Positions 1 to 64,000 of a stretch of 64,000 nt of DNA are shown in pieces. This DNA comes from Lucinisca nassula (lineage: Eukaryota > Mollusca > Bivalvia > Lucinida > Lucinidae). Where the stretch lies: the NCBI GenBank assembly GCA_963580285.1, contig OY757025.1:117617900-117681899 (forward strand), in the 5' to 3' direction. Below the pieces are notes generated by a model. It was not told where the DNA came from and did not search any database. It worked only from the letters and a program-made list of their open reading frames with translations. Numbering within the stretch: position 1 is the stretch's first letter; each line of letters opens with the position of its first letter. A program made the position numbers and the translations under genes.

Positions 1-736
1 TTTCTGGCTAACTTCAACAGTTTACATCTGATCAAGCTAAAACTTGTTTTATAGTTTGCCCATGATGTCGAGCAGTGCATATTGTTTCAAGGTAAGGCTC
101 ACAAACACTGTCTTGTACAAGAGACATTAAATGAGCCACATCTTCTTGCCATGAGTGTATCATTAGGATAACACACCGGTACAACATAGTGCATCTATTC
201 GCATCTCCAAAATGGCTACTTTTCTGATGAAAATCTGTGATATATTTCTTATTTATACTACAAACATAGGTTGTTGGTGTTCGTTATTGTTAAATTATAA
301 CGTCATTGCACTTAAAATGATGTAAAAATAATTCCTCATTATTGTCATCAAAATATGGTGAATATCGACAATCGAAGTGACTGCATTATAAAAAAATCCA
401 CTCTCAGAAATGAAAGGTATGCAAGAAACAGAATGGGTACCCACAACCTATGTCTTGGAGGAGAAATAAGAAAAATAATGTATACCCCCGTAAACCCTAG
501 TTTTCTCTATATAAAGTGGGGTTTATGGGGGCTGTTAATTCCACATACTTGTTCACGTGATATGGTGCCCTGCTTGCAGACCTCTTGTTTATTTACAAGG
601 GATACCACTTTTGGGATTGCCAGTTAACTTTCCTATAAACTTTTAGAAGAGAGAATTTGCTGCTAGTAGAGGTCTACCGCTTAAGGAAAGAATTTGTTCC
701 TTCTGTGGTTTGCTTGAGTCAATGTTTTCATTATTG
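1..736. other. Unassigned intron sequence
   Basis: No exon found. A palindrome about gtaaaccctagttttctcta lies at 480-535 and belongs to the repeat surrounding family V hairpins; the rest is AT-rich with no recognised feature. Confidence 0.4.
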
Positions 737-1013
737 GCCCCTGCCTTTCGGGTCTTGGAGAAATAGATTTGGCTGCATGATGCTTCCCCGAGAGCTGAAA
801 CTTATCGCACATGAGTACTGGTAAACTGCTTAGAAGGACTAAGCCTGCCCAGGCAAAGTGGTGTGAGTCGGACTGTCCAATAGTTTCATTGGGTGGCAGG
901 GCTTGAGATGTCATATCACATTGTCGGGTAAAAGTCCCACAAAATTGGAAGCAATTTCTCCAAAATGACCTAAATAGTGTTGACAGGGACATAAAACCTC
1001 AATTCAAACAAAC
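737..1013 (+). mobile_element. SINE-C copy
   Basis: Matches 8618-8919 with moderate divergence and ends aattcaaacaaac. In the intron before the first MIOS exon of the window. Confidence 0.75.
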
Positions 1014-1058
1014 AGTGTTTTCCTTGAAGTATGAAATGCACTGAGAATGTAAATACAG

Positions 1059-1503
1059 TAAAACTCCTATATTAAGACCACCTTTGGGACTGTTCAGAAG
1101 TGGTCTTAAAGACCACTTTTGAACAGTCCCAAAGGTGGTCTCTGACCAGAGGACACTGTGAGCAGAAAACACAAAGAAAGAGTAAGTGCAGCCTTCAAAA
1201 TAAGCTTTTTATAGCCGAATTGGTCTTAATTTTAAGTGGTCTTAAGGGGAATGGGAACACCTGGCAGATTTTTCTGCCATTTTTCAAAGGGAGACAACTT
1301 TCGGGACTTCCTGTTGGCTTTTCTATAAGCCATTTTCCACTGGATAAGGGGTCTACTCTTAAAGGAAAGAATTTGCTCCTTAGGAGCAAATTCTTTCCTT
1401 TAAGAGTTGACCCTTATTGACATGGGAGACAAAAATACTTTTGCCGAAGTTGCCTCCCAAGAAGGGGTTCCCATGTTCCTTAATAGCAGAATTTAACTGT
1501 ATT
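1059..1503. mobile_element. TA-flanked inverted-repeat element
   Basis: Starts tacagtaaaactcctatatt and ends cagaatttaactgta. It contains two internal palindromes (about 1074-1141 and 1344-1411). It ends 15 bp before the first MIOS exon, so it supplies the region ahead of that acceptor. Confidence 0.7.
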
Positions 1504-1517
1504 TACTTTTTCTGCAG

Positions 1518-1601
1518 GTCTCGAGCATTACAGGTTTGTGGTTGGTGGTATGAGAGAGATAGAGAAGACAGAAGAGACAATCTGAATTTACTTCTTGACA
1601 G
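1518..1601 (+). CDS. MIOS: MIOS exon a (first in window)
   Basis: Acceptor tctgcag precedes it and donor gtattg follows. It begins with one base completing an upstream codon and encodes [16 protein letters not shown] and on to NLLLD. This matches the start of the MIOS alpha-solenoid after the propeller. It ends in phase 2 and the split arginine or serine codon continues at 3421. Confidence 0.9.
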
Positions 1602-4600
1602 GTATTGAAAAAGACAACCTTTACACTGTCCTGCTGAATAAATTAATTTTGAGACGCACATTTGAGACTATCAGCCAATAAAAGTTATGTTTGGTTTTAG
1701 TTTTATGGCCCTTTCAAGATTATTTCACTTAAATTGAGTCAATTGTTAATCAGGGGTGGGAGAAAACCAGAGTACCCAGAGAAAAACCACCTGACCTTCC
1801 ATAGCAGAACTTTGCGTCTCAAATGTGACCCAAGCCAGGCTCGAACCTTTAGCGATGAGAGACTTAATGATTAAAAGTCAGCACACTTATCCACTAGGCA
1901 ACGGAGGCCCATTGCCAATAAAAGTACTTGATGAAATGTTTCATCAAATTCGCAAACTAATCGACAAGCAGTGTAGATCCTGATCAGATAGCTTCTTCAG
2001 AAAGCATCTGACTGAAGAAGCCATCTAATATGGATCTGCACTTTCTGTTAAGGTAGGGGTTGTTGGTTTCAGCAGGACAAGAGTTAATCCTTATCCCACT
2101 GCATAAATTAATCAAGCCACTCCCATAGCTGATTATCAACCAATCAAATTACTTTATATATACTAGGGACAAAAAAATAAGGGAACCCCCAAATTCAAAT
2201 AGAAAGAAGCGAAACTTCAATGTGACAGGGAAGGTTTATATGCAAAGGGGATCAGTATCTGGTCCATGCGCCATGAGCATTGATGCATGCACGACACCTT
2301 CTGGGCATGCTAGTGATTGTGCGACGAATTATCTCCCTTGGTATCCGTTGCCATTCTTCTTGCAATGCTTGGCCAAGCTGTTGCAGATTGTTATACCGGT
2401 GCGGTTTGTTGCGCACGGGGCGATCCAAGACATCACGGCTGGCCACAGCAGTGTCCTTACACCTTGTTGTCTCGGAAATTAGATGGCAACACGGGCTCGA
2501 TGTGGGCGTGCGTTGTCATCTTGGAATTCATGATCATTCAAGGTAACTTGACTGGCCAGCGTTACGTAGACCAAATTTTAAGCCCAATGGTTGTCCCATT
2601 CACCCGGCCCATTGGTGGGAACTTCGAGTTCCAAGACGATATTTCATCTGCATGTCGGGTCAAAGTCCCACAAAATTGGAAGCAGCGTCTCCAAAATGAG
2701 CTTTACAGTGTTGACAGGGATGTTAAACCTCAAATCAAACAAACAAACTAAAGTCTTCTTGTCTGTAACCAGAAGGCCCAGGTCATTGATATTTGGTATG
2801 AAGCTTCACTCCGATTAATCATAATATAGTCCTGGGGCCAAAAATGCCTATAGGGAAAACATTTGAAAATCTTCTTGCCTGAAACCAGAAGGCCCAGATC
2901 TTTGATATTTGGTATGAAGCTTCATATAATGGACCTCTACCAAGATTGTTCAAATTATAGCCCTGGGGCCAAAAATGCTCCCGCACCGGGGCCCATCAGT
3001 TTTACATAGGCTTATATAGGGAAAACCTTAAAAAAATCTTCTTGTCTGAAACCAGAAGGCCCAGGGCTTTGATATTTGAAGGGTTTATGAAGAGTTTTGG
3101 TGCGTTTTCTTCACAATTTGCTGTTAGTAGCGAAAGTAATGCAAGAATAATGATAATCCTTGCTTATTTCATTCAGGTCCTTCAGAAGATATTTAAACAA
3201 TCAGCATAGTGGCCTAATGTTCAAACAGCTTACTCGGGATCCGCCAAATGTTAACCCTTAAGCTGCCGATGAAAACAACATCTGAAGATGTTGTCTGCTT
3301 ATGTCATCTGCTGAATCTTCTTGCAAATGCAAACAATGACTTTTAAGGTAACCGGCAGATGGCAAACCAGACAACAATTGTCGTGATTGGCATTTTATGG
3401 GTTTAATTTCCTACTTACAGTCTGGTAATGGAAAATGGAGAGTACGAGAGAGCAGCAGCAATAGCTATATTTAACTTGAAGATCGGGAAAGCTATTGATA
3501 TCCTCAGCTCAACTGCTGTCTTAGAAGGTCAGTAACAACTAAAGCATGTCAACGCTTGTCCTGCTGAATGTATTAATTAAGCCACACCCATTACCAGCTA
3601 TCAGCCAGTCAGATTAATTGATATACTATTTTCATCAATTCACCAACTGCATGATCAATAGTGTAGATCCTGATCAGATGGCTTCTTCAGAAGCCATCTG
3701 ATCTGTAGCTACACTGTTTGCAAAGGTAAGGGTTGTTGTGAACAGCAGGATAAGGGTTAGAGAGAACGAAAATTCTAAGAGAAATTACTCTGCAAGGAAA
3801 CTGAAAATTTAACATCTATTTTCCAGTGTGTTACTTTAATGGAAAGGATTTGCTGAACCCATACATTTGCAAACTATATAGATCCAGATCAAATGGCTTC
3901 TGAACAGGAGATGAACCCATCTGATCAGGATCTACACTGTTTGTCAAGCAGTTTTTAAATTGAATGAAAACATTATATCAAGTAATTTGATTGGTTGATA
4001 GTCAGAAACAGGTGTGGCTAAAGTAATTTAAACAGCAGGATAAGTGTTGCTGTATCGATGATTTGTTTGATTTGAGGTTTAACGTCCCTGTCAACTCTGT
4101 ACAGGTCATTTTGGAGACATTGCTTCCAATTTTGTGGGACTTTTACCCGACATTGAGATGAAATGACATCTCAAGCCCTGCTGCCCAATGAAACCAATAG
4201 GGTTTATAAGCATGGACGGGCCGACTTGCACTGCTTTGCCTGGGCAGGCTTAGATCCTCTAAGCGGCTTACCATTACTCGTGTGCGGGTCAGTTTCAGCT
4301 CTGCGTGGAAGCATCATGCAGCCCATATATTTCTTCAAGCCCTGATGAGCAGGGCCATGCCATATCGATGCCAAGTATTTGGACAGACAGAGGCTTCTGA
4401 AGATCCCTTCCCCTGCTGTACATGACTACACTACCTTTGCAAACAGTATAGATCTAGATCCGATGGCTTCTAAGGAATCATTATCCTGCTGAACATGACA
4501 ACACTACCTTTGCAAACAGTGTAGAATCAGATCAGATGGCTTCTGAAGAATGCCTAGCCTGCTGAACATGACTACACTATCTTTGCAAACAGTGTAGATC

Positions 4601-7600
4601 CAGATCAGATGGCTTCTTCAGGAACTAAGCTGTTTGTCATTCAGTTTTTTTGAATTTGAATGAATGAATTATATCAGGTAATTTGATTGGCTGATAGCTT
4701 GAAATGGGTTTGGCTAAATTGATTTATTAAGCAGGACAGTATTGTGACATCATCTGTGACAGCATTATTGAAATGATGTCATCCTGTTTTGTAATATCTG
4801 TGACATTATTGTTGAAATTTGCAGTAAACCTTGACAGGGTTTTATGCTTATGGTCATGTGGTATAAAATTATGAACTCCCAAAAGGCTTATTGCATAAAT
4901 TTCACATGAAATGACCACTTATGTAAGGTCCATTTATTTTCATATTTTTCACTTTTTCAGAGGCTCCTGAGCTTGGTACAGTTGCTATGGCATTGTCAGG
5001 CTTTACGGAACAGAAAAACGCCCTCTGGCGGCAGACATGCTGTGACCTTCGGCAGAATTTGAACAGTCCATATTTACGTGCAATATTTGCTTTTTTGGCC
5101 AGTAATAAGGATGATTATGATGATGTTTTGGTATGTTATTTTTGTGCCATTACAGTGGATCCTTGTTATTATGGAAGTATTTGTCCCCTGATATTTTGCC
5201 ATTGTAAAGAATTTGCCATTATGAAGAATCTCAGAGAGTATGATAAAGCTTTTTCCCTGCATTACTCCTTCATTATATTAAGAGCTTTTTCCCTTTATTA
5301 CTCCTTCATTATAATAGAGCTTTTTCCCTTCATTACTCCTTCATTATATTAGGGCTCTTTCCCTTTATTACTCCTTCATTATAATAGAGCTTTTTCCCTT
5401 CATTACTCCTTCATTATAAAAGAGAATCGGCCCCCGCCCATAGGGGCTTGAAGAAATATATGATGCTTCCACGCAGAGCTCAATCCAGCCTGCACACTAG
5501 TACTGGTAAACCGCTTAGAGGATCTAAGCCTGTCCAGGAACCGTGGTGCGAGGCAGACCGTCCATGCTAATAAACCCTATTGGTTTCATATGGCGACAGG
5601 GCTTGAGATGTCATTTCATCTCAATGTTGGGTAAAAGTCCCACAAAATTGGAAGCAACGTCTCCAAAATGACCTTTACAGTGTTGACGGGGATGTTAAAC
5701 CTCAAATCATACATATTATAATAGAGCTTTTTCCCTTCATCACTCCTTCATTATAATAAAGCTTTTTCCCTTCATTACTCCAAGAAACACATGTTTTAGA
5801 CATACGTTAGAATCGCCTTGGTGAGGCGATTCTAACAAATGTCTGTAGCATTTGTTTCTTGGAGTATTTTGATTACGAGATCCTTTAAATGACTATGGAT
5901 TCAATATGGGCATTTCCAATCCAAGGGAAGCCAGTGCCAATTGGAATCTAAGCCTTGAGCTAAGGATTCATTCCATTGAATTGTCAGTATAATCCTTGAG
6001 CTAAGGATTCATTCCATTGAATTGTCAGAATTGTGATAGTTGTTGTTATAATGAATGTCGGTATAAAGAGAGTAGACTGTACATGGATAAATCGTATAAC
6101 TATGAAAATTTCAGCAACAAAGCTCTGAGCAAAATAACTATTGACTTAACCCTTCATGTGCTGCAGAAAATTCTAGAGCAGATGACAATCTTATTCTTTC
6201 ACAATGTTTTAGAGGAAACAAGACTTGTCATTTCATGTGGACTATCTGCCCATGATTCACATATATTGTCAAGCCTTATTTTTGCTGAAAAATAAAAAAT
6301 TCTTTCAAAATGCAGTCTGCCAGATATGCTAGAAGGGTTAACTGAACTTGAACCATTTGAGACATCACGAAAACAGGCCTATATAATTTTGACCCCCTCG
6401 AACCCCACTTTTATATATTAAAACTGGGGTTTGTAGGGGTAAACCTAATTTTTCTTATTTCTACTCTAAGATATAGATTGTGGGTACTCGTTAGAACCGC
6501 CTCGATGAGGCGGTTCTAACGAGTACCTACAATCTATATTTTGAGCTGAAATTAGAAAAATATCACAATTTTTCATCTCAAAATTTTCATTTTTTCGGCG
6601 ATAATGGTTACAATGTTTTGGTATAGGTGTGTTTTCGTAATGGATACACCTTTCATATTTGGCGTGCAGGTTTCTTGTAACAAGGGCTTTCAACTCATAC
6701 AAAATTTTGACCTTGGCCAGTGACCTACTTTATCATAACTTTTGGCATGTTTCTTGTGACAAGAGCTTCCCACCCATAAAAAATTGACCTGTGACCTTAA
6801 CCACAACCTGTGACCTGCTTTATCGTAACTTTCGAACCATATGAGATAGAGCCTTCATATTTGGCTTGTCGCTACATGTGTCAAGGGACAATTTTCCACC
6901 CATACACAAATTTTGACCCGTGACCATAACCTGTGACCTACTTTATAACAACTTTCCAACCATTTGAGATAGAGCCTTCTTATTTGGCATGTAGGTTCCT
7001 TGTGACAAGGGCTTCCCACTCATATATAATAATATTTTCAGCTGGTGATCATGAAAATACAAAATTTTGACCTATGACCATAACGGTCGACCTACTTTAT
7101 CATAACTCATGAACTGATTGAGATAGAGCCTTCATATTTGGCATACAGGGTCCTTGTGATAAGGGCTTGCCACTCATATAAAGTTTTAACCTGCGACCTT
7201 GACCTACTTTGTCATAACCTTTGAATAATTTGAGATAGAGCCTTCATATTTGGCATGTAGGTTCCTTGTGACAAGGCCTTCCCACTCATACAGAATTTTG
7301 ACTGTGACCATGAACTTGTCCTGTAACGTACTCCAAAGAAAAAAATTACATTGGCCCGGGGACATGTTAGTGTTTTCAGAAACTTATCTGAGTTTAAAAT
7401 AAAAGGACTTAAAACAAGATTTCTTGTTCAGTAGTTCTTATGGGTACTTTATCATCATCATCATCAATGGTTTTTGATTAACGTGCAGCTACAGGGGCAA
7501 CGTCCACATAAATGGGCCCCCTTCGAGGTAGCTGGCTTGCTGCACGCATGGCAGATCTTACACCAAATCTCCAGGCTTGTCTATCATGTCCATACCAGTG

Positions 7601-10600
7601 AAGCTTGGTACTACTTTATCGTTCTCTTTTATTTCTGCCATCTGTTTAGCTCTTTCACAGAAGAAAATGTCATTTATGGGCAAAAACAGAAAAATTGAAA
7701 TTTCATTTATAATAACTTGCCCTCATCCAACTTAGGCAAGCTGTGGTGTCTTCTGACAACCCTTGTTTTGTTTTCTCTTCCAGAAAGCAGATCCCAGAAT
7801 GGCAGTTAAAGACAGAGTTGCATTTGCCTGTTTATACCTCAGTGATTCAAAGGTTGGTGCATTTCACTTTTTGTCACACTAACACACCTCTGCTTTAAGC
7901 ATTGTGCGATATAGGAATCTGTTTTTCCATCTGGGCCCAGTTATTCAAAGCATCATTAGCTTAACGAGCTCATTAGTGGTCAAATTGTTAACTCTTCTAG
8001 CAAGTACTCTATCTAATAAAGTGTTATTTTTGCTGAAAAAATGAGAGCAGCTTTTGCATTTGCAAAAGCTGCTCACATTTTTTAAGCAAAATACTAGGAT
8101 ATATGCCATATCAAATGATCAAAGTTTTAAAATACATTAGCTAACAGCGTCGTTAGTTTTGAACAACTGGGCACCGTTCATTTGTCAATCCATCAGCATT
8201 TGTGCCAACATAAGCATCAGCCCGACTGTTCAATGTCATTTGTCAATAACTACAAACAAAGGCCCAAAATACCGTAAAAATCCGAAAAATTTGGACACTG
8301 TGAGGACTTGCTGTAATTCTAAAAAAAATTAACAAATTTGTTTCACGATTCAGCAAGGATTCCAGAAGGTGCATACAGGATGGCAAATAGTGTAAACCCT
8401 GATCAGACTGCTGATCTGGGTCTGCACTATGTGCTTTGGCTTATCTGTCCGATTACTTAGGATCATTAGGGTAGCTCTGGCAGATTTCTTGTCATTATTA
8501 CTCAGAATTATAGACATACCTGATCTGACTGGCTCAAAAATGACCTAAAATAGTGATGACTGGGCTGTTAAACTCCAATATAAACAATTTAATATTTATA
8601 CAAATACCTGTAGTTATTCCCGCCCCCGCCCATAGGGGCTTGAAGAAATATATGGGCTGCATGATGCTTCCACGCAGAGCTGAATCTGGCCCGCACACTA
8701 GTACTGGTAAACCGCTTAGAGGATCTAAGCCTGTCCAGGAACCGCGGTGCGAGGCGGACCGTCCATGCTAATAAACTCTATTGGTTTCATTGGGCGACAG
8801 GGCTTGAGATGTCATTTCATTTCAATCTCGGGTAAAAGTCCCACAAAATTGGAAGCAACGTCTCCAAAATGACCTTTACAGTGTTGACGGGGACGTTAAA
8901 CCTCAAATCAAACAAACAAACCTGTAGTTATGCCCCCAACTTTGAAAAAGTTGGGGGGCATATTGCTTCTGGCTTGTCCATTCGTTTGTTTGTTTGTTTG
9001 TTCGTTAGTTCGTACGTTCGTCGCGCTTTCTTCTGCATAGCATAACTTAAGAACCATGTATGCTAGTGTTTTGAAATTTCATATATGGTTTCCTCATGAA
9101 AAAAAAGTTGACCCATATTTTTTTCTTTTCCGAATTATCTCCCCTTTTTGCATTATTTCCCTTTTAATTAAATAACATAGAAATCTCGTTAGCAAGACTT
9201 TTCAAAAAGTATTTGAGCTAGAGCTAAACGCATTTTATCCCTTTTCCTCAAATTGTTTAATAAATTCAATACATGAACTCTCATGAAAGATCCTCTATTT
9301 AAAGAAGAATCACAAAAACATATACACTACAACCACTTTGTAACACAATTGTTGGGGTCCAAAGCAGAAACCATGTTTAGATAAACAACCATGTTATATC
9401 CAACCATATTGACGGGCCTCTGTGGCCTAGTGGTTAAGAGCGCTGACTCTTGATCATTAGGTCTCTCACCGCTGTGGTTCGAGCCTCGCTCAGGTCACAT
9501 GTGAGACACCAAGTTCTGCAACGGAAGGTTAGGTGGTTTTTCTCCGGGGACTCAGGTTTTCGCCCACCTCTGGTTAACGATCGGCTCGGTATGAGTGAAA
9601 TAATCTTGAAAGGGCCATAAAACCAAAACAAAAACAAAAAAAATATCCAACCATATCATTACACTAATATCAAAGAATCTAGGAGTGATATCATAAAATT
9701 GTGGCTATTCTCATCATGCACTTTTTCCCTGTGATTTATTAAGAAATAAATTTTATTTTTCTGCTGTTCATGAAAGTATGAACACAGTGGGTAGTTTGCA
9801 AAGTTAGTGAACCCCAAAGGGGTTAATGTTAACTTTGCTAGTGACACACTTTCGTTTATACTTTTATGGAAAGCAAAAAAAAAAGTTTATTTTTTATGTT
9901 TACATTCTTTGCCCCTCATCACTGGGCAAAAAAGTGCATATCGGGCAAACTTTTGAAGCTGAAAAGCATTTACAAGCTGTTTTTCTACAAAGAGCGGAAC
10001 TGCATCAACGTCACCAGCGCCCGTAGAGAACCATGGTTTAGACTGACGTCATTTGACATCACAGAAAATCATGTGACTGGATGGGTTCATGGACTACATC
10101 TTTTCTCTAGGTTTACATTAGAATTGACACTGGAAATGTAAATATTGCAGAATAAATCACAGTTCCTTTTCATTGCTTATATAGGCATGATGTGAGATAA
10201 AACAGGAATTTTTCATATGACGCAGCGTCTGAGAATGTAATAACACCATGTAATATTTTCGATAATCCACTAGTGGATTAAATATGCAAATTAGCTGGAT
10301 ACGTCGCCTAACATTACATGTACGACGTTCTTAACGTCATCGCGTTCACTAACGGCGGAAAATTGACATTTTTGTAAACAATTGTGAATGAAATGCGTTT
10401 TATGTCATATGATAAATAGAATCTTGCATGCAGGCTCATGTATTATTGAATTTATTTAACTCGTTGAAGAAAAGGGATAAAATGCTCGGCAAAGCCTCGC
10501 ATTTTACCCCTTTTCCTCAACTTGTTAGGGCCCCGCACTGAAAGTGTGGGTGCCCTATAGTAATCACTCTGTCCGTCCGTCTGTCTGTCTGTCTGTCTGT

Positions 10601-13600
10601 CCGTCTGTCCGTCCACAAATTTTTAGCTCACCAGAGCCAAAGGCTCCGGGGGAGCTTATAGGATAGGCAGTTGTCCGTCGGCGTCTGCTTCATCTGCGTC
10701 GTCTGCGTCGTGTGACGTCAACACTTTTAAACGACATCTCCTCTGAAGCCGCTAGGCCCATTGGGCCCAAATTTCATCTGTAGCATCCTTGGGTTGGGGG
10801 ATTGAAAGTTTGTGTTTTTTATGAAATTCGGCTTATTAGTTTGGTTGCTATGGCAACTTAGAGTTTCCATAGACTTATAATGGGGAAAATTGAAAAATGG
10901 CATTTACTGCTAAGCCGCTGCAGATATTTTGACAAAACTTTCATAGAAATATTCCTTAGGCAATCTACTATCTGCCATATGATTTTAGGCCTACTGCTCA
11001 TTTGTATTGGTTGCCATGGAAACCAAAATGAAAAAAATCATCTCCTCAGAAACCGTATGCTCTATGAGGCTGAGAGTTTATGGAAATATTCACCATATTT
11101 GCCTTTCAGGTTTTGTGTTTTTTATGAAATTCAGCTCTTTAGTTTGGTTGCTATGGCAACTTAGATTTTTCATAGACTTAAAATGGGGAAAATTGAAAAA
11201 TGGCATTAACTACAAAGCCTTTGCAGATATTTTGACAAAACTTTCATAGAAATGTTCCTTTAGCAAACTTCTCTCAGCCATATGCTTTTATGTCAACCTG
11301 GGGGTCCAGTAGGTTGTGCCGGGGCCATGCGCCGCCCCCCAGTACTTCATAAAATGCCTTATATCTCAGAAACCTTACAGATCCCCACCCCTAAACAATA
11401 TATATTCTTGTTTCTATTGATAAGACGCATTCATTGACACCAACCTGGAGGTCCTCCGGGATGCGCCGAGGCCATGCCCCACCCCCTCCACTTCATAAAA
11501 GGCCCAATATCTCGGAAACCATTCAGATCCCCACCCCTGAACCCTATATACTCTTGTTCCTTATGATAAGACCCATTCAGTGACATCAAACTGGGGGTCC
11601 CCCGGGATGCGCCGGGGCCATGTCCCGCCCCTCCATTTCATAAAAGGCCCAATATCTCGGAAACCTTACAGATCCCCACCCCTAAACCATATATATCCTT
11701 GCTCCTTATGATAAGACACATTCATTGACCCCAAATTGGGGGTCTTCCGGGGTGCGCCGGAGCCATGCCCCACCCCTTCACTTCACAAAAGGCCATATAT
11801 CTCAGAAACTGTTCAGATCCCTACCCCTAAACCATATATGTTCTTGTTCATTATGATGAGACACATTCAGTGACACCAACCTGGGGGTCCCCAGGGATGT
11901 GCTGGGCCATGCCCCACCCCCTCCATTTCATAATATCACAATATCTCGGAAACCTTACAGATCTCCACCCCTAAACCATATAATATTCTTGTACCTTATG
12001 ATAAGACACATTCATTGACACCAACCTGGGGGTCTCCCTGGGCCTTGCCCCACCCCTACACTTCACAAAATGCCTTTTATCTCAGAAACTGTTCAGAGCC
12101 CCACCCCTAAACCATATATACTCATCTTCCTTATAATAAGGCACATTCATTAACACCAGCTTGTGAGTCCCCGGGGCATGCCCGGGCCTTGCTCCACCGC
12201 TTGACTTCATTAAAAGCCACATATCTCACAAATAGTTCAGATCCCCACCCCTAAACCATATATATTCTTGTTCCTTATGATAAGACTCATTCAGTCACAC
12301 CAACTTGGGGGTCTCTTTGTGCTGAGGCAATGTGCCCCGCCCTTCCCCTTCATAAAAGGCCATATATTTCAGAAACCACTCAAATCCCCACCCCATATTC
12401 ATATATGTTCTTGTTCCTAATTATTAGCACACCTACTGTAGGGGTGTCCGCAGGGGCCAGTCCTCTCCTTTCCACTTCATGAAAGGATATCTTGGATACC
12501 GTTCAGATTCCCACCCCTAAACCATATATATACTTGGTCCTTATGATAAGACACATTTAGGGACAACAATCTTGGGCTTTCCTGGGAACGACAGGGCATG
12601 CTCCAACCCCTCCACTTATATCTCCAGCCATGCAGATCCCCACAGCTAAACCATATATATTCTTGTTCTTTGTGATAAGACACATTTAGTGACACCAACC
12701 AGGGCTCCATTGGGTCCATGCCCCACCCCCTCTACTTCATAAAAGGCCTAATGTTTCATATACTGAGTCCACATGGGTGCTCATTTGGATATGGGGGTTC
12801 ATTTGGCAGATTAAAATGATATCATGTTAAAATACATGGCTGCAATTGGGCAGTGCCCACCTGAGCTCTGGTGAGCATAGTGGCCCATGGGCCTCTTGTT
12901 TTACTACTCCTCTGATAGGGCTGCCGGGGTCCTAGTCAGTTTCACTGACAGCTCTAGTTTAATAAATTCAATAATACATGAACACTCATGTAAGATCCTC
13001 TATGAATTTCATTCTTGTGTATTTTATCGATGTGTAAACTCCGGCGAATCACTCACAAACTGCATGAAGCTGAATGCTAAGTTTGTGAGTGATTCGCCGG
13101 AGTTTACACATCAATGAAATACACAAGAAATGATAATAAATGACAAATCATTCCTTATAATCCCGACTATGCCATCAAAATTTTAAAAATGACACCAAAA
13201 TGGTAATTTTGTTAGGAATTATTTCGAAAGCTCAAAAGTGAACTTGTCAACGGCCACGGCGGAATGATTATTTAATTAGAAGCTGCCATTTTTGAAAGAA
13301 ATCTACATGAACAAAACTGTCAAGTCTATGAACTCGGTTTATCTGTCTTCTGACATTTATGTTTTCAATAGTTTTCCATATTTTAAAATCGAACAATGTT
13401 GACATCTTTTATATACAATGACGTAACCCGCAGGTTCAAAACATGCTCTATGACGTCACGTTATATTAGTACCTGTCACTGTGTGAGTAGTTCTGAGATT
13501 GTATCGAAGTATAAAACTTTTATTTCAACCAATAAAATCACTCAAAATGTATATAATGATAGAGAATTTGAACTATTATGATGTTATTAACCCTTCTCTT

Positions 13601-16600
13601 GCTGAATATTCATTCAAGCCACACCCATTGCTGTCTATCAACCAATCAAATTACTTGATGTAATTTATTGCTACAAATTCATAAACTGAATGCCAAACAG
13701 TGTAGATCCTGATCAGATGGCTTCTTCAGAAGCTATCTGATCTGGATCTACGCTGTTTGCAAAGATAGGGATTGTCGTGAACAGCAAGATAAGGGTTAAT
13801 CAAGTAATTTCGTATCACAGGGCTAATACAAAATTACTTGATTAATCAAAACTTTATTAATTGACACAATTAAAAACATGATTATTGATATTTGACCTCA
13901 GCCTAATATCACTTGACCTCTGGTTAATGTTCTTTGACCCAGTGTTAATACGGATGACCTCCGATCAATACAGGATAGTCAATTAATAATGAACATTATT
14001 ATACAGAGGTTAAGTTCTATTTCCAGTTAATTAGCTACCTGAAGGACCTAAACAAAGAACTGTTGAAGACAGGAGATTTGGATGGTATTCTACTTACAGG
14101 TAAGGCCGTGTCCAAGGAACGAGAATTCTTACGTTTTGAGGTTGATTGTTTATCAATTGACCCAAAGTTACTTACTACACATCGTGATAACAAGTCAGTG
14201 AAACGAATACCCCCCCCCCCCAAACCCCACTTTATATAGAGAAAAGTGGGGTTTACGGGTGTATACATTATCTGCATTATTTTTGCTCACAACTATAGAT
14301 TGTGGGTACTCGTTTGAACCGCCTCATTGAGGCAGTTCTAACGAGCACCCACAATCTATGTTGAAAGCAGAAATAATAAAGATGTTATCATTTTTACCTA
14401 ATGTTTATCATTTTCTGACAACATGTTGGACGCCATTATTACTTACGGATATGTTTTCCTAATGGAATTCTAACATTTTTTGGTCGTTTGTTTATCAAGA
14501 AGCTTCTTGTCAGCTGTTGTCCTTGTGGCTATTGCTGACCATGTACAAAATCCAGATACCAGTTATTTATAGCAGCGTATGTCTTCTCTTTGTGATGGCA
14601 AAGCGGTGTGTAAAAAGTATTATCATATGACGTCGCTTCTGAGAGTGTAATAACGCCATGTAATTTTTCGATAATCCACTGGTGGATTAAATATGCAAAT
14701 TAGCTAGCTACGTCCCGTAACGTTACATATTCGACGTCCCGTTTACTAACCGCGGAATATTGACTTTTTTGTAAACAATCGTGAATAAAATGTGTTTTAA
14801 ATGTCATATGATAAATAGAATCTTGCATTCGTGCTCATGTATTATTGAATTTATCAAATTCGTTGAGGAAAAGAGATAAAATACTCGGCAAAGCCTCGCA
14901 TTTTATCTCTTTTCCCCAACTCGTTTAATAAATTCAATAATACATGAGAACTCATGTAAGATCCTCTATTAATCATGTACTGGTACTTTCCAGGCCCATT
15001 TTCCCAATCTACACTCATAGACAGTCAACCCAACAGTGCACAGGTTGTATATAGAGGATCTTACATGAGTGTTCATATATTATTGAATTTATTAAAGGAG
15101 TTGAGGAAAAAGGATAAAATGCGAGGCTTTGCCGAGCATTTTATCCCTTTTTCTCAGCGAGTTTTATAAATTCAATAATACATGAGCACGAATGCAAGAT
15201 TCTATTTATCATAAGACATTTAAAACGCATTTCATTCACGATTTGTTTACAAAAATATCAATATTCTGCCATTAGTAAACGCGACGTCGTTAAGGATGCC
15301 GTACATGTAACGTTATCTGTAGCATCTTTGGGCTGGGGGATTGAAAGTTTGTGTTTTTTATGAAAATTGGCTCATTAGTTTGGTTGCTATGGCAACTTGT
15401 AGTTTCCATAGACTTGTAATGGGGAAAATAGAAAAATGGCATTTACTGCCAAGCCTCTGCAGATATTTTGACAAAACTTGCATAGAAATGTTCCATAGGC
15501 AATCTACTATCTGCCGTATGATTTTAGGCCTTCTGCTCATTTTTATTGGTTGCCATGGAAACCAAAATGCAAAAAAAATAGAAAAAAAAAAATACATAAA
15601 AATCATCTCCTCAGAAACCATATGCTCTAGGACGCTGAGACTTTATGAAAATATTTGCAATATTTGCCTTTACAGGTTTTGTGTTTTTATGAAATTTGGC
15701 CTTTTAGTTTTGTTGCTATGGCAACTTAGAGTTTCCATTGACTTATAGTGGGGAAAACTGAAAAATGGCATTTACTGCCAAGTCATTGCAGATATTTTGA
15801 CAAAACTTACATAGACATGTTCCTTGAGTAAACTTCTGTCAGCCATATGCTTTTATGTCAACCTGGGAGTCCCCTAGGTTGTGCCGGGGCCATGCCCCAC
15901 CCCCTCCACTTCATAAAATGCCTTTTATCTCAGAAACCTTACAGATCCCAACCCCTAAATCATATATATTCTTGTTCCTTATGATAAGATGCATTAAGTG
16001 ACACCAACCTGGGGGTCCCCCGGGATGTGCCGGGGACATGCCCTGCCCCCTCTATTTCATAAAATGCCATTTATCTCAGAAACCATTCAGACCCGCACCC
16101 CTAAACTATATATATTCTTGTTCCTTATGCTAAGATGCATTAAGTGACACCAACCTGGGGGGTCCACCGGGATGTGCCAGGGACATGCCCCACCCCCTCC
16201 ACTTCAAAAAATGCCATTTATCTCAGAAACCATTGAGATCCCCACCCCTAAACCATATACACTTTTTGTTCCTTATGATAAGATGGACTCAGTGACACCA
16301 ACCTGGGGGTCCCCCAGGATGTGCCGGGGCCATGCTGTTACGAGATGGAATAGGAAACCTCTCTGGTGCTTATGCACATCTAAATTATTTTAGTAGATAT
16401 ATGGTAGGGCGGTGCGAGTGAAATATTTTAGGTGAAATATGGTACGCAAACTATGCGGCTCCATGAACAAGTCATGCACATATCATACGATGTATGCATG
16501 AGTGGTTTATAGAGAGCTGTTTTTACAATACAGGGGGCCGCTAAAAGGCCGAGTCCTATAGAATTTGCCTAAAAATCGCCAACCGCCAAATTGTGCCATA

Positions 16601-19600
16601 TATGATTTCTATTCCCGTCACGTGTTGTGTGGGTGTTCGTTTTGACAGGAGTCATGTCATTGATTATAGGGTCGTTTCATCAATTTTTCCTATGGGAAAT
16701 ATACTATTTGAACGCAAATCCATTGTCTACTCGATTTTTGCTATCTAGCTTTGTTTGTGGCCGGTATCTCCACTTCCCCACGAACAAAGCAAGGTAATAC
16801 GAGTAGGCATGATTTTCCGGTAGTATTCATAGATATATAAACCCTGAAAAAAAGCGGACACTTTAGCAGCAGGTCAAGTTGTAAAGAGTGAACATTGTGA
16901 CGGGGAAATAGAAAATATATTGAAAGGTATGTTAAATCTATGTTTAGTATTATTTTTGTATGAACATGCTTGTAGGTTTTGGAGGGGTTTACTTCTAGTA
17001 TACCCCAACTTTCTGAAGCCTTTTCTGAATTCACTGTTGTGGCCTGTAGTGATTAGGCTACTAGCTTTGCCAGCTAGACGTCGCAGAATTGATCCCAGGC
17101 TTCTCCAGTAGTAGAATGAGTCTTTCTAAGTGAGTTCCTGTCTCATGCTGACCCTAGATGTTGGTGAGACGTAAAGTTTGGACACCCGCTCATTCTAGAT
17201 TCATTTAGGCTTTTACACCCCTTTTGTAGAATGTAACTAATAAACGCCGGGTCACTTGTTTGATCCATGACTTGTGACTAGCTGTGGTTAGAAAACCGTG
17301 GTTCCGTCCCAATATGATATTAGGTGTAGAGGGGACGTAAACTTAAGACGGGTTTAACCATATCTTCATCATCAGGGCAAACTCTTACAAGAGCCTGTTG
17401 GGTTATCCGTGATGATGAACTGTAATGAATTTTATTTTACAAGCATGTTCACGTTGATTAGAAATAATTTTGTTCAAGAAGAATTACGAGTTCATTTTGT
17501 AATGATGCCGTTTTTGTCTGATAACTCAGTTTGTGCATGTATGTACATATAAAGAACGTGATGATGCTAAGTGGGAGTATTTGGTCGCCACACGTCATAG
17601 CGGCCTGAGCGGTGGGGACGACGTCAGCTGCGTCGTCGGCGTCGCGAGGACGGTTGTGACGGGGTGCCTACCAAATAGAGAGAATTTACGGCAAACAGTG
17701 TTGGCCCTTATGAGACACTAACAAATGTGGTGGATTATAGATGAAAATCTTTTGTTGTAGTTTCTATCTGTTATTAATGTATTGAATTTGTGAATAGCTA
17801 TATTTGTGAGCCGTGTCGCGGAGAAGGATATGAAATAGAGATTGTTATGTTTCCTGTAATTGGCAGCTGACCAGGTAGCGCAAAGGCGTGGTCTGTTCAA
17901 TTGCCTCTTACTTGTGATAATGTAGTGAGCACAAATTTGATGAGTATTATGCTCAGTAGTAGTGAGCATTAATTGATTTCTGTAGTGCTCAGTAAGGAAA
18001 CATGAACTTTGAGTATTATTGTGTCAAGCGCTGGGTGCTGATAATTTGATGCACAGTCAAGTTGAGTTCTGCTGTACGGTTATTTGTCGCATGCACTAAT
18101 CAGCCTGTATGTCTGGTCGGCGCATGCGCAATAACGGTATATGCATGAACATATTCTTACTTCTCCGGGAGGGGGATCATGATATAGCATGTATGTTTTG
18201 TGACTCGTTTCTAGTCCCGTTATCGTAATTTGCAGGCATAACAATGTGTGACCTGCTGCTCCCTGCTTCATAGCAGCAGGTACTGGTACGACGCTAGGCG
18301 TTAGGGTCCAGCAAGGGCGGACAGACCGCCGTAATCAGCGCCTACCAGGATAGAAGCAGATTCTTCTAAATCTTGTTCGTTGTAAACAAATGTGATCATG
18401 GAAGAGGTCAACTTACCTTATTTGGACGATCACTAAACGTCTGATCAGCAAACGTGATCGCTAATCTTAGGATTATCAAATATGTTGATAGACTAGTTTT
18501 ACTAGTTCGCGAGAGGAAGTGTCACGCGAGTGGGGGATTCACCCTAAGTTATAAACTGGCCAGTCGCGTCTTGTGTTGATTTTTTTTTTTTTGTTTTTCT
18601 TGTTTTTGTTGTTTGCTTCTGTAGGTATTCACGTCACCCGTTCCGAGCACAGAACAGTGTTTTGCCTTCGGAGCGGACGTCGTGAGTTGGCTACAGAAGC
18701 AACAATTTGTGATGTTTTGTGTTAGTAAGTGTTGTATGTAGATACTGTAAATAATTCATGTCATTCATTTAACATCTTTCTTGTGCCTTACCCCACAGCT
18801 GCCCGTACACCTGTCAGAGATCACGCTCGGTTGTCTTGTCAGCATGGGGGTTTGCGGGACGCCGTAAACCCACATGTAACATTTGGTGTCAGTGAAGTGA
18901 GGATTTGATCTCTGGCTGGTGTTCCCGGCTGTGGAACAGCACATTGATACTCTGAATCATCAACTTTAGAAAAAAAAAATAATGCATTGACAGCCACATT
19001 TAGAAATTAACTTTAATCTTCCCTCCTGCGTTGATGAAGTGCGAAACCCATGTATTCAACTGAATGGATACTGACAAGTCGATAATTTCTGAGCAGGAAG
19101 GCAAGGCAAACCCCACTTTTTCTTGGTAACGAAAAACTTAAGTAGACCCCACTTAATTGTGTTACCTGACATTCTACTAAGTTAAATTGGAGCTACTAAT
19201 TGATCTTACCCACACATGGTTCTGACGTAGTGACGTTAACAATTTACTGACGTTGACATAACATTAGCGTTAATATTTACGCTGTGGCTTGAGGTTAGGT
19301 ATGACGTAATAGAAACATTAATGGTGACTTGTTATGATCGGAGTTTTGTAATGTGATGAAACTTCGGATTGTAGCATTTTACTGTAAACGTCGTCAGTTT
19401 ATGACGTCATATTAGACTACCAGTACGCAACGTCATACTGTGCTGAAAGCATTTGACATTTCAAATCGCGTGTGCTTTAAATAACTAACGTTTTAGTTAG
19501 ATTAACGCGTATAACACATATCTTAACGTTTTAGTTAAGCCCATTCAATCATCACTGATCATAACTGATCAGTTTATAGTGGTTTTGATAGTAACGTGAG

Positions 19601-22600
19601 ATTTACGTTATCAATAATGGAGCGTTTAATGCAAATGGGAAAGGACTTAGGTTATGAGGGGAAGGAGTTACAAGGTTTTGTTAAGGAGCAGCAAGATATT
19701 GAGCGGGCAGAAAGGCAAGAGCAAAGGGATTTAGAAAGGTTAAGGTCTGAGGAAAAGGAAAAGGAAAGGGTACATGAACTAGCTAAGTTAGAGGAAAAGG
19801 AAAAGGAAAGGGCACATGAACTAGCTAAGTTAGAAGAAAAGGAAAAGGAAAGGGCACATGAACTAGCTATGTTGAATGTTAATAAGGAACTTGAAATGGC
19901 ACGCATTAAGACTGAAAGGGAGGCAAAAGAGATTGGTGAGGCCCATTTAGAAAAAATAAAACATGGGTTTGAGCTACAGCACCAAGAATTAAGGAATCAG
20001 TTAGAAATGCAGAGAGCGAAGCTCGAGCTAGAATTTGAAAAGCAAAAAGCTGAGAAGGTGGCGCATGCCCGGGATCCTAAGTTACCTTATTTTGAAGAGG
20101 GTAAAGATAAAATGGATAGTTATTTATCTAGGTTTGAGAAATATGCTACGGCTAATAAATGGGATAAGAGTGTTTGGGCCGCGTATTTAAGTGCATTGCT
20201 CAAAGGGCGCGCACTTGATGTATATGACCGGTTGTCAAATGATGATGCGGCGGATTATGAAAAGTTAAAGGACGCTTTATTAAAGAATTTTGACATGACA
20301 GAGCGCGGATTTAGGAAACAGTTCCGTTATAGTAGGCCCGAGAAATCAGAAACGTTCATACAGTTCAGTAGTAGACTGAGAAGTTATTTAGAAAAATGGC
20401 TTAATATGGCAAAGATAGAAAAATCTTTTCCGGCTGTCTGTGATTTCATGGCAAGGGATCAGTTCCTGGAGTCATGCAATAGAGAACTGTATGTACATCT
20501 GAAGCCAAAACAGTTTGGTAATTTAGATGAAATGGCTAGGGAGGCAGATTTGTTTGCAGAAGCGCGCGGGGGCGTATATAGTTGCATTAATAAGGGGCAA
20601 CGCGATAATAGAGGCGCAGCGCAGGGTAAACAGGAAAAAGTTGACTCGAACAAACCGAGTGGTAGACCGGATATCAAGTGTAGCATATGCGGTAAGGGGC
20701 ATTTAACAATTAAATGTTTTAAGAACCCCGACAGGAAACAATTGTATAGCGCAGAGGTAGGAGCAACTGGAGTTGGGGATAGCGGTGTTAAGGAAAATTT
20801 TAACACGCGCGTAGAGGCTCAAGGTTCTCAGATTAAGAATGAGAATACGCAGAATGTAGGTCGTGGTTATACACGTGGTCGTGGTAATTTTAGAGGGTCT
20901 TTTCGCGGACGCGGTAAAAATAATAGCACACCACGTGGCGCAGCACACCAAGTTAGTTTTTGTCAAACGGAAGTACATAGGAAAGGTGATGAGATTGGAA
21001 GTATTTTTGAAAATAAGGTTGGTGATCCTTTGATTTCGGATAGGGAGGAGTGTAGTAAGGAAACTAGGGAAGGTGTCTGTTACTTCTTAAAGGCAAGGTT
21101 ACCGACGGCACAAGGATTGGTTAATAATAAAAAGGTGGTTGTATTAAGAGATACTGGGTGTACAGGCTGTGTCGTTCGGAGAAGTTTGGTTTCGGATAGT
21201 CAGTTAATAGGAAAGGAATCAAATGTTACGTTGATTGATGAATCCACACAAAGGTATCCTTTGGCAATGATTGACATTGATTGTCCTTTTTTCACTGGGA
21301 AAACTGAAGCTTTGTGTATGGATGATACGTTGTACGATTTGGTTATCGGTAACATTGATGGATCAAAACTTCCTGATATGTCTCATTTCTCAGCTGCGGC
21401 TGTAACTAGGTCTCAAACTAGGCAGGATGAGAAGCCTTACAGAAAACTTAAGGTTCCCGATCAGATCATTAACGATGACAAGGAGGCTTTCAAGCAAGCT
21501 CAGGTTGATGATCCAACTTTGGAAAACATCAGGAAAAGGGTTGTATCTGGGAACAAGACTGTGAGTCGTGGTTTAAACCGAGGTGAAACTAGGTTTATTG
21601 AGAAAAAAGGTTTGGCATATAGGGAGTTCACCAAGGGTAACAAAGTCTCTTTCCAACTTGTGGTCCCTCAAAGTTTCCGAGGAAAGGTGTTGAAACTGGC
21701 TCATGAAACGCTTATGTCTGGACATATGGGTATTAGGAAGACATTGGATAGAGTTGTAACTGAGTTTTACTGGCCCGGTATTTGCGGTGATGTCGCTAGA
21801 TTTTGTAAATCTTGTGATATTTGTCAAAGAACTATTCAGAAAGGTCGGGTCACTAAAGTACCTCTAGGAAAAATGCCATTGATTGATACGCCATTTAAGA
21901 GGGTGGCAGTGGACATAGTTGGTCCAATTGAGCCTCGATCTGATAGGAAATCTCGGTATATTTTAACCATGATAGATTATGCGACAAGGTATCCAGAGGC
22001 GATAGCTTTACCGAGTATTGAGACGGAACGTGTCGCGGAAGCGCTTATTGAAATGTTTAGTAGGGTTGGCATTCCTGATGAAATGTTGACTGATTGTGGA
22101 TCACAGTTTACTGCTGAGGTAATGAAGGAAGTCAGCAGACTTCTTTCTCTTCAACAGTTAACGTGTAGTCCGAGACACCCAATTTGCAACGGACTGATAG
22201 AGCGTTTCCACGCTACGTTAAAGCAGATGTTACGTCGCATGTGTGCTGAACGTCCAAAAGATTGGGATAAATATCTTCCAGCCTTATTATTTGCGGTAAG
22301 GGAAGTCCCACAAGAGTCTTTAGGATACTCCCCTTTTGAGTTGTTATATGGACGTAACGTCAGAGGTCCAATGGCAATATTAAGAGAATTATGGGCTGAG
22401 GAGGTACGCGATGAGCAAGTTCTTTCGACGTATCAATACGTTATTGAGCTTAGGGAACGGTTAGAGCAGACATGCAAATTAGCGCGTGATAATTTAAAGA
22501 AGGTTCAGATTAAGCAGAAAGCTTATTATGATAAAGGCGCGAGGTCGCGTAAATTTGACGTCGGCGACAAAGTACTGTTGTTACTACCGACAGACAGTAA

Positions 22601-25600
22601 TAAATTATTGCTTCAATGGAAAGGTCCTTATGAAGTTGTTGAGGTAGTGAACAGAATGGATTATAAGATTGACGTCAATGGAAATGTTAACACATATCAC
22701 GCTAACATACTGAAGCAATATGTGGAACGTCAAAATGTGACGTCACATTGCTTGCTTTCTGTAGAGTCCACTCCGTCAACTGAGAATGATGACGTTGACG
22801 AATTCTCATTGGAAGATTGCGCTTTTCCTACTGCAAAGCAACCAGAGACGTTTAAGGACGTCAATATTTCAGAAATGTTAACGCAGGATCAGCGTAAAGA
22901 AATAGAGACGTTGATAAAAGAATACCCGGACGTACTGTCCAGTGTACCAGGACGAACTGACCAAATAGAACACGACATAAAGTTGCTGACGACGGAACCA
23001 GTGAGGTCAAAAGGTTATGCCATACCATATAAAGTACGGGATGTAATGGAAAAGGAAATTCAAGATATGTTAGATTTAGGAGTTATTGAGCCATCAATAT
23101 CTCCATACTCATCCCCTGTAGTACTTGTCCCTAAAAAAGATGGTTCGGTGCGGTTCTGCATTGACTTCCGTAAACTTAATAAAGTGACGGAGTTCGATGC
23201 AGAACCAATGCCAAATATGGAGGAGGTTATAAATAGAATGTTGGGGCACAAATACTTTAGCAAATTAGATTTGTCAAAAGGTTATTGGCAGGTAAAAATG
23301 ACGTCTAAGGCAAAACCCCTAACTGCGTTCGAAACCCCCAAAGGCTTGTTTCAATTCAAAACTATGCCCTTCGGTTTGGTAAACTCAGGAGCAACATTTT
23401 GCAGGTTGATGAGAAAGATTCTGTCCGAACTTTCTAACGTTGATAGCTTCGTCGATGATATGTGGATCTTTACCGAAACTTGGAAAGACCACTTGACGTC
23501 ATTACGTGAAGTTTTAGATAGACTCAGGACAGCCAAGTTGACGGCAAAACCTTCCAAGTGTATGATTGGGTATAGCAGTATCGAATGTCTTGGTCACAGT
23601 GTAGCTGATCAGTCAGTTAGACCGCAAGAAGACAAGATACAAGCTATAAAGGATGCTCCTCGACCTTCTACTAAGAGACAAATAAAGTCATTTCTTGGGT
23701 TGGCTGGTTTCTACCGCCGTTTCATTCCAAATTTCTCATCTATTGCTTCCCCTTTGACAGATTTAACTAAGAAAAGTAGACCAAACAAGATCACAGACTG
23801 GCAGGACCATCATGAAAAGGCTTTCCAGACCCTGAAGAATAGACTCACGTCTAGTCCTATTCTTCGTCTTCCTATCTTTCATGATGGGAATCCGTTCATA
23901 CTCCGGACGGACGCTTCTGATGTTGGTATAGGAGCCGTTTTGCTACAAGAATTTGAAGGGGAAGGACGACTTCCCATTGCTTATGCCAGCAAGAAACTTT
24001 TGCCTCGTGAGAAAAACTATTCTGTAATAGAGAAGGAATGTTTGGCTATTATCTGGGGTGTTGAGAAATTTCGCAAGTATCTTTACGGAGTAGAATTCCT
24101 GCTTGAGACAGACCACAAGCCCTTGTCTTATATGCAAACAGCAAAAGTTCTCAATCCTCGAATTATGCGTTGGGCAATGAAACTACAGCCGTATAGATTT
24201 CGGATTGTTGCAATTCGGGGCCAAGAAAATTTGGGGGCAGACTACCTTAGTAGGTAATTCTTCGCACGGTTGTTGTGTAAATAGCTGTCTTGTTTAGATA
24301 GGTTCATCCTATTCCATCTCTATACACAAAGAAAAAACATTTCTGATTGTTTTTTCTCCAAAAGGGGAAACCTTTGTTACGAGATGGAATAGGAAACCTC
24401 TCTGGTGCTTATGCACATCTAAATTATTTTAGTAGATATATGGTAGGGCGGTGCGAGTGAAATATTTTAGGTGAAATATGGTACGCAAACTATGCGGCTC
24501 CATGAACAAGTCATGCACATATCATACGATGTATGCATGAGTGGTTTATAGAGAGCTGTTTTTACAATACAGGGGGCCGCTAAAAGGCCGAGTCCTATAG
24601 AATTTGCCTAAAAATCGCCAACCGCCAAATTGTGCCATATATGATTTCTATTCCCGTCACGTGTTGTGTGGGTGTTCGTTTTGACAGGAGTCATGTCATT
24701 GATTATAGGGTCGTTTCATCAATTTTTCCTATGGGAAATATACTATTTGAACGCAAATCCATTGTCTACTCGATTTTTGCTATCTAGCTTTGTTTGTGGC
24801 CGGTATCTCCACTTCCCCACGAACAAAGCAAGGTAATACGAGTAGGCATGATTTTCCGGTAGTATTCATAGATATATAAACCCTGAAAAAAAGCGGACAC
24901 TTTAGCAGCAGGTCAAGTTGTAAAGAGTGAACATTGTGACGGGGAAATAGAAAATATATTGAAAGGTATGTTAAATCTATGTTTAGTATTATTTTTGTAT
25001 GAACATGCTTGTAGGTTTTGGAGGGGTTTACTTCTAGTATACCCCAACTTTCTGAAGCCTTTTCTGAATTCACTGTTGTGGCCTGTAGTGATTAGGCTAC
25101 TAGCTTTGCCAGCTAGACGTCGCAGAATTGATCCCAGGCTTCTCCAGTAGTAGAATGAGTCTTTCTAAGTGAGTTCCTGTCTCATGCTGACCCTAGATGT
25201 TGGTGAGACGTAAAGTTTGGACACCCGCTCATTCTAGATTCATTTAGGCTTTTACACCCCTTTTGTAGAATGTAACTAATAAACGCCGGGTCACTTGTTT
25301 GATCCATGACTTGTGACTAGCTGTGGTTAGAAAACCGTGGTTCCGTCCCAATATGATATTAGGTGTAGAGGGGACGTAAACTTAAGACGGGTTTAACCAT
25401 ATCTTCATCATCAGGGCAAACTCTTACAAGAGCCTGTTGGGTTATCCGTGATGATGAACTGTAATGAATTTTATTTTACAAGCATGTTCACGTTGATTAG
25501 AAATAATTTTGTTCAAGAAGAATTACGAGTTCATTTTGTAATGATGCCGTTTTTGTCTGATAACTCAGTTTGTGCATGTATGTACATATAAAGAACGTGA

Positions 25601-28600
25601 TGATGCTAAGTGGGAGTATTTGGTCGCCACACGTCATAGCGGCCTGAGCGGTGGGGACGACGTCAGCTGCGTCGTCGGCGTCGCGAGGACGGTTGTGACG
25701 GGGTGCCTACCAAATAGAGAGAATTTACGGCAAACAGTGTTGGCCCTTATGAGACACTAACAAATGTGGTGGATTATAGATGAAAATCTTTTGTTGTAGT
25801 TTCTATCTGTTATTAATGTATTGAATTTGTGAATAGCTATATTTGTGAGCCGTGTCGCGGAGAAGGATATGAAATAGAGATTGTTATGTTTCCTGTAATT
25901 GGCAGCTGACCAGGTAGCGCAAAGGCGTGGTCTGTTCAATTGCCTCTTACTTGTGATAATGTAGTGAGCACAAATTTGATGAGTATTATGCTCAGTAGTA
26001 GTGAGCATTAATTGATTTCTGTAGTGCTCAGTAAGGAAACATGAACTTTGAGTATTATTGTGTCAAGCGCTGGGTGCTGATAATTTGATGCACAGTCAAG
26101 TTGAGTTCTGCTGTACGGTTATTTGTCGCATGCACTAATCAGCCTGTATGTCTGGTCGGCGCATGCGCAATAACGGTATATGCATGAACATATTCTTACT
26201 TCTCCGGGAGGGGGATCATGATATAGCATGTATGTTTTGTGACTCGTTTCTAGTCCCGTTATCGTAATTTGCAGGCATAACAATGTGTGACCTGCTGCTC
26301 CCTGCTTCATAGCAGCAGGTACTGGTACGACGCTAGGCGTTAGGGTCCAGCAAGGGCGGACAGACCGCCGTAATCAGCGCCTACCAGGATAGAAGCAGAT
26401 TCTTCTAAATCTTGTTCGTTGTAAACAAATGTGATCATGGAAGAGGTCAACTTACCTTATTTGGACGATCACTAAACGTCTGATCAGCAAACGTGATCGC
26501 TAATCTTAGGATTATCAAATATGTTGATAGACTAGTTTTACTAGTTCGCGAGAGGAAGTGTCACGCGAGTGGGGGATTCACCCTAAGTTATAAACTGGCC
26601 AGTCGCGTCTTGTGTTGATTTTTTTTTTTTTTGTTTTTCTTGTTTTTGTTGTTTGCTTCTGTAGGTATTCACGTCACCCGTTCCGAGCACAGAACAGTGT
26701 TTTGCCTTCGGAGCGGACGTCGTGAGTTGGCTACAGAAGCAACAATTTGTGATGTTTTGTGTTAGTAAGTGTTGTATGTAGATACTGTAAATAATTCATG
26801 TCATTCATTTAACATCTTTCTTGTGCCTTACCCCACAGCTGCCCGTACACCTGTCAGAGATCACGCTCGGTTGTCTTGTCAGCATGGGGGTTTGCGGGAC
26901 GCCGTAAACCCACATGTAACACATGCCCCACCCCCTCCACTTCATAAAAGGCCCAATATCCCAGTAACCTTACAGATCCCCACCCCTAAACCATATATAT
27001 TCTCGTTTCTTTGTGATAAGTCGCATTCAGTGGCACCAACTTGGGGGTCCCCCGGGATGTGCGGGGGCCATGCCCAACCCCCTCCATTTCATAAAAGGCT
27101 AAATATTCCAGAAACCTTACAGATCCCCACCCCAAACCATATATATTCTTGTTCCTTATGATAAGACACATTCAGTGACACCAACCTAGGGGTCACCCAG
27201 GGTGTGCCCGGGCCACACTCCACCCCTCGACTTCACAAAAGACCATTTATCTGAGAAACTGTTCAGAGCCCACCCCTAAACCATATATATTCTTGTTCCT
27301 TATGATAAGACGCAAACAGTGACACCAGCATGGGGTCCCCCCAGGGGTGCCACCGGCCATGTCCCACCCCTTTACTTCATTAAAATCCATATATCTCAGA
27401 AACCGTTCAGATCCCCACCCCTAAACCATATATATTCTTGTTCCTGATGATAAGACGCCACTTAGTAGTAGGCCATATATCTCAGAAACCATTCAAATCC
27501 CCATCCCATAATCACATATATTCTTGTTCATTGTTATTAGACACATTCAGTCAACCCTGTCTTAGGGGGTCAGCAGGGGCCATTTCTCTCCCTTCCACTT
27601 CATAAAAGGGCCTCATATCTCAGAAACCGTTCAGATCCCCACCATTTATAACTTGATCTTTATGATAAGACATATTCAGTGACAACAATCTTTGGCTTTT
27701 CTGGGATCTGCCATGCCTGAATCCCTCCATTGCTTAAAAGGCCTTACGTCTCAGGAACCATACATATACCCACCACTAAACCATATATGTCTCTATTCCT
27801 TTTTATAAGACCCATTTAGTGACACCAATCAGGGCTCCATTGGGCAGTGGCCACCTGAGCTCTGGTTTATGAAATTTGGCTCTTTGGTTGTTTGCTATGG
27901 CAAGTTAAGAGTTTCCATTGACTTATAATGGGGAAAATTGAAAAATGACATTAATGCCTCTCAAGAAATTTGTCAAACTTTCATAGAAATGTTCCTTTAA
28001 TAATGTTCTTTTTGGCCTATTTGTTGCCACAGATGGGAAATTGTCAATTGTCATCTGTTATCTTCAAGCGACATCAGACCTCTGAAGCCACTAGTCTGAT
28101 TGGGTCGAAATTTTATCTGTAGCAGTCTTGGGAGTAGGGCTTCTATGGCTTATTAAAATACATTGCTGCCAGTGGGCAGTGGCCCCCTGAGCTCTAGTGA
28201 GCATTGTGGCCCATGGGCCTCTTGCTTTTTGTTCCGGCGGCTGAAAAAATACCTTTCTGGTCGAAAATTTGTACAGCGCAAATACCTCAGTTCTGCAATA
28301 TTCCAGTGCCTTCATAGTATACCTCGAAAAGACTACCAAAATGCATTCAATGATTGGATCAGAAGACTGAAAGTTTGTATATCTGTTTAAGGGGAATACT
28401 TTGAGGGGACGAAATAAATTTTTCATCGAAATCTATCACGGAATCATTTTTATGTGCTTAGTTGCATTCATATTTGAACAGTCCTCGTATCTAGCTAATT
28501 TGCATATTTAATCGACTAGTGGATTATCGAAAATATTACATGGCGTTATTACACTCTCAGATGCGACATCATATGATAAATGTCACATACACCATCATTA

Positions 28601-31600
28601 AGGTTTACTTCACTAAATGCTTTGTTTTGTTTGGGAGTTTAATGGCCCAGTCAACACTATTTAGGTCATTTTTGAGCCGGTCAGTTTACGTATCCGCACT
28701 TTTCCTGGACAGGCTTATACGTACCCGGTTTGCCAGTACAGTGCACATTCTTTCGCCAGAAACTGTCAACTGCCCTTCTTGAATCAGCGGAAGGGAGAGA
28801 ATGACCATAGTAAAGATTTCATGATCAATCTCCATGAAAGAATGTTGCCGACCCCCTGCAGGTATCGAACCCGTGTCCTCCTGATCACCAGTCAGACGCG
28901 CGTCCGACTGAGCTACCGAGGCCGGCTACTTCACTAAATGCAATGACATCAATTAACATCAGAATAATATCATCAAAATATAGCGAAGTTCCACATTCAC
29001 AAATGAAATATGAGCAAGAAAAAGAATCTATTGTTGGTGTCAGAAGTTTTTTTGGATATCAATATCAATATTTCAAATTCAAGCTGAAAAATGCCATGCA
29101 AAAACCGTGAAAGATAGGCTAATTTTATGTTGGTACAATATTTTGAATTTTTTATTACACAATTGTCAATGGCTCATTTACCATCACTGATTCCATTTTA
29201 TTCTAAAGTTAAAAAATATATTTGATTTTTTATGTCCCCAACTATGAAGAAGTTGAGGGGGCATATTGGTTTGGGCCTGTTAGGATATTGCATGGTTGTT
29301 TAATTAACACATTCTGTACCAGAAACCCCAAAAGGTTGGCAAACCGGGCAGGCTCAGAATGCAGCCTACACTGTTTGCAACAGTTCAGCCATTTTCCAAA
29401 AACAGTTTGAAGAAAACACAACCTGACAGCCCTAAATTTTTAAATGGACTTATGCTATGTACAGTGAAACCTGTCTTAGTGGCCACCTCTATTAAGCAAG
29501 CAACCTGTCTTAAACATGCATTCAGTTCCCAAAAAAGGAAAATGCATTAAAAATCACCTGTATTAAGCAAGCACCTGTCCTAAGCAAGCAATTTTAATCA
29601 TCCCTCAGGTGCTTGCTTAATACAGGTTGGACTGTAGAGTACTGTACAGTCCATCCAGTAAGCAAGCACCTAAGGGACAACCAAAATATGCTTGCTTATG
29701 ACAGGTGGGTGCTTAATACAGGTGAAATTTAACACATTTGTCTTTTTGGGGAACTGAATGCCTGCTTGCTTATGACAGGTTGCTTGCTTAATAGAGATGG
29801 CCACTAAGACCGGTTTTACTGTATAAGGTGGAACATGCCATTCGCTATGTACAAAATGGGTTAACTATCAGAGTTTTAGCTTTGTTTGAAAAAATGTTAT
29901 TTCCTGCCTTCCTTTATACAGGTTTGACATCTGATGGGGTGGACTTGCTACAGAAACATATTGATATTACTGCTGACATTCAGACGGCTTCTTTGGCTGC
30001 TGTGTATAGTTTTCCTAACAGTGAGATTGAAGATGATTGCAGAGTGAAAAACTGGATAGAAAAGTAAGTTTACAGCTAAATTGCCAGACTTGTAGCTCTG
30101 TTGGATTTGCGTCTGACTGATGATCAGGTCAATGTCAGGTAAAAGTCCTACAAAATTGGAAGCGACGTCTCTAAAATGACCTAAACAGTGTTGACGGGGA
30201 TGTTAAACCTCAAATCAAACAAAACAAACAAAACAGATGATCAGGAGGTTGCGGGTTCGCTGGATGCCAGGAGATCGATCATGAAATCTTTTCTGTGGTC
30301 ATTCTCGCCCTATCACTGAGTCAAGAAGGGCAGCTGTCTTTTTAGCTCACCTGAGCACGAAGTGCTCAAGGTGAGCTATTGTGATCGCTTTTTGTCCGTC
30401 GTCCGTCTGTCTGTACGCACCAACGAAACAACATTTAGGGGGCAAATAATTTGGACAGTTTGACACTTAAGTATATATTCCTGAGTCCAAATGGACTTTA
30501 TTCCATTATTTTGGTACTTAAGTGGCAAAAATTGTCTCTTAGGTGGCTTGCCACTTAAGAGAATTTGCCGCTTAAGAGAATTTGCCGCTTAAGTAGTCAA
30601 TATGCTGACGCCTAGCCACTTAAGTATCCATTCGTGAGAATGTCCGTCCGTCCGTCCGTCCGTCTGTCCGTCAACAATTTCTTTAAATGACATCTCCTCC
30701 TAGGCAAATGGCCGGATTTCAAAATCATTACACAGAAATGTTCCTCGGGTGACCTTCTACCAAAATTGCTACAATGGTTCTGCTCCGCTGAACAAAATGG
30801 CTGCCAGAGCTAAAAATAGAAAAACCTTTAAACGACATCTCCTCCTAGGCCAATGTCCCGATTTCAAAATAATTTCACAGAAATGTTCCTTGGTTGACCC
30901 TCTACCAAAATTGCTAAAATGGTTCCGCCCTGCTGAACAAAATGGCCACCACATCTAAAAATAGAAAAACCTTAACTAGGCAAATGGCCGGATTTCAAAA
31001 TCATTTGACAGAAATGTTCCTCTGGTGACCCTCTACCAAAATTGCTAAAATAGTTCTGCTCCGCTGAACAAAATGGCTGCCAGAGCTAAAAATAGAAAAA
31101 CCTTTAAACGACATCTCCTCCTAGGCCAATGTTCCGATTTCAAAATAATTTCACAGAAATGTTCCTTGGGTGACCCTCTACCAAAATTGCTAAAATGGTT
31201 CCGCTCTGCTGAACAAAATGGCCGCCACATCTAAAAATAGAAAAACCTTTAAACGACATCTCCTCCTAGGCAAATGGCCGGATTTCGAAATCATTTCACA
31301 GAAATGTTCCTATAGTGACCCTCTACCAAAATTGCTAAAATGGTTCTGCTCCATTGAAAAAACAAAATGGCTGCCAGAGCTAAAAATAGAAAAACCTTTA
31401 AACGACATCTCCTCCTAGGCCAATGTTCCTATTTCAAAATAATTTCACAGAAAAGTTCCTTAGGTGACCCTCTACCAAAATTGCTAAAATGGTTCCGCTC
31501 TGCTGAACAAAATGGCCGCCACATCTAAAAATTGAAAAACCTTAAAATGATATCTCCTCCTAAGCCAATGGCCGGATTTCAAAATCATTTCACAGAAATG

Positions 31601-34600
31601 ATCCTTGGGTGACCCTCTACCAAAATTGCTAAAATGGTTCTGCATGGCTGAACAAAATGGCATCTAGAGCTAAAAATAGAAAAACCTTTAAATCACATCT
31701 CCTCCTAGGCCAATGGCCCGATTTCAAAATAATTTTAAAGAGAGGGTCCTTGTCTGACCCTCTACCAAATAGCTAAAACGGTTTCATTTTGCTGAACAAA
31801 ATGGCCACCTTTCTTTCTTTCTTTCTTTCTATATATGCTGCCATACGACCTCGCGGGCATTCTAGGCAGGTGTAAATTAAATACACTCCAGTTTTGCAGG
31901 ATGAAAGCCTACACAGTAATTATGGTAGAGTTCTTTAACCTGCACAGGGGATGGTTCTCCCTGCACAGGGGGCCTCCAGTTTACGTCCCGATCCGAACGA
32001 CGGTGCACTTTATGACATTCATCCCTGCAAATGATGCCACCAGAGCTAGAAATAGAAAAACTTTTAAACGACATCTCCTCCTAGGCCAATGTCCTGATTT
32101 CAAAATAATTTCACAGAAATGTTCCTTGGATGACCCTCTACCAAAATTGCTTAAATGTTTTTGCTCTGCAAAACAAAATGGCCACCAGATATAAAAATAG
32201 AAGAACCTTTAAACGATATCTGCTCCTAAGCCAATGGCCGATTTCAAAATCATTTTACAGAAATTTTCCTCGGGTGACCCTCTACCAAAATTGCTAAAAT
32301 GGTTCTACTCCGCTGAACAAAATGGCCACCAGAGCTAAAAATAGAAAACCTTTAAACAACATCTCCTCCTAGGCCAATGGCCTGATTTCAAAATAATTTC
32401 ACAGAGACAGTCCTTGGCTGACCCTCTACCAAAATTGCTAAAACGGTTCTGCTTTGCTGAACAAAATGGCTGCCATACTTTGCAGAAATGTTTCTAGGGT
32501 GACCCTCATCCAAACTTGCGAAAATGGTTTTATTCCAATGAACAAAATGGCCACCAGAGTTAAAAATAGAAAAGACCTTTAGATGACAGCTTCTCCTAGG
32601 CCAGTGGCTAGATTTCGAAATAATTTTACTGAAATGTTCCTTGGGTGACCTTTTACCAAAGCTGCTAAAATGGTTTCCCTTGCTGAACACAATGGCTGTT
32701 GGATATTATTATTTTAGGTCTAGCCTGCCCAGGCAATGTAGTGCAATTTGGACCATCTATGCACATGAACTATATTGGTTTCTTTTGGTGGCAGGGCTTG
32801 AGATGTCTTCTCCGTGTTGGGTCAAATTCCAACAAAATTGGATACAACATCTTCAAAATGACCTAAATAGTGTTGACTGGGACGTTAAATCTCAATTTAA
32901 ACAAAAAGGGCATAAGAGGACCAGTCTGATCTGGATCCACACTGTTTGCAATAATGACTTTAACCCTTTACCACTCAGGGATTTTGTGAATTTCGCTGAT
33001 TTTCACAGTGTTGCACCTGACAGCAACTTCAACTAGCCATTGTTTCATAATGGATGGTCTGTTTTACACCAAACTCGGTATGAATGTTCATTGGGCAGTA
33101 GCCTTTCAAATGCAACCTTTCATGACTTGATCGTTGTTGTCATGGTAAAGAGGGGGCATCTCAAAGTTGCCAAAAAGTGTGTTTTCACATGAATTTTTGA
33201 CCCCATTTTAATCTTCACACAGCTGTCAAGGCAACAATTAAGGTGTTTGGCACTGGCCATTTTCACTGTTTGCAGCATGTTTTATCAGCATCAATTTTCA
33301 GGTATTTTGACCCCAGACACCCTCATATATAAATTTTAGCGGCTGGTTGGGCCATACTCCCAAAATTTTTCGGGATGTGAGGGGGGCGTTGCCCCCCTTC
33401 AATCCCCCCCAGAATATTTTTAGTGGGGAGGTGCGCGAAAAAACAGGTCACTTTTTGGCCCAACAAATCCTAAAGCAAACATAACTATCCAGGGGTAGAA
33501 ATGCAGATTTTAGGTGCTAATGGGGGAGGGGGGGGGGTGCAGACAGGTAAAAACACGTACCTGAGTGGTAAAGGGTTAAAGTAACCAGCCAACACAAAGT
33601 AGAAGATAATTCTGAAGGGTTAAACAGAAACATCTTAATCACTGTTTGAAATTGTACATTTATATAAAAACAACCAGGTTTTAGACCTGTCAAAATATCA
33701 ACAGGCAGTTGAAGATAAGACTATTATACATAGCTCTGTCACTGCTTGCATAATATATTATGAATCAGTAGGACTCAAAACAAACTGTGAAGTGACTAAT
33801 ATTGTTATGCTAGAAGGTATACATATTAAATTGTGCAGTGACTCTGGCTCTCATTGTATAATAGAAGTCACTTAAGAGGTTAGGACCCAGATGTTTGACC
33901 TAGTTATAAACAGAGCTACAAACATGGGCTAGATAACTAGTAGGCTCTTGAAAATAATATAGGGGGCTGAAGGATCTGCGCTGCAGTGTGTACAGAATCA
34001 GCACCAAAAACTGTTTATTTTTGATGGAGTGATGTAGATAAGGTGGGTATATGTTGATAGTTAACCCTTTACCACTCAGGGATTTTGTGAATTTTGCTGA
34101 TTTTCACAGTGTTGCACCTGACAGCAACTTCAACTAGCCATTGTTTCATAATGGATGGTCTGTTTTACACCAAACTCGGTATGAATGTTCATTGGGCAGT
34201 AGCCTTTCAAATGCAACTTTTCATGACTTGATCATTGTTGTCCTGGTAAAGAGGGGCATCTCAAAGTTGACAAAAAGTGTGTTTTCACATGAATTTTTGA
34301 CCACATTTTAATCTTCACACAGCTGTCAAGGCAACAATTAAGGTGTTTGGCACTGGCCATTTTCACTGTTTACAGCATGTTTTATCAGCATCAATTTTCA
34401 GGCATTTTTGACCCCAGACACCCTCAGATATAAATTTTAGCGGCCGGTTGGGCCATACACCCAAAATTTTTCGGGATGTGAGGGGGGTGGGGGGGGGGGT
34501 ATTGCCCCCCCCCCCCCCTTTCAATCCCCCCCCAGAATATTTTTAGTGGAGAGGCGCGCGAAAAAACAGGTCACTTTTTTGCCCAACAAATCCTAAAGCA

Positions 34601-37600
34601 AACATAACTATCCAGGGGTAGAAATGCAGATTTTAGGTGCTTCTGGGGCTTAAAATGGGGGGTAAAGGATAATTTTCCCTATCAATTAAACATATGTTGT
34701 GGGTATTTATTAGAACCACCTTGCTCTTACTGAATATATACAGACCATACATTTTTATCGAAAAATTAGGGAGACTTTAGCTAATGAACTAAAGATTTGA
34801 CTGATTGATTGTTTTGGGTTTAATGACACGTCAACCCTTGTGGAGAAAAGAGGTAGGAGAGATAGTAGAGGATATGAAAGTGAGGGACAAAGGAGAAGAG
34901 GCAAATGAATGGAAGGAAGTGTATATAGAAACAGAAGAAATAACATTCCCCCCTCTACCCATACTTGCAGCAAGGACAGTAGGCCTTGTCCAACTGTGAG
35001 CCAATATCAATTGGACACAACAGTGATGCAAGATACACTTATAGAGATTTAATTACAGTATTAATAAATGAATTCTGAGCCAAGGCACAGAAAAGAATCA
35101 AGCTGGCATATAGTATTGGCATGCCTAAATAGTGTTGACGTGGATGTTAAGCTCAACACAAACAAACAAATTAACCCTTGTCCTGCTGAGCTTGGATATG
35201 CCTTATCTTTCAAACAATGTAGATTCTGATCAGATGGCTTCTTGGCTTCTCAAGAAACCATCTGATCAAGATTGACACTCACATTCAGTTTGTGAATTTA
35301 TAGGAATAAATTACATCATTTTAACCCAGTTTGTGCCGAAAACTTAGAATGGGATACTGGCAACCTGGGATTGGCAAACAGTGAAGGCCCAGATCAGACG
35401 CTGCAGAACTTGACGTCTGATCTGGGCCTACATTGTTTGTAAAAGGTTCTGCCATTTTCCATATCAGGGGTTGAGGTTAACAAAACAGTGTAGACCTAGA
35501 ACAGATGCCACAGAATATGGCCTCTGTCTGATCAAAGTCTACTTTGTTACTTACAGTACAGGAAATTTTGAGTCGGATGCTGCAGAATGTGGCGTCCAAT
35601 CGGAATTTACACATTTTGCTTACAGTACAGAAATGTACAAGTAATAAACGAAATGTAAACAGTCTATACCGCAATTCAGGATCATTTTCCTAGCCTACAT
35701 TCCCACAAAATTGGACCACCAGTGCTGTCAGTGCTTTGAAATATGCTATTGTTTCCCAAAATAAAACTGACTTCATAACGGACTTAAGTGTTTATGCTCG
35801 AAAATCTAATGTCATTATTTCCAAAAACCAAACTTAACGTCATTTATATTCAAATACAATAACTCCAGTGCAAACTAACACAATTTCATGTTATCAGAAA
35901 ATTAGTGTTAGAAGCTTCTATGGTGAAATGGTTAAACTACTTGCCTAATAAACCAAGTTTCATGGGTTCAGTCCCAAGCTTCTCCACACTTGAGGCATTT
36001 TTGATGCCGAGAATCCACATCCTTTGAACACAGTGACTGAATTTAAGAAAAATTTTACAAAATCTCCACCTAAGTTCTTAAATGGTTCTGCTACATTGAA
36101 CAAATAGCACATAGACAAAAATAAAAACATCATCAAAAGATAATACAACTTGACTCAGGTGAGCGAATTAGGTCCATCATGGACCTCTTGTTTTAGCTCA
36201 CCTAAGCTGGGGTTTCGGGGGAGCTTTTGTGATCATTCACCATCAGTCGTTGTCCACAGGTCCTTTAAACAACATTCCCGAAACCACTGGACAGATTTTG
36301 ACCAAACTTGGCAGAAATGGTCCTCTCTTGAAGTTGTTCAATGAATTTCATTCCATGCAAAACTTTTGTTGCCATGGCGATGAAAAGGGGAAATTCATCA
36401 TCATCATCAACGGAATGTTGATTAACGTGCAGGTACCGGGCCCACGTCCACATGAGTGGGCCCCCTTCCAGGTAGCTGGCTTGCTGCACGCATGGCAGAT
36501 CTTACACCAGATCTCCAGGCCTGTCTATCATGAGGATCGATAGCAGAGAGCTTCCATTCTCTGCAATCTCTTTCTGTTAGCTGCTTCCAGGTCATCTTGG
36601 GCCTTCCAGACCCCTACTTTCCACCTACCTGTATGTCACAGGCAGCCTTGACTGCACCGTTGGAGGGTTCTACATGTCCATACCAGTGGAGCCTTCTCTC
36701 TTTCAGGTTGAGGTCCAGGCAAAATAAGAAAAAAAAATAAAAATTTCTTGTCTGAAACCAGAAGGTCCAGGTCTTCAGTATGTTGGTATGACACTTCATC
36801 TAGTGGACCTCTAGCAAGATTGTTCAAATTATAGTCCTGGGGCCAAAAATGGCCCTGCACGGGGGCCCACTGATTTTTACATAGGATCATATAGGGAAAA
36901 CCTTCAAAAATCTTCTTGTCTGAAACCTGAAGGCCCAAGTCCTCGATATTTGGTATGAACGTTCATCTAGTGGACCTCTACCATGATTATTCAGATTATA
37001 GCCCTGGAGTCAAAAATGGCCCCATTCAAGGGCCCACTGGTTTAACATAGGCTAATATAGGAAAACCTGGGGAAAACCTTTAAAATCTTCTTTTCTGAAA
37101 TCAGAAGGCCCAGGTCTTTGATATTTGGTATGAAGCTTCTTTAAATGTGCCCTTCCAAGATTTTCAAATTATAGCCCTAGGGCCAAAAATGGCCCCGCCC
37201 CGGGCCCCGCATGTTTTACATAGGCTCATATAGGGAAAACCTTTAAAAATCTTCTTGTCTGAAACCTGAAGGCCCAAGTCTTTGATATTTGGTATGAATG
37301 TTCATCTTGTGGACCTCTACCAAGATTGTTCACATTATAGCCGTGGGGTCAAAAATGGCCCCATTCCAGGGCCCACTCGTTTAACATATGCTAATATAGG
37401 AAAACATGTTAAAATCTTTTTTGTTTGCAACCAAAAGGCCCAGATCTTTGATATTTAGTTTGAAGCTTTATCTAGTAAACCTCTTCCAAGATTGATCAAA
37501 TTATCACCATAAGGCCAAAAATGGGGTCCTGCCCTGGGGTCCACTGATTTTACATAAGTTTATATATAGGGAAAACCTTTGAGAATCTTTCTGTCTGAAA

Positions 37601-40600
37601 CCAGAAGGTCCAGGTCTTTGATATTTGGTATGTAGCTTCATCTAGTGAACCTCTACCAAGATTGTTCAAATCATTGCACTGGGGTGAAAAATGGCCCACT
37701 GGATTTACATGGACTTATATAGGGAAAACCTTTAAAAATCTATATAAATGCTTTTTATTCACAAAAAAGCCCCCGCCCCGGGGCTCACCTGTTCTGCATA
37801 GGCTTATATAGGGAAAACCTTAAAAAATCTTCTTGTCTGAATCAGAAAGGCCCAGGTCCTTGATATTTAATATGAAGCTTCATCTAGTGGACCTCTATGG
37901 AGATTGTTCAAATTATAACCTTGGGGGCCCAAAAATGGCCCCACCACAGGGCCCAGATGTTTCATATAGGCTTATATAGGGAAAACCTTACAAATCTTCT
38001 TGTCTGAAACCAGAAGGCCCAGGTCTTTGATATTTGGTTTAAAACTTCATCTAGTGGACCCCTACCGAGATTGTTCAAATTATAACCTTGAGGCCAAAAA
38101 TGGCCCACATCTTTTACATAGACATATATAGGGAAAACCTTTAAAAATCTTCTTGTCTGAAACCAGAAGGCCCAGGACTTTGATATTTAGTATAAAGCTT
38201 CATCTAGTGTACTCCTGCCAAGATTGTTCAGGTTATAGTCTTGGGGCCAAGAATGGCCCCATCCTGGGACCCACATGTTTTGCATAGACTAATGTAGGGG
38301 AAACCTTCAAAAATCTTCTTGTCTGAAACTTGAAGGCCCAGATCTTATATATTGATATGAAGCTTCATCTAGTTGACCTCTACCTAGATTGTCCATATTA
38401 TAGCCATGGGGCCAAAAATGGCCCCGCACCGGGGTCCACTGGCTTTCACATAGGCTTATATGGGGAAAACCTTTAAAAATCTGAGGCACAGATCTTTGAT
38501 ATTTGGTATGAAGCTTCATCTAATGGACCTCTAACAAGATTGTTCAAATTAAAGGCCTAGGGCCAAAAATTGCCCCACCCCGGGCCCCGCACGTTTTACA
38601 TAGGCTTGTTTAGGGAAAACCTTTAAAAATCTTCTGTCTGAACCTGAAGGCCGAAGGTAGAGCATATTCTAGTTCAGTAATAAAAGGGTTTGATTTTCTT
38701 TTTCAGCTACAGAAGTTTATTAGACCATTGGAGGCTCTGGCATCAAAGGTATGGACTAGCATCCTACATGCATAGCTGAATATTGTTTAAGCCATAGGAT
38801 GTCATGAAAGACTGCATCTTAGAATGCCGTTTGTTTATCATCGTCTGCTGCATATTCTTGCAAACTTTTCAAACATATTTTTGCACACAGACGAACAGTG
38901 TGGACACTGATCAGACTGCTCCTGGAGAAGCAGTCTCATCTGGGTCAATACATGTTGTAAAAATGACTTTTAAAGTTACCAGCAGACGACAATTGGGCCC
39001 CGTCAAGGGATTTTTGGTACTTATCGCCTATGCAAGCAGCGAAGGTTCAGGCAAGCCTGCGCATCAGCGCAGTCTCGCCAGAACCTTCCCTGCTCGCTCA
39101 CACAAGCAGTGAATCAAGAGGAACCCTCAGACAGAAAGCCATATCCCTGGCCCCTCTGAATGGCTGGGCATGGGCAGTTAAAATTTGTCATGACGGAATG
39201 CTCGAAGACACAAATTCTCTTGGCTGGGCTCAATTGTTGTTAATCTAACCATAGCTTATCCCTTATCCTGCTAAATAATCAATTACCACACCTATTTCTC
39301 ACTTTCCAACAATCAAATTACTTGGTATAGTGTATTCATTTACGTTACAAACTGCATGACAAACAGTGTAGATCCTGATCTGGATCCACACTGTTTGCAT
39401 ACGTGGGGTTGTCATGTTCAGCAGGATAAGGGTTATAAGCCTCTGTGGTGTTGTGGTTAAGCTTCTTGCCTCATAAACCAGGCACCCTGGATTCAAATGT
39501 GGGATTTTTCCCGACTTTCTTTCTTCCATTTCACCTCAACCCCTGAAGGGGACACAGACGGTGTACATTATATACACTCCAGGTTTGCAGGATGAAAGCC
39601 TACACAGTAATCATGTAATTATGGTAGGGGTCTTTAACCTGCACAGGGATGACTCTCCATGCACAGGGCGCCTCCAGTTAACCTCCGGATCCAAAGGATG
39701 GTGCACTTGATGACATTCATCCAGTCATTAAAGTAAGGTTCGGAGTCATTAAGCTAAGGTTCCATCACTTAATACAGTTTACCCTCTTTATACTGACATT
39801 CAATATAACAACATAACTCGTTATGATGACAATGTCAGTGGAACGAAACTTTAGTTCAGGATGACAAAAATTGCTCAAGATGAGAGAAGATAATGGAGAT
39901 ATTCAAGAATATTGTACAGTCGAACTCCAACGGCTCCAACACCTTTGGGACCCAGAAAATCTGTTCGAAACAGGGGGAGTTCGACCCACTGAGGGTTACT
40001 GCCAGGAGGCATAACGGGGTTAATTTTGGGACATCATTTTAATGTTCTATAATAAAAATTGTATGATGTGTGTACTCATTAGAATCGCCTCATTGAGGGG
40101 ATTCTAATGAGTACACACAGCATACATTGGCAAGATAAAAGTCGAAAATCTCCTCAATTATCCCGCACTATTTCTAATAAAGAGGAATTCCCTAGGGACT
40201 CAAGAACGGGTTCGAGTCAGCCATGGTAAACGAGCCATCGGTGTTCGAGCCATCGAAGTTCTACTGTATTTATTACTCCAAGAAACATATGTTGTCGATA
40301 TTTGTTAGAATCGCCTCAATGAGGCGATTCTTACAAATGTCCACAACATCTTTTCCTTGGAGTAATTAAGAGGAAAATGCACTTTATTACCAATTTGTCC
40401 AAAACACATTACAAAACCACGCCTTTGCAAATATATTGTAAACTTTACTGCCGAAAAAAAGAAAATTTTAAGATGAAAAATTTTGATATTTTTCTTGTTT
40501 CTCGAGGCAGTTCAAAGGAGTACCCACCATCCATATTTTAGAGCAGAAATAAGAAAAATAAGGTTTACCCCTATAAAGTAGAAGTGGAGGCAATGATTTT

Positions 40601-43600
40601 ACTATATAAAGTGGGGTTCAACGGGGTCAGAATTATATAGGCCTGTTATCGTGATCTTAAATGGTCCTATACTACTGTTTAAAACCACAAAAAACAGCCA
40701 GAAAACAATAAAAAAGATAAAAGAAAAAACAGGGATGGTAACTGTTCACAAGAAGTTAATTACACTGCTCATGTGTCAAAGATCAGTTTTGTATTAGTAT
40801 GTTAACTGTTGTGTACAGTACAATTCCAGTCCAGTATTAAGACCATGTTTGGTATGCTTCAAAAATGGTCTTTAAGACCACTTTTGAACAGTCCCAAAGG
40901 TGGCCTCTTTGGAGAGGACACTAGGTGTATAGTACACAAATATGTTCTATAAAAGGGTTATCCTTTGGAAGCAAGCAATACACCACAGAACTGGAAAATA
41001 TGAAGTGTACATGTTTTCTGGGCCAGACTAGCTAGTTTCGGCCAGTTAGGCCTCATCAGTGACCCTCAAATATTTTCAAAATTCCACAATGGAATCAATG
41101 ATCCCAAAGGACAAGAAAATATAAACTACGCTATGGTGTAGGGCAGGGAGACTTTTTACGGCCGCCACACATTCCCAGACACCAGCTGTAGTGACGTTAA
41201 ATATACCACATTGGAGTGACGTTAAAATAAGACAGAATACCTAAAGTGTTGTAAATATGCTTTTAAAGACAGAATTAGTATCAAAATTTGGATTGTCTTA
41301 ATAGCCGAATTTCACTGTATATGGCGTAGGAATATTTGCTATTAACCCTTAAGATGTCGAGAAAAACATCTGAAATTGTTGTCTGCTTATGTCATCTGCT
41401 ATTTTTTTGGCAAACTTTTTAAAAATATTTTTGTGTACAGGCAAACAGTGTGTAGAGGAGCAGTCTGATTTGGGTCCACACTATTTGCAAAAAATGACTT
41501 TTAATGTAACCAGCAGATGACAAAGCAGACGACAATTGTTGTGTTTGGCATTTAATGGGTTAAATTACAGTTGTATCCCCAGCCCCAGTTTATTTCATTA
41601 TTGTTTCTCAGAAAGTCAGAACTTGTTTATTTATGATGCGTATACTATTATATGCATATATTATCAGTTACCCCCTGTATATATTGCATTGTAACGCATT
41701 AACCTGATAAAGATAATGCTATCTCAGGACAAGTGAGCTTTATCACGTCAACGTGACATTGCACTTTTTTTAATGAACCGGACTACTGGTAAATGACAAA
41801 AAATGTTATTGTAACTGGGAAAAATGGCAGTATTCCTTGAAAAAAATACCATAGGAAAAACATGGTCAGCTGATACTAAATATATCGACCACCAGAATAC
41901 TTGGCCACACTGACGGTAAATTGCAAACTTAAGAGTGTACAAGGGGATAAACTGATAAATAGAATACCAGATTCGTGTCTTTTGATATCAAGTTTATCAG
42001 GCTCGGCTTCGAGAATGCATGTAGAATCGCTCGGCAAGCCTCGTGATTCTACAAGCATTCTCGAAGCCTTGCCTGATAAACTTGATATCAAAAGACACAC
42101 ACCTGGTATTCTCTATTTATTATTTCAGAGCCAAGTTCGACATCATTCGTCACTCAGTAGACAGTGGTCGGCTGGTTCCCGGCCAGGCATTTGTCAGCTG
42201 TAATTTCTGTGGAAAGTCAATAGCGTGCAATATGACCTTAGCCTCAAGGTCAAGGCCAAACATGAATTCCATGCTTCCATCAACACATAAACCAAAGGTA
42301 AGACTACTGTATCTAATCATAATACGGGAGCTAGAGCAAATAATGTTAAAATGGCTAAGACCACAGCCCTATTTGAGTTTGAAAATTTGCCATTTTTTTT
42401 GGCATTGTTTTGACACATCAGAGCACAGTTGTTCAAAACTAGCAATGATGTTAGTTAATGTACCGTTAGAAATTGGTTCATTGAGAAGTGGCTGTACTTC
42501 TCGCAAACAATTAACCTTCAGTGTGCTGTAGGCACATTTATTTGCTCAAGGGGGTAGTCCAACTTGAGCAACTTATGCTCATAAGAAAGCATGTACACTC
42601 CATCGGATAAGGTCGTTCTTCACAGGAGGGATGGGTCTTTCTTATAAGGGCAGAGGTTTTACCTACATTACCGGCTGTTTGATTTTACACCCGGAAATGA
42701 CGTTAAAATTGACAATCTTTCTGATACCAGTTTTCAACAGGTTCCCCTTACCTGTTTTATGACAATTTTGTGCATACTAGACTAAATCCATCTAAACAGC
42801 TACTGGTGATAAATATGTAGCCATAATAAAGGTAGCTACACAAGCTATGTTTTTATCCTACAAACCACACACTGAGGGCTATTGTCTTGTAGTTCTTTTT
42901 TTTGTCTTACACAGTTTCTGGTCAAATCACGTGACCGCCATATTTGGTAGTCACCTGACCCATAATACTTTTGCTAGAAATGGCTGATGCATTGCCTACA
43001 ATATGTCAAAGTATGAGCTAAGTTGGTTCAGGTTTAAGGAAATTATGGCTGCCGAAATAAGGGTACCCCCTCTAAAGAACGAGTATTAAATAAATCTCAG
43101 CATAGGGTTAAGGTCCTCACCAAAACTAGTAATGATATTAGTTAACCGTTGTCCTGCTGAATATTTATATATGCCACACCCACTACCGATTATCAACCAA
43201 TCAGAATACTTGATGCAAATTATTGCAACAAATTCACAATCTGAATGGCAAACAATGTAGATCCTGATCAGATGGCTTCGTCAGAAGCCATCTGATCTTG
43301 ATCTACATTGTTTCAAAGATAAGGCATATCCGGGATTAGCAGGACAAGGGTTAATGTACTGTTAAAAATAGGATCATTTAAAAGTGGCTGTACCTCTTGC
43401 AAACAAATAAGGTCTTGATCAGATGCCACATTTTGCTGTCTAAAACGGGTTAAAACTATATGAAATGTTAGCACCTACAGCACTAGTGGGTCGATTGTCC
43501 ATGAGTGTAGGCTGGGAAATGGTTCTAAACAGTGACTGTTTTTTGTTTTATGCTTAAAATCCTGTATCTAAAGCAGTGTAGACTCTGATGAGATGCAGTA

Positions 43601-46179
43601 TGTTGCAGCATCTGATCTGTCTACAGTTTTCCAGCATATAGACCTGGTTCATGGCATATAACTCTCTGACGTGACAGTGACAAGAATTGCATGACTATGT
43701 CCGTCATAGCCATTGCCTGGACTTTGAACATGGTCAGCAATAGTCACATGACTAGCAGGCAGGAAACTTCTGGGGCCACTTGTTCAAAACTAACAATGTT
43801 GTTTGTTAACTTACTGTTAAAAAGTACTTATGCTAATTGTTTGTGAATACTGTAGACTGAAATATATTGATATGTGAATAATAGTATGAAATAAACGAAA
43901 AACTGGAAAAAAAAAACAAAAAAAAAAACTTACGGTTAAAACTGTAATCATTTATTGTGGCAAAAATACTTTTTTTTGCAGAAAAAAAATGTGAGCAGCT
44001 TTTGCAGATGCACTAGTACTCACTAGATATTGTATTCACTAGAACAGTTAACAGTTTGACCACTAACAAGCTTGTTTATCAAACAATGCTTGGAACACCT
44101 GGGCCCAGGAGTTTAGTTTGTCTTCTGTAGCTTATGACTGTTACGTATTCAATATTTCAGATTGCATGTTGTCCAGGATGCCGGAAACCACTCCCTCGCT
44201 GTGCTCTATGTCTTACTAACCTAGGAACTCCGTCAGGCTCAGCCCTTTATCAACAAAAAGAGAAAGCAGGTAGGTTGGGTTGCTTTAACCCTTAAGATAC
44301 CGAGAAAATCTACATCCGAAATGTCGTCTGCTTACATCATCTGCTGAATCTTTTGGCGAACTTTTTAAAAATATTTTTGCATACTGGCAAACAGTCTGGA
44401 CCCAGAGCAGAGAGGAGCAGTCTGATCTGGCTCCACACTGTTTGCAAAAATGACTTTTTAAAGTAACCGGCAGACGACAAAGCAGACGACAATTGTTGTG
44501 ATTGTCCTTTTATGGGTTAAGACTGGGTTAGCAGTTTAACAGCCCGATCAACACTATTTAGGTCATGTTGAGCTAGCTAGTTTACCCATCCACACCTGGG
44601 CAGGCTTATATATAAGCGAGTAACTAGAACAAATAGCACATTCTTTTGCTAGAAACTGACAACTGCCCTTCTTGAATAATGAAATGACCATAGAAAATAT
44701 TTCATGATCAATCTCCACGAGAGAATGTTGCACACCCAATGGGGATTGAACCTGTGATCTGATCACCATCAGACTGATGCACTGAGGCCTGCAGGTTAGA
44801 GATTTGTTTGTTTGATTTGAGGTTAAAGTCCCTGTCAACACTTTATGCGAGGTCACTTTGGGGATGTTGCTTCCAATTTTGTGGGACTTTTTACCAGACA
44901 CTGAGATGAAATGACATCTCAAGCCCTGACGCCAAATGAAAGCAATAGGGTTTATAAGCAAGGATGGATCGACCTGGGCAGGCTTAGATCCTCTAAGCCG
45001 TTCACCAGTACTCGTGTGTGTGGTCGGTTTCAGCTCTGCGTGGAAGCATCATGCAGCCCATCTGTTTCTTCCAGCCCTGATGGGCGGGGGCCAGACACCT
45101 GAAAATCTTGTGCATGGCATAATGGCTATGCCATGCACAAGACTTATAGTCTGATAATAAACCTGAGATTTGCTTGTCAAGTTCCCAACCTCAACTTTGA
45201 TCGCTTCTCTTAACCCATGTTGGCAGCCCCCGCCCATCAGGGCTTGAAGAATTAGATGGGCTGCACGATGCTTCCATGCAGAGCTGAAACCGACCCGACA
45301 CACGTACTGGTAAACCGCTTAGAGGATCTAAGCCTGCCCAGGCAAAGCGGTGTGAGTCAGAGAGTCCATGCTTAAAAACCCTATTGGTTTCATTGACCGA
45401 CAGGGCTTGAGATGTCATTTTATCTCAATGCCCGGTAAAAGTCCCTAGAATTGGAAACAGTGTCTCCAAAATTACCTATACAGTGTTGACAGGGATGTTA
45501 AACCTCAAACCAAACTAACACCCATGTTGAACATTTTAGTTGAGGCCACACTATCTACCCAAGTCTACCATAAAAATCCTAAAAATTTGGACACCTAAAG
45601 GACTTGATGTAATTCTTCTAAAATTTTAACCGTTGTCCTGCTGAATATTCAAATATGCCACACCCACTACTGATTATCAACCAATCAGATCAGTTGATGC
45701 AAATTATTGCAACAAATTCACAATCTGAATGACAATGTAGATCCTGATCAGATGGCTTCTTCAGAAGCCATCTGATCTGGATCTAAATTGTTTGAAAGGT
45801 AAGGCATATCTGGGATCAGCCTGACAAGGGTTAACAAATTTATTTCATGGTCCAACAAGGAGTCCAAAAGGCGCAAAACGCACACAACCGAGGTGACAAC
45901 AATAGCTCTCCTTGTACTTCGTACAGGCGAGCTAAAAATGGCATATCCATTCTTCTAAAATGTTTTTAATATTTCTTTTCAGAGTTTGACGGAAAATTGT
46001 CATCATTTGATAGTTGGTTCACATGGTGTCAGTCTTGTCGTCATGGCGGCCATAGTTCACACATCACAGACTGGTTTACAGATCATATAGAGTGTCCAGT
46101 GACAGGGTGTAATTGTAAATGTACAACGTTAGACAGTCTAAGTCAGATGACTGCTGAAACTCAAATCTGTGATAGCTGA
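1518..46179 (+). CDS. MIOS: MIOS (GATOR2 subunit Mio), C-terminal ten exons, 5' part outside window
   Basis: Joining 1518-1601, 3421-3527, 4961-5130, 7784-7852, 14027-14099, 29922-30063, 38707-38748, 42129-42297, 44161-44269 and 45983-46179 gives one open frame of about 386 codons ending in TGA. All introns are GT-AG and all phases match. The product aligns by eye with the C-terminal part of animal MIOS: solenoid segments with [17 protein letters not shown] and TSDGVDLL, then a zinc-binding end with [30 protein letters not shown] and [10 protein letters not shown]. In the family, MIOS is a core GATOR2 subunit with WDR24, WDR59, SEH1L and SEC13; GATOR2 restrains GATOR1 so that amino acids can activate mTORC1 at lysosomes. 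The C-terminal zinc module mediates contacts between subunits. Vertebrate MIOS is about 875 residues, so the N-terminal beta-propeller and first solenoid part lie upstream. Introns total over 43 kb and are almost entirely repeats. Confidence 0.95.
1686..1913 (-). mobile_element. SINE-A copy, minus strand
   Basis: Reverse of the 9.4-kb element. It is flanked by GCCAATAAAAGT at 1674-1685 and 1914-1925. It interrupts a TTAA-type foldback element whose halves lie at about 1620-1680 and 1920-2090. Confidence 0.85.
2251..2545 (-). pseudogene. Tc1/mariner-type transposase, C-terminal fragment
   Basis: The minus strand encodes [12 protein letters not shown], then a stop, then after a frame change [20 protein letters not shown] and a tail ending RACINAHG. 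This is the end of an IS630/Tc1/mariner transposase; QDDNARPH contains the second catalytic Asp. The segment that should hold DLNPIEH with the third acidic residue is lost at the frame break. Not functional. Confidence 0.8.
2541..2645 (+). pseudogene. Tc1/mariner-type transposase, middle fragment in opposite orientation
   Basis: The plus strand encodes [18 protein letters not shown] and ends FEFQDD, the part that normally comes just before QDDNARPH. It abuts the minus-strand fragment at about 2541, so the element has been inverted internally. A SINE tail follows at 2641. Confidence 0.7.
2641..2748 (+). mobile_element. SINE-C 3' fragment
   Basis: Only the last 108 bp, from catgtcgggtcaaagtccc to the aaacaaacaaac tail, joined to the inverted transposase remnant. 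Confidence 0.65.
2752..3085 (+). repeat. Short array of the 36.7-kb tandem family
   Basis: Three starts of the unit (near 2755, 2872 and 3039), the first deleted. It shows the array family is dispersed. Confidence 0.7.
3255..3402. mobile_element. Family III element without core hairpin, next to MIOS exon b
   Basis: 148 bp between TTAA at 3251-3254 and 3403-3406. It has the family ends (cccttaagctgccg, cattttatggg) but lacks the hairpin. Only 14 bp separate the right TTAA from exon b. Confidence 0.75.
3421..3527 (+). CDS. MIOS: MIOS exon b
   Basis: Acceptor ctacttacag, donor gtcagt. It encodes [20 protein letters not shown] and a helix ending STAVLE, which matches the solenoid helix pair rich in alanine in MIOS. 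The right end of a TTAA-flanked repeat lies only 18 bp upstream of the exon. Confidence 0.92.
3553..3755. mobile_element. Family I foldback element
   Basis: Begins acgcttgtcctgctgaatg about 25 bp after MIOS exon b and ends cagcaggataaggg. The flanking TTAA is decayed. Related diverged pieces fill about 3835-4050 and 4440-4740. Confidence 0.65.
4062..4353 (-). mobile_element. SINE-C copy, minus strand
   Basis: Starts tttgtttgatttgaggttta and ends in the reverse of the gggcttgaagaa head. Nearly full length. Confidence 0.75.
4961..5130 (+). CDS. MIOS: MIOS exon c
   Basis: Acceptor actttttcag, donor gtatgt. It encodes [20 protein letters not shown] and continues through [19 protein letters not shown] to DDYDDVL, one of the most conserved MIOS segments. 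The exon ends in phase 0. A 35-bp minisatellite starts about 120 bp downstream. Confidence 0.95.
5245..5425 (+). repeat. 35-bp minisatellite
   Basis: ctttattactccttcattat repeats at 35-bp spacing five times and resumes at about 5717-5785 after a SINE-C insertion. Close behind MIOS exon c. Confidence 0.8.
5431..5714 (+). mobile_element. SINE-C copy inside a 35-bp minisatellite
   Basis: Nearly full length. The minisatellite units (ttcattataatagagc...) resume directly after it, so the array predates the SINE. Confidence 0.75.
6600..7320 (+). repeat. Tandem array, 110-155-bp units
   Basis: gagatagagccttcatattt recurs near 6843, 6966, 7120 and 7232 with gacctactttatcataact between. Diverged units. 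In the intron between MIOS exons c and d. Confidence 0.7.
7451..7607 (-). pseudogene. LINE 3' end, short copy
   Basis: It shares the (ATC)n start, the attaacgtgcag segment and the ggcccccttc...tctccaggcttg segment with the other copies. Strongly 5'-truncated. Located in the MIOS intron just before exon d. Confidence 0.65.
7784..7852 (+). CDS. MIOS: MIOS exon d
   Basis: A 69-bp exon with acceptor ttttctcttccag and donor gttggt. It encodes [20 protein letters not shown] and DSK, the family's conserved DRVAFAC helix. It is in phase 0 at both ends. Confidence 0.93.
7937..8173. mobile_element. Family IV inverted-repeat element
   Basis: Starts gggcccagttattcaaag and ends tttgaacaactgggcacc. The inner palindrome is gagcagcttttgcatttgc and its complement. 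In the MIOS intron after exon d. Confidence 0.7.
8618..8919 (+). mobile_element. SINE-C copy, complete
   Basis: About 300 bp, starting cgcccccgcccataggggct and ending in aaatcaaacaaacaaa. The 12-bp duplication ACCTGTAGTTAT lies at 8606-8617 and 8920-8931. The family has no obvious tRNA head, but its tail resembles that of SINE-B. Confidence 0.85.
9410..9642 (+). mobile_element. SINE-A copy with 14-bp target duplication
   Basis: It has a tRNA-like head with box A-like tggcctagtggttaagag and box B-like ggttcgagcct, a body, and an A-rich tail (aaaacaaaaacaaaaaaa). The 14-bp duplication ATATCCAACCATAT flanks it at 9396-9409 and 9643-9656. A non-autonomous LINE-mobilised element, not a tRNA gene. 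Confidence 0.85.
9660..10110. mobile_element. Palindromic element (family VII), one orientation
   Basis: An inner palindrome aaccccaaaggggtt is flanked by ttcatgaaagtatgaac arms and followed by a segment with tgacgtca. The same parts occur in reverse at 57470-57800. Confidence 0.6.
10190..10525. mobile_element. Family VI palindromic element
   Basis: Same blocks as 14620-15305, including gataaatagaatcttgcat and the gaaaagggataaaatgc hairpin. Confidence 0.6.
10622..12900 (+). mobile_element. Tandem-core element with inverted flanks (pearl/Helentron-like)
   Basis: The left flank begins with AGCTCACCAGAGC (10625-10637); the right flank has its complement GCTCTGGTGAGC (12865-12876), then a terminal hairpin GGCCCATGGGCC (12882-12893) and tcttgttt. 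Between them are a unique part and about ten units of roughly 145 bp (from about 11280) with ccccacccctaaaccatata. Bivalve pearl elements and Helentron-associated elements share this plan. Confidence 0.7.
13012..13131. repeat. Long perfect-looking palindrome
   Basis: The arm aactccggcgaatcactcac and its reverse complement flank a short loop; the arms extend to ttcttgtgtattt. About 50-bp arms. Confidence 0.75.
13591..13795. mobile_element. TTAA foldback element, family I
   Basis: A 205-bp element between TTAA at 13587-13590 and 13796-13799. Ends are cccttctcttgctgaa and cagcaagataaggg. The core caaacagtgtagatcctgat forms a long hairpin with its partner. Confidence 0.85.
14027..14099 (+). CDS. 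MIOS: MIOS exon e
   Basis: Acceptor tctatttccag, donor gtaagg. It encodes [20 protein letters not shown] then ILLT, matching the LEGILLTG helix of MIOS. It ends in phase 1; the glycine codon is completed at 29922 after a 15.8-kb intron that contains the LTR retrotransposon. Confidence 0.93.
14620..15305. mobile_element. Large palindromic element (family VI) in nested copies
   Basis: Repeated blocks: catatgacgtcgcttctgag, ggattaaatatgcaaattag, and a palindrome ggataaaatgc...gcattttatccc. Related copies at 10190-10525 and 28480-28590. Confidence 0.65.
16331..16335 (+). repeat. Target-site duplication CATGC, left copy
   Basis: CATGC immediately precedes the 5' LTR and recurs at 26922-26926 directly after the 3' LTR. 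Five base pairs is usual for Ty3/gypsy integrases. The host sequence is a tandem-array unit reading gccatgcccc. Confidence 0.9.
16833..16841 (+). promoter_or_regulatory. TATA-like box in the LTR
   Basis: The sequence atatataaa lies about 500 bp into the LTR, upstream of an AATAAA at 17239. It is a plausible core promoter, and the same motif recurs in the 3' LTR at offset 8039. There is no transcript evidence. Confidence 0.4.
17610..17660 (+). other. CpG-rich hairpin in the LTR
   Basis: gacgacgtcagctgcgtcgtc can fold on itself and is followed by ggcgtcgcgagg. It is repeated in the 3' LTR at offset 8039. Role unknown; it may be regulatory. Confidence 0.3.
18884..18901 (+). other. Primer binding site of the retrotransposon
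   Basis: It begins two bases after the 5' LTR with TGGTGTCAG, complementary to a tRNA 3' end CTGACACCA. The first nine bases fit tRNA-Leu-type 3' ends; the following bases (TGAAGTGAGG) fit less well, so the primer tRNA identity is an inference. Confidence 0.6.
18902..19616 (+). other. Retrotransposon leader
   Basis: Non-coding sequence between primer site and Gag start. It holds several near-palindromic TGACGT-type motifs (for example atgacgtcat near 19402). I see no other gene in it. Confidence 0.5.
19617..24257 (+). CDS. Gag-Pol polyprotein (Gag-PR-IN-RT-RH) of Gmr1-like element
   Basis: An uninterrupted frame of 1546 codons. I chose the ATG at 19617; the frame extends 21 bp upstream only through a GTG at 19596. 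By residue: a charged coiled coil with a perfect-length 14-residue repeat three times (45-86); retrotransposon Gag domain (about 187-265); zinc knuckle C355-C358-H362-C367, one residue short of the usual CX2CX4HX4C; an RGG-rich tract (about 416-435); retropepsin with D512-T-G; integrase HHCC (H696, H703, C733, C736) and catalytic D766, D826, E862 (D,D35E), then a GPY module near 1003; reverse transcriptase about 1150-1310 with FVDD (D1280, D1281); RNase H from about 1420 with D1432 in RTDAS. Every catalytic residue I can place is intact. Gag and Pol are in one frame, so a frameshift is not used. Confidence 0.95.
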   Translation: MERLMQMGKDLGYEGKELQGFVKEQQDIERAERQEQRDLERLRSEEKEKERVHELAKLEEKEKERAHELAKLEEKEKERAHELAMLNVNKELEMARIKTEREAKEIGEAHLEKIKHGFELQHQELRNQLEMQRAKLELEFEKQKAEKVAHARDPKLPYFEEGKDKMDSYLSRFEKYATANKWDKSVWAAYLSALLKGRALDVYDRLSNDDAADYEKLKDALLKNFDMTERGFRKQFRYSRPEKSETFIQFSSRLRSYLEKWLNMAKIEKSFPAVCDFMARDQFLESCNRELYVHLKPKQFGNLDEMAREADLFAEARGGVYSCINKGQRDNRGAAQGKQEKVDSNKPSGRPDIKCSICGKGHLTIKCFKNPDRKQLYSAEVGATGVGDSGVKENFNTRVEAQGSQIKNENTQNVGRGYTRGRGNFRGSFRGRGKNNSTPRGAAHQVSFCQTEVHRKGDEIGSIFENKVGDPLISDREECSKETREGVCYFLKARLPTAQGLVNNKKVVVLRDTGCTGCVVRRSLVSDSQLIGKESNVTLIDESTQRYPLAMIDIDCPFFTGKTEALCMDDTLYDLVIGNIDGSKLPDMSHFSAAAVTRSQTRQDEKPYRKLKVPDQIINDDKEAFKQAQVDDPTLENIRKRVVSGNKTVSRGLNRGETRFIEKKGLAYREFTKGNKVSFQLVVPQSFRGKVLKLAHETLMSGHMGIRKTLDRVVTEFYWPGICGDVARFCKSCDICQRTIQKGRVTKVPLGKMPLIDTPFKRVAVDIVGPIEPRSDRKSRYILTMIDYATRYPEAIALPSIETERVAEALIEMFSRVGIPDEMLTDCGSQFTAEVMKEVSRLLSLQQLTCSPRHPICNGLIERFHATLKQMLRRMCAERPKDWDKYLPALLFAVREVPQESLGYSPFELLYGRNVRGPMAILRELWAEEVRDEQVLSTYQYVIELRERLEQTCKLARDNLKKVQIKQKAYYDKGARSRKFDVGDKVLLLLPTDSNKLLLQWKGPYEVVEVVNRMDYKIDVNGNVNTYHANILKQYVERQNVTSHCLLSVESTPSTENDDVDEFSLEDCAFPTAKQPETFKDVNISEMLTQDQRKEIETLIKEYPDVLSSVPGRTDQIEHDIKLLTTEPVRSKGYAIPYKVRDVMEKEIQDMLDLGVIEPSISPYSSPVVLVPKKDGSVRFCIDFRKLNKVTEFDAEPMPNMEEVINRMLGHKYFSKLDLSKGYWQVKMTSKAKPLTAFETPKGLFQFKTMPFGLVNSGATFCRLMRKILSELSNVDSFVDDMWIFTETWKDHLTSLREVLDRLRTAKLTAKPSKCMIGYSSIECLGHSVADQSVRPQEDKIQAIKDAPRPSTKRQIKSFLGLAGFYRRFIPNFSSIASPLTDLTKKSRPNKITDWQDHHEKAFQTLKNRLTSSPILRLPIFHDGNPFILRTDASDVGIGAVLLQEFEGEGRLPIAYASKKLLPREKNYSVIEKECLAIIWGVEKFRKYLYGVEFLLETDHKPLSYMQTAKVLNPRIMRWAMKLQPYRFRIVAIRGQENLGADYLSR
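24360..24370 (+). other. Polypurine tract
   Basis: AAAAGGGGAAA ends four bases before the 3' LTR, the expected place for plus-strand priming. It confirms the LTR boundary at 24375. Confidence 0.8.
24375..26921 (+). repeat. 3' LTR
   Basis: A 2547-bp copy of the 5' LTR at a constant offset of 8039 bp up to the poly-T run near 26608. There it has 14 T against 13 in the 5' copy, after which the offset is 8040. I saw no other difference in the stretches compared by eye. Confidence 0.95.
26922..26926 (+). repeat. Target-site duplication CATGC, right copy
   Basis: Pairs with 16331-16335. Beyond it the interrupted tandem unit resumes with cccaccccctcc, which shows where the two halves of the array joined before insertion. 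Confidence 0.9.
28621..28926 (-). mobile_element. SINE-B copy, complete
   Basis: The minus strand starts with a tRNA-like head (ggcctcggtagctcagtcgg, box B ggttcgatacc) and ends with an A/C-rich tail. The 15-bp duplication TACTTCACTAAATGC lies at 28606-28620 and 28927-28941. Confidence 0.85.
29462..29824. mobile_element. TA-flanked inverted-repeat element (Tc1/mariner-type MITE)
   Basis: The outer ends cagtgaaacctgtcttagtg and its near-complement form about 50-bp terminal inverted repeats flanked by TA. A second inverted repeat about gcttgcttaatacagg lies inside. It ends 98 bp before MIOS exon f. Confidence 0.8.
29922..30063 (+). CDS. MIOS: MIOS exon f
   Basis: Acceptor cctttatacag, donor gtaagt. 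It encodes [33 protein letters not shown] and CRVKNWIE, matching the DGVDL and DVQTAS segments of the family. It ends in phase 2. An inverted-repeat element ends 98 bp upstream. Confidence 0.95.
30088..30342 (+). mobile_element. SINE-B fragment split by a SINE-C tail
   Basis: tRNA-like head at 30088-30127 and remainder at 30245-30342. A 108-bp SINE-C 3' fragment (30128-30235) is inserted between two copies of GATGATCAG (30119-30127 and 30236-30244). It starts 24 bp after the MIOS exon f donor. Confidence 0.75.
30680..32700 (+). repeat. Tandem array, about 138-bp units in dimers
   Basis: Units carry aaacgacatctcctcctagg, gaaatgttcct and accaaaattgctaaaatgg. Alternate units are more alike (spacing near 274 bp), a higher-order pattern. 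SINE-E interrupts it at 31.8 kb. Apparent open frames here are repeat artefacts. Confidence 0.8.
31812..32036 (-). mobile_element. SINE-E body fragment
   Basis: A minus-strand body with a (tttc)n stretch at its 3' end, inserted into the 138-bp tandem array at 30.7-32.7 kb. Confidence 0.65.
32717..32907 (+). mobile_element. SINE-C fragment
   Basis: The 3' two thirds of the element (tagcctgcccaggcaatg to ctcaatttaaacaaaaa), diverged. Confidence 0.65.
32961..33578. mobile_element. TTAA element with 19-bp terminal inverted repeats
   Basis: TAACCCTTTACCACTCAGG at 32961 is matched by its exact reverse complement at 33560-33578, both within TTAA. No transposase frame. A second copy starts at 34062. 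Confidence 0.8.
34062..34672. mobile_element. Second copy of the 32.96-kb TTAA element, right end decayed
   Basis: A direct copy at offset 1101 with clear similarity through a G-rich and C-rich tract near 34480-34530. The right inverted repeat is reduced to ggggggtaaagg. Confidence 0.75.
34680..35160. other. Unassigned, purine-rich stretch
   Basis: Holds a purine-rich segment at about 34840-34950 (agaggtaggagagatagtag). Short frames on either strand show no recognisable product. Confidence 0.35.
36393..36712 (-). pseudogene. LINE 3' end (RTE-like ORF2 C-terminus)
   Basis: The minus strand encodes [20 protein letters not shown], a stop, [40 protein letters not shown] and a tail to a TAA. Only about 25 bp follow the stop before a (TGA)n tail. 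The RRLxWxGHV and GRPKxTW motifs mark the C-terminal end of a non-LTR ORF2. The tiny 3' UTR and trinucleotide tail fit the RTE clade. It is 5'-truncated and carries at least one stop. Confidence 0.75.
36735..38660 (+). repeat. Tandem array, about 170-bp units
   Basis: Units carry cttcttgtctgaaaccagaa, tttgatatttggtatgaagc and tatagggaaaacctt. About eleven units, ending some 50 bp before MIOS exon g. Two to three units of the same sequence lie at 2752-3085. Confidence 0.8.
38707..38748 (+). CDS. MIOS: MIOS exon g (42 bp)
   Basis: A short exon with acceptor tttttcag and donor gtatgg. It encodes [13 protein letters not shown] plus split codons, matching the NYRNLLDAWRFWHKR helix of MIOS. It is too short to stand out as an open frame and was found by phase and homology. 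A tandem array of about 170-bp units ends roughly 50 bp upstream. Confidence 0.92.
39255..39435. mobile_element. Family I foldback element, core shortened
   Basis: Ends cccttatcctgct and cagcaggataaggg. The central hairpin has lost the gatggcttcttc segment. Confidence 0.65.
39430..39745 (+). mobile_element. Composite of tRNA-like SINE head and SINE-E body
   Basis: A tRNA-like head at 39434-39500 (ggtgttgtggttaag, ggattcaaatg) is followed by the SINE-E body in reverse orientation from about 39560. Probably two insertions. A similar lone head lies at 35911-35983. Confidence 0.5.
39914..40267. mobile_element. TA-flanked inverted-repeat element
   Basis: tacagtcgaactcc at the left pairs with gaagttctactgta at the right, followed inward by ggctc.aacacc in both. 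It contains a getatable family V hairpin at 40066-40128 (gtactcattagaatcgcctc and its complement). Confidence 0.65.
40932..41197 (-). mobile_element. Hammerhead-bearing repeat, single unit, minus strand
   Basis: One unit of the 256-bp subfamily, matching 63657-63890 in reverse, including the flanking ctgcagctg and ccgtaaa segments. It interrupts a TA-flanked repeat of the kind seen at 1059-1503. Confidence 0.75.
41020..41065 (-). ncRNA. Hammerhead ribozyme, type I, consensus core, minus strand
   Basis: On the minus strand: GGGTCA, CTGATGA, stem II GGCC/GGCC with loop TAACT, GAAA, stem III ACT/AGT with loop AGCT, C before cleavage, then TGGCCC closing stem I with one G-U pair. All core residues are intact. 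Cleavage would fall between plus-strand positions 41025 and 41026. It lies in a single unit (about 40932-41197) nested inside a TA-flanked repeat. Confidence 0.87.
41346..41559. mobile_element. TTAA foldback element, family III
   Basis: 214 bp between TTAA at 41342-41345 and 41560-41563. Ends cccttaagatgtcgag and tttaatggg, with the core caaacagtgt...cacactatttgc. Confidence 0.8.
41956..42120. mobile_element. Foldback element abutting the MIOS exon h acceptor
   Basis: The left arm from ataaatagaataccag is the reverse complement of the right arm ending ctggtattctctatttat; the arms are about 75-80 bp and nearly perfect. The right arm ends 8 bp before exon h at 42129, so most of the upstream intron end belongs to the repeat. 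Confidence 0.85.
42129..42297 (+). CDS. MIOS: MIOS exon h, first zinc ligand pair
   Basis: Acceptor tatttcag, donor gtaaga. It encodes [20 protein letters not shown] then [14 protein letters not shown] and a serine-rich linker. The CX2C (CNFC) is the first ligand pair of the C-terminal zinc module. The acceptor lies immediately against a long foldback element at 41956-42120. Confidence 0.95.
42298..43141. other. Unassigned intron between MIOS exons h and i
   Basis: No repeat family or gene recognised in this 840-bp stretch beyond low-complexity runs. Confidence 0.4.
43146..43350. mobile_element. TTAA foldback element, family I
   Basis: 205 bp between TTAA at 43142-43145 and 43351-43354. Same core hairpin; ends ccgttgtcctgctgaa and agcaggacaaggg. 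Confidence 0.85.
43774..44105. mobile_element. Family IV element, diverged
   Basis: Starts ggggccacttgttcaaaac and ends cttggaacacctgggccc. The middle contains A-rich insertions and the gagcagcttttg arm. It ends about 55 bp before MIOS exon i. Confidence 0.65.
44161..44269 (+). CDS. MIOS: MIOS exon i, central zinc ligands
   Basis: Acceptor aatatttcag, donor gtaggt. It encodes [20 protein letters not shown] and [16 protein letters not shown]. The closely packed cysteines are nearly invariant in MIOS and belong to the RING-like zinc fold. It ends in phase 1. Confidence 0.95.
44289..44516. mobile_element. TTAA foldback element, family III
   Basis: 228 bp between TTAA at 44285-44288 and 44517-44520; begins 15 bp after the MIOS exon i donor site. 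Confidence 0.8.
44528..44795 (-). mobile_element. SINE-B copy, diverged
   Basis: It keeps the tail with cagtttaacagcccgatcaac, the body (ttctttt...aactgacaactgccc) and a decayed head ending actgaggcctgcagg. In the MIOS intron after exon i. Confidence 0.7.
44803..45091 (-). mobile_element. SINE-C copy, minus strand
   Basis: Full-length minus copy; with the plus copy at 45227 it forms a large inverted pair in the last MIOS intron. Confidence 0.75.
45223..45519 (+). mobile_element. SINE-C copy
   Basis: Flanked by the 10-bp duplication ACCCATGTTG at 45213-45222 and 45520-45529. Inverted relative to 44803-45091, so the nascent MIOS transcript could fold here. Confidence 0.8.
45630..45830. mobile_element. 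TTAA foldback element, family I
   Basis: 201 bp between TTAA at 45626-45629 and 45831-45834, about 150 bp before the MIOS terminal exon. Confidence 0.85.
45983..46179 (+). CDS. MIOS: MIOS terminal exon
   Basis: Acceptor cttttcag; the frame ends at TGA 46177-46179. It encodes [20 protein letters not shown], then the [14 protein letters not shown] motif and a short tail ending ICDS. The Cys and His residues complete the zinc module. A TTAA-flanked repeat begins 10 bp after the stop, so the 3' UTR either contains it or ends almost at once. Confidence 0.95.
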
Positions 46180-46189
46180 TACTAATTAA

Positions 46190-46402
46190 CCCTTTTGTAC
46201 CAACTGGAATCTTCCACCTTATATATAGCAGGAGTCCATTTCAAAATTTAGGGGTGTTAGGTTGACTTTTCTTCAAAATTTATTTGTAAAATGGCTTAAC
46301 TTTTCGCAAACAGTGTAGGCCCTGATCAGAAGTCGCATTCTGCGGCGTCTGATCTGGGCCTGCACTGTTTGCCCTGGTACCCGTTTTGGGGTACTAAATG
46401 GG
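46190..46402. mobile_element. TTAA foldback element, family II, at the MIOS 3' end
   Basis: Flanked by TTAA at 46186-46189 and 46403-46406, with ends ccctttt and atggg. The internal hairpin carries caaacagtgtaggccctgat paired with the segment ending gcactgtttgc. It begins 10 bp after the MIOS TGA. The TTAA duplication and CCC ends suggest mobilisation by a piggyBac-type transposase (inference). Confidence 0.85.
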
Positions 46403-46599
46403 TTAATCCATACTAACAGCCTCTACAAGTGTTTGGGAACCAGCTTGTTGCTGGGATCCAGCCTCTTTTTAACAATTCATCATGGATCGAAAGCATAAAC
46501 TGTGTTTGCAGAAGGCTTCAACCCGTACATCAACCATAGTGCAGTTTATATTTTACTTTTGGTCCTTTGAGATCAGTGTGAATATTCTGAGAAATCAGA

Positions 46600-46605
46600 A
46601 ATAAA
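46600..46605 (+). promoter_or_regulatory. Candidate polyadenylation hexamer AATAAA
   Basis: This is the first AATAAA after the MIOS stop that I noticed, 420 bp downstream. It lies inside the hammerhead-bearing tandem repeat and recurs at 46981 in the second unit, so it may be incidental. The true 3' end of MIOS cannot be fixed from sequence alone. Confidence 0.25.
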
Positions 46606-46749
46606 TTATTGGTTTAGACTCATATTCTAGACAGGTTTTTAATTATTTGGACCCCATTTTGATTTATATCAGTCTTTGAATCGACTGCCTATTCGAAATT
46701 TGCAAAATTGCAGTATGTTTCCTCTGGCTATCTTTGCAGGATCACTACA

Positions 46750-46793
46750 GGGTCACTGATGAGGCTTATTAGCCGAACTACGTAGTATGACCC
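46750..46793 (+). ncRNA. Degenerate hammerhead ribozyme
   Basis: The same fold as the copy 380 bp downstream: GGGTCA/TGACCC stem I, CTGATGA core, GGCT/AGCC stem II. The GAAA box reads GAAC, so one core A is missing. It is probably inactive or strongly impaired. Confidence 0.8.
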
Positions 46794-47129
46794 ATCTTCT
46801 TTCTTATGAATTTTTTCATTGCTCTTAAAGGAACTCATTTTTGATTTTTATTTGCCTTCACTGCAGCTGGTGTTGTGCCGTGTGGCGGCCGTAAAACGTC
46901 TCCCCGTACATCAACCATAGTGCAGTTTATATTTTACTTTTGGTCCTTTGAGATCAGTGTGAATATTCTGAGAAATCAGAAATAAATTATTGGTTTAGAC
47001 TCATATTCTAGACAGGTTTTTAATTATTTGGACCCATTTTGATTTATATCAGTCTTTGAATCGACTGCCTATTCGAAATTCGCAAAATTGCAGTATGTTT
47101 CCTCTGGCTATCTTTGCCGGATCATTACA

Positions 47130-47175
47130 GGGTCACTGATGAGGCTTTATTAGCCGAAACTACGTAGTATGACCC
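47130..47175 (+). ncRNA. Hammerhead ribozyme, type I, consensus core
   Basis: Reading in order: stem I strand GGGTCA, core CTGATGA, stem II GGCT/AGCC with loop TTATT, core GAAA, stem III of three pairs (ACT/AGT, loop ACGT), then A as the residue before cleavage and closing stem I strand TGACCC. All invariant core positions are present and stem I is six perfect pairs. Predicted cleavage is after A47169. The very short stem III is typical of hammerheads in Penelope-like elements and retrozymes, where two ribozymes pair to be active. It sits in the second unit of a 380-bp tandem repeat. Confidence 0.88.
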
Positions 47176-47520
47176 ATCTTCTTTCTTGTGAATTTTTTCA
47201 TTGCTCTTAAAGGAACTCATTTTTGATTTTTATTTGAAGGGAAATAAATACACCTTTATGGGAGGCAGCTCTTACAAAAATACTTGTCTACCTTGTGAGT
47301 AGAGGTCTACTTTTAATCCTTAAAATGCCATGAAAAAAATGCATCTGAAGTAAAAAAATGCATCTGGAAATGTTGTCTGTTCATGTCATCTGCTGCATCT
47401 TCTTGCAAACTTTGAAACATTTTTCCAAACTCGCAAACATTGTGGACCCTGATCAGACTGCTCCTTCAGGTGGATCTTGGTCTGCACTGTTTACTTTGGC
47501 ATATCTGTCCTAATACTTAA

Positions 47521-47758
47521 CCCTGAAGATGCTGAGAAAAACTACATCTGAAAATGTTGTCAGCTTATGTCGTCTGCTGAGTATTCTTGCAAACTTTTTA
47601 AAAATACTTTCGCATACAGGCAAACAGTGTAGACCCAGATCAGACTGCTCCTAGAGAAGCAGTCTGACCTGGATTCACACTGTTTGCAAGACGTGACTTT
47701 TAAAGTAACCAACAGACGACAAAGCAGACAACAATTGTCGTGATTGGCATTTTATGGG
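47521..47758. mobile_element. Family III foldback element
   Basis: TTAA on the left (47517-47520), decayed to TAAA on the right. The hairpin core gcaaacagtgtagacccaga and its partner are well kept. A partial relative lies at 47316-47500. Confidence 0.75.
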
Positions 47759-47796
47759 TAAAAAATCGTAATGGTAGTTGTGGCAAAAATTTGGTG

Positions 47797-48020
47797 GAGC
47801 GCTTTGGTGCAGTGGTAGCGCATCGGAATTGTGATTGAGAGGTTGCGGGTTCAAGCCTCACGCTGACCAAAGTGTTGTGTCCTTGAGCAAGACACTTCAT
47901 CCACATTGCTTAAAAAAATAAAATAAAAAAAAAAAGTACTGGTTACCACCCAGTAAATCCTGCTCGTAATGCTCCGATGTGAGCGAGTAGCAGTAATATG
48001 AGAAAAAAAAAAAAAAAAAA
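47797..48020 (+). mobile_element. SINE-D copy
   Basis: tRNA-like head with box A-like ttggtgcagtggtagcgcat and box B gggttcaagcc, followed by gtgtccttgagcaagacact and an A-rich tail at 48003-48020. Confidence 0.7.
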
Positions 48021-48689
48021 TTGAGCCTTGTCACGAGAAAACCTGTCTTTGAGGCCTGCAATGTGGGCCCTGTTGTTTAAAGCACTGTTATCTTAATGAG
48101 CTCGTTAGTAGTCATATTGTTCACTGTTCTAGCAGTACTATAAATATAAAATTTTAGTACAATTTTTGGTGAAAAAATGTGAGTAGCTTTTATTGAAGCT
48201 TTAACGATTTGTTAACTAACAACATTGTTAGGTTTGAACAACTGACACCTGGTATGTCACAAATTTGCAGACTAGCAAGTCTTGCAAGTATAGACAGAGA
48301 AACTAGAAGTAGCATGCATTTAGGTGTGGATCAGACTGCACTTTTGTTGTGTTGCATGATGTAGTCCATATTCTTTGTTTACCATTTTGCCAACTGTCTC
48401 CCCATTTGATAGGGATCTTAACATTTGATAGGGGTCTAAGTTTTTGATATGGGTCTTCCCATTTGATAGAGGCCTCCCTATATTAGTCAGACGAAAGAAT
48501 TTGCTTGTAGGGAGAACTTTTATTGAGGCTTTCAGGGTTTTCATTAAGAGGTGGCAGGAGGACAAAATGACTGCCTCAGTTTATTTTCTGGTCACCTCAA
48601 ATGTTATTTTTGAAAGATAGTCTTAAGAAATTTTAGAAATTTGCCACCTCAAACTGGTGAATGGCCTCTTCAGAAAAATCTGATTGTTG

Positions 48690-49003
48690 TGTCCCCCCAC
48701 CCAAGGGGAGGGGGACATACTGTTTTTGGTGTGCATCCAGTCGGCCTTTGTGTAACTCTTTCATGTATGCAAGATATGAACTACTGGGTTGATTTTAATC
48801 AAATTTGAAAATACGTGGGACTGGATGAAGAACTAATTAGGTTTTGGTAACCTTGACCTAATTTTCAAGGTCACAGCTGTGCTAAATAGGTCAAATTGAG
48901 GTGCAGTGTATCTCGTGAACCACTGAGTGGATTTTAATCAAATTTGCATAGATATAACATTTGGTCAGGATTAAGAACTGATTAGGTTTTCTTGACCTTA
49001 TTT
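48690..49003 (+). repeat. Fragment of a tandem-core element
   Basis: It begins ccccccacccaaggggaggg, then two diverged units with gattttaatcaaatttg. Similar starts occur at 8930 (cccccaactttgaaaaagtt) and 29236. Confidence 0.5.
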
Positions 49004-49017
49004 TCAAGGTCACAGTG

Positions 49018-49280
49018 CTGCATGATGCTTCCACACAGAGCTGAATCCGGCCCGCACACTAATACTGGTAAACCGCTTAGGGGATCTAAGCCTTCCAGGA
49101 ACCGCGGTGCGAGGCGGACCGTCCATGCTAATAAACCCTATTGGTTTCATTGGGCGACAGGGCTTGAGATGTCATTTCATCTCAATGTCAGGTAAAAGTC
49201 CCACAAAATTGGAAGCAACGTCTCCAAAATGACCTTTACAGTGTTGACAGGAACGTTAAACCTCAAATCAAACAAACAAA
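49018..49280 (+). mobile_element. SINE-C copy, 5'-truncated, 14-bp duplication
   Basis: Starts at ctgcatgatgc, lacking the usual head. Flanked by TCAAGGTCACAGTG at 49004-49017 and 49281-49294. Truncation with a perfect duplication points to target-primed insertion. Confidence 0.85.
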
Positions 49281-49553
49281 TCAAGGTCACAGTGGTGCTG
49301 CCCGGACATCTCTTTTCCCAGAAAACAAGTATAGTTTGCTAAAGTTGTAACAGGAAACCCCAAAAGGATGACTTTGGAAAACAGAGCAGGCCCTGCTAAG
49401 ACACCGCATAAGGTATCGTCTGATCAAGGCCTTCACTTTTTTCGGCCATTTCTCAACTGAAATTCTGAAAGTAACAACCAGACAACCCCAAATTCGAAAT
49501 GCATTGCTTCTATATACAGTGAGGAAGATTCTATGCTGCCAAAAATGTGTTAA

Positions 49554-49772
49554 TCCTTAAGACACCGGACATGACAATTGTCGTCTGCTGGTAACTTAGT
49601 CATTTTTTGCAAACAGTTAGGACGCAGGTCAGACTGCTCCTCAAGGAGCAGTCTGATCTGGGCCCACACTGTTTGCCTGTATGATGAATACTTTTGAAAC
49701 AGTTTGCAAGAAGTGTCAGCAGACAACATATGCAGACAACATTTTCAGATGTTTTTCTCGGCAGCTTAAAGG
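49554..49772. mobile_element. Family III foldback element, reverse orientation
   Basis: Between TTAA at 49550-49553 and 49773-49776. Reverse of the copies above, with an intact central hairpin at about 49608-49676. Confidence 0.8.
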
Positions 49773-49779
49773 TTAAATG

Positions 49780-50620
49780 ATAACACAAACAAGCTTCAAA
49801 CAATGGGTTTGAGCTGCGCTTGGGTCATATGAGATGTAGTTCTGGGACATTAGTTGGGAGGCTTTTCTTCAGGTACTCCCGTTTTTACCTGCCTCTTATT
49901 CACTATTGGCTCAATATAAGTGAAATATTCTTGAACGGACCATGACCCAAATCAAAACTACAAAAAAGATTTTTAATGATTGCACATATAACTTTTAAAT
50001 TTGTCCCAGACAGGTTGTTTCAGCCACTTGTTTAGGCAGTTCTAAGGAGAACCCACAACCTATGTTTGCAGTATGACTAAGAAAAATATCCCGGACTTTC
50101 ATCAGATTGGAGATGTGAAAAATGCACTCTGTGCCACAGGTGTTATCATAATGGATATGACATATTTCAAAAATGTCTGTTCAAACTGTTGGGGGACAGG
50201 CATTTCGCCCTGAAAGTGCTGTTCTAGTTCCTTGGTGGATTTAAAAATTACTTTGCAGAAATGTTTACCATCACGAGGCAATTGTGTCACCCTGAAGACT
50301 TTTGTTGCAAGATCAAGGTCACAGTGTCCAGCCCATAACTTTGTCAGTCCTTCATTGCATCCATGTCCTATGGACACTCTATTTTAATATTTATTTAATT
50401 GTCTGTTACAGAGATATTACTGAGATATTACTTTTGTATATCAGGCTGTATATGCATCACTTTTGATTTGCTATATCGCAAATAAAATCTGTATTTCCAG
50501 TTTCCAACCAGAATTGCGTTTCATTCCTATTTTTGCACAGCATGACGAAGGCTCCGTTTTATTATTTCTGTGTATCATTTGTTCACTTCCCTTCTGTTAA
50601 CCCATATATGCCTAGCGGCC
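49780..50620. other. Mostly unassigned intergenic sequence
   Basis: A decayed SINE-A tail lies at about 49835-49965 (tggctcaatataagtgaaat). A possible poly(A) signal aataaa lies near 50480. Nothing else is recognised. Confidence 0.35.
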
Positions 50621-50621
50621 A

Positions 50622-50865
50622 GGGGCCAGTTGTTCAAAACTAACGAAGTCGTTAGTTAACGTATCATTAAAACTTTGATCATTAAATATGGCAAATACGC
50701 TAAAATTTTTGCTGAAAAAATGTGAGCAGCTTTTGCGGATACAAAAGCTGCTCACTTTTTTTCAGCAAAAATACCAAAATTTTAGATATTTTTCTTGCTA
50801 GAACAGTTAACAATTTGACCACTAACGAGCTGGTTAAGCTAACAATGCTTTGAACAACTGGCCCC
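50622..50865. mobile_element. Inverted-repeat element, family IV
   Basis: Ends GGGGCCAGTTGTTCAAA and TTTGAACAACTGGCCCC, with an inner palindrome about gagcagcttttg. Relatives lie at 7937-8173, 43774-44105 and 48068-48250. Confidence 0.75.
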
Positions 50866-51105
50866 CTGGCAAACAGTGCAGATCAGATGCCACAGTTTGC
50901 TTTAAGAACATTCATTTTTGTAAAATTTGCCAAAACCTGGCACCCCTATAATTGGAAATGGACCACTCCAAACTTACTGGGTGGAAGATTCCATTGTCAT
51001 ATACGGATTAAGATTGTTTAACCCTTGTCTTGCTTAACAAATTAATTTTGTCACAGCAGTCATTTCTGACTGTCAACCAATGAAATTAGTTTAGTTCTCA
51101 AAAAT

Positions 51106-51722
51106 GTATGAGCCAACCTCTGTAGCTCAGTAGGATGCTCATCTGTCTAGTAATCAGGAGGATGCCGGTTCGATACCTGCCAGGGTCAGCAACATTCTTT
51201 TGTGGCGATTCATCATCATCATCTTCAACAGATTTTTGATTAACGTGCAGGTACAGGGGTCACATCCACATAAGTGGGCCCCCTTCCAGGAAGCTGGCTT
51301 GCTGCACGCATGGCAGATCTTACACCAGATCTCCAGGCTTGTATATCACGAGGATCAATAGCAGAGAGCTTCCATTCTCTGCAATCTTTTTCTGTCAGCT
51401 GCTTCCAGGTCATCTTGGGCCTTCCAGGCCCCCGCTTCGCTTTCCACCTACCTGTATGTCACAGGCAGTCTTGACTACGCTGTTGAAGTGTTCCACATGT
51501 CCATACCAGCGAGATTGATCATGAAATCTTTCTGCAGCCATTCTCTCCCTTCTGCTGATTCAAGAAGGGCAGTTGTCAGTTTCTGGCAAAAGAATGAGTA
51601 CTGTACTGGTTAACCGCTTGCGTATAAGCCTGCCCAGGAAATGTGTAGATAGGTAAAATGACCTAAAATAGTGTTGACTGGGCTGTTTAAATCCAGTACA
51701 AGCAAACAAAAACATAAGCATG
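51106..51722 (+). mobile_element. SINE-B copy split by a LINE fragment
   Basis: The head and first body part lie at 51106-51208 and the rest at 51513-51722. The gap is the LINE 3' end at 51209-51512. Confidence 0.75.
51209..51512 (-). pseudogene. LINE 3' end, same family, inserted in a SINE
   Basis: A close copy of the 36.4-kb fragment, with a (TGATGA) tail at its plus-strand start. It splits a SINE-B copy; the SINE bases gcgatt before it recur as gagatt after it, a likely short target duplication with one mismatch. Confidence 0.7.
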
Positions 51723-51970
51723 ACAAATACAGGATTAGAACAGAATGCTTAAAGCTCATTTTCATCTCCTGTCAAAATATTTGACATGTTTTCATTAAAT
51801 TCATAAAATGACGTATTCAGTTTTGACAGGGACGTTAAACCTCAAACAAACAAAACAGGGCAGATCCTAATGAGATGACCTCTTCAGTAACAATCTGATC
51901 TATCTCTACACTGTTTGCAAAGATAGGAATGTCTTGTTCAACAAGACAAGAGTTAAAGCAACTTTCTTAA

Positions 51971-52469
51971 CTCTTATTCGGCTGAAAACGACAAGTACTA
52001 CCTATGCAAACAGTGTAGATCCAGATCAGATGGCTTCTGGAGAAGCCATCTGATCAGGATCTACACTGTCTTTCAGTTTGCAAAATTTAATAAATATGCC
52101 ATGTGAAGTGATATGATTGGTTGCTAGTCAGAAATGGGTGTGGCAAATAAATTTATTCAGCAGGATTAGGTGGGGCGTGACAGCTCACTGGTTAGTGCAC
52201 TTGCCTCTGATGTTAGAGGTCCCGGGTTCGATCCCCGGCAGCGGCGATAAAATTTCGGGTGTCCGAACACGCTCCATTGGCATCATTTGCAGGGATGAAT
52301 GTCAAAGTGCACCGTCCTTCGGGTCGGGATGTTAACTGGAGGCCCCCTGTGCAAGATAAAGATCCCTACTGTAATTACATGATTACTGTGTAGGCTTTCA
52401 TCCTGCAAACCTGGAGTGTATGCAGTGTACACCTGCGGTAATGGTCAAATGTGACCGACTCAGTATCAG

Positions 52470-52532
<63 letters not shown>

Positions 52533-52540
52533 GATAAGGG
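51971..52540. mobile_element. TTAA foldback element, family I, carrying SINE-E
   Basis: TTAA at 51967-51970 and 52541-52544. The hairpin core at about 52007-52078 is intact; SINE-E is inserted 8 bp from the right end. Confidence 0.8.
52171..52532 (+). mobile_element. SINE-E copy with (GATA)n tail
   Basis: tRNA-like head (gctcactggttagtgcac, box B gggttcgatcccc) followed by a 200-bp body and about fifteen GATA units. It is inserted in the last bases of a TTAA foldback element: aggattag before it and aggataag after it are a likely target duplication. Confidence 0.8.
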
Positions 52541-52820
52541 TTAACTACAATGGCTGGAACACTGCTGGTTTGTTTGCCATGGTAAATTCCAACTCATTCT
52601 GGAGTCCATGGATAATTCTTCTAAAAGTGTCAGCTGTATTAGGATTGTTAAGTAAAGGGAATCTTACTATATCTTGAAAAGGTATGCTGTGTGCACTCAT
52701 TAGTGAGACAATTCTAATGAGTATACACAACATATTTTTATTTTATGCCCTCATTAGTTGTCCTGATCTGGCAGATTCATTAACCCTAAGTGGCTACCTT
52801 TATCTCGAACAAATTTGCAT

Positions 52821-53122
52821 AGTTTTGTTTGTTCTGCAGTTTAAGGGCCCAGTCAACACTATTTAGGCCATATCCAGTCGGTCAATTTACCTAGTCACAC
52901 TTCCTGTGCAAGCTTATACATAAGTGGTTTATCTGTACAGTGTACATTCTTTCACCAGAAACTGACAGCTGTCCTCCTTAATTCAGCGGAAGGGAGAGAA
53001 TGACTGTAGAAAAGATTTCATGATCAACTCCCTGAAAGAATGTTGCCTACCCCGGCTGGTATCGAACACATGTCCTCCTGATCACCAGTCAGACTGGCAT
53101 CCAACCGAGTTGCCAAGGCTGG
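52821..53122 (-). mobile_element. SINE-B copy
   Basis: Minus-strand copy flanked by AAATTTGCAT at 52811-52820 and 53123-53132. The head is diverged but its tRNA-like A and B boxes are recognisable. Confidence 0.8.
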
Positions 53123-53162
53123 AAATTTGCATGATCCAAAAGGTATTTCAGTCATTCAATTT

Positions 53163-53459
53163 GTGTGTGTGTGTGTGTGAATTCGGGTTTAACGTCGCTT
53201 TCAACATTTTTTCAGTCATATCACGACGGTGTCTGGTTGCGACAGGGAGCTCAATGCTCACGTTTATAGTGCTGCCTCACTGAAGTATCATGTCCCAGAC
53301 ACATTACATGATACCACACCCAGTCACATTATCCTGACACTGGATCGACCAGTCCTAGCTCTACCCCGTAAATCTGAGTGCCAAGCGAGGAGCAGCTAGT
53401 ACCATTTTTAACGACTTTGGTATGTCACGGCCCGGGATCGAACCCAAGACCTCCCGTTC
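53163..53459 (-). mobile_element. SINE-F copy, head-truncated
   Basis: The minus strand ends in an (AC)n tail, seen here as gtgtgtgtgtgtgtg. The perfect 14-bp duplication CAGTCATTCAATTT lies at 53149-53162 and 53460-53473. Confidence 0.85.
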
Positions 53460-53817
53460 CAGTCATTCAATTTAGACTTTATTCTAATCTATGATACAAT
53501 TCTTGTGAACTGAACACCATAGAAGCTTCCTTGCAATTGTTCATATTACCAATAAGGTTAAAACTGTCAGAGCAGATTAAACTTGTACGAAAACCAGATG
53601 ATGGTTATTTATAGCCACACTATCGCTGTGATGTCAGTGTGCTGTGAAAAGAGGATTATCCCTAAAACATGGACTGGGCTTATCTAAGAACTACACTAGG
53701 AGATGATAATCACGTGAATAAGTCTGTGTAATGAACATCCTGCTAAACCCCACTTTATACAGGGAATACTGGGGTTTATGGGGTATACATTATTTTTCCT
53801 ATTTCTTCTCCAAGACA

Positions 53818-53882
53818 TGGGTTGTGGGTACTCGTTAGAACCGCCTCAATGAGGCGGTTCTAACGGGCACCCACAGCCTATG
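53818..53882. repeat. Family V hairpin (gtactcgttagaaccgcctc type)
   Basis: gttgtgggtactcgttagaa with its complement across a ctcaatgag loop. Sister hairpins lie at 5777-5867, 6472-6536, 14292-14360, 40066-40128, 40287-40355, 52682-52734 and 57979-58046. Several are flanked by a second palindrome aaccccactttata...gtggggttt. Confidence 0.75.
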
Positions 53883-54555
53883 TTTACATTATAAATAAGA
53901 AAAATATCATATTTTCATCAGAAAAGTAGCCATTTTGGAAGTGTGAAGAAATGCACTATGTCGCATAGGTGTGTTATTGTAATGTAACTCACCATTGCTG
54001 TCCGAGCTTTGTTTTTATTTCTGCTACAAATTGTTAGAAGCATGTAAGCACTAACAGTCTATGTTTGTACCAGAAATAAGCAAAATGTCGGAAATTTTCA
54101 TTGTAATAAGGATTCTCCCTAAGACTATGTTACGCCCATGGGGTCAATACTAGGGCTGATTCAAATGCTGACAGCTAGTCAATCCAGCACACAGATGAAA
54201 AACAGGGTCCCTGTAATTTGTCATGCAAAAAGCTGACATGCAGAAAAAGCCATTTTTGAAGATTCTTTCAAACCAGAAATCTGCCATTTGAATAGGGTAT
54301 AGTTCTTTTCTTGCACAACAGATAAGGAAATCTTGGACTAAAGCCGGGGATAGAAATTCTTATCCTACCAAGGGATAGGATCAAAATCAAGAGTTTTCAT
54401 TATAAGTCACATATGCCATCGTTAAGTTTGACATCACTGCATGAACAGTGAGGTCAACAACACCGCATTGTCATGTAAGTGACAGTCCCATAATAATTGA
54501 AGTGACTCTTTTATTAAAAATCCACTCTCAGAAATGAAAAGTATGCAAGAAAAAG

Positions 54556-54697
54556 AATCTTACATGGGTGTGAGAGGTAAACAGAAAAATCTGTCCCTCG
54601 GGGTCACTGTCCGGCATCACTGGGCAAGCCTTGTGCTGCCGGACAGTGGCCCTCTGGAGAGATTTTTCTATCCATCCCTCACACCCATGTAAGATAC
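54556..54697. repeat. Foldback element
   Basis: cttacatgggtgtgagaggt and its complement at 54676-54695 are the outer arms; ggtcactgtccggca pairs with tgccggacagtggcc inside. Confidence 0.75.
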
Positions 54698-54790
54698 TTA
54701 TAATCCTACTGTATATGTCATCCTTCTTTTTCCCTTCTTGCTATGCACAGTGCACTATTTGCTATGCTTGTTAGTAATGGGATTAGGCTT

Positions 54791-54956
54791 TAACCCTTAT
54801 CCTGCTGAATATTTTAATTAGTCACACCCATTTCTGACCATTAGCCAATCAGATTACATGATGTTTTCATTGAAATTCACAATCTTCAGAAGCCATCTGT
54901 GCTGGATCTACACTGTTTGCAAAGGTATGGGTTGTCATGAACAGCAGGATAGGAGT
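54791..54956. mobile_element. Family I foldback element, internally deleted
   Basis: Starts with TTAA and cccttatcctgctgaat and ends cagcaggataggagtta; half of the central hairpin is missing. Confidence 0.65.
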
Positions 54957-55439
54957 TAGAGCAGTGATAAATCTGCATGAATTTTTCCCATATACTACAT
55001 GTACAAATACCCAAAACCTTAATATAGGCAAAATTAAACTGCTATTTTCTAGGTTTTATTTGGAATTAAACATCTCTGTCAACATTTTTATGTCATACCC
55101 ACTAAATATTTTCTGGGCACGCTCAAATAAATAAAAGCATTTCAGAGCTCCGTGTGAAATTTTAAGCCTTATTTTGTTAGAAAAATGTTTAAAAAAATAT
55201 TTGAAAATGCAGTCTGCTCCAGCTTCGTTGTTTAACAGCTAAGTCACAAGAAGAATAAAATAACGTATGATTTGCAGAACAACATTCTTTGTCTTGCTGA
55301 AAACACTTACACCTAAATGTCTATATAATACTTTCATTGTAAGACGTTTTGGATGCAACACATTTTTAGATGGACCTCAAAAGTGTATAGAACAAGAATT
55401 CCGCCAAAAGGCTATGTCGTGCTTGGGGTGCGCAAAGTC

Positions 55440-56065
55440 AACAAACCATGAAATCTAGGCCAAGTTCAAACTTTGATGCTTGCATAAAAGTTGCCATTCC
55501 GAGATGCAAGCTTGTACCAAGTATCATAAATGAAGCTCTAATAGTTCTTGAGAAATGAGTTTAAACATTAGGTTGAACACCAGGGTTAATGCAATAGTTC
55601 AGTAAGTCAGTGAACCATGAAAATTAAGTCAAAAGTCAAATATGGATGCTTGCATTATAGTTGTCATCCTTAGATACAAGTATGTACTAAGTATTATTAA
55701 TATAAAGCTCTTATAGTTCGTTTGAACTGAATCTGACCACTGGGGTGAACACTAGGGTGGTCGCAATATTTCACGAAGTTGGTGAACCATAAAATGTAGG
55801 TCAAATATGGATATTTGCATTAAAATTGCCATCCCTAGACACACGTTTGTATCAATTATCATTTATGAAGCTCTTGTTCTTGAGAAATTAACTTGACCAT
55901 TAAGGTGGTCGCAATATTATTTTACAATGTCAGTGAACCATGTAATGTAGGTCAAGGTCAAATATGGATGCTTGCATTTAAGTTGCCATCCAAAGATACA
56001 AGTATCATTAATGAAGCTCTTATAGTTCTTGATAAATTAACTTGACCATTAGAGTGAACGCTAGG
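55440..56065 (+). repeat. Tandem array, about 160-bp units
   Basis: atatggatgcttgcatt recurs near 55472, 55640, 55806 and 55963 with aagctcttatagttcttgag between. It is preceded by gaacaagaattccgcc, as is the array at 60.6 kb. Confidence 0.7.
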
Positions 56066-56303
56066 GTGAACAGATGGACAGAAAACTGGATGCCTATATC
56101 GCATCGTCCCATGCTAATAGCAGGCAAGGCAAACCATTATTGGTCATTTTTCTATATAATCTATTCATTTTTTTTTGAATATAACAGTTGTTTGACTCAC
56201 ATGGTTTCTGCTTTGGACCCCCAACATTGGTTTTGCAAAGGGGTTGTGGCATATCAGTGTGGTGGTCCTACTTAGCACCCATTTATACATGTGAAGCTAG
56301 TTC

Positions 56304-56798
56304 ATGTATTTGTTTGAAACATCCCCGTCAACACTGTATAGGTCATTTTGGAGACGTTGCTTCCGATTTTGTGGGACTTTTACCCGACATTGAGATAAAA
56401 TGACATCTCAAGCCCTGCCGCCCAATGAAACCAATAGTGTTTATATGCATGGATGGTCCGACTTGCACCACTTTGCCTGGGCAGGCTCAGAACATCCAAG
56501 CAGTTTACCAGTACTCGAAGTGCGGTCGGACAGGCCTCTGTGGCCTGGTGATTAAGAGTGCTGACTCTTGATCATTAGGTCTCTCACCACTGTGGTTCGA
56601 GCCTTGCTTGGGTTACATGCGAGACCCCAAGTTCTGCAACGGAAGGTCAGGTGGTTTTTCTTCGGGTACTCCGGTTTTCGCCCACCTCCGATTAAAGATC
56701 GGCTCGATATGAGTGAAATAATCTTGAAAGGGCCATAAAACCAAAACAAAAAAACTGCAGTCGGTTTCAGCTCTGCGTGGAAGCATCATGCAGCCAAA
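56304..56798 (-). mobile_element. SINE-C copy split by SINE-A
   Basis: Minus-strand copy with pieces at about 56304-56529 and 56756-56798. SINE-A at 56530-56755 interrupts it. Confidence 0.75.
56530..56755 (+). mobile_element. SINE-A copy nested in SINE-C
   Basis: Full head, body and A-rich tail. It is flanked by TGCGGTCGG (56521-56529) and TGCAGTCGG (56756-56764), a 9-bp duplication with one mismatch, inside a minus-strand SINE-C. Confidence 0.85.
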
Positions 56799-57016
56799 TC
56801 CCCAATGAGGCAACAACTTCATGTAGGATGGATTTACACATTTGAAGCAGGTTCATGTAGAATGAGATATGGAACATAATGGAAGCATACAAGGACAGAC
56901 AACACATTTCTATGCCCCCACCCCCTTGTACATTGGGTGGCAGTCACCTGTTGAATAATGTTGCCTTGTGGTTTTACAGGCTTGAAAATCATTTTGTGTT
57001 GCCTCCAAATGAATGA

Positions 57017-57234
57017 GGCTCGAGGTTATAAAACCTTTTTCATGCTCAACTCAGCTGAGCGTGAAATTTATAATGCTCAGAACTTGAAATATAAACATAT
57101 CAGGCAATTTTCCTGCTCAGATCAACACAAGTCATTTATCCTGCTCATAAATTTTAAAATGCCAACATTTATGAGCATGTAAAATTTCATGCTCAAGTGA
57201 GTTGAGCATGAAAAGTTTTATAACCTTGGGGCCT
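57017..57234. mobile_element. Inverted-repeat element
   Basis: ggctcgaggttataaaac and tttcatgctcaactca at the left match the complement at the right (tgagttgagcatgaaa, gttttataaccttggggcc). Non-coding. Confidence 0.7.
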
Positions 57235-57469
57235 AGTTTGTTGAGTTTCACAGCCTTGTCAATATTGTATAGGTAGCAGGCTGATCTAGTTCATCCTTGG
57301 AGGCAAAAGTCTTTTGCTGTGTGCCGGCTCATTAAAGTTTAGCTAAAAAAACTTTTTTGTCATTGTAAAAAAAGACCAAGTGTTCTTTAACGTCCTTATG
57401 GTCCTATTTGTATATTTACATTTCCAGTATAAAGCCTAATGTAAACCTATATAAAACAATGTAGTTCAT

Positions 57470-57800
57470 ACTATCATGAACGCATCGAGTCACTTGATTT
57501 TCAGTTACGTCAAGTGACGTCAGTCTAAACCATTGTTCTCTATGAGCGTTGGTGACGTCAAGGCTCTTCCCCTCTTTATAGAAAAACAGCGTGTAAATGT
57601 TTTTCAGCTTTAAAAGTTTGCCCTATAAGCATTTTTTCCGGCAAAGCATGTAAATATAAGAAATAAACTTAATTTTTCTGCTTTATACAGCAGTTCGCTA
57701 GCAAAGTTTACATGAAACCCCTTTGGGGTTCATTTACTTTGCACGCGACCCACTGCGTTCATACTTTCATGAACCGCAGAAAAATAAAATTTATTTCTGA
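57470..57800. mobile_element. Palindromic element (family VII), reverse orientation
   Basis: Inverted match to 9660-10110, with gtgacgtcagtctaaacc, aagcatttt and cccctttggggttcatt blocks. Confidence 0.6.
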
Positions 57801-58430
57801 ATTAGCTACATAAATAGAGAACATATCCTTGTGAAAAAATGTCTTTGCTGTAAATGAAAACAGAATACCACTCCAGAGTTGTGACAAGATATTTGGTATA
57901 AACAGTTAAGATAAGGTCCCAGATAAGGCGCTTTTTTTTTCCATCCGAAAAGTACTGATATTTTTCTTATTTCTGCACAAAAACGTATGTGGGTACTCAT
58001 TAGCCGTGCCTTGGTGAGGTACATCTAATGAGTACCCACAACGTAAGTTTTCGTGCAGAAATAAAAAATAATATGTCGATACCCCTTCTTATTTGCTTTT
58101 GTGAAGGAACTCAATCTACAGGAAATCACAAAGTAGCTTCCCAAATGGTGAAACGTGTCTGGTGTATTATCCCTAAGATTAGTCCGTGTCTAGAACTATA
58201 CAGCAAGCAGACTCCTCAACACAAACTCAGTTTTCATGAACACAGTCTTTGTGGTCCGAGAATATACCCACTGTCTATCAGCTATCCTTCTTGTACCCCT
58301 TGTAAATAGAACTGTGGTGCTCGGGCCATTAGCTCCACGGCTGTGTTGTACAGGGACATATCTGTAACAGACAATATCATTAACCCTTATCCTGCTGAAC
58401 ACAACAACCCCTACCTTTACATGCAGGGCA

Positions 58431-58778
58431 GTGTGTGTGTGTGTGTGTGTGTGTGTGAATTCGAGTTTAACGTCGCTTTCAACAATTTTTCAGTCATATC
58501 ACGACGGTGTCTGGTTGCGACAGGGAGCTCAATGCTCACGTTTATAGTGCTGCCTCACTGAAGTATGATGTCCCAGACACATTACATGATACCACACCCA
58601 GTCACTTTATCCTGACACTGGATCGACCAGTCCTAGCTCTTCCCCGTAAATATGAGTGCCAAACGAAGAGCAGCTAGTACCATTTTTAACGACTTTGGTA
58701 TGTCGCGGCCCGGGATCGACCCCGAGACCTCCCGTTCCCCGGAGCGGACACTCTACCAACTGAGCTATCGGGGCCGGT
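58431..58778 (-). mobile_element. SINE-F copy with complete tRNA-like head
   Basis: The minus-strand head reads ggccccgatagctcagttgg with box B ggtcgatcccg; the (AC)n tail is at 58432-58457. Nested in an older TTAA foldback element (58384-59207). Confidence 0.8.
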
Positions 58779-58945
58779 ACAAACAGGGCAGATCCAGATC
58801 AGATGGATGGATATTTTATTTAGAGACACTCAACCCTAAAAGGGCATGTAGTGTCTAATCCAGATCAGATGGCTTCTGATCAGGATCTACACAGTTTGTC
58901 ATTCAGCTTGCAGATCTGAATGAATACACGATTTCAAGCAATTAA

Positions 58946-59150
58946 CCCTTCTCTTGCTGAATATTCATCTAAGCCACACCCATTTCGTTATATCAATCAA
59001 TCAAATTACTTGATGTAATTTATTGCTACAAATTCGTAAACTGAATGCCAAACAGTGTAGATCCTGATCAGATGGCTTCTTCAGAAGCCATCTGATCTGA
59101 ATCTACCCTGTTTCCAAAGATAGGGGTTGTCGTGAACAGCAGGATAAGAG
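58946..59150. mobile_element. TTAA foldback element, family I, nested in an older copy
   Basis: 205 bp between TTAA at 58942-58945 and 59151-59154. The sequences outside join to a continuous older family I element (58384-59207). Confidence 0.85.
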
Positions 59151-59211
59151 TTAAGTTTATAGTCATAAATGGGTGTGGCAAATAAAATTTATTCAGCAAG
59201 ATAACGGTTAA

Positions 59212-59905
59212 CCCATAATGTGTTCCATAGAATCTCGGACGCAATAAGCACAGACCAGTAACTGACTAGAGTTGCCAAAACATGTTGTCTTGATTGTACA
59301 GCCATTTTAATTAATTATAGTTAATGAAAATTAACAAAAAATTAATTTCTTTAGTGTATGACTTATGTGGATGTTGCCCCCTGTGCCTGCATGTTAATCA
59401 AAAATCCGTTGATGATTGATGATGATGATTAAATGTTGATTGTCAATTTTGACAATATGGTTGAACATTTTTAATAGTTATTGATTAAAATTAAATTGGA
59501 AACAGCTTAATGCCTCCAAGTTTGATGAATGTACGCCAAATGTGCAGAAAATACCTGTATTAGGTGCCTAGGTTTCTTGTTCAAGTTTACAAAAACTGTT
59601 TAACTTTTCATTAAAGTAATGTTACAGTTCTACAAGCATTAAATTCAACTACTGCTTTTGACGTAAAACAATACAATTTTGATGAAACAAGAGATATCTG
59701 TTGCATTGAAATTGTGTGTTGCAAACATTTTAAGGCTCAGTGACACTCAGTCACAACAGCATTTTCCGATAAATATCACAACCTACAGTGTAGTGACTAG
59801 TCTGTTTATATTGGATGCGTGATAGAATCAAAGCTCCAGTCAAGGAGGGTTATCGAGGATAATTACAGGGCTGGAAATATTCACTTGTCCACTCTTAATG
59901 CTGAA
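59212..59905. other. Unassigned intergenic sequence
   Basis: Apart from the LINE tail at 59356-59429 I see no feature here. Confidence 0.35.
59356..59429 (+). pseudogene. LINE 3' tail fragment, plus strand
   Basis: The sequence cttatgtggatgttg...gcatgttaatc followed by gttgatgattgatgatgatg is the same LINE end in the opposite orientation, diverged. Confidence 0.55.
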
Positions 59906-59906
59906 G

Positions 59907-60119
59907 GACATCATAGGAACAGATAAGGTTCCTATTTTGTGATAACTGAAGGATAGTTTTCTTTATTTCTCCATATAAACCTATGTTGTGGGTATTCATT
60001 AGAACCGCCTCACTGAGTCAGTTCCAATGAATACCCACAACACAGGTTTATATGGAATACTGACAAAAACTATCCTTCATTTATCACAAAATACGAACCT
60101 TATCTGTTCCTATGGGACA
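59907..60119. repeat. Long hairpin about a family V core
   Basis: cataggaacagataaggttc at the left pairs with gaaccttatctgttcctatg at the right; the inner part is the tgttgtgggtattcattagaa palindrome. Arms are about 100 bp with few mismatches. Confidence 0.75.
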
Positions 60120-60639
60120 TACTGTAAAAACTTTGTCCTACCCAAAATCTGCATGTCCTTGGTCTGACATACAGGAAGAGTGAAATTTCAAAGTATTTTC
60201 AAGCCCTTAAGAGATAATTTCCTTTATTTTTCACCAGAGACCTATGTTGTGATTAATTATTAGAATTGCCCAAGAATCCATGTTGTGGATACTTGTTAGA
60301 ATCGCCTCATCGAAACATTATAAGAAAATTATCCTTCTAATTTCTCCTGATAAGAACTATAATATAAACTCTTCAACCTGCCATTCCTGGATACCGTAAA
60401 AAATGCTAAAATTTGGAGACAATGAGGACTTGCTGGGATTCTCCTAAAATTTTAACAAATTTGTTTCACAATCCAGCAAGGTGTCCAAAAGGTGCAGGCA
60501 GAATGACAACCAGTGTAGACACTGATCAGATTCATCCTTCAGAAGCAATCTGATCTGGGTCTGCACTGTTTTGCTTAGGCCTGCCTGTCCAAATATTTAG
60601 GACTGTTACGATAGTTGTAATATTAAACAAGAATTCCGC

Positions 60640-62474
60640 AGAAGGCGGCGTCGCACCTGCTTGGGGCATGTCATAGGAGCCACACTTAGAATGTAGTTAT
60701 TAAATAAGTAAATTTCATTCTTAGCAGTTGATAGTTGATATAAAATGTGTCAAAGTCACTGGACCATAAAACATAGGCCATGGTCATCAGGTCAAGGTAC
60801 CTACCAAATCAGTACATTGAGGAGAAGCACTATGCAAAGTTTTGTGGCTGTAGGCCATTTATTTTAGGACATATCGAACATTGACGTAAAATGTGTTAAA
60901 GTCAATGGAGTGCATAATATAGGTTAAGGTCACCAGGTCAAGGTACCCGCAGTCAGTAAATGTAGGAGAAGCACTATGCAAGGTTTGGTGGTTGTAGGCC
61001 TTATAGTTAAGAAGATATGGAATGTCGACCTAAAATGTGTTAAAGTCAATGGAGTGCAAAAAATTGGTCAAGGTCACAAAGTCAAGGTACCTGCATAGTC
61101 AGTACATCTAGGAGAACCACTATGCAAGTTTTGGTGGTTGCAGGCCTTTTATTTGAGAAGAACTGGAACATTGACGCAAATTGTGTCAAAGTCACTAGAG
61201 AGTAAAATATAGGTCAAGGTCACCAGGTCAAGGTACCTGCAGAGTCAGTACATCCAGGAGCAGCATTATGCAAGATTTGATGGGCGTAGGCCTTTTATTT
61301 GCAGAGATCTGGAACTTTGCATAAAAATTTGTCAAAGTCGCTGAAGCGTAAAATATAGGTCAAGGTCACCGGGTCAAGGAACCTGCAGAGTCAGTACATC
61401 TAGGAGAAGCACTATATAAGATTAGTTGGTTGTGGGCCTTTTATTTGAGGAGATCTGGAACTTCGACATAAAATGTGTCAAAGTCATTGGAGCATATAAT
61501 ATAGGTCAAGGTCAGCATGTCAAGGTACCTGCAGAGTCAATACATCTAGGAGAAGCACTATTCAAGATTTTATTGTTGTAGGCCTTTTATTTGAGAAGAT
61601 CTGGAACATCAACATAATTTGTGTCAAACTCACTAGAGCGTAAAATATAGGACAAGGTCATGGGGTCAAGGTGCTTGCCTAGTCAGGAGCTCAGGGTGAT
61701 GTTTCATGAAAGGTTTGACGGTTGTTTAGTCTTATAGTTGATTACAATCCAAACTTCGCCGTAATGTCGAACTTCCAAGTAAAGGTCAAAGTCACTCGAG
61801 CGCAAAATATACGTCAAAGTCACCGGGTCAAGGTGCTTACCTAGACAGGAGCTCAGGTTGATGTTTCATGAAATGTTTGATGGTTGTGTAGTCTTATAGC
61901 TGGTTACAATACAAACTTCAAGGTAATGTCGAACTTCGATGTAATAGTCAAAGTCACTGGAGCGCAAAATATAGGTCAAAGTCACCAGGTCAAGGTGCCT
62001 ACCCAGTCACAAGGTCATGGATTTTTTTAATGTAAAGTTTGATGGTAGCTGAGGTTTATAGTTGACTTAATAAAAAACTTTGACGTAAATGTTGATCTTC
62101 GCCCTAAATGTTAACAGATGGACGGACGAACAGACGCACAGTCTGAAAAGCGGACGCCTATCTCGCACCCTGCTACAAGCAGTTGCGACAGAAAACTTTG
62201 AATCAATGTCGGAACTTAAACGTAAATATTAACAGACGTATGGACGGACAAACGGACGCAACATATAGGTCAAAGTCACCAAGTCAAGGTGCTTACAAAG
62301 TGAGAAGGTCTATGAGATGCTTCATGTAAGGTTTGATGGTAGCTGAGGTTTGTAAAATAAAAACTTTGACGTAAATGTCGAACTTCGACGTAAATGTTAA
62401 CAGACGGACGAACAGACGCACAGACGGAAAATCGGACGCCTATGTTGCACCCTGCTACAAGCAGGTGCGACAAA
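60640..62474 (+). mobile_element. Tandem-core element with perfect 14-bp inverted ends
   Basis: GTCGCACCTGCTTG (60650-60663) and its exact complement (62458-62471) enclose about ten units of roughly 145 bp with aggtcaccaggtcaaggtac and aaaatgtgtcaaagtcac. Same plan as the 10.6-kb element with different sequence. Confidence 0.7.
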
Positions 62475-62586
62475 AATAGTATCATATTGCACAGGATGTT
62501 ATCGCTACTTACCAAATGCTTCTGACACTTCTTTGTCGTAAGTGATGTAGTTTTGACACTGTAAATTATTTCTGTTGTCCACTGTA

Positions 62587-63260
62587 CCTTGTACTTCTGT
62601 CAGTCCAGCTAAGTACTCATTTAACTGAAACAAGCCATAGATCAATCTAATTAATTACAATTACCCGGTACGTCTGTCAGTCCAGCTAAGTACTCATTTA
62701 ACTGAAACAAGCCATAGATCAATCCAATTAATTACAATTACCCGGTACTTCTGTCAGTCCAACTAAGTACTCATTTAACTGAAACAAGACATAGATCAAT
62801 CCAATTAATTACAATTACCCAGTACTTCTGTCAGTCCAACTAAGTACTCATTTAAATGAAACAAGCCATAGATCAATTTAATTAATAACATTTACCCGGT
62901 ACTTCTGTCAGTCCAGCTAAGTACTTGTTTAACTGAAACAAGCCATAGATCAATCCAATTAATTACAATTATCCAGTACTTCTGTAAGTCCAGCTAAGTA
63001 CTCATTTAACTGAAATAAGACTTAGATCAATCCAATTAATTACAATTACCCGGTACTTCTGTCAGTCCAGCTAAGTACTCGTTTAACTGAAACAAGCCAT
63101 AGATCAATCCAATTAATTACAATTACTCGTCCAGCTAAGTATTTGTTTAACTGAAACAAGCCATAGATCAATCCAATTAATTACAAATACCCGTTACTTC
63201 TGCCAGTCCAGCTAAGATTAAAGTACTCGTTTAACTGAAACAAGCCACACATCAATCTAA
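62587..63260 (+). repeat. 77-bp satellite, about 8.5 units
   Basis: ctgtcagtccagctaagtac and ctgaaacaagccatagatca recur every 77 bp with few changes; the most regular array in the window. No coding potential. Confidence 0.85.
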
Positions 63261-63375
63261 TAAATGCTCTGCATGCTGGGTATTTTTTCACAGTAGCAAC
63301 ATTTTAAATATTTTTCTAATTTTCCCAGAAAACAGGATTTGACATCTCATGCAAATTGTCTCCATAGGAGATAAG

Positions 63376-63512
63376 CCTTTTGGTTTCATTGGGCGGCAGG
63401 GCTTTAGATGTCATTTCATCTCAGTGTTGGGTAAAAGTCCCACAAAACTGGAAGCAGCATCTCCAAAATGACTTAGTGTTGACGGGGAAGTTTAACCTCA
63501 ATTCAAACAAAT
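63376..63512 (+). mobile_element. SINE-C 3' fragment
   Basis: Runs from ttggtttcattgggcggcag to caattcaaacaaatt; lacks the 5' half. Confidence 0.65.
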
Positions 63513-63716
63513 TGGACTATTTGAACTAACAAAACCAACGGCCAATGGCCAAAACAATAAAAAACACCATCGCCATAACCTGTTTTGTAACACTATTCGT
63601 TACAACACTTTTTGAACATTACAGTTTAAAGATGAATTTGTTTGTTTGAATTAAGGTTTATATTTTCATGTCCTTTGGGATCATTGATTCCATTGTGGAA
63701 TTTTGAAAATATTTGA

Positions 63717-63762
63717 GGGTCACTGATGAGGCCTAAATGGCCAAAACTAGCTAGTCTGGCCC
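63717..63762 (+). ncRNA. Hammerhead ribozyme with mutated G12
   Basis: Stem I GGGTCA/TGGCCC, core CTGATGA, stem II GGCC/GGCC with loop TAAAT, stem III ACT/AGT. The second core box reads AAAA instead of GAAA, so the catalytic G12 is replaced. The rest matches the 41-kb copy. Confidence 0.8.
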
Positions 63763-63972
63763 AAAAATAATGTACACTCCATATTTTCCAGTTCTGCAGT
63801 GTATTCCTTGCTTCCAAAGGATAACCCTTTCTAGAACATATTTAATGTCACTGCAGCTGTTGCCTGGGAATGTGTGGCGACCGTAAAGTCTCCCTGCCCT
63901 ACATCAGTGTAGTTTATATTTTCTTGTCCTTTGGGATCATTGATTCCATTGTGGAATTTTGAAAATATTTGA

Positions 63973-64000
63973 GGGTCACTGATTAGGCCTAAGTGGCCGA
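63973..64000 (+). ncRNA. Hammerhead ribozyme truncated by window end
   Basis: It begins GGGTCA, then CTGATTA (G8 changed to T), and stem II GGCC/GGCC, and runs off the window. It lies 256 bp after the previous hammerhead, showing a tandem organisation. Confidence 0.7.

What the first reader, a model, noticed from the sequence alone, without database searches (positions are those of the whole stretch)
46522..47240. Tandem repeat with type I hammerhead ribozymes just downstream of MIOS
Two 380-bp direct units each hold a hammerhead. The second (47130-47175) has every core position intact: CTGATGA, GAAA, six-pair stem I, four-pair stem II, and a 3-pair stem III with cleavage after A47169. Short stem III plus tandem units is the layout of retrozymes and Penelope pseudo-LTRs, which yield unit-length and circular RNAs. 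The repeat is in sense with MIOS and close to its stop, so read-through transcripts could be cut here.
Basis: partly seen in the sequence, partly recalled or inferred. Interest (0 to 1): 0.88.

Follow-up and report, generated by a model that had tools for sequence, protein, structure and literature searches.

The report
Genomic copies of an edited RNA circle
The repeat beside the MIOS gene belongs to a very large family of small self-cutting RNA elements whose genomic copies look like several rounds of copying of one RNA circle, some of them from circles that had been chemically edited first.

Summary
The repeat is real: a 1.87-unit array (46522-47236) of a retrozyme-type element with a type I hammerhead. 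Unit 1's hammerhead has lost a core A; unit 2's (47130-47175) is intact. The genome holds 16,301 exact copies of this 40-nt core and a large sister family, one diverged copy of which lies in the window on the minus strand. In 54 of 54 arrays scored the 3' end falls at unit position 330-337 (one further array, L055, is an exception), about 66 nt past the cleavage site; 5' ends vary and lengths are not whole units. Units of one array share variants (within 1.2% against between 3.2%; 0 of 2,000 shuffles as low). So arrays look like laps of reverse transcription round one RNA circle. Unexpectedly, 289 copies have ribozyme adenosines read as G, against 3 for a mirrored T>C control. The A>G mosaic is the same in all listed units of 31 of 31 multi-unit arrays of two families, while different arrays match in about 4% of pairs. 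This fits ADAR-like editing of the circle before copying; one array read in full (L070) has laps that differ. Helper enzyme, host ADAR, cleavage and any effect on MIOS are inferred or untested.

The parts
46522..47236 (+). retrozyme array, 1.87 laps: begins at unit position 1, ends at the family's fixed 3' end (position 335)
46522..46902 (+). unit 1, 381 bp
46903..47236 (+). unit 2, 334 bp; shares T209A and G293T with unit 1
46855..46902 (+). 48-bp link present only between units
46750..46793 (+). hammerhead of unit 1, one A of GAAA and one T of loop 2 missing
47130..47175 (+). hammerhead of unit 2, core intact, predicted cut after 47169
47225..47236 (+). GATTTTTATTTG, the family's fixed 3' end (inferred start site of reverse transcription), 67 nt past the cut
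40936..41203 (-). diverged copy of the sister family (about 260-bp unit)
41020..41065 (-). hammerhead of the sister-family copy, stem II and stem III palindrome changed in a compensated way
45983..46179 (+). last MIOS exon (acceptor inferred), stop 46177-46179; context only

Best explanation
A member of a large animal-type retrozyme family. Inferred from known retrozymes: arrays are transcribed, the hammerhead cuts the RNA into units, and a host ligase closes them into circles of about 383 nt. Shown on genomic copies: insertions begin at one fixed internal site of the unit, about 66 nt 3' of the cut, and extend 5'-ward for a variable distance, often more than once round, so that laps of one array share variants that other arrays lack. 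Shown: in a minority of copies many adenosines of the sense strand read as G, with the same mosaic in the listed laps of an array. Inferred: this is ADAR-type A-to-I editing of the circle before it was copied. Inferred: cutting and closure came before editing, because edited cores should not cleave. Inferred: the reverse transcriptase is of Penelope type, because a Penelope enzyme is known to start internally at a fixed site.
For: Exact core 16,301 times, control 0. 3' junction at 330-337 in 54 of 54 arrays scored, 41 at 333-335; 41 of these 54 are longer than one lap, 0.42 to 6.24 laps. Mean difference 0.0120 within arrays (130 pairs) against 0.0318 between (7,605 pairs), 0 of 2,000 shuffles as low; 95 variants shared by two or more laps, 85 of them by all laps covering the site. 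A>G double pattern 289 matches against 3 for the T>C mirror; 20 of 20 and 11 of 11 multi-unit arrays identical in their listed units (17 of 17 and 10 of 10 with changes beyond the two required), against 70 of 1,540 and 62 of 1,431 pairs of different arrays with three or more changes. L085: 19 A>G in both laps. The A after G in GAAA is changed least, 13 of 75 and 8 of 66 arrays, as reported for molluscan ADAR1.
Against: No RNA or cleavage data. L070: laps differ by 13 A>G. L055 ends at another position. One search listed 100 of 289 places; a lap without both required changes is not listed, and four of the multi-unit arrays have a gap where one unit is missing from the list (spacings 767 and 704; 522 and 519). 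No clear target-site duplication: 6 of 37 arrays reach the 95th percentile of mismatched flanks, about 2 expected. 5' ends are not even round the circle. No helper and no ADAR gene identified. Rfam does not call the ribozyme.
Confidence: 0.82

Rival explanations
1. Linear multi-unit transcripts, not circles, are the templates; a Penelope-type enzyme starts inside them at the fixed site and stops at random.
For: The anole Penelope enzyme uses unprocessed linear RNA in vitro (PMC11167929). L070 has laps that differ in 13 A>G.
Against: Shared private variants across up to six laps and the same A>G mosaic in listed laps of 31 of 31 arrays are not expected from units edited or mutated one by one.
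Confidence: 0.12
2. Arrays grew in place by unequal crossing-over or slippage after insertion of a shorter copy, as in ordinary satellites.
For: Also gives alike units within an array.
Against: A copy of at most one lap with these ends lacks the complete link that joins the units of longer arrays, so growth would need a first copy longer than one lap; fixed 3' with variable 5' ends at dispersed sites is the mark of reverse transcription; L085 keeps 11 lap differences, so laps were not homogenised lately.
Confidence: 0.05
3. The A>G clusters are not RNA editing but another sense-strand mutation process, such as misreading by the reverse transcriptase.
For: No ADAR gene was confirmed here; some searches did not complete.
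Against: Same mosaic in listed laps; T>C mirror 3 against 289; neighbour preference.
Confidence: 0.08
4. The array serves MIOS: read-through transcripts are cut by the unit 2 hammerhead.
For: Same strand, 342 nt past the stop, one intact hammerhead.
Against: It is one of many thousand dispersed copies; the first AATAAA lies upstream of both hammerheads; only one of two ribozymes is intact.
Confidence: 0.03

Closest known systems
Metazoan non-LTR retrozymes (Cervera and de la Pena 2020, PMC7229834; abstract, two text parts, discussion and ligation section read), notably that of Mytilus galloprovincialis
   Same: Type I hammerhead, 350-390 bp units, thousands of copies, tandem arrays, no LTR signals; circRNA as template and more-than-unit cDNA were proposed there
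   Different: Here the copies themselves show a fixed internal 3' end, lap-shared variants and A>G mosaics; no RNA shown; no clear target duplications
Penelope-like elements (Frangieh et al. 2024, PMC11167929; first two of four parts read)
   Same: Internal start of reverse transcription at a fixed site (85-92 nt past the hammerhead cut there, about 66 nt here); tandem copies; type I hammerhead
   Different: No reading frame here, a 383-bp unit, and no significant similarity to three Penelope-like loci of this genome
Newt and axolotl hammerhead repeats (described in PMC7229834)
   Same: Short stem III with palindromic loop, dimer cleavage suspected
   Different: Stem III one or two pairs longer here; dimer cleavage untested
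Roll-Seq (PMC11331410; abstract read)
   Same: Concatemeric cDNA from an RNA circle: variants in all laps come from the RNA, variants in one lap arose in copying or later
   Different: An in vitro method; here the genome has kept such concatemers

Membership tests
Metazoan retrozyme | Type I hammerhead with intact core | tested here: met
   By sequence only: unit 2 and 16,301 exact cores. Rfam gathering score not reached
Metazoan retrozyme | Small tandem repeats (about 150-450 bp), dispersed in many copies | tested here: met
   381-384 bp units, arrays on many contigs
Metazoan retrozyme | No reading frame and no LTR, primer-binding or polypurine signals | not tested
   No long frame was noticed in the 383-bp unit, but LTR, primer-binding and polypurine signals were not searched for
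Metazoan retrozyme | Expressed as linear and circular RNA, self-cleaving | not testable with these tools
   Only the genomic footprint of circles
Metazoan retrozyme | Target-site duplications, when present longer than 4 bp | tested here: inconclusive
   6 of 37 arrays reach the 95th percentile of mismatched flanks, no consistent duplication
Penelope-like element | Frame with reverse transcriptase and GIY-YIG nuclease | tested here: not met
   Array and unit are too short to hold one; such frames exist elsewhere in the genome
Penelope-like element (way of working) | Reverse transcription starts at a fixed internal site past the hammerhead | tested here: met
   As read from ends of genomic copies: 54 of 54 scored at 330-337, L055 an exception; enzyme not shown

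The most novel reading that the evidence does not exclude
Ribozyme circles are a standing ADAR target in this animal: closed circles are edited, which kills the ribozyme, yet a Penelope-type enzyme copies them for several laps, leaving inserts that cannot make new circles. ADAR would then act as a brake on retrozymes. In L070 the lap copied later holds every A>G of the earlier lap plus 13 more, so editing may continue on the template while it is being read.
Probability: 0.3. Interest if true: 0.9.

Novelty: new member of a known kind. Interest (0 to 1): 0.74.

Why it matters
In the papers read here the circle as template of animal retrozymes is a proposal, and one of them (PMC7761336, passages seen) says the repeats show no motif that would point to the helper. 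These arrays make both testable from DNA alone: lap-shared variants point to a circle, and the fixed 3' end marks where the enzyme starts. The A>G arrays would be a genomic archive of edited circular RNA and suggest the order cut, close, edit, copy. The same test can be run on any genome that holds retrozymes.

Tried and rejected
Rfam at curated scores gave nothing; a search of the phage collection gave nothing. Target-site duplications: no clear result. A hammerhead in three Penelope-like loci, by descriptor and by reading CTGANGA sites: none found. Similarity of these loci to the retrozyme: none significant; an 11-mer (TTTTTGATTTT) seen by eye at the 3' ends of the retrozyme and of L062 gave p 0.0007 against letter shuffles, L061 gave 0.38, L063 was not compared; a hint only. 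Template-borne variants in the hammerhead 2 of 54 (6.5 expected) and single-unit variants 30 of 214 (25.7 expected): suggestive of selection, small numbers. A tree of 100 units was built but no statistic was printed from it, so nothing rests on it. Other palindromes in stem III: 1,057 matches with A or T as first loop base; of the 32 whose letters were shown, one is palindromic by my count. A link-pattern count and a search for the ADAR domain did not complete. Literature: searches listed no paper that, judged by title and abstract start only, describes edited retrozyme copies; preprints and most subscription journals are not held. The species was not identified; that it is a mollusc is a guess from memory, so the molluscan ADAR papers are an analogy.

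Full report
Observation. The repeat is there: units 46522-46902 and 46903-47236, the second without the last 48 bases of the first. The unit 2 hammerhead (47130-47175) has an intact core with a predicted cut after 47169; unit 1 lacks one A of GAAA and one T of loop 2. Rfam does not call it at curated scores; weak type III matches appear in E-value mode. The fold of the isolated motif alone does not show stem III. MIOS is correctly named: the frame ending at 46179 matches zinc_ribbon_16 and MIOS chains of the PDB.

Family size. The window lies on contig C19 of a 2.93-Gb assembly. The exact 40-nt core occurs 8,059 + 8,242 times, its reversed control 0 times. A pattern that requires a base other than C at the first loop position of stem III gives 25,934 matches, 1,057 of them with A or T there. 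Of the 100 places listed, 95 have the palindromic loop AGCU by my count. They are mainly a sister family with units of about 260 bp (array L084); the window holds a diverged copy on the minus strand at 41203-40936. Between the families stem II has changed U-A to C-G and the stem III palindrome ACUACGUAGU has become ACUAGCUAGU. A palindromic helix III is what a dimeric hammerhead needs (recalled); the axolotl element is described with a palindromic tetraloop and dimer cleavage. Two families are too few to prove it.

Anatomy of insertions. I fetched 39 arrays out of the best-scoring matches, which scored 40 of 1,740 candidates, and 20 consecutive arrays from the start of C1, chosen only by an exact core (from the list). 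L053 and L054 have the flanks of other arrays and were dropped, which leaves 57. The 3' junction was scored in 54 and lies at unit position 330-337 in 54, at 333-335 in 41. Not scored: L077 (3' end not fetched), L071 (5' end cut off; its 3' end is at 336) and L055, a true exception that ends at position 52. In the 54, lengths run from 0.42 to 6.24 laps, 41 of them above one lap; the first set is biased to long arrays because the query was 334 bp. The 5' ends vary but not evenly: 7 of 18 complete C1 arrays begin at positions 8-42, six of them on the first lap; this is unexplained. The 48-bp link occurs between units and not at the fixed 3' end.

One circle per array. The 57 arrays were split into 149 laps or partial laps. 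Mean difference is 0.0120 within arrays (130 pairs) and 0.0318 between arrays (7,605 pairs); with the 119 pieces of 150 nt or more, 0 of 2,000 label shuffles are as low as observed. At positions covered at least twice in one array, 95 variants are shared by two or more laps, 85 of them by all laps covering the site, and 214 occur in one lap only. L047 carries the same four changes in five laps, L057 the same three in four, L034 the same three in six. This is the logic of Roll-Seq: changes in all laps come from the circular RNA, changes in one lap arose in copying or later (PMC11331410, abstract). The window array fits: both units share T209A and G293T.

Editing. L070, from the C1 sample, has A>G at six positions in both laps and 13 further A>G in the lap that would be copied later; apart from the common 56T>C it has one T>C. 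Outside L070 single-unit variants show no such bias: 11 A>G and 21 T>C with 92 A and 147 T in the unit. A genome-wide test followed. The core with A238>G and A241>G, and each other A free to be A or G, occurs 289 times; the mirror with two T>C, each other T free to be T or C, occurs 3 times, without further T>C. One search listed 100 of the 289 places, in 75 arrays. Of these, 54 arrays have four or more of ten A changed, in 24 different patterns. Twenty arrays have two or more listed units, and in 20 of 20 the units are identical (17 of 17 with four or more changes); among arrays with three or more changes, 70 of 1,540 pairs match. The sister family repeats this: 82 matches, all listed, 66 arrays, 11 of 11 multi-unit arrays identical (10 of 10 with three or more changes), 62 of 1,431 pairs of different arrays. 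Limits: a lap lacking the two required changes is not listed; spacings of 767, 704, 522 and 519 bp show four places where a unit between listed ones is missing. Arrays with two or more listed units are 20 of 75 among edited and 16 of 75 among exact cores, so unlisted laps are not obviously commoner in edited arrays. L085 was fetched as a check: 19 A>G in both laps, 11 other lap differences, one of them at an A>G site that is deleted in the other lap. So of two edited arrays read in full one has matching laps and one (L070) a nested pattern. The first A of GAAA, preceded by G, is changed least: 13 of 75 and 8 of 66 arrays (p 1e-7 and 8e-9 against T-preceded sites). Oyster and abalone ADAR1 are reported to edit A after G weakly (PMC6651903, abstract and one section). 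No ADAR gene was confirmed in this genome, because the search did not complete.

Order of events. A6 and A9 of the core are among the changed bases, and such changes should abolish cleavage (recalled). Multi-lap arrays with such cores would then come from RNA cut and closed before editing, unless the circle arose otherwise. Tail 35-mers (19,672) do not greatly outnumber exact 40-nt cores (16,301), so inserts that stop at the cut site are not the rule; the two patterns differ in length and mutability, so this is rough.

Enzyme. A fixed start about 66 nt past the cut resembles the anole Penelope enzyme, which starts 85-92 nt past its hammerhead cut at a site not homologous to the target and prefers AT-rich DNA (PMC11167929; distances computed from its text). 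[quoted passage not shown] Next to the junction G is rare at +1 and +2 (6% each, 19% in the flanks). GIY-YIG gives 138 matches among 150 scored of 746 candidates; 28 lie in open frames of 700 residues or more by my count. Three loci carry reverse transcriptase plus GIY-YIG, two of them in tandem with periods of 4,027 and 3,808 bp. None shows significant similarity to the retrozyme; an 11-mer shared with the 3' end of L062 is a hint. The helper is inferred.

Verdict. The window array is an ordinary member of a very large retrozyme family. What deserves attention is the family's record: arrays that look like laps of single circles, some edited before copying. The MIOS read-through idea has no support.

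Noticed in passing
L070 (G000:C1:1717053-1718013): Two-lap array in which the lap copied later carries all six A>G of the earlier lap and 13 more.
   Followed up: partly
family A arrays, unit positions 8-42: Excess of 5' ends there (7 of 18 complete C1 arrays), unexplained.
   Followed up: no
L061, L062: Penelope-like elements in nearly identical head-to-tail pairs (99.9%, periods 4,027 and 3,808 bp) with an upstream second frame; their 3' ends lie in TA microsatellites.
   Followed up: partly
window 46600: The first AATAAA/ATTAAA after the MIOS stop lies inside retrozyme unit 1, which might supply the poly(A) signal.
   Followed up: no
window 47797-47930: tRNA-like promoter boxes followed by an A-rich tail, like a tRNA-derived SINE (by eye); ARAGORN finds no tRNA.
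   Followed up: partly
window 46306-46372, 47620-47687 and 45732-45791: Short near-perfect inverted repeats of one sequence type (GCAAACAGTGTAGAYCCTGATCAGA), possibly a small hairpin or MITE-like element.
   Followed up: no
window 11294-12418, 15859-16335, 26922-27458, 30681-31806: Several arrays of 144-146 bp period, some with similar consensus units.
   Followed up: no
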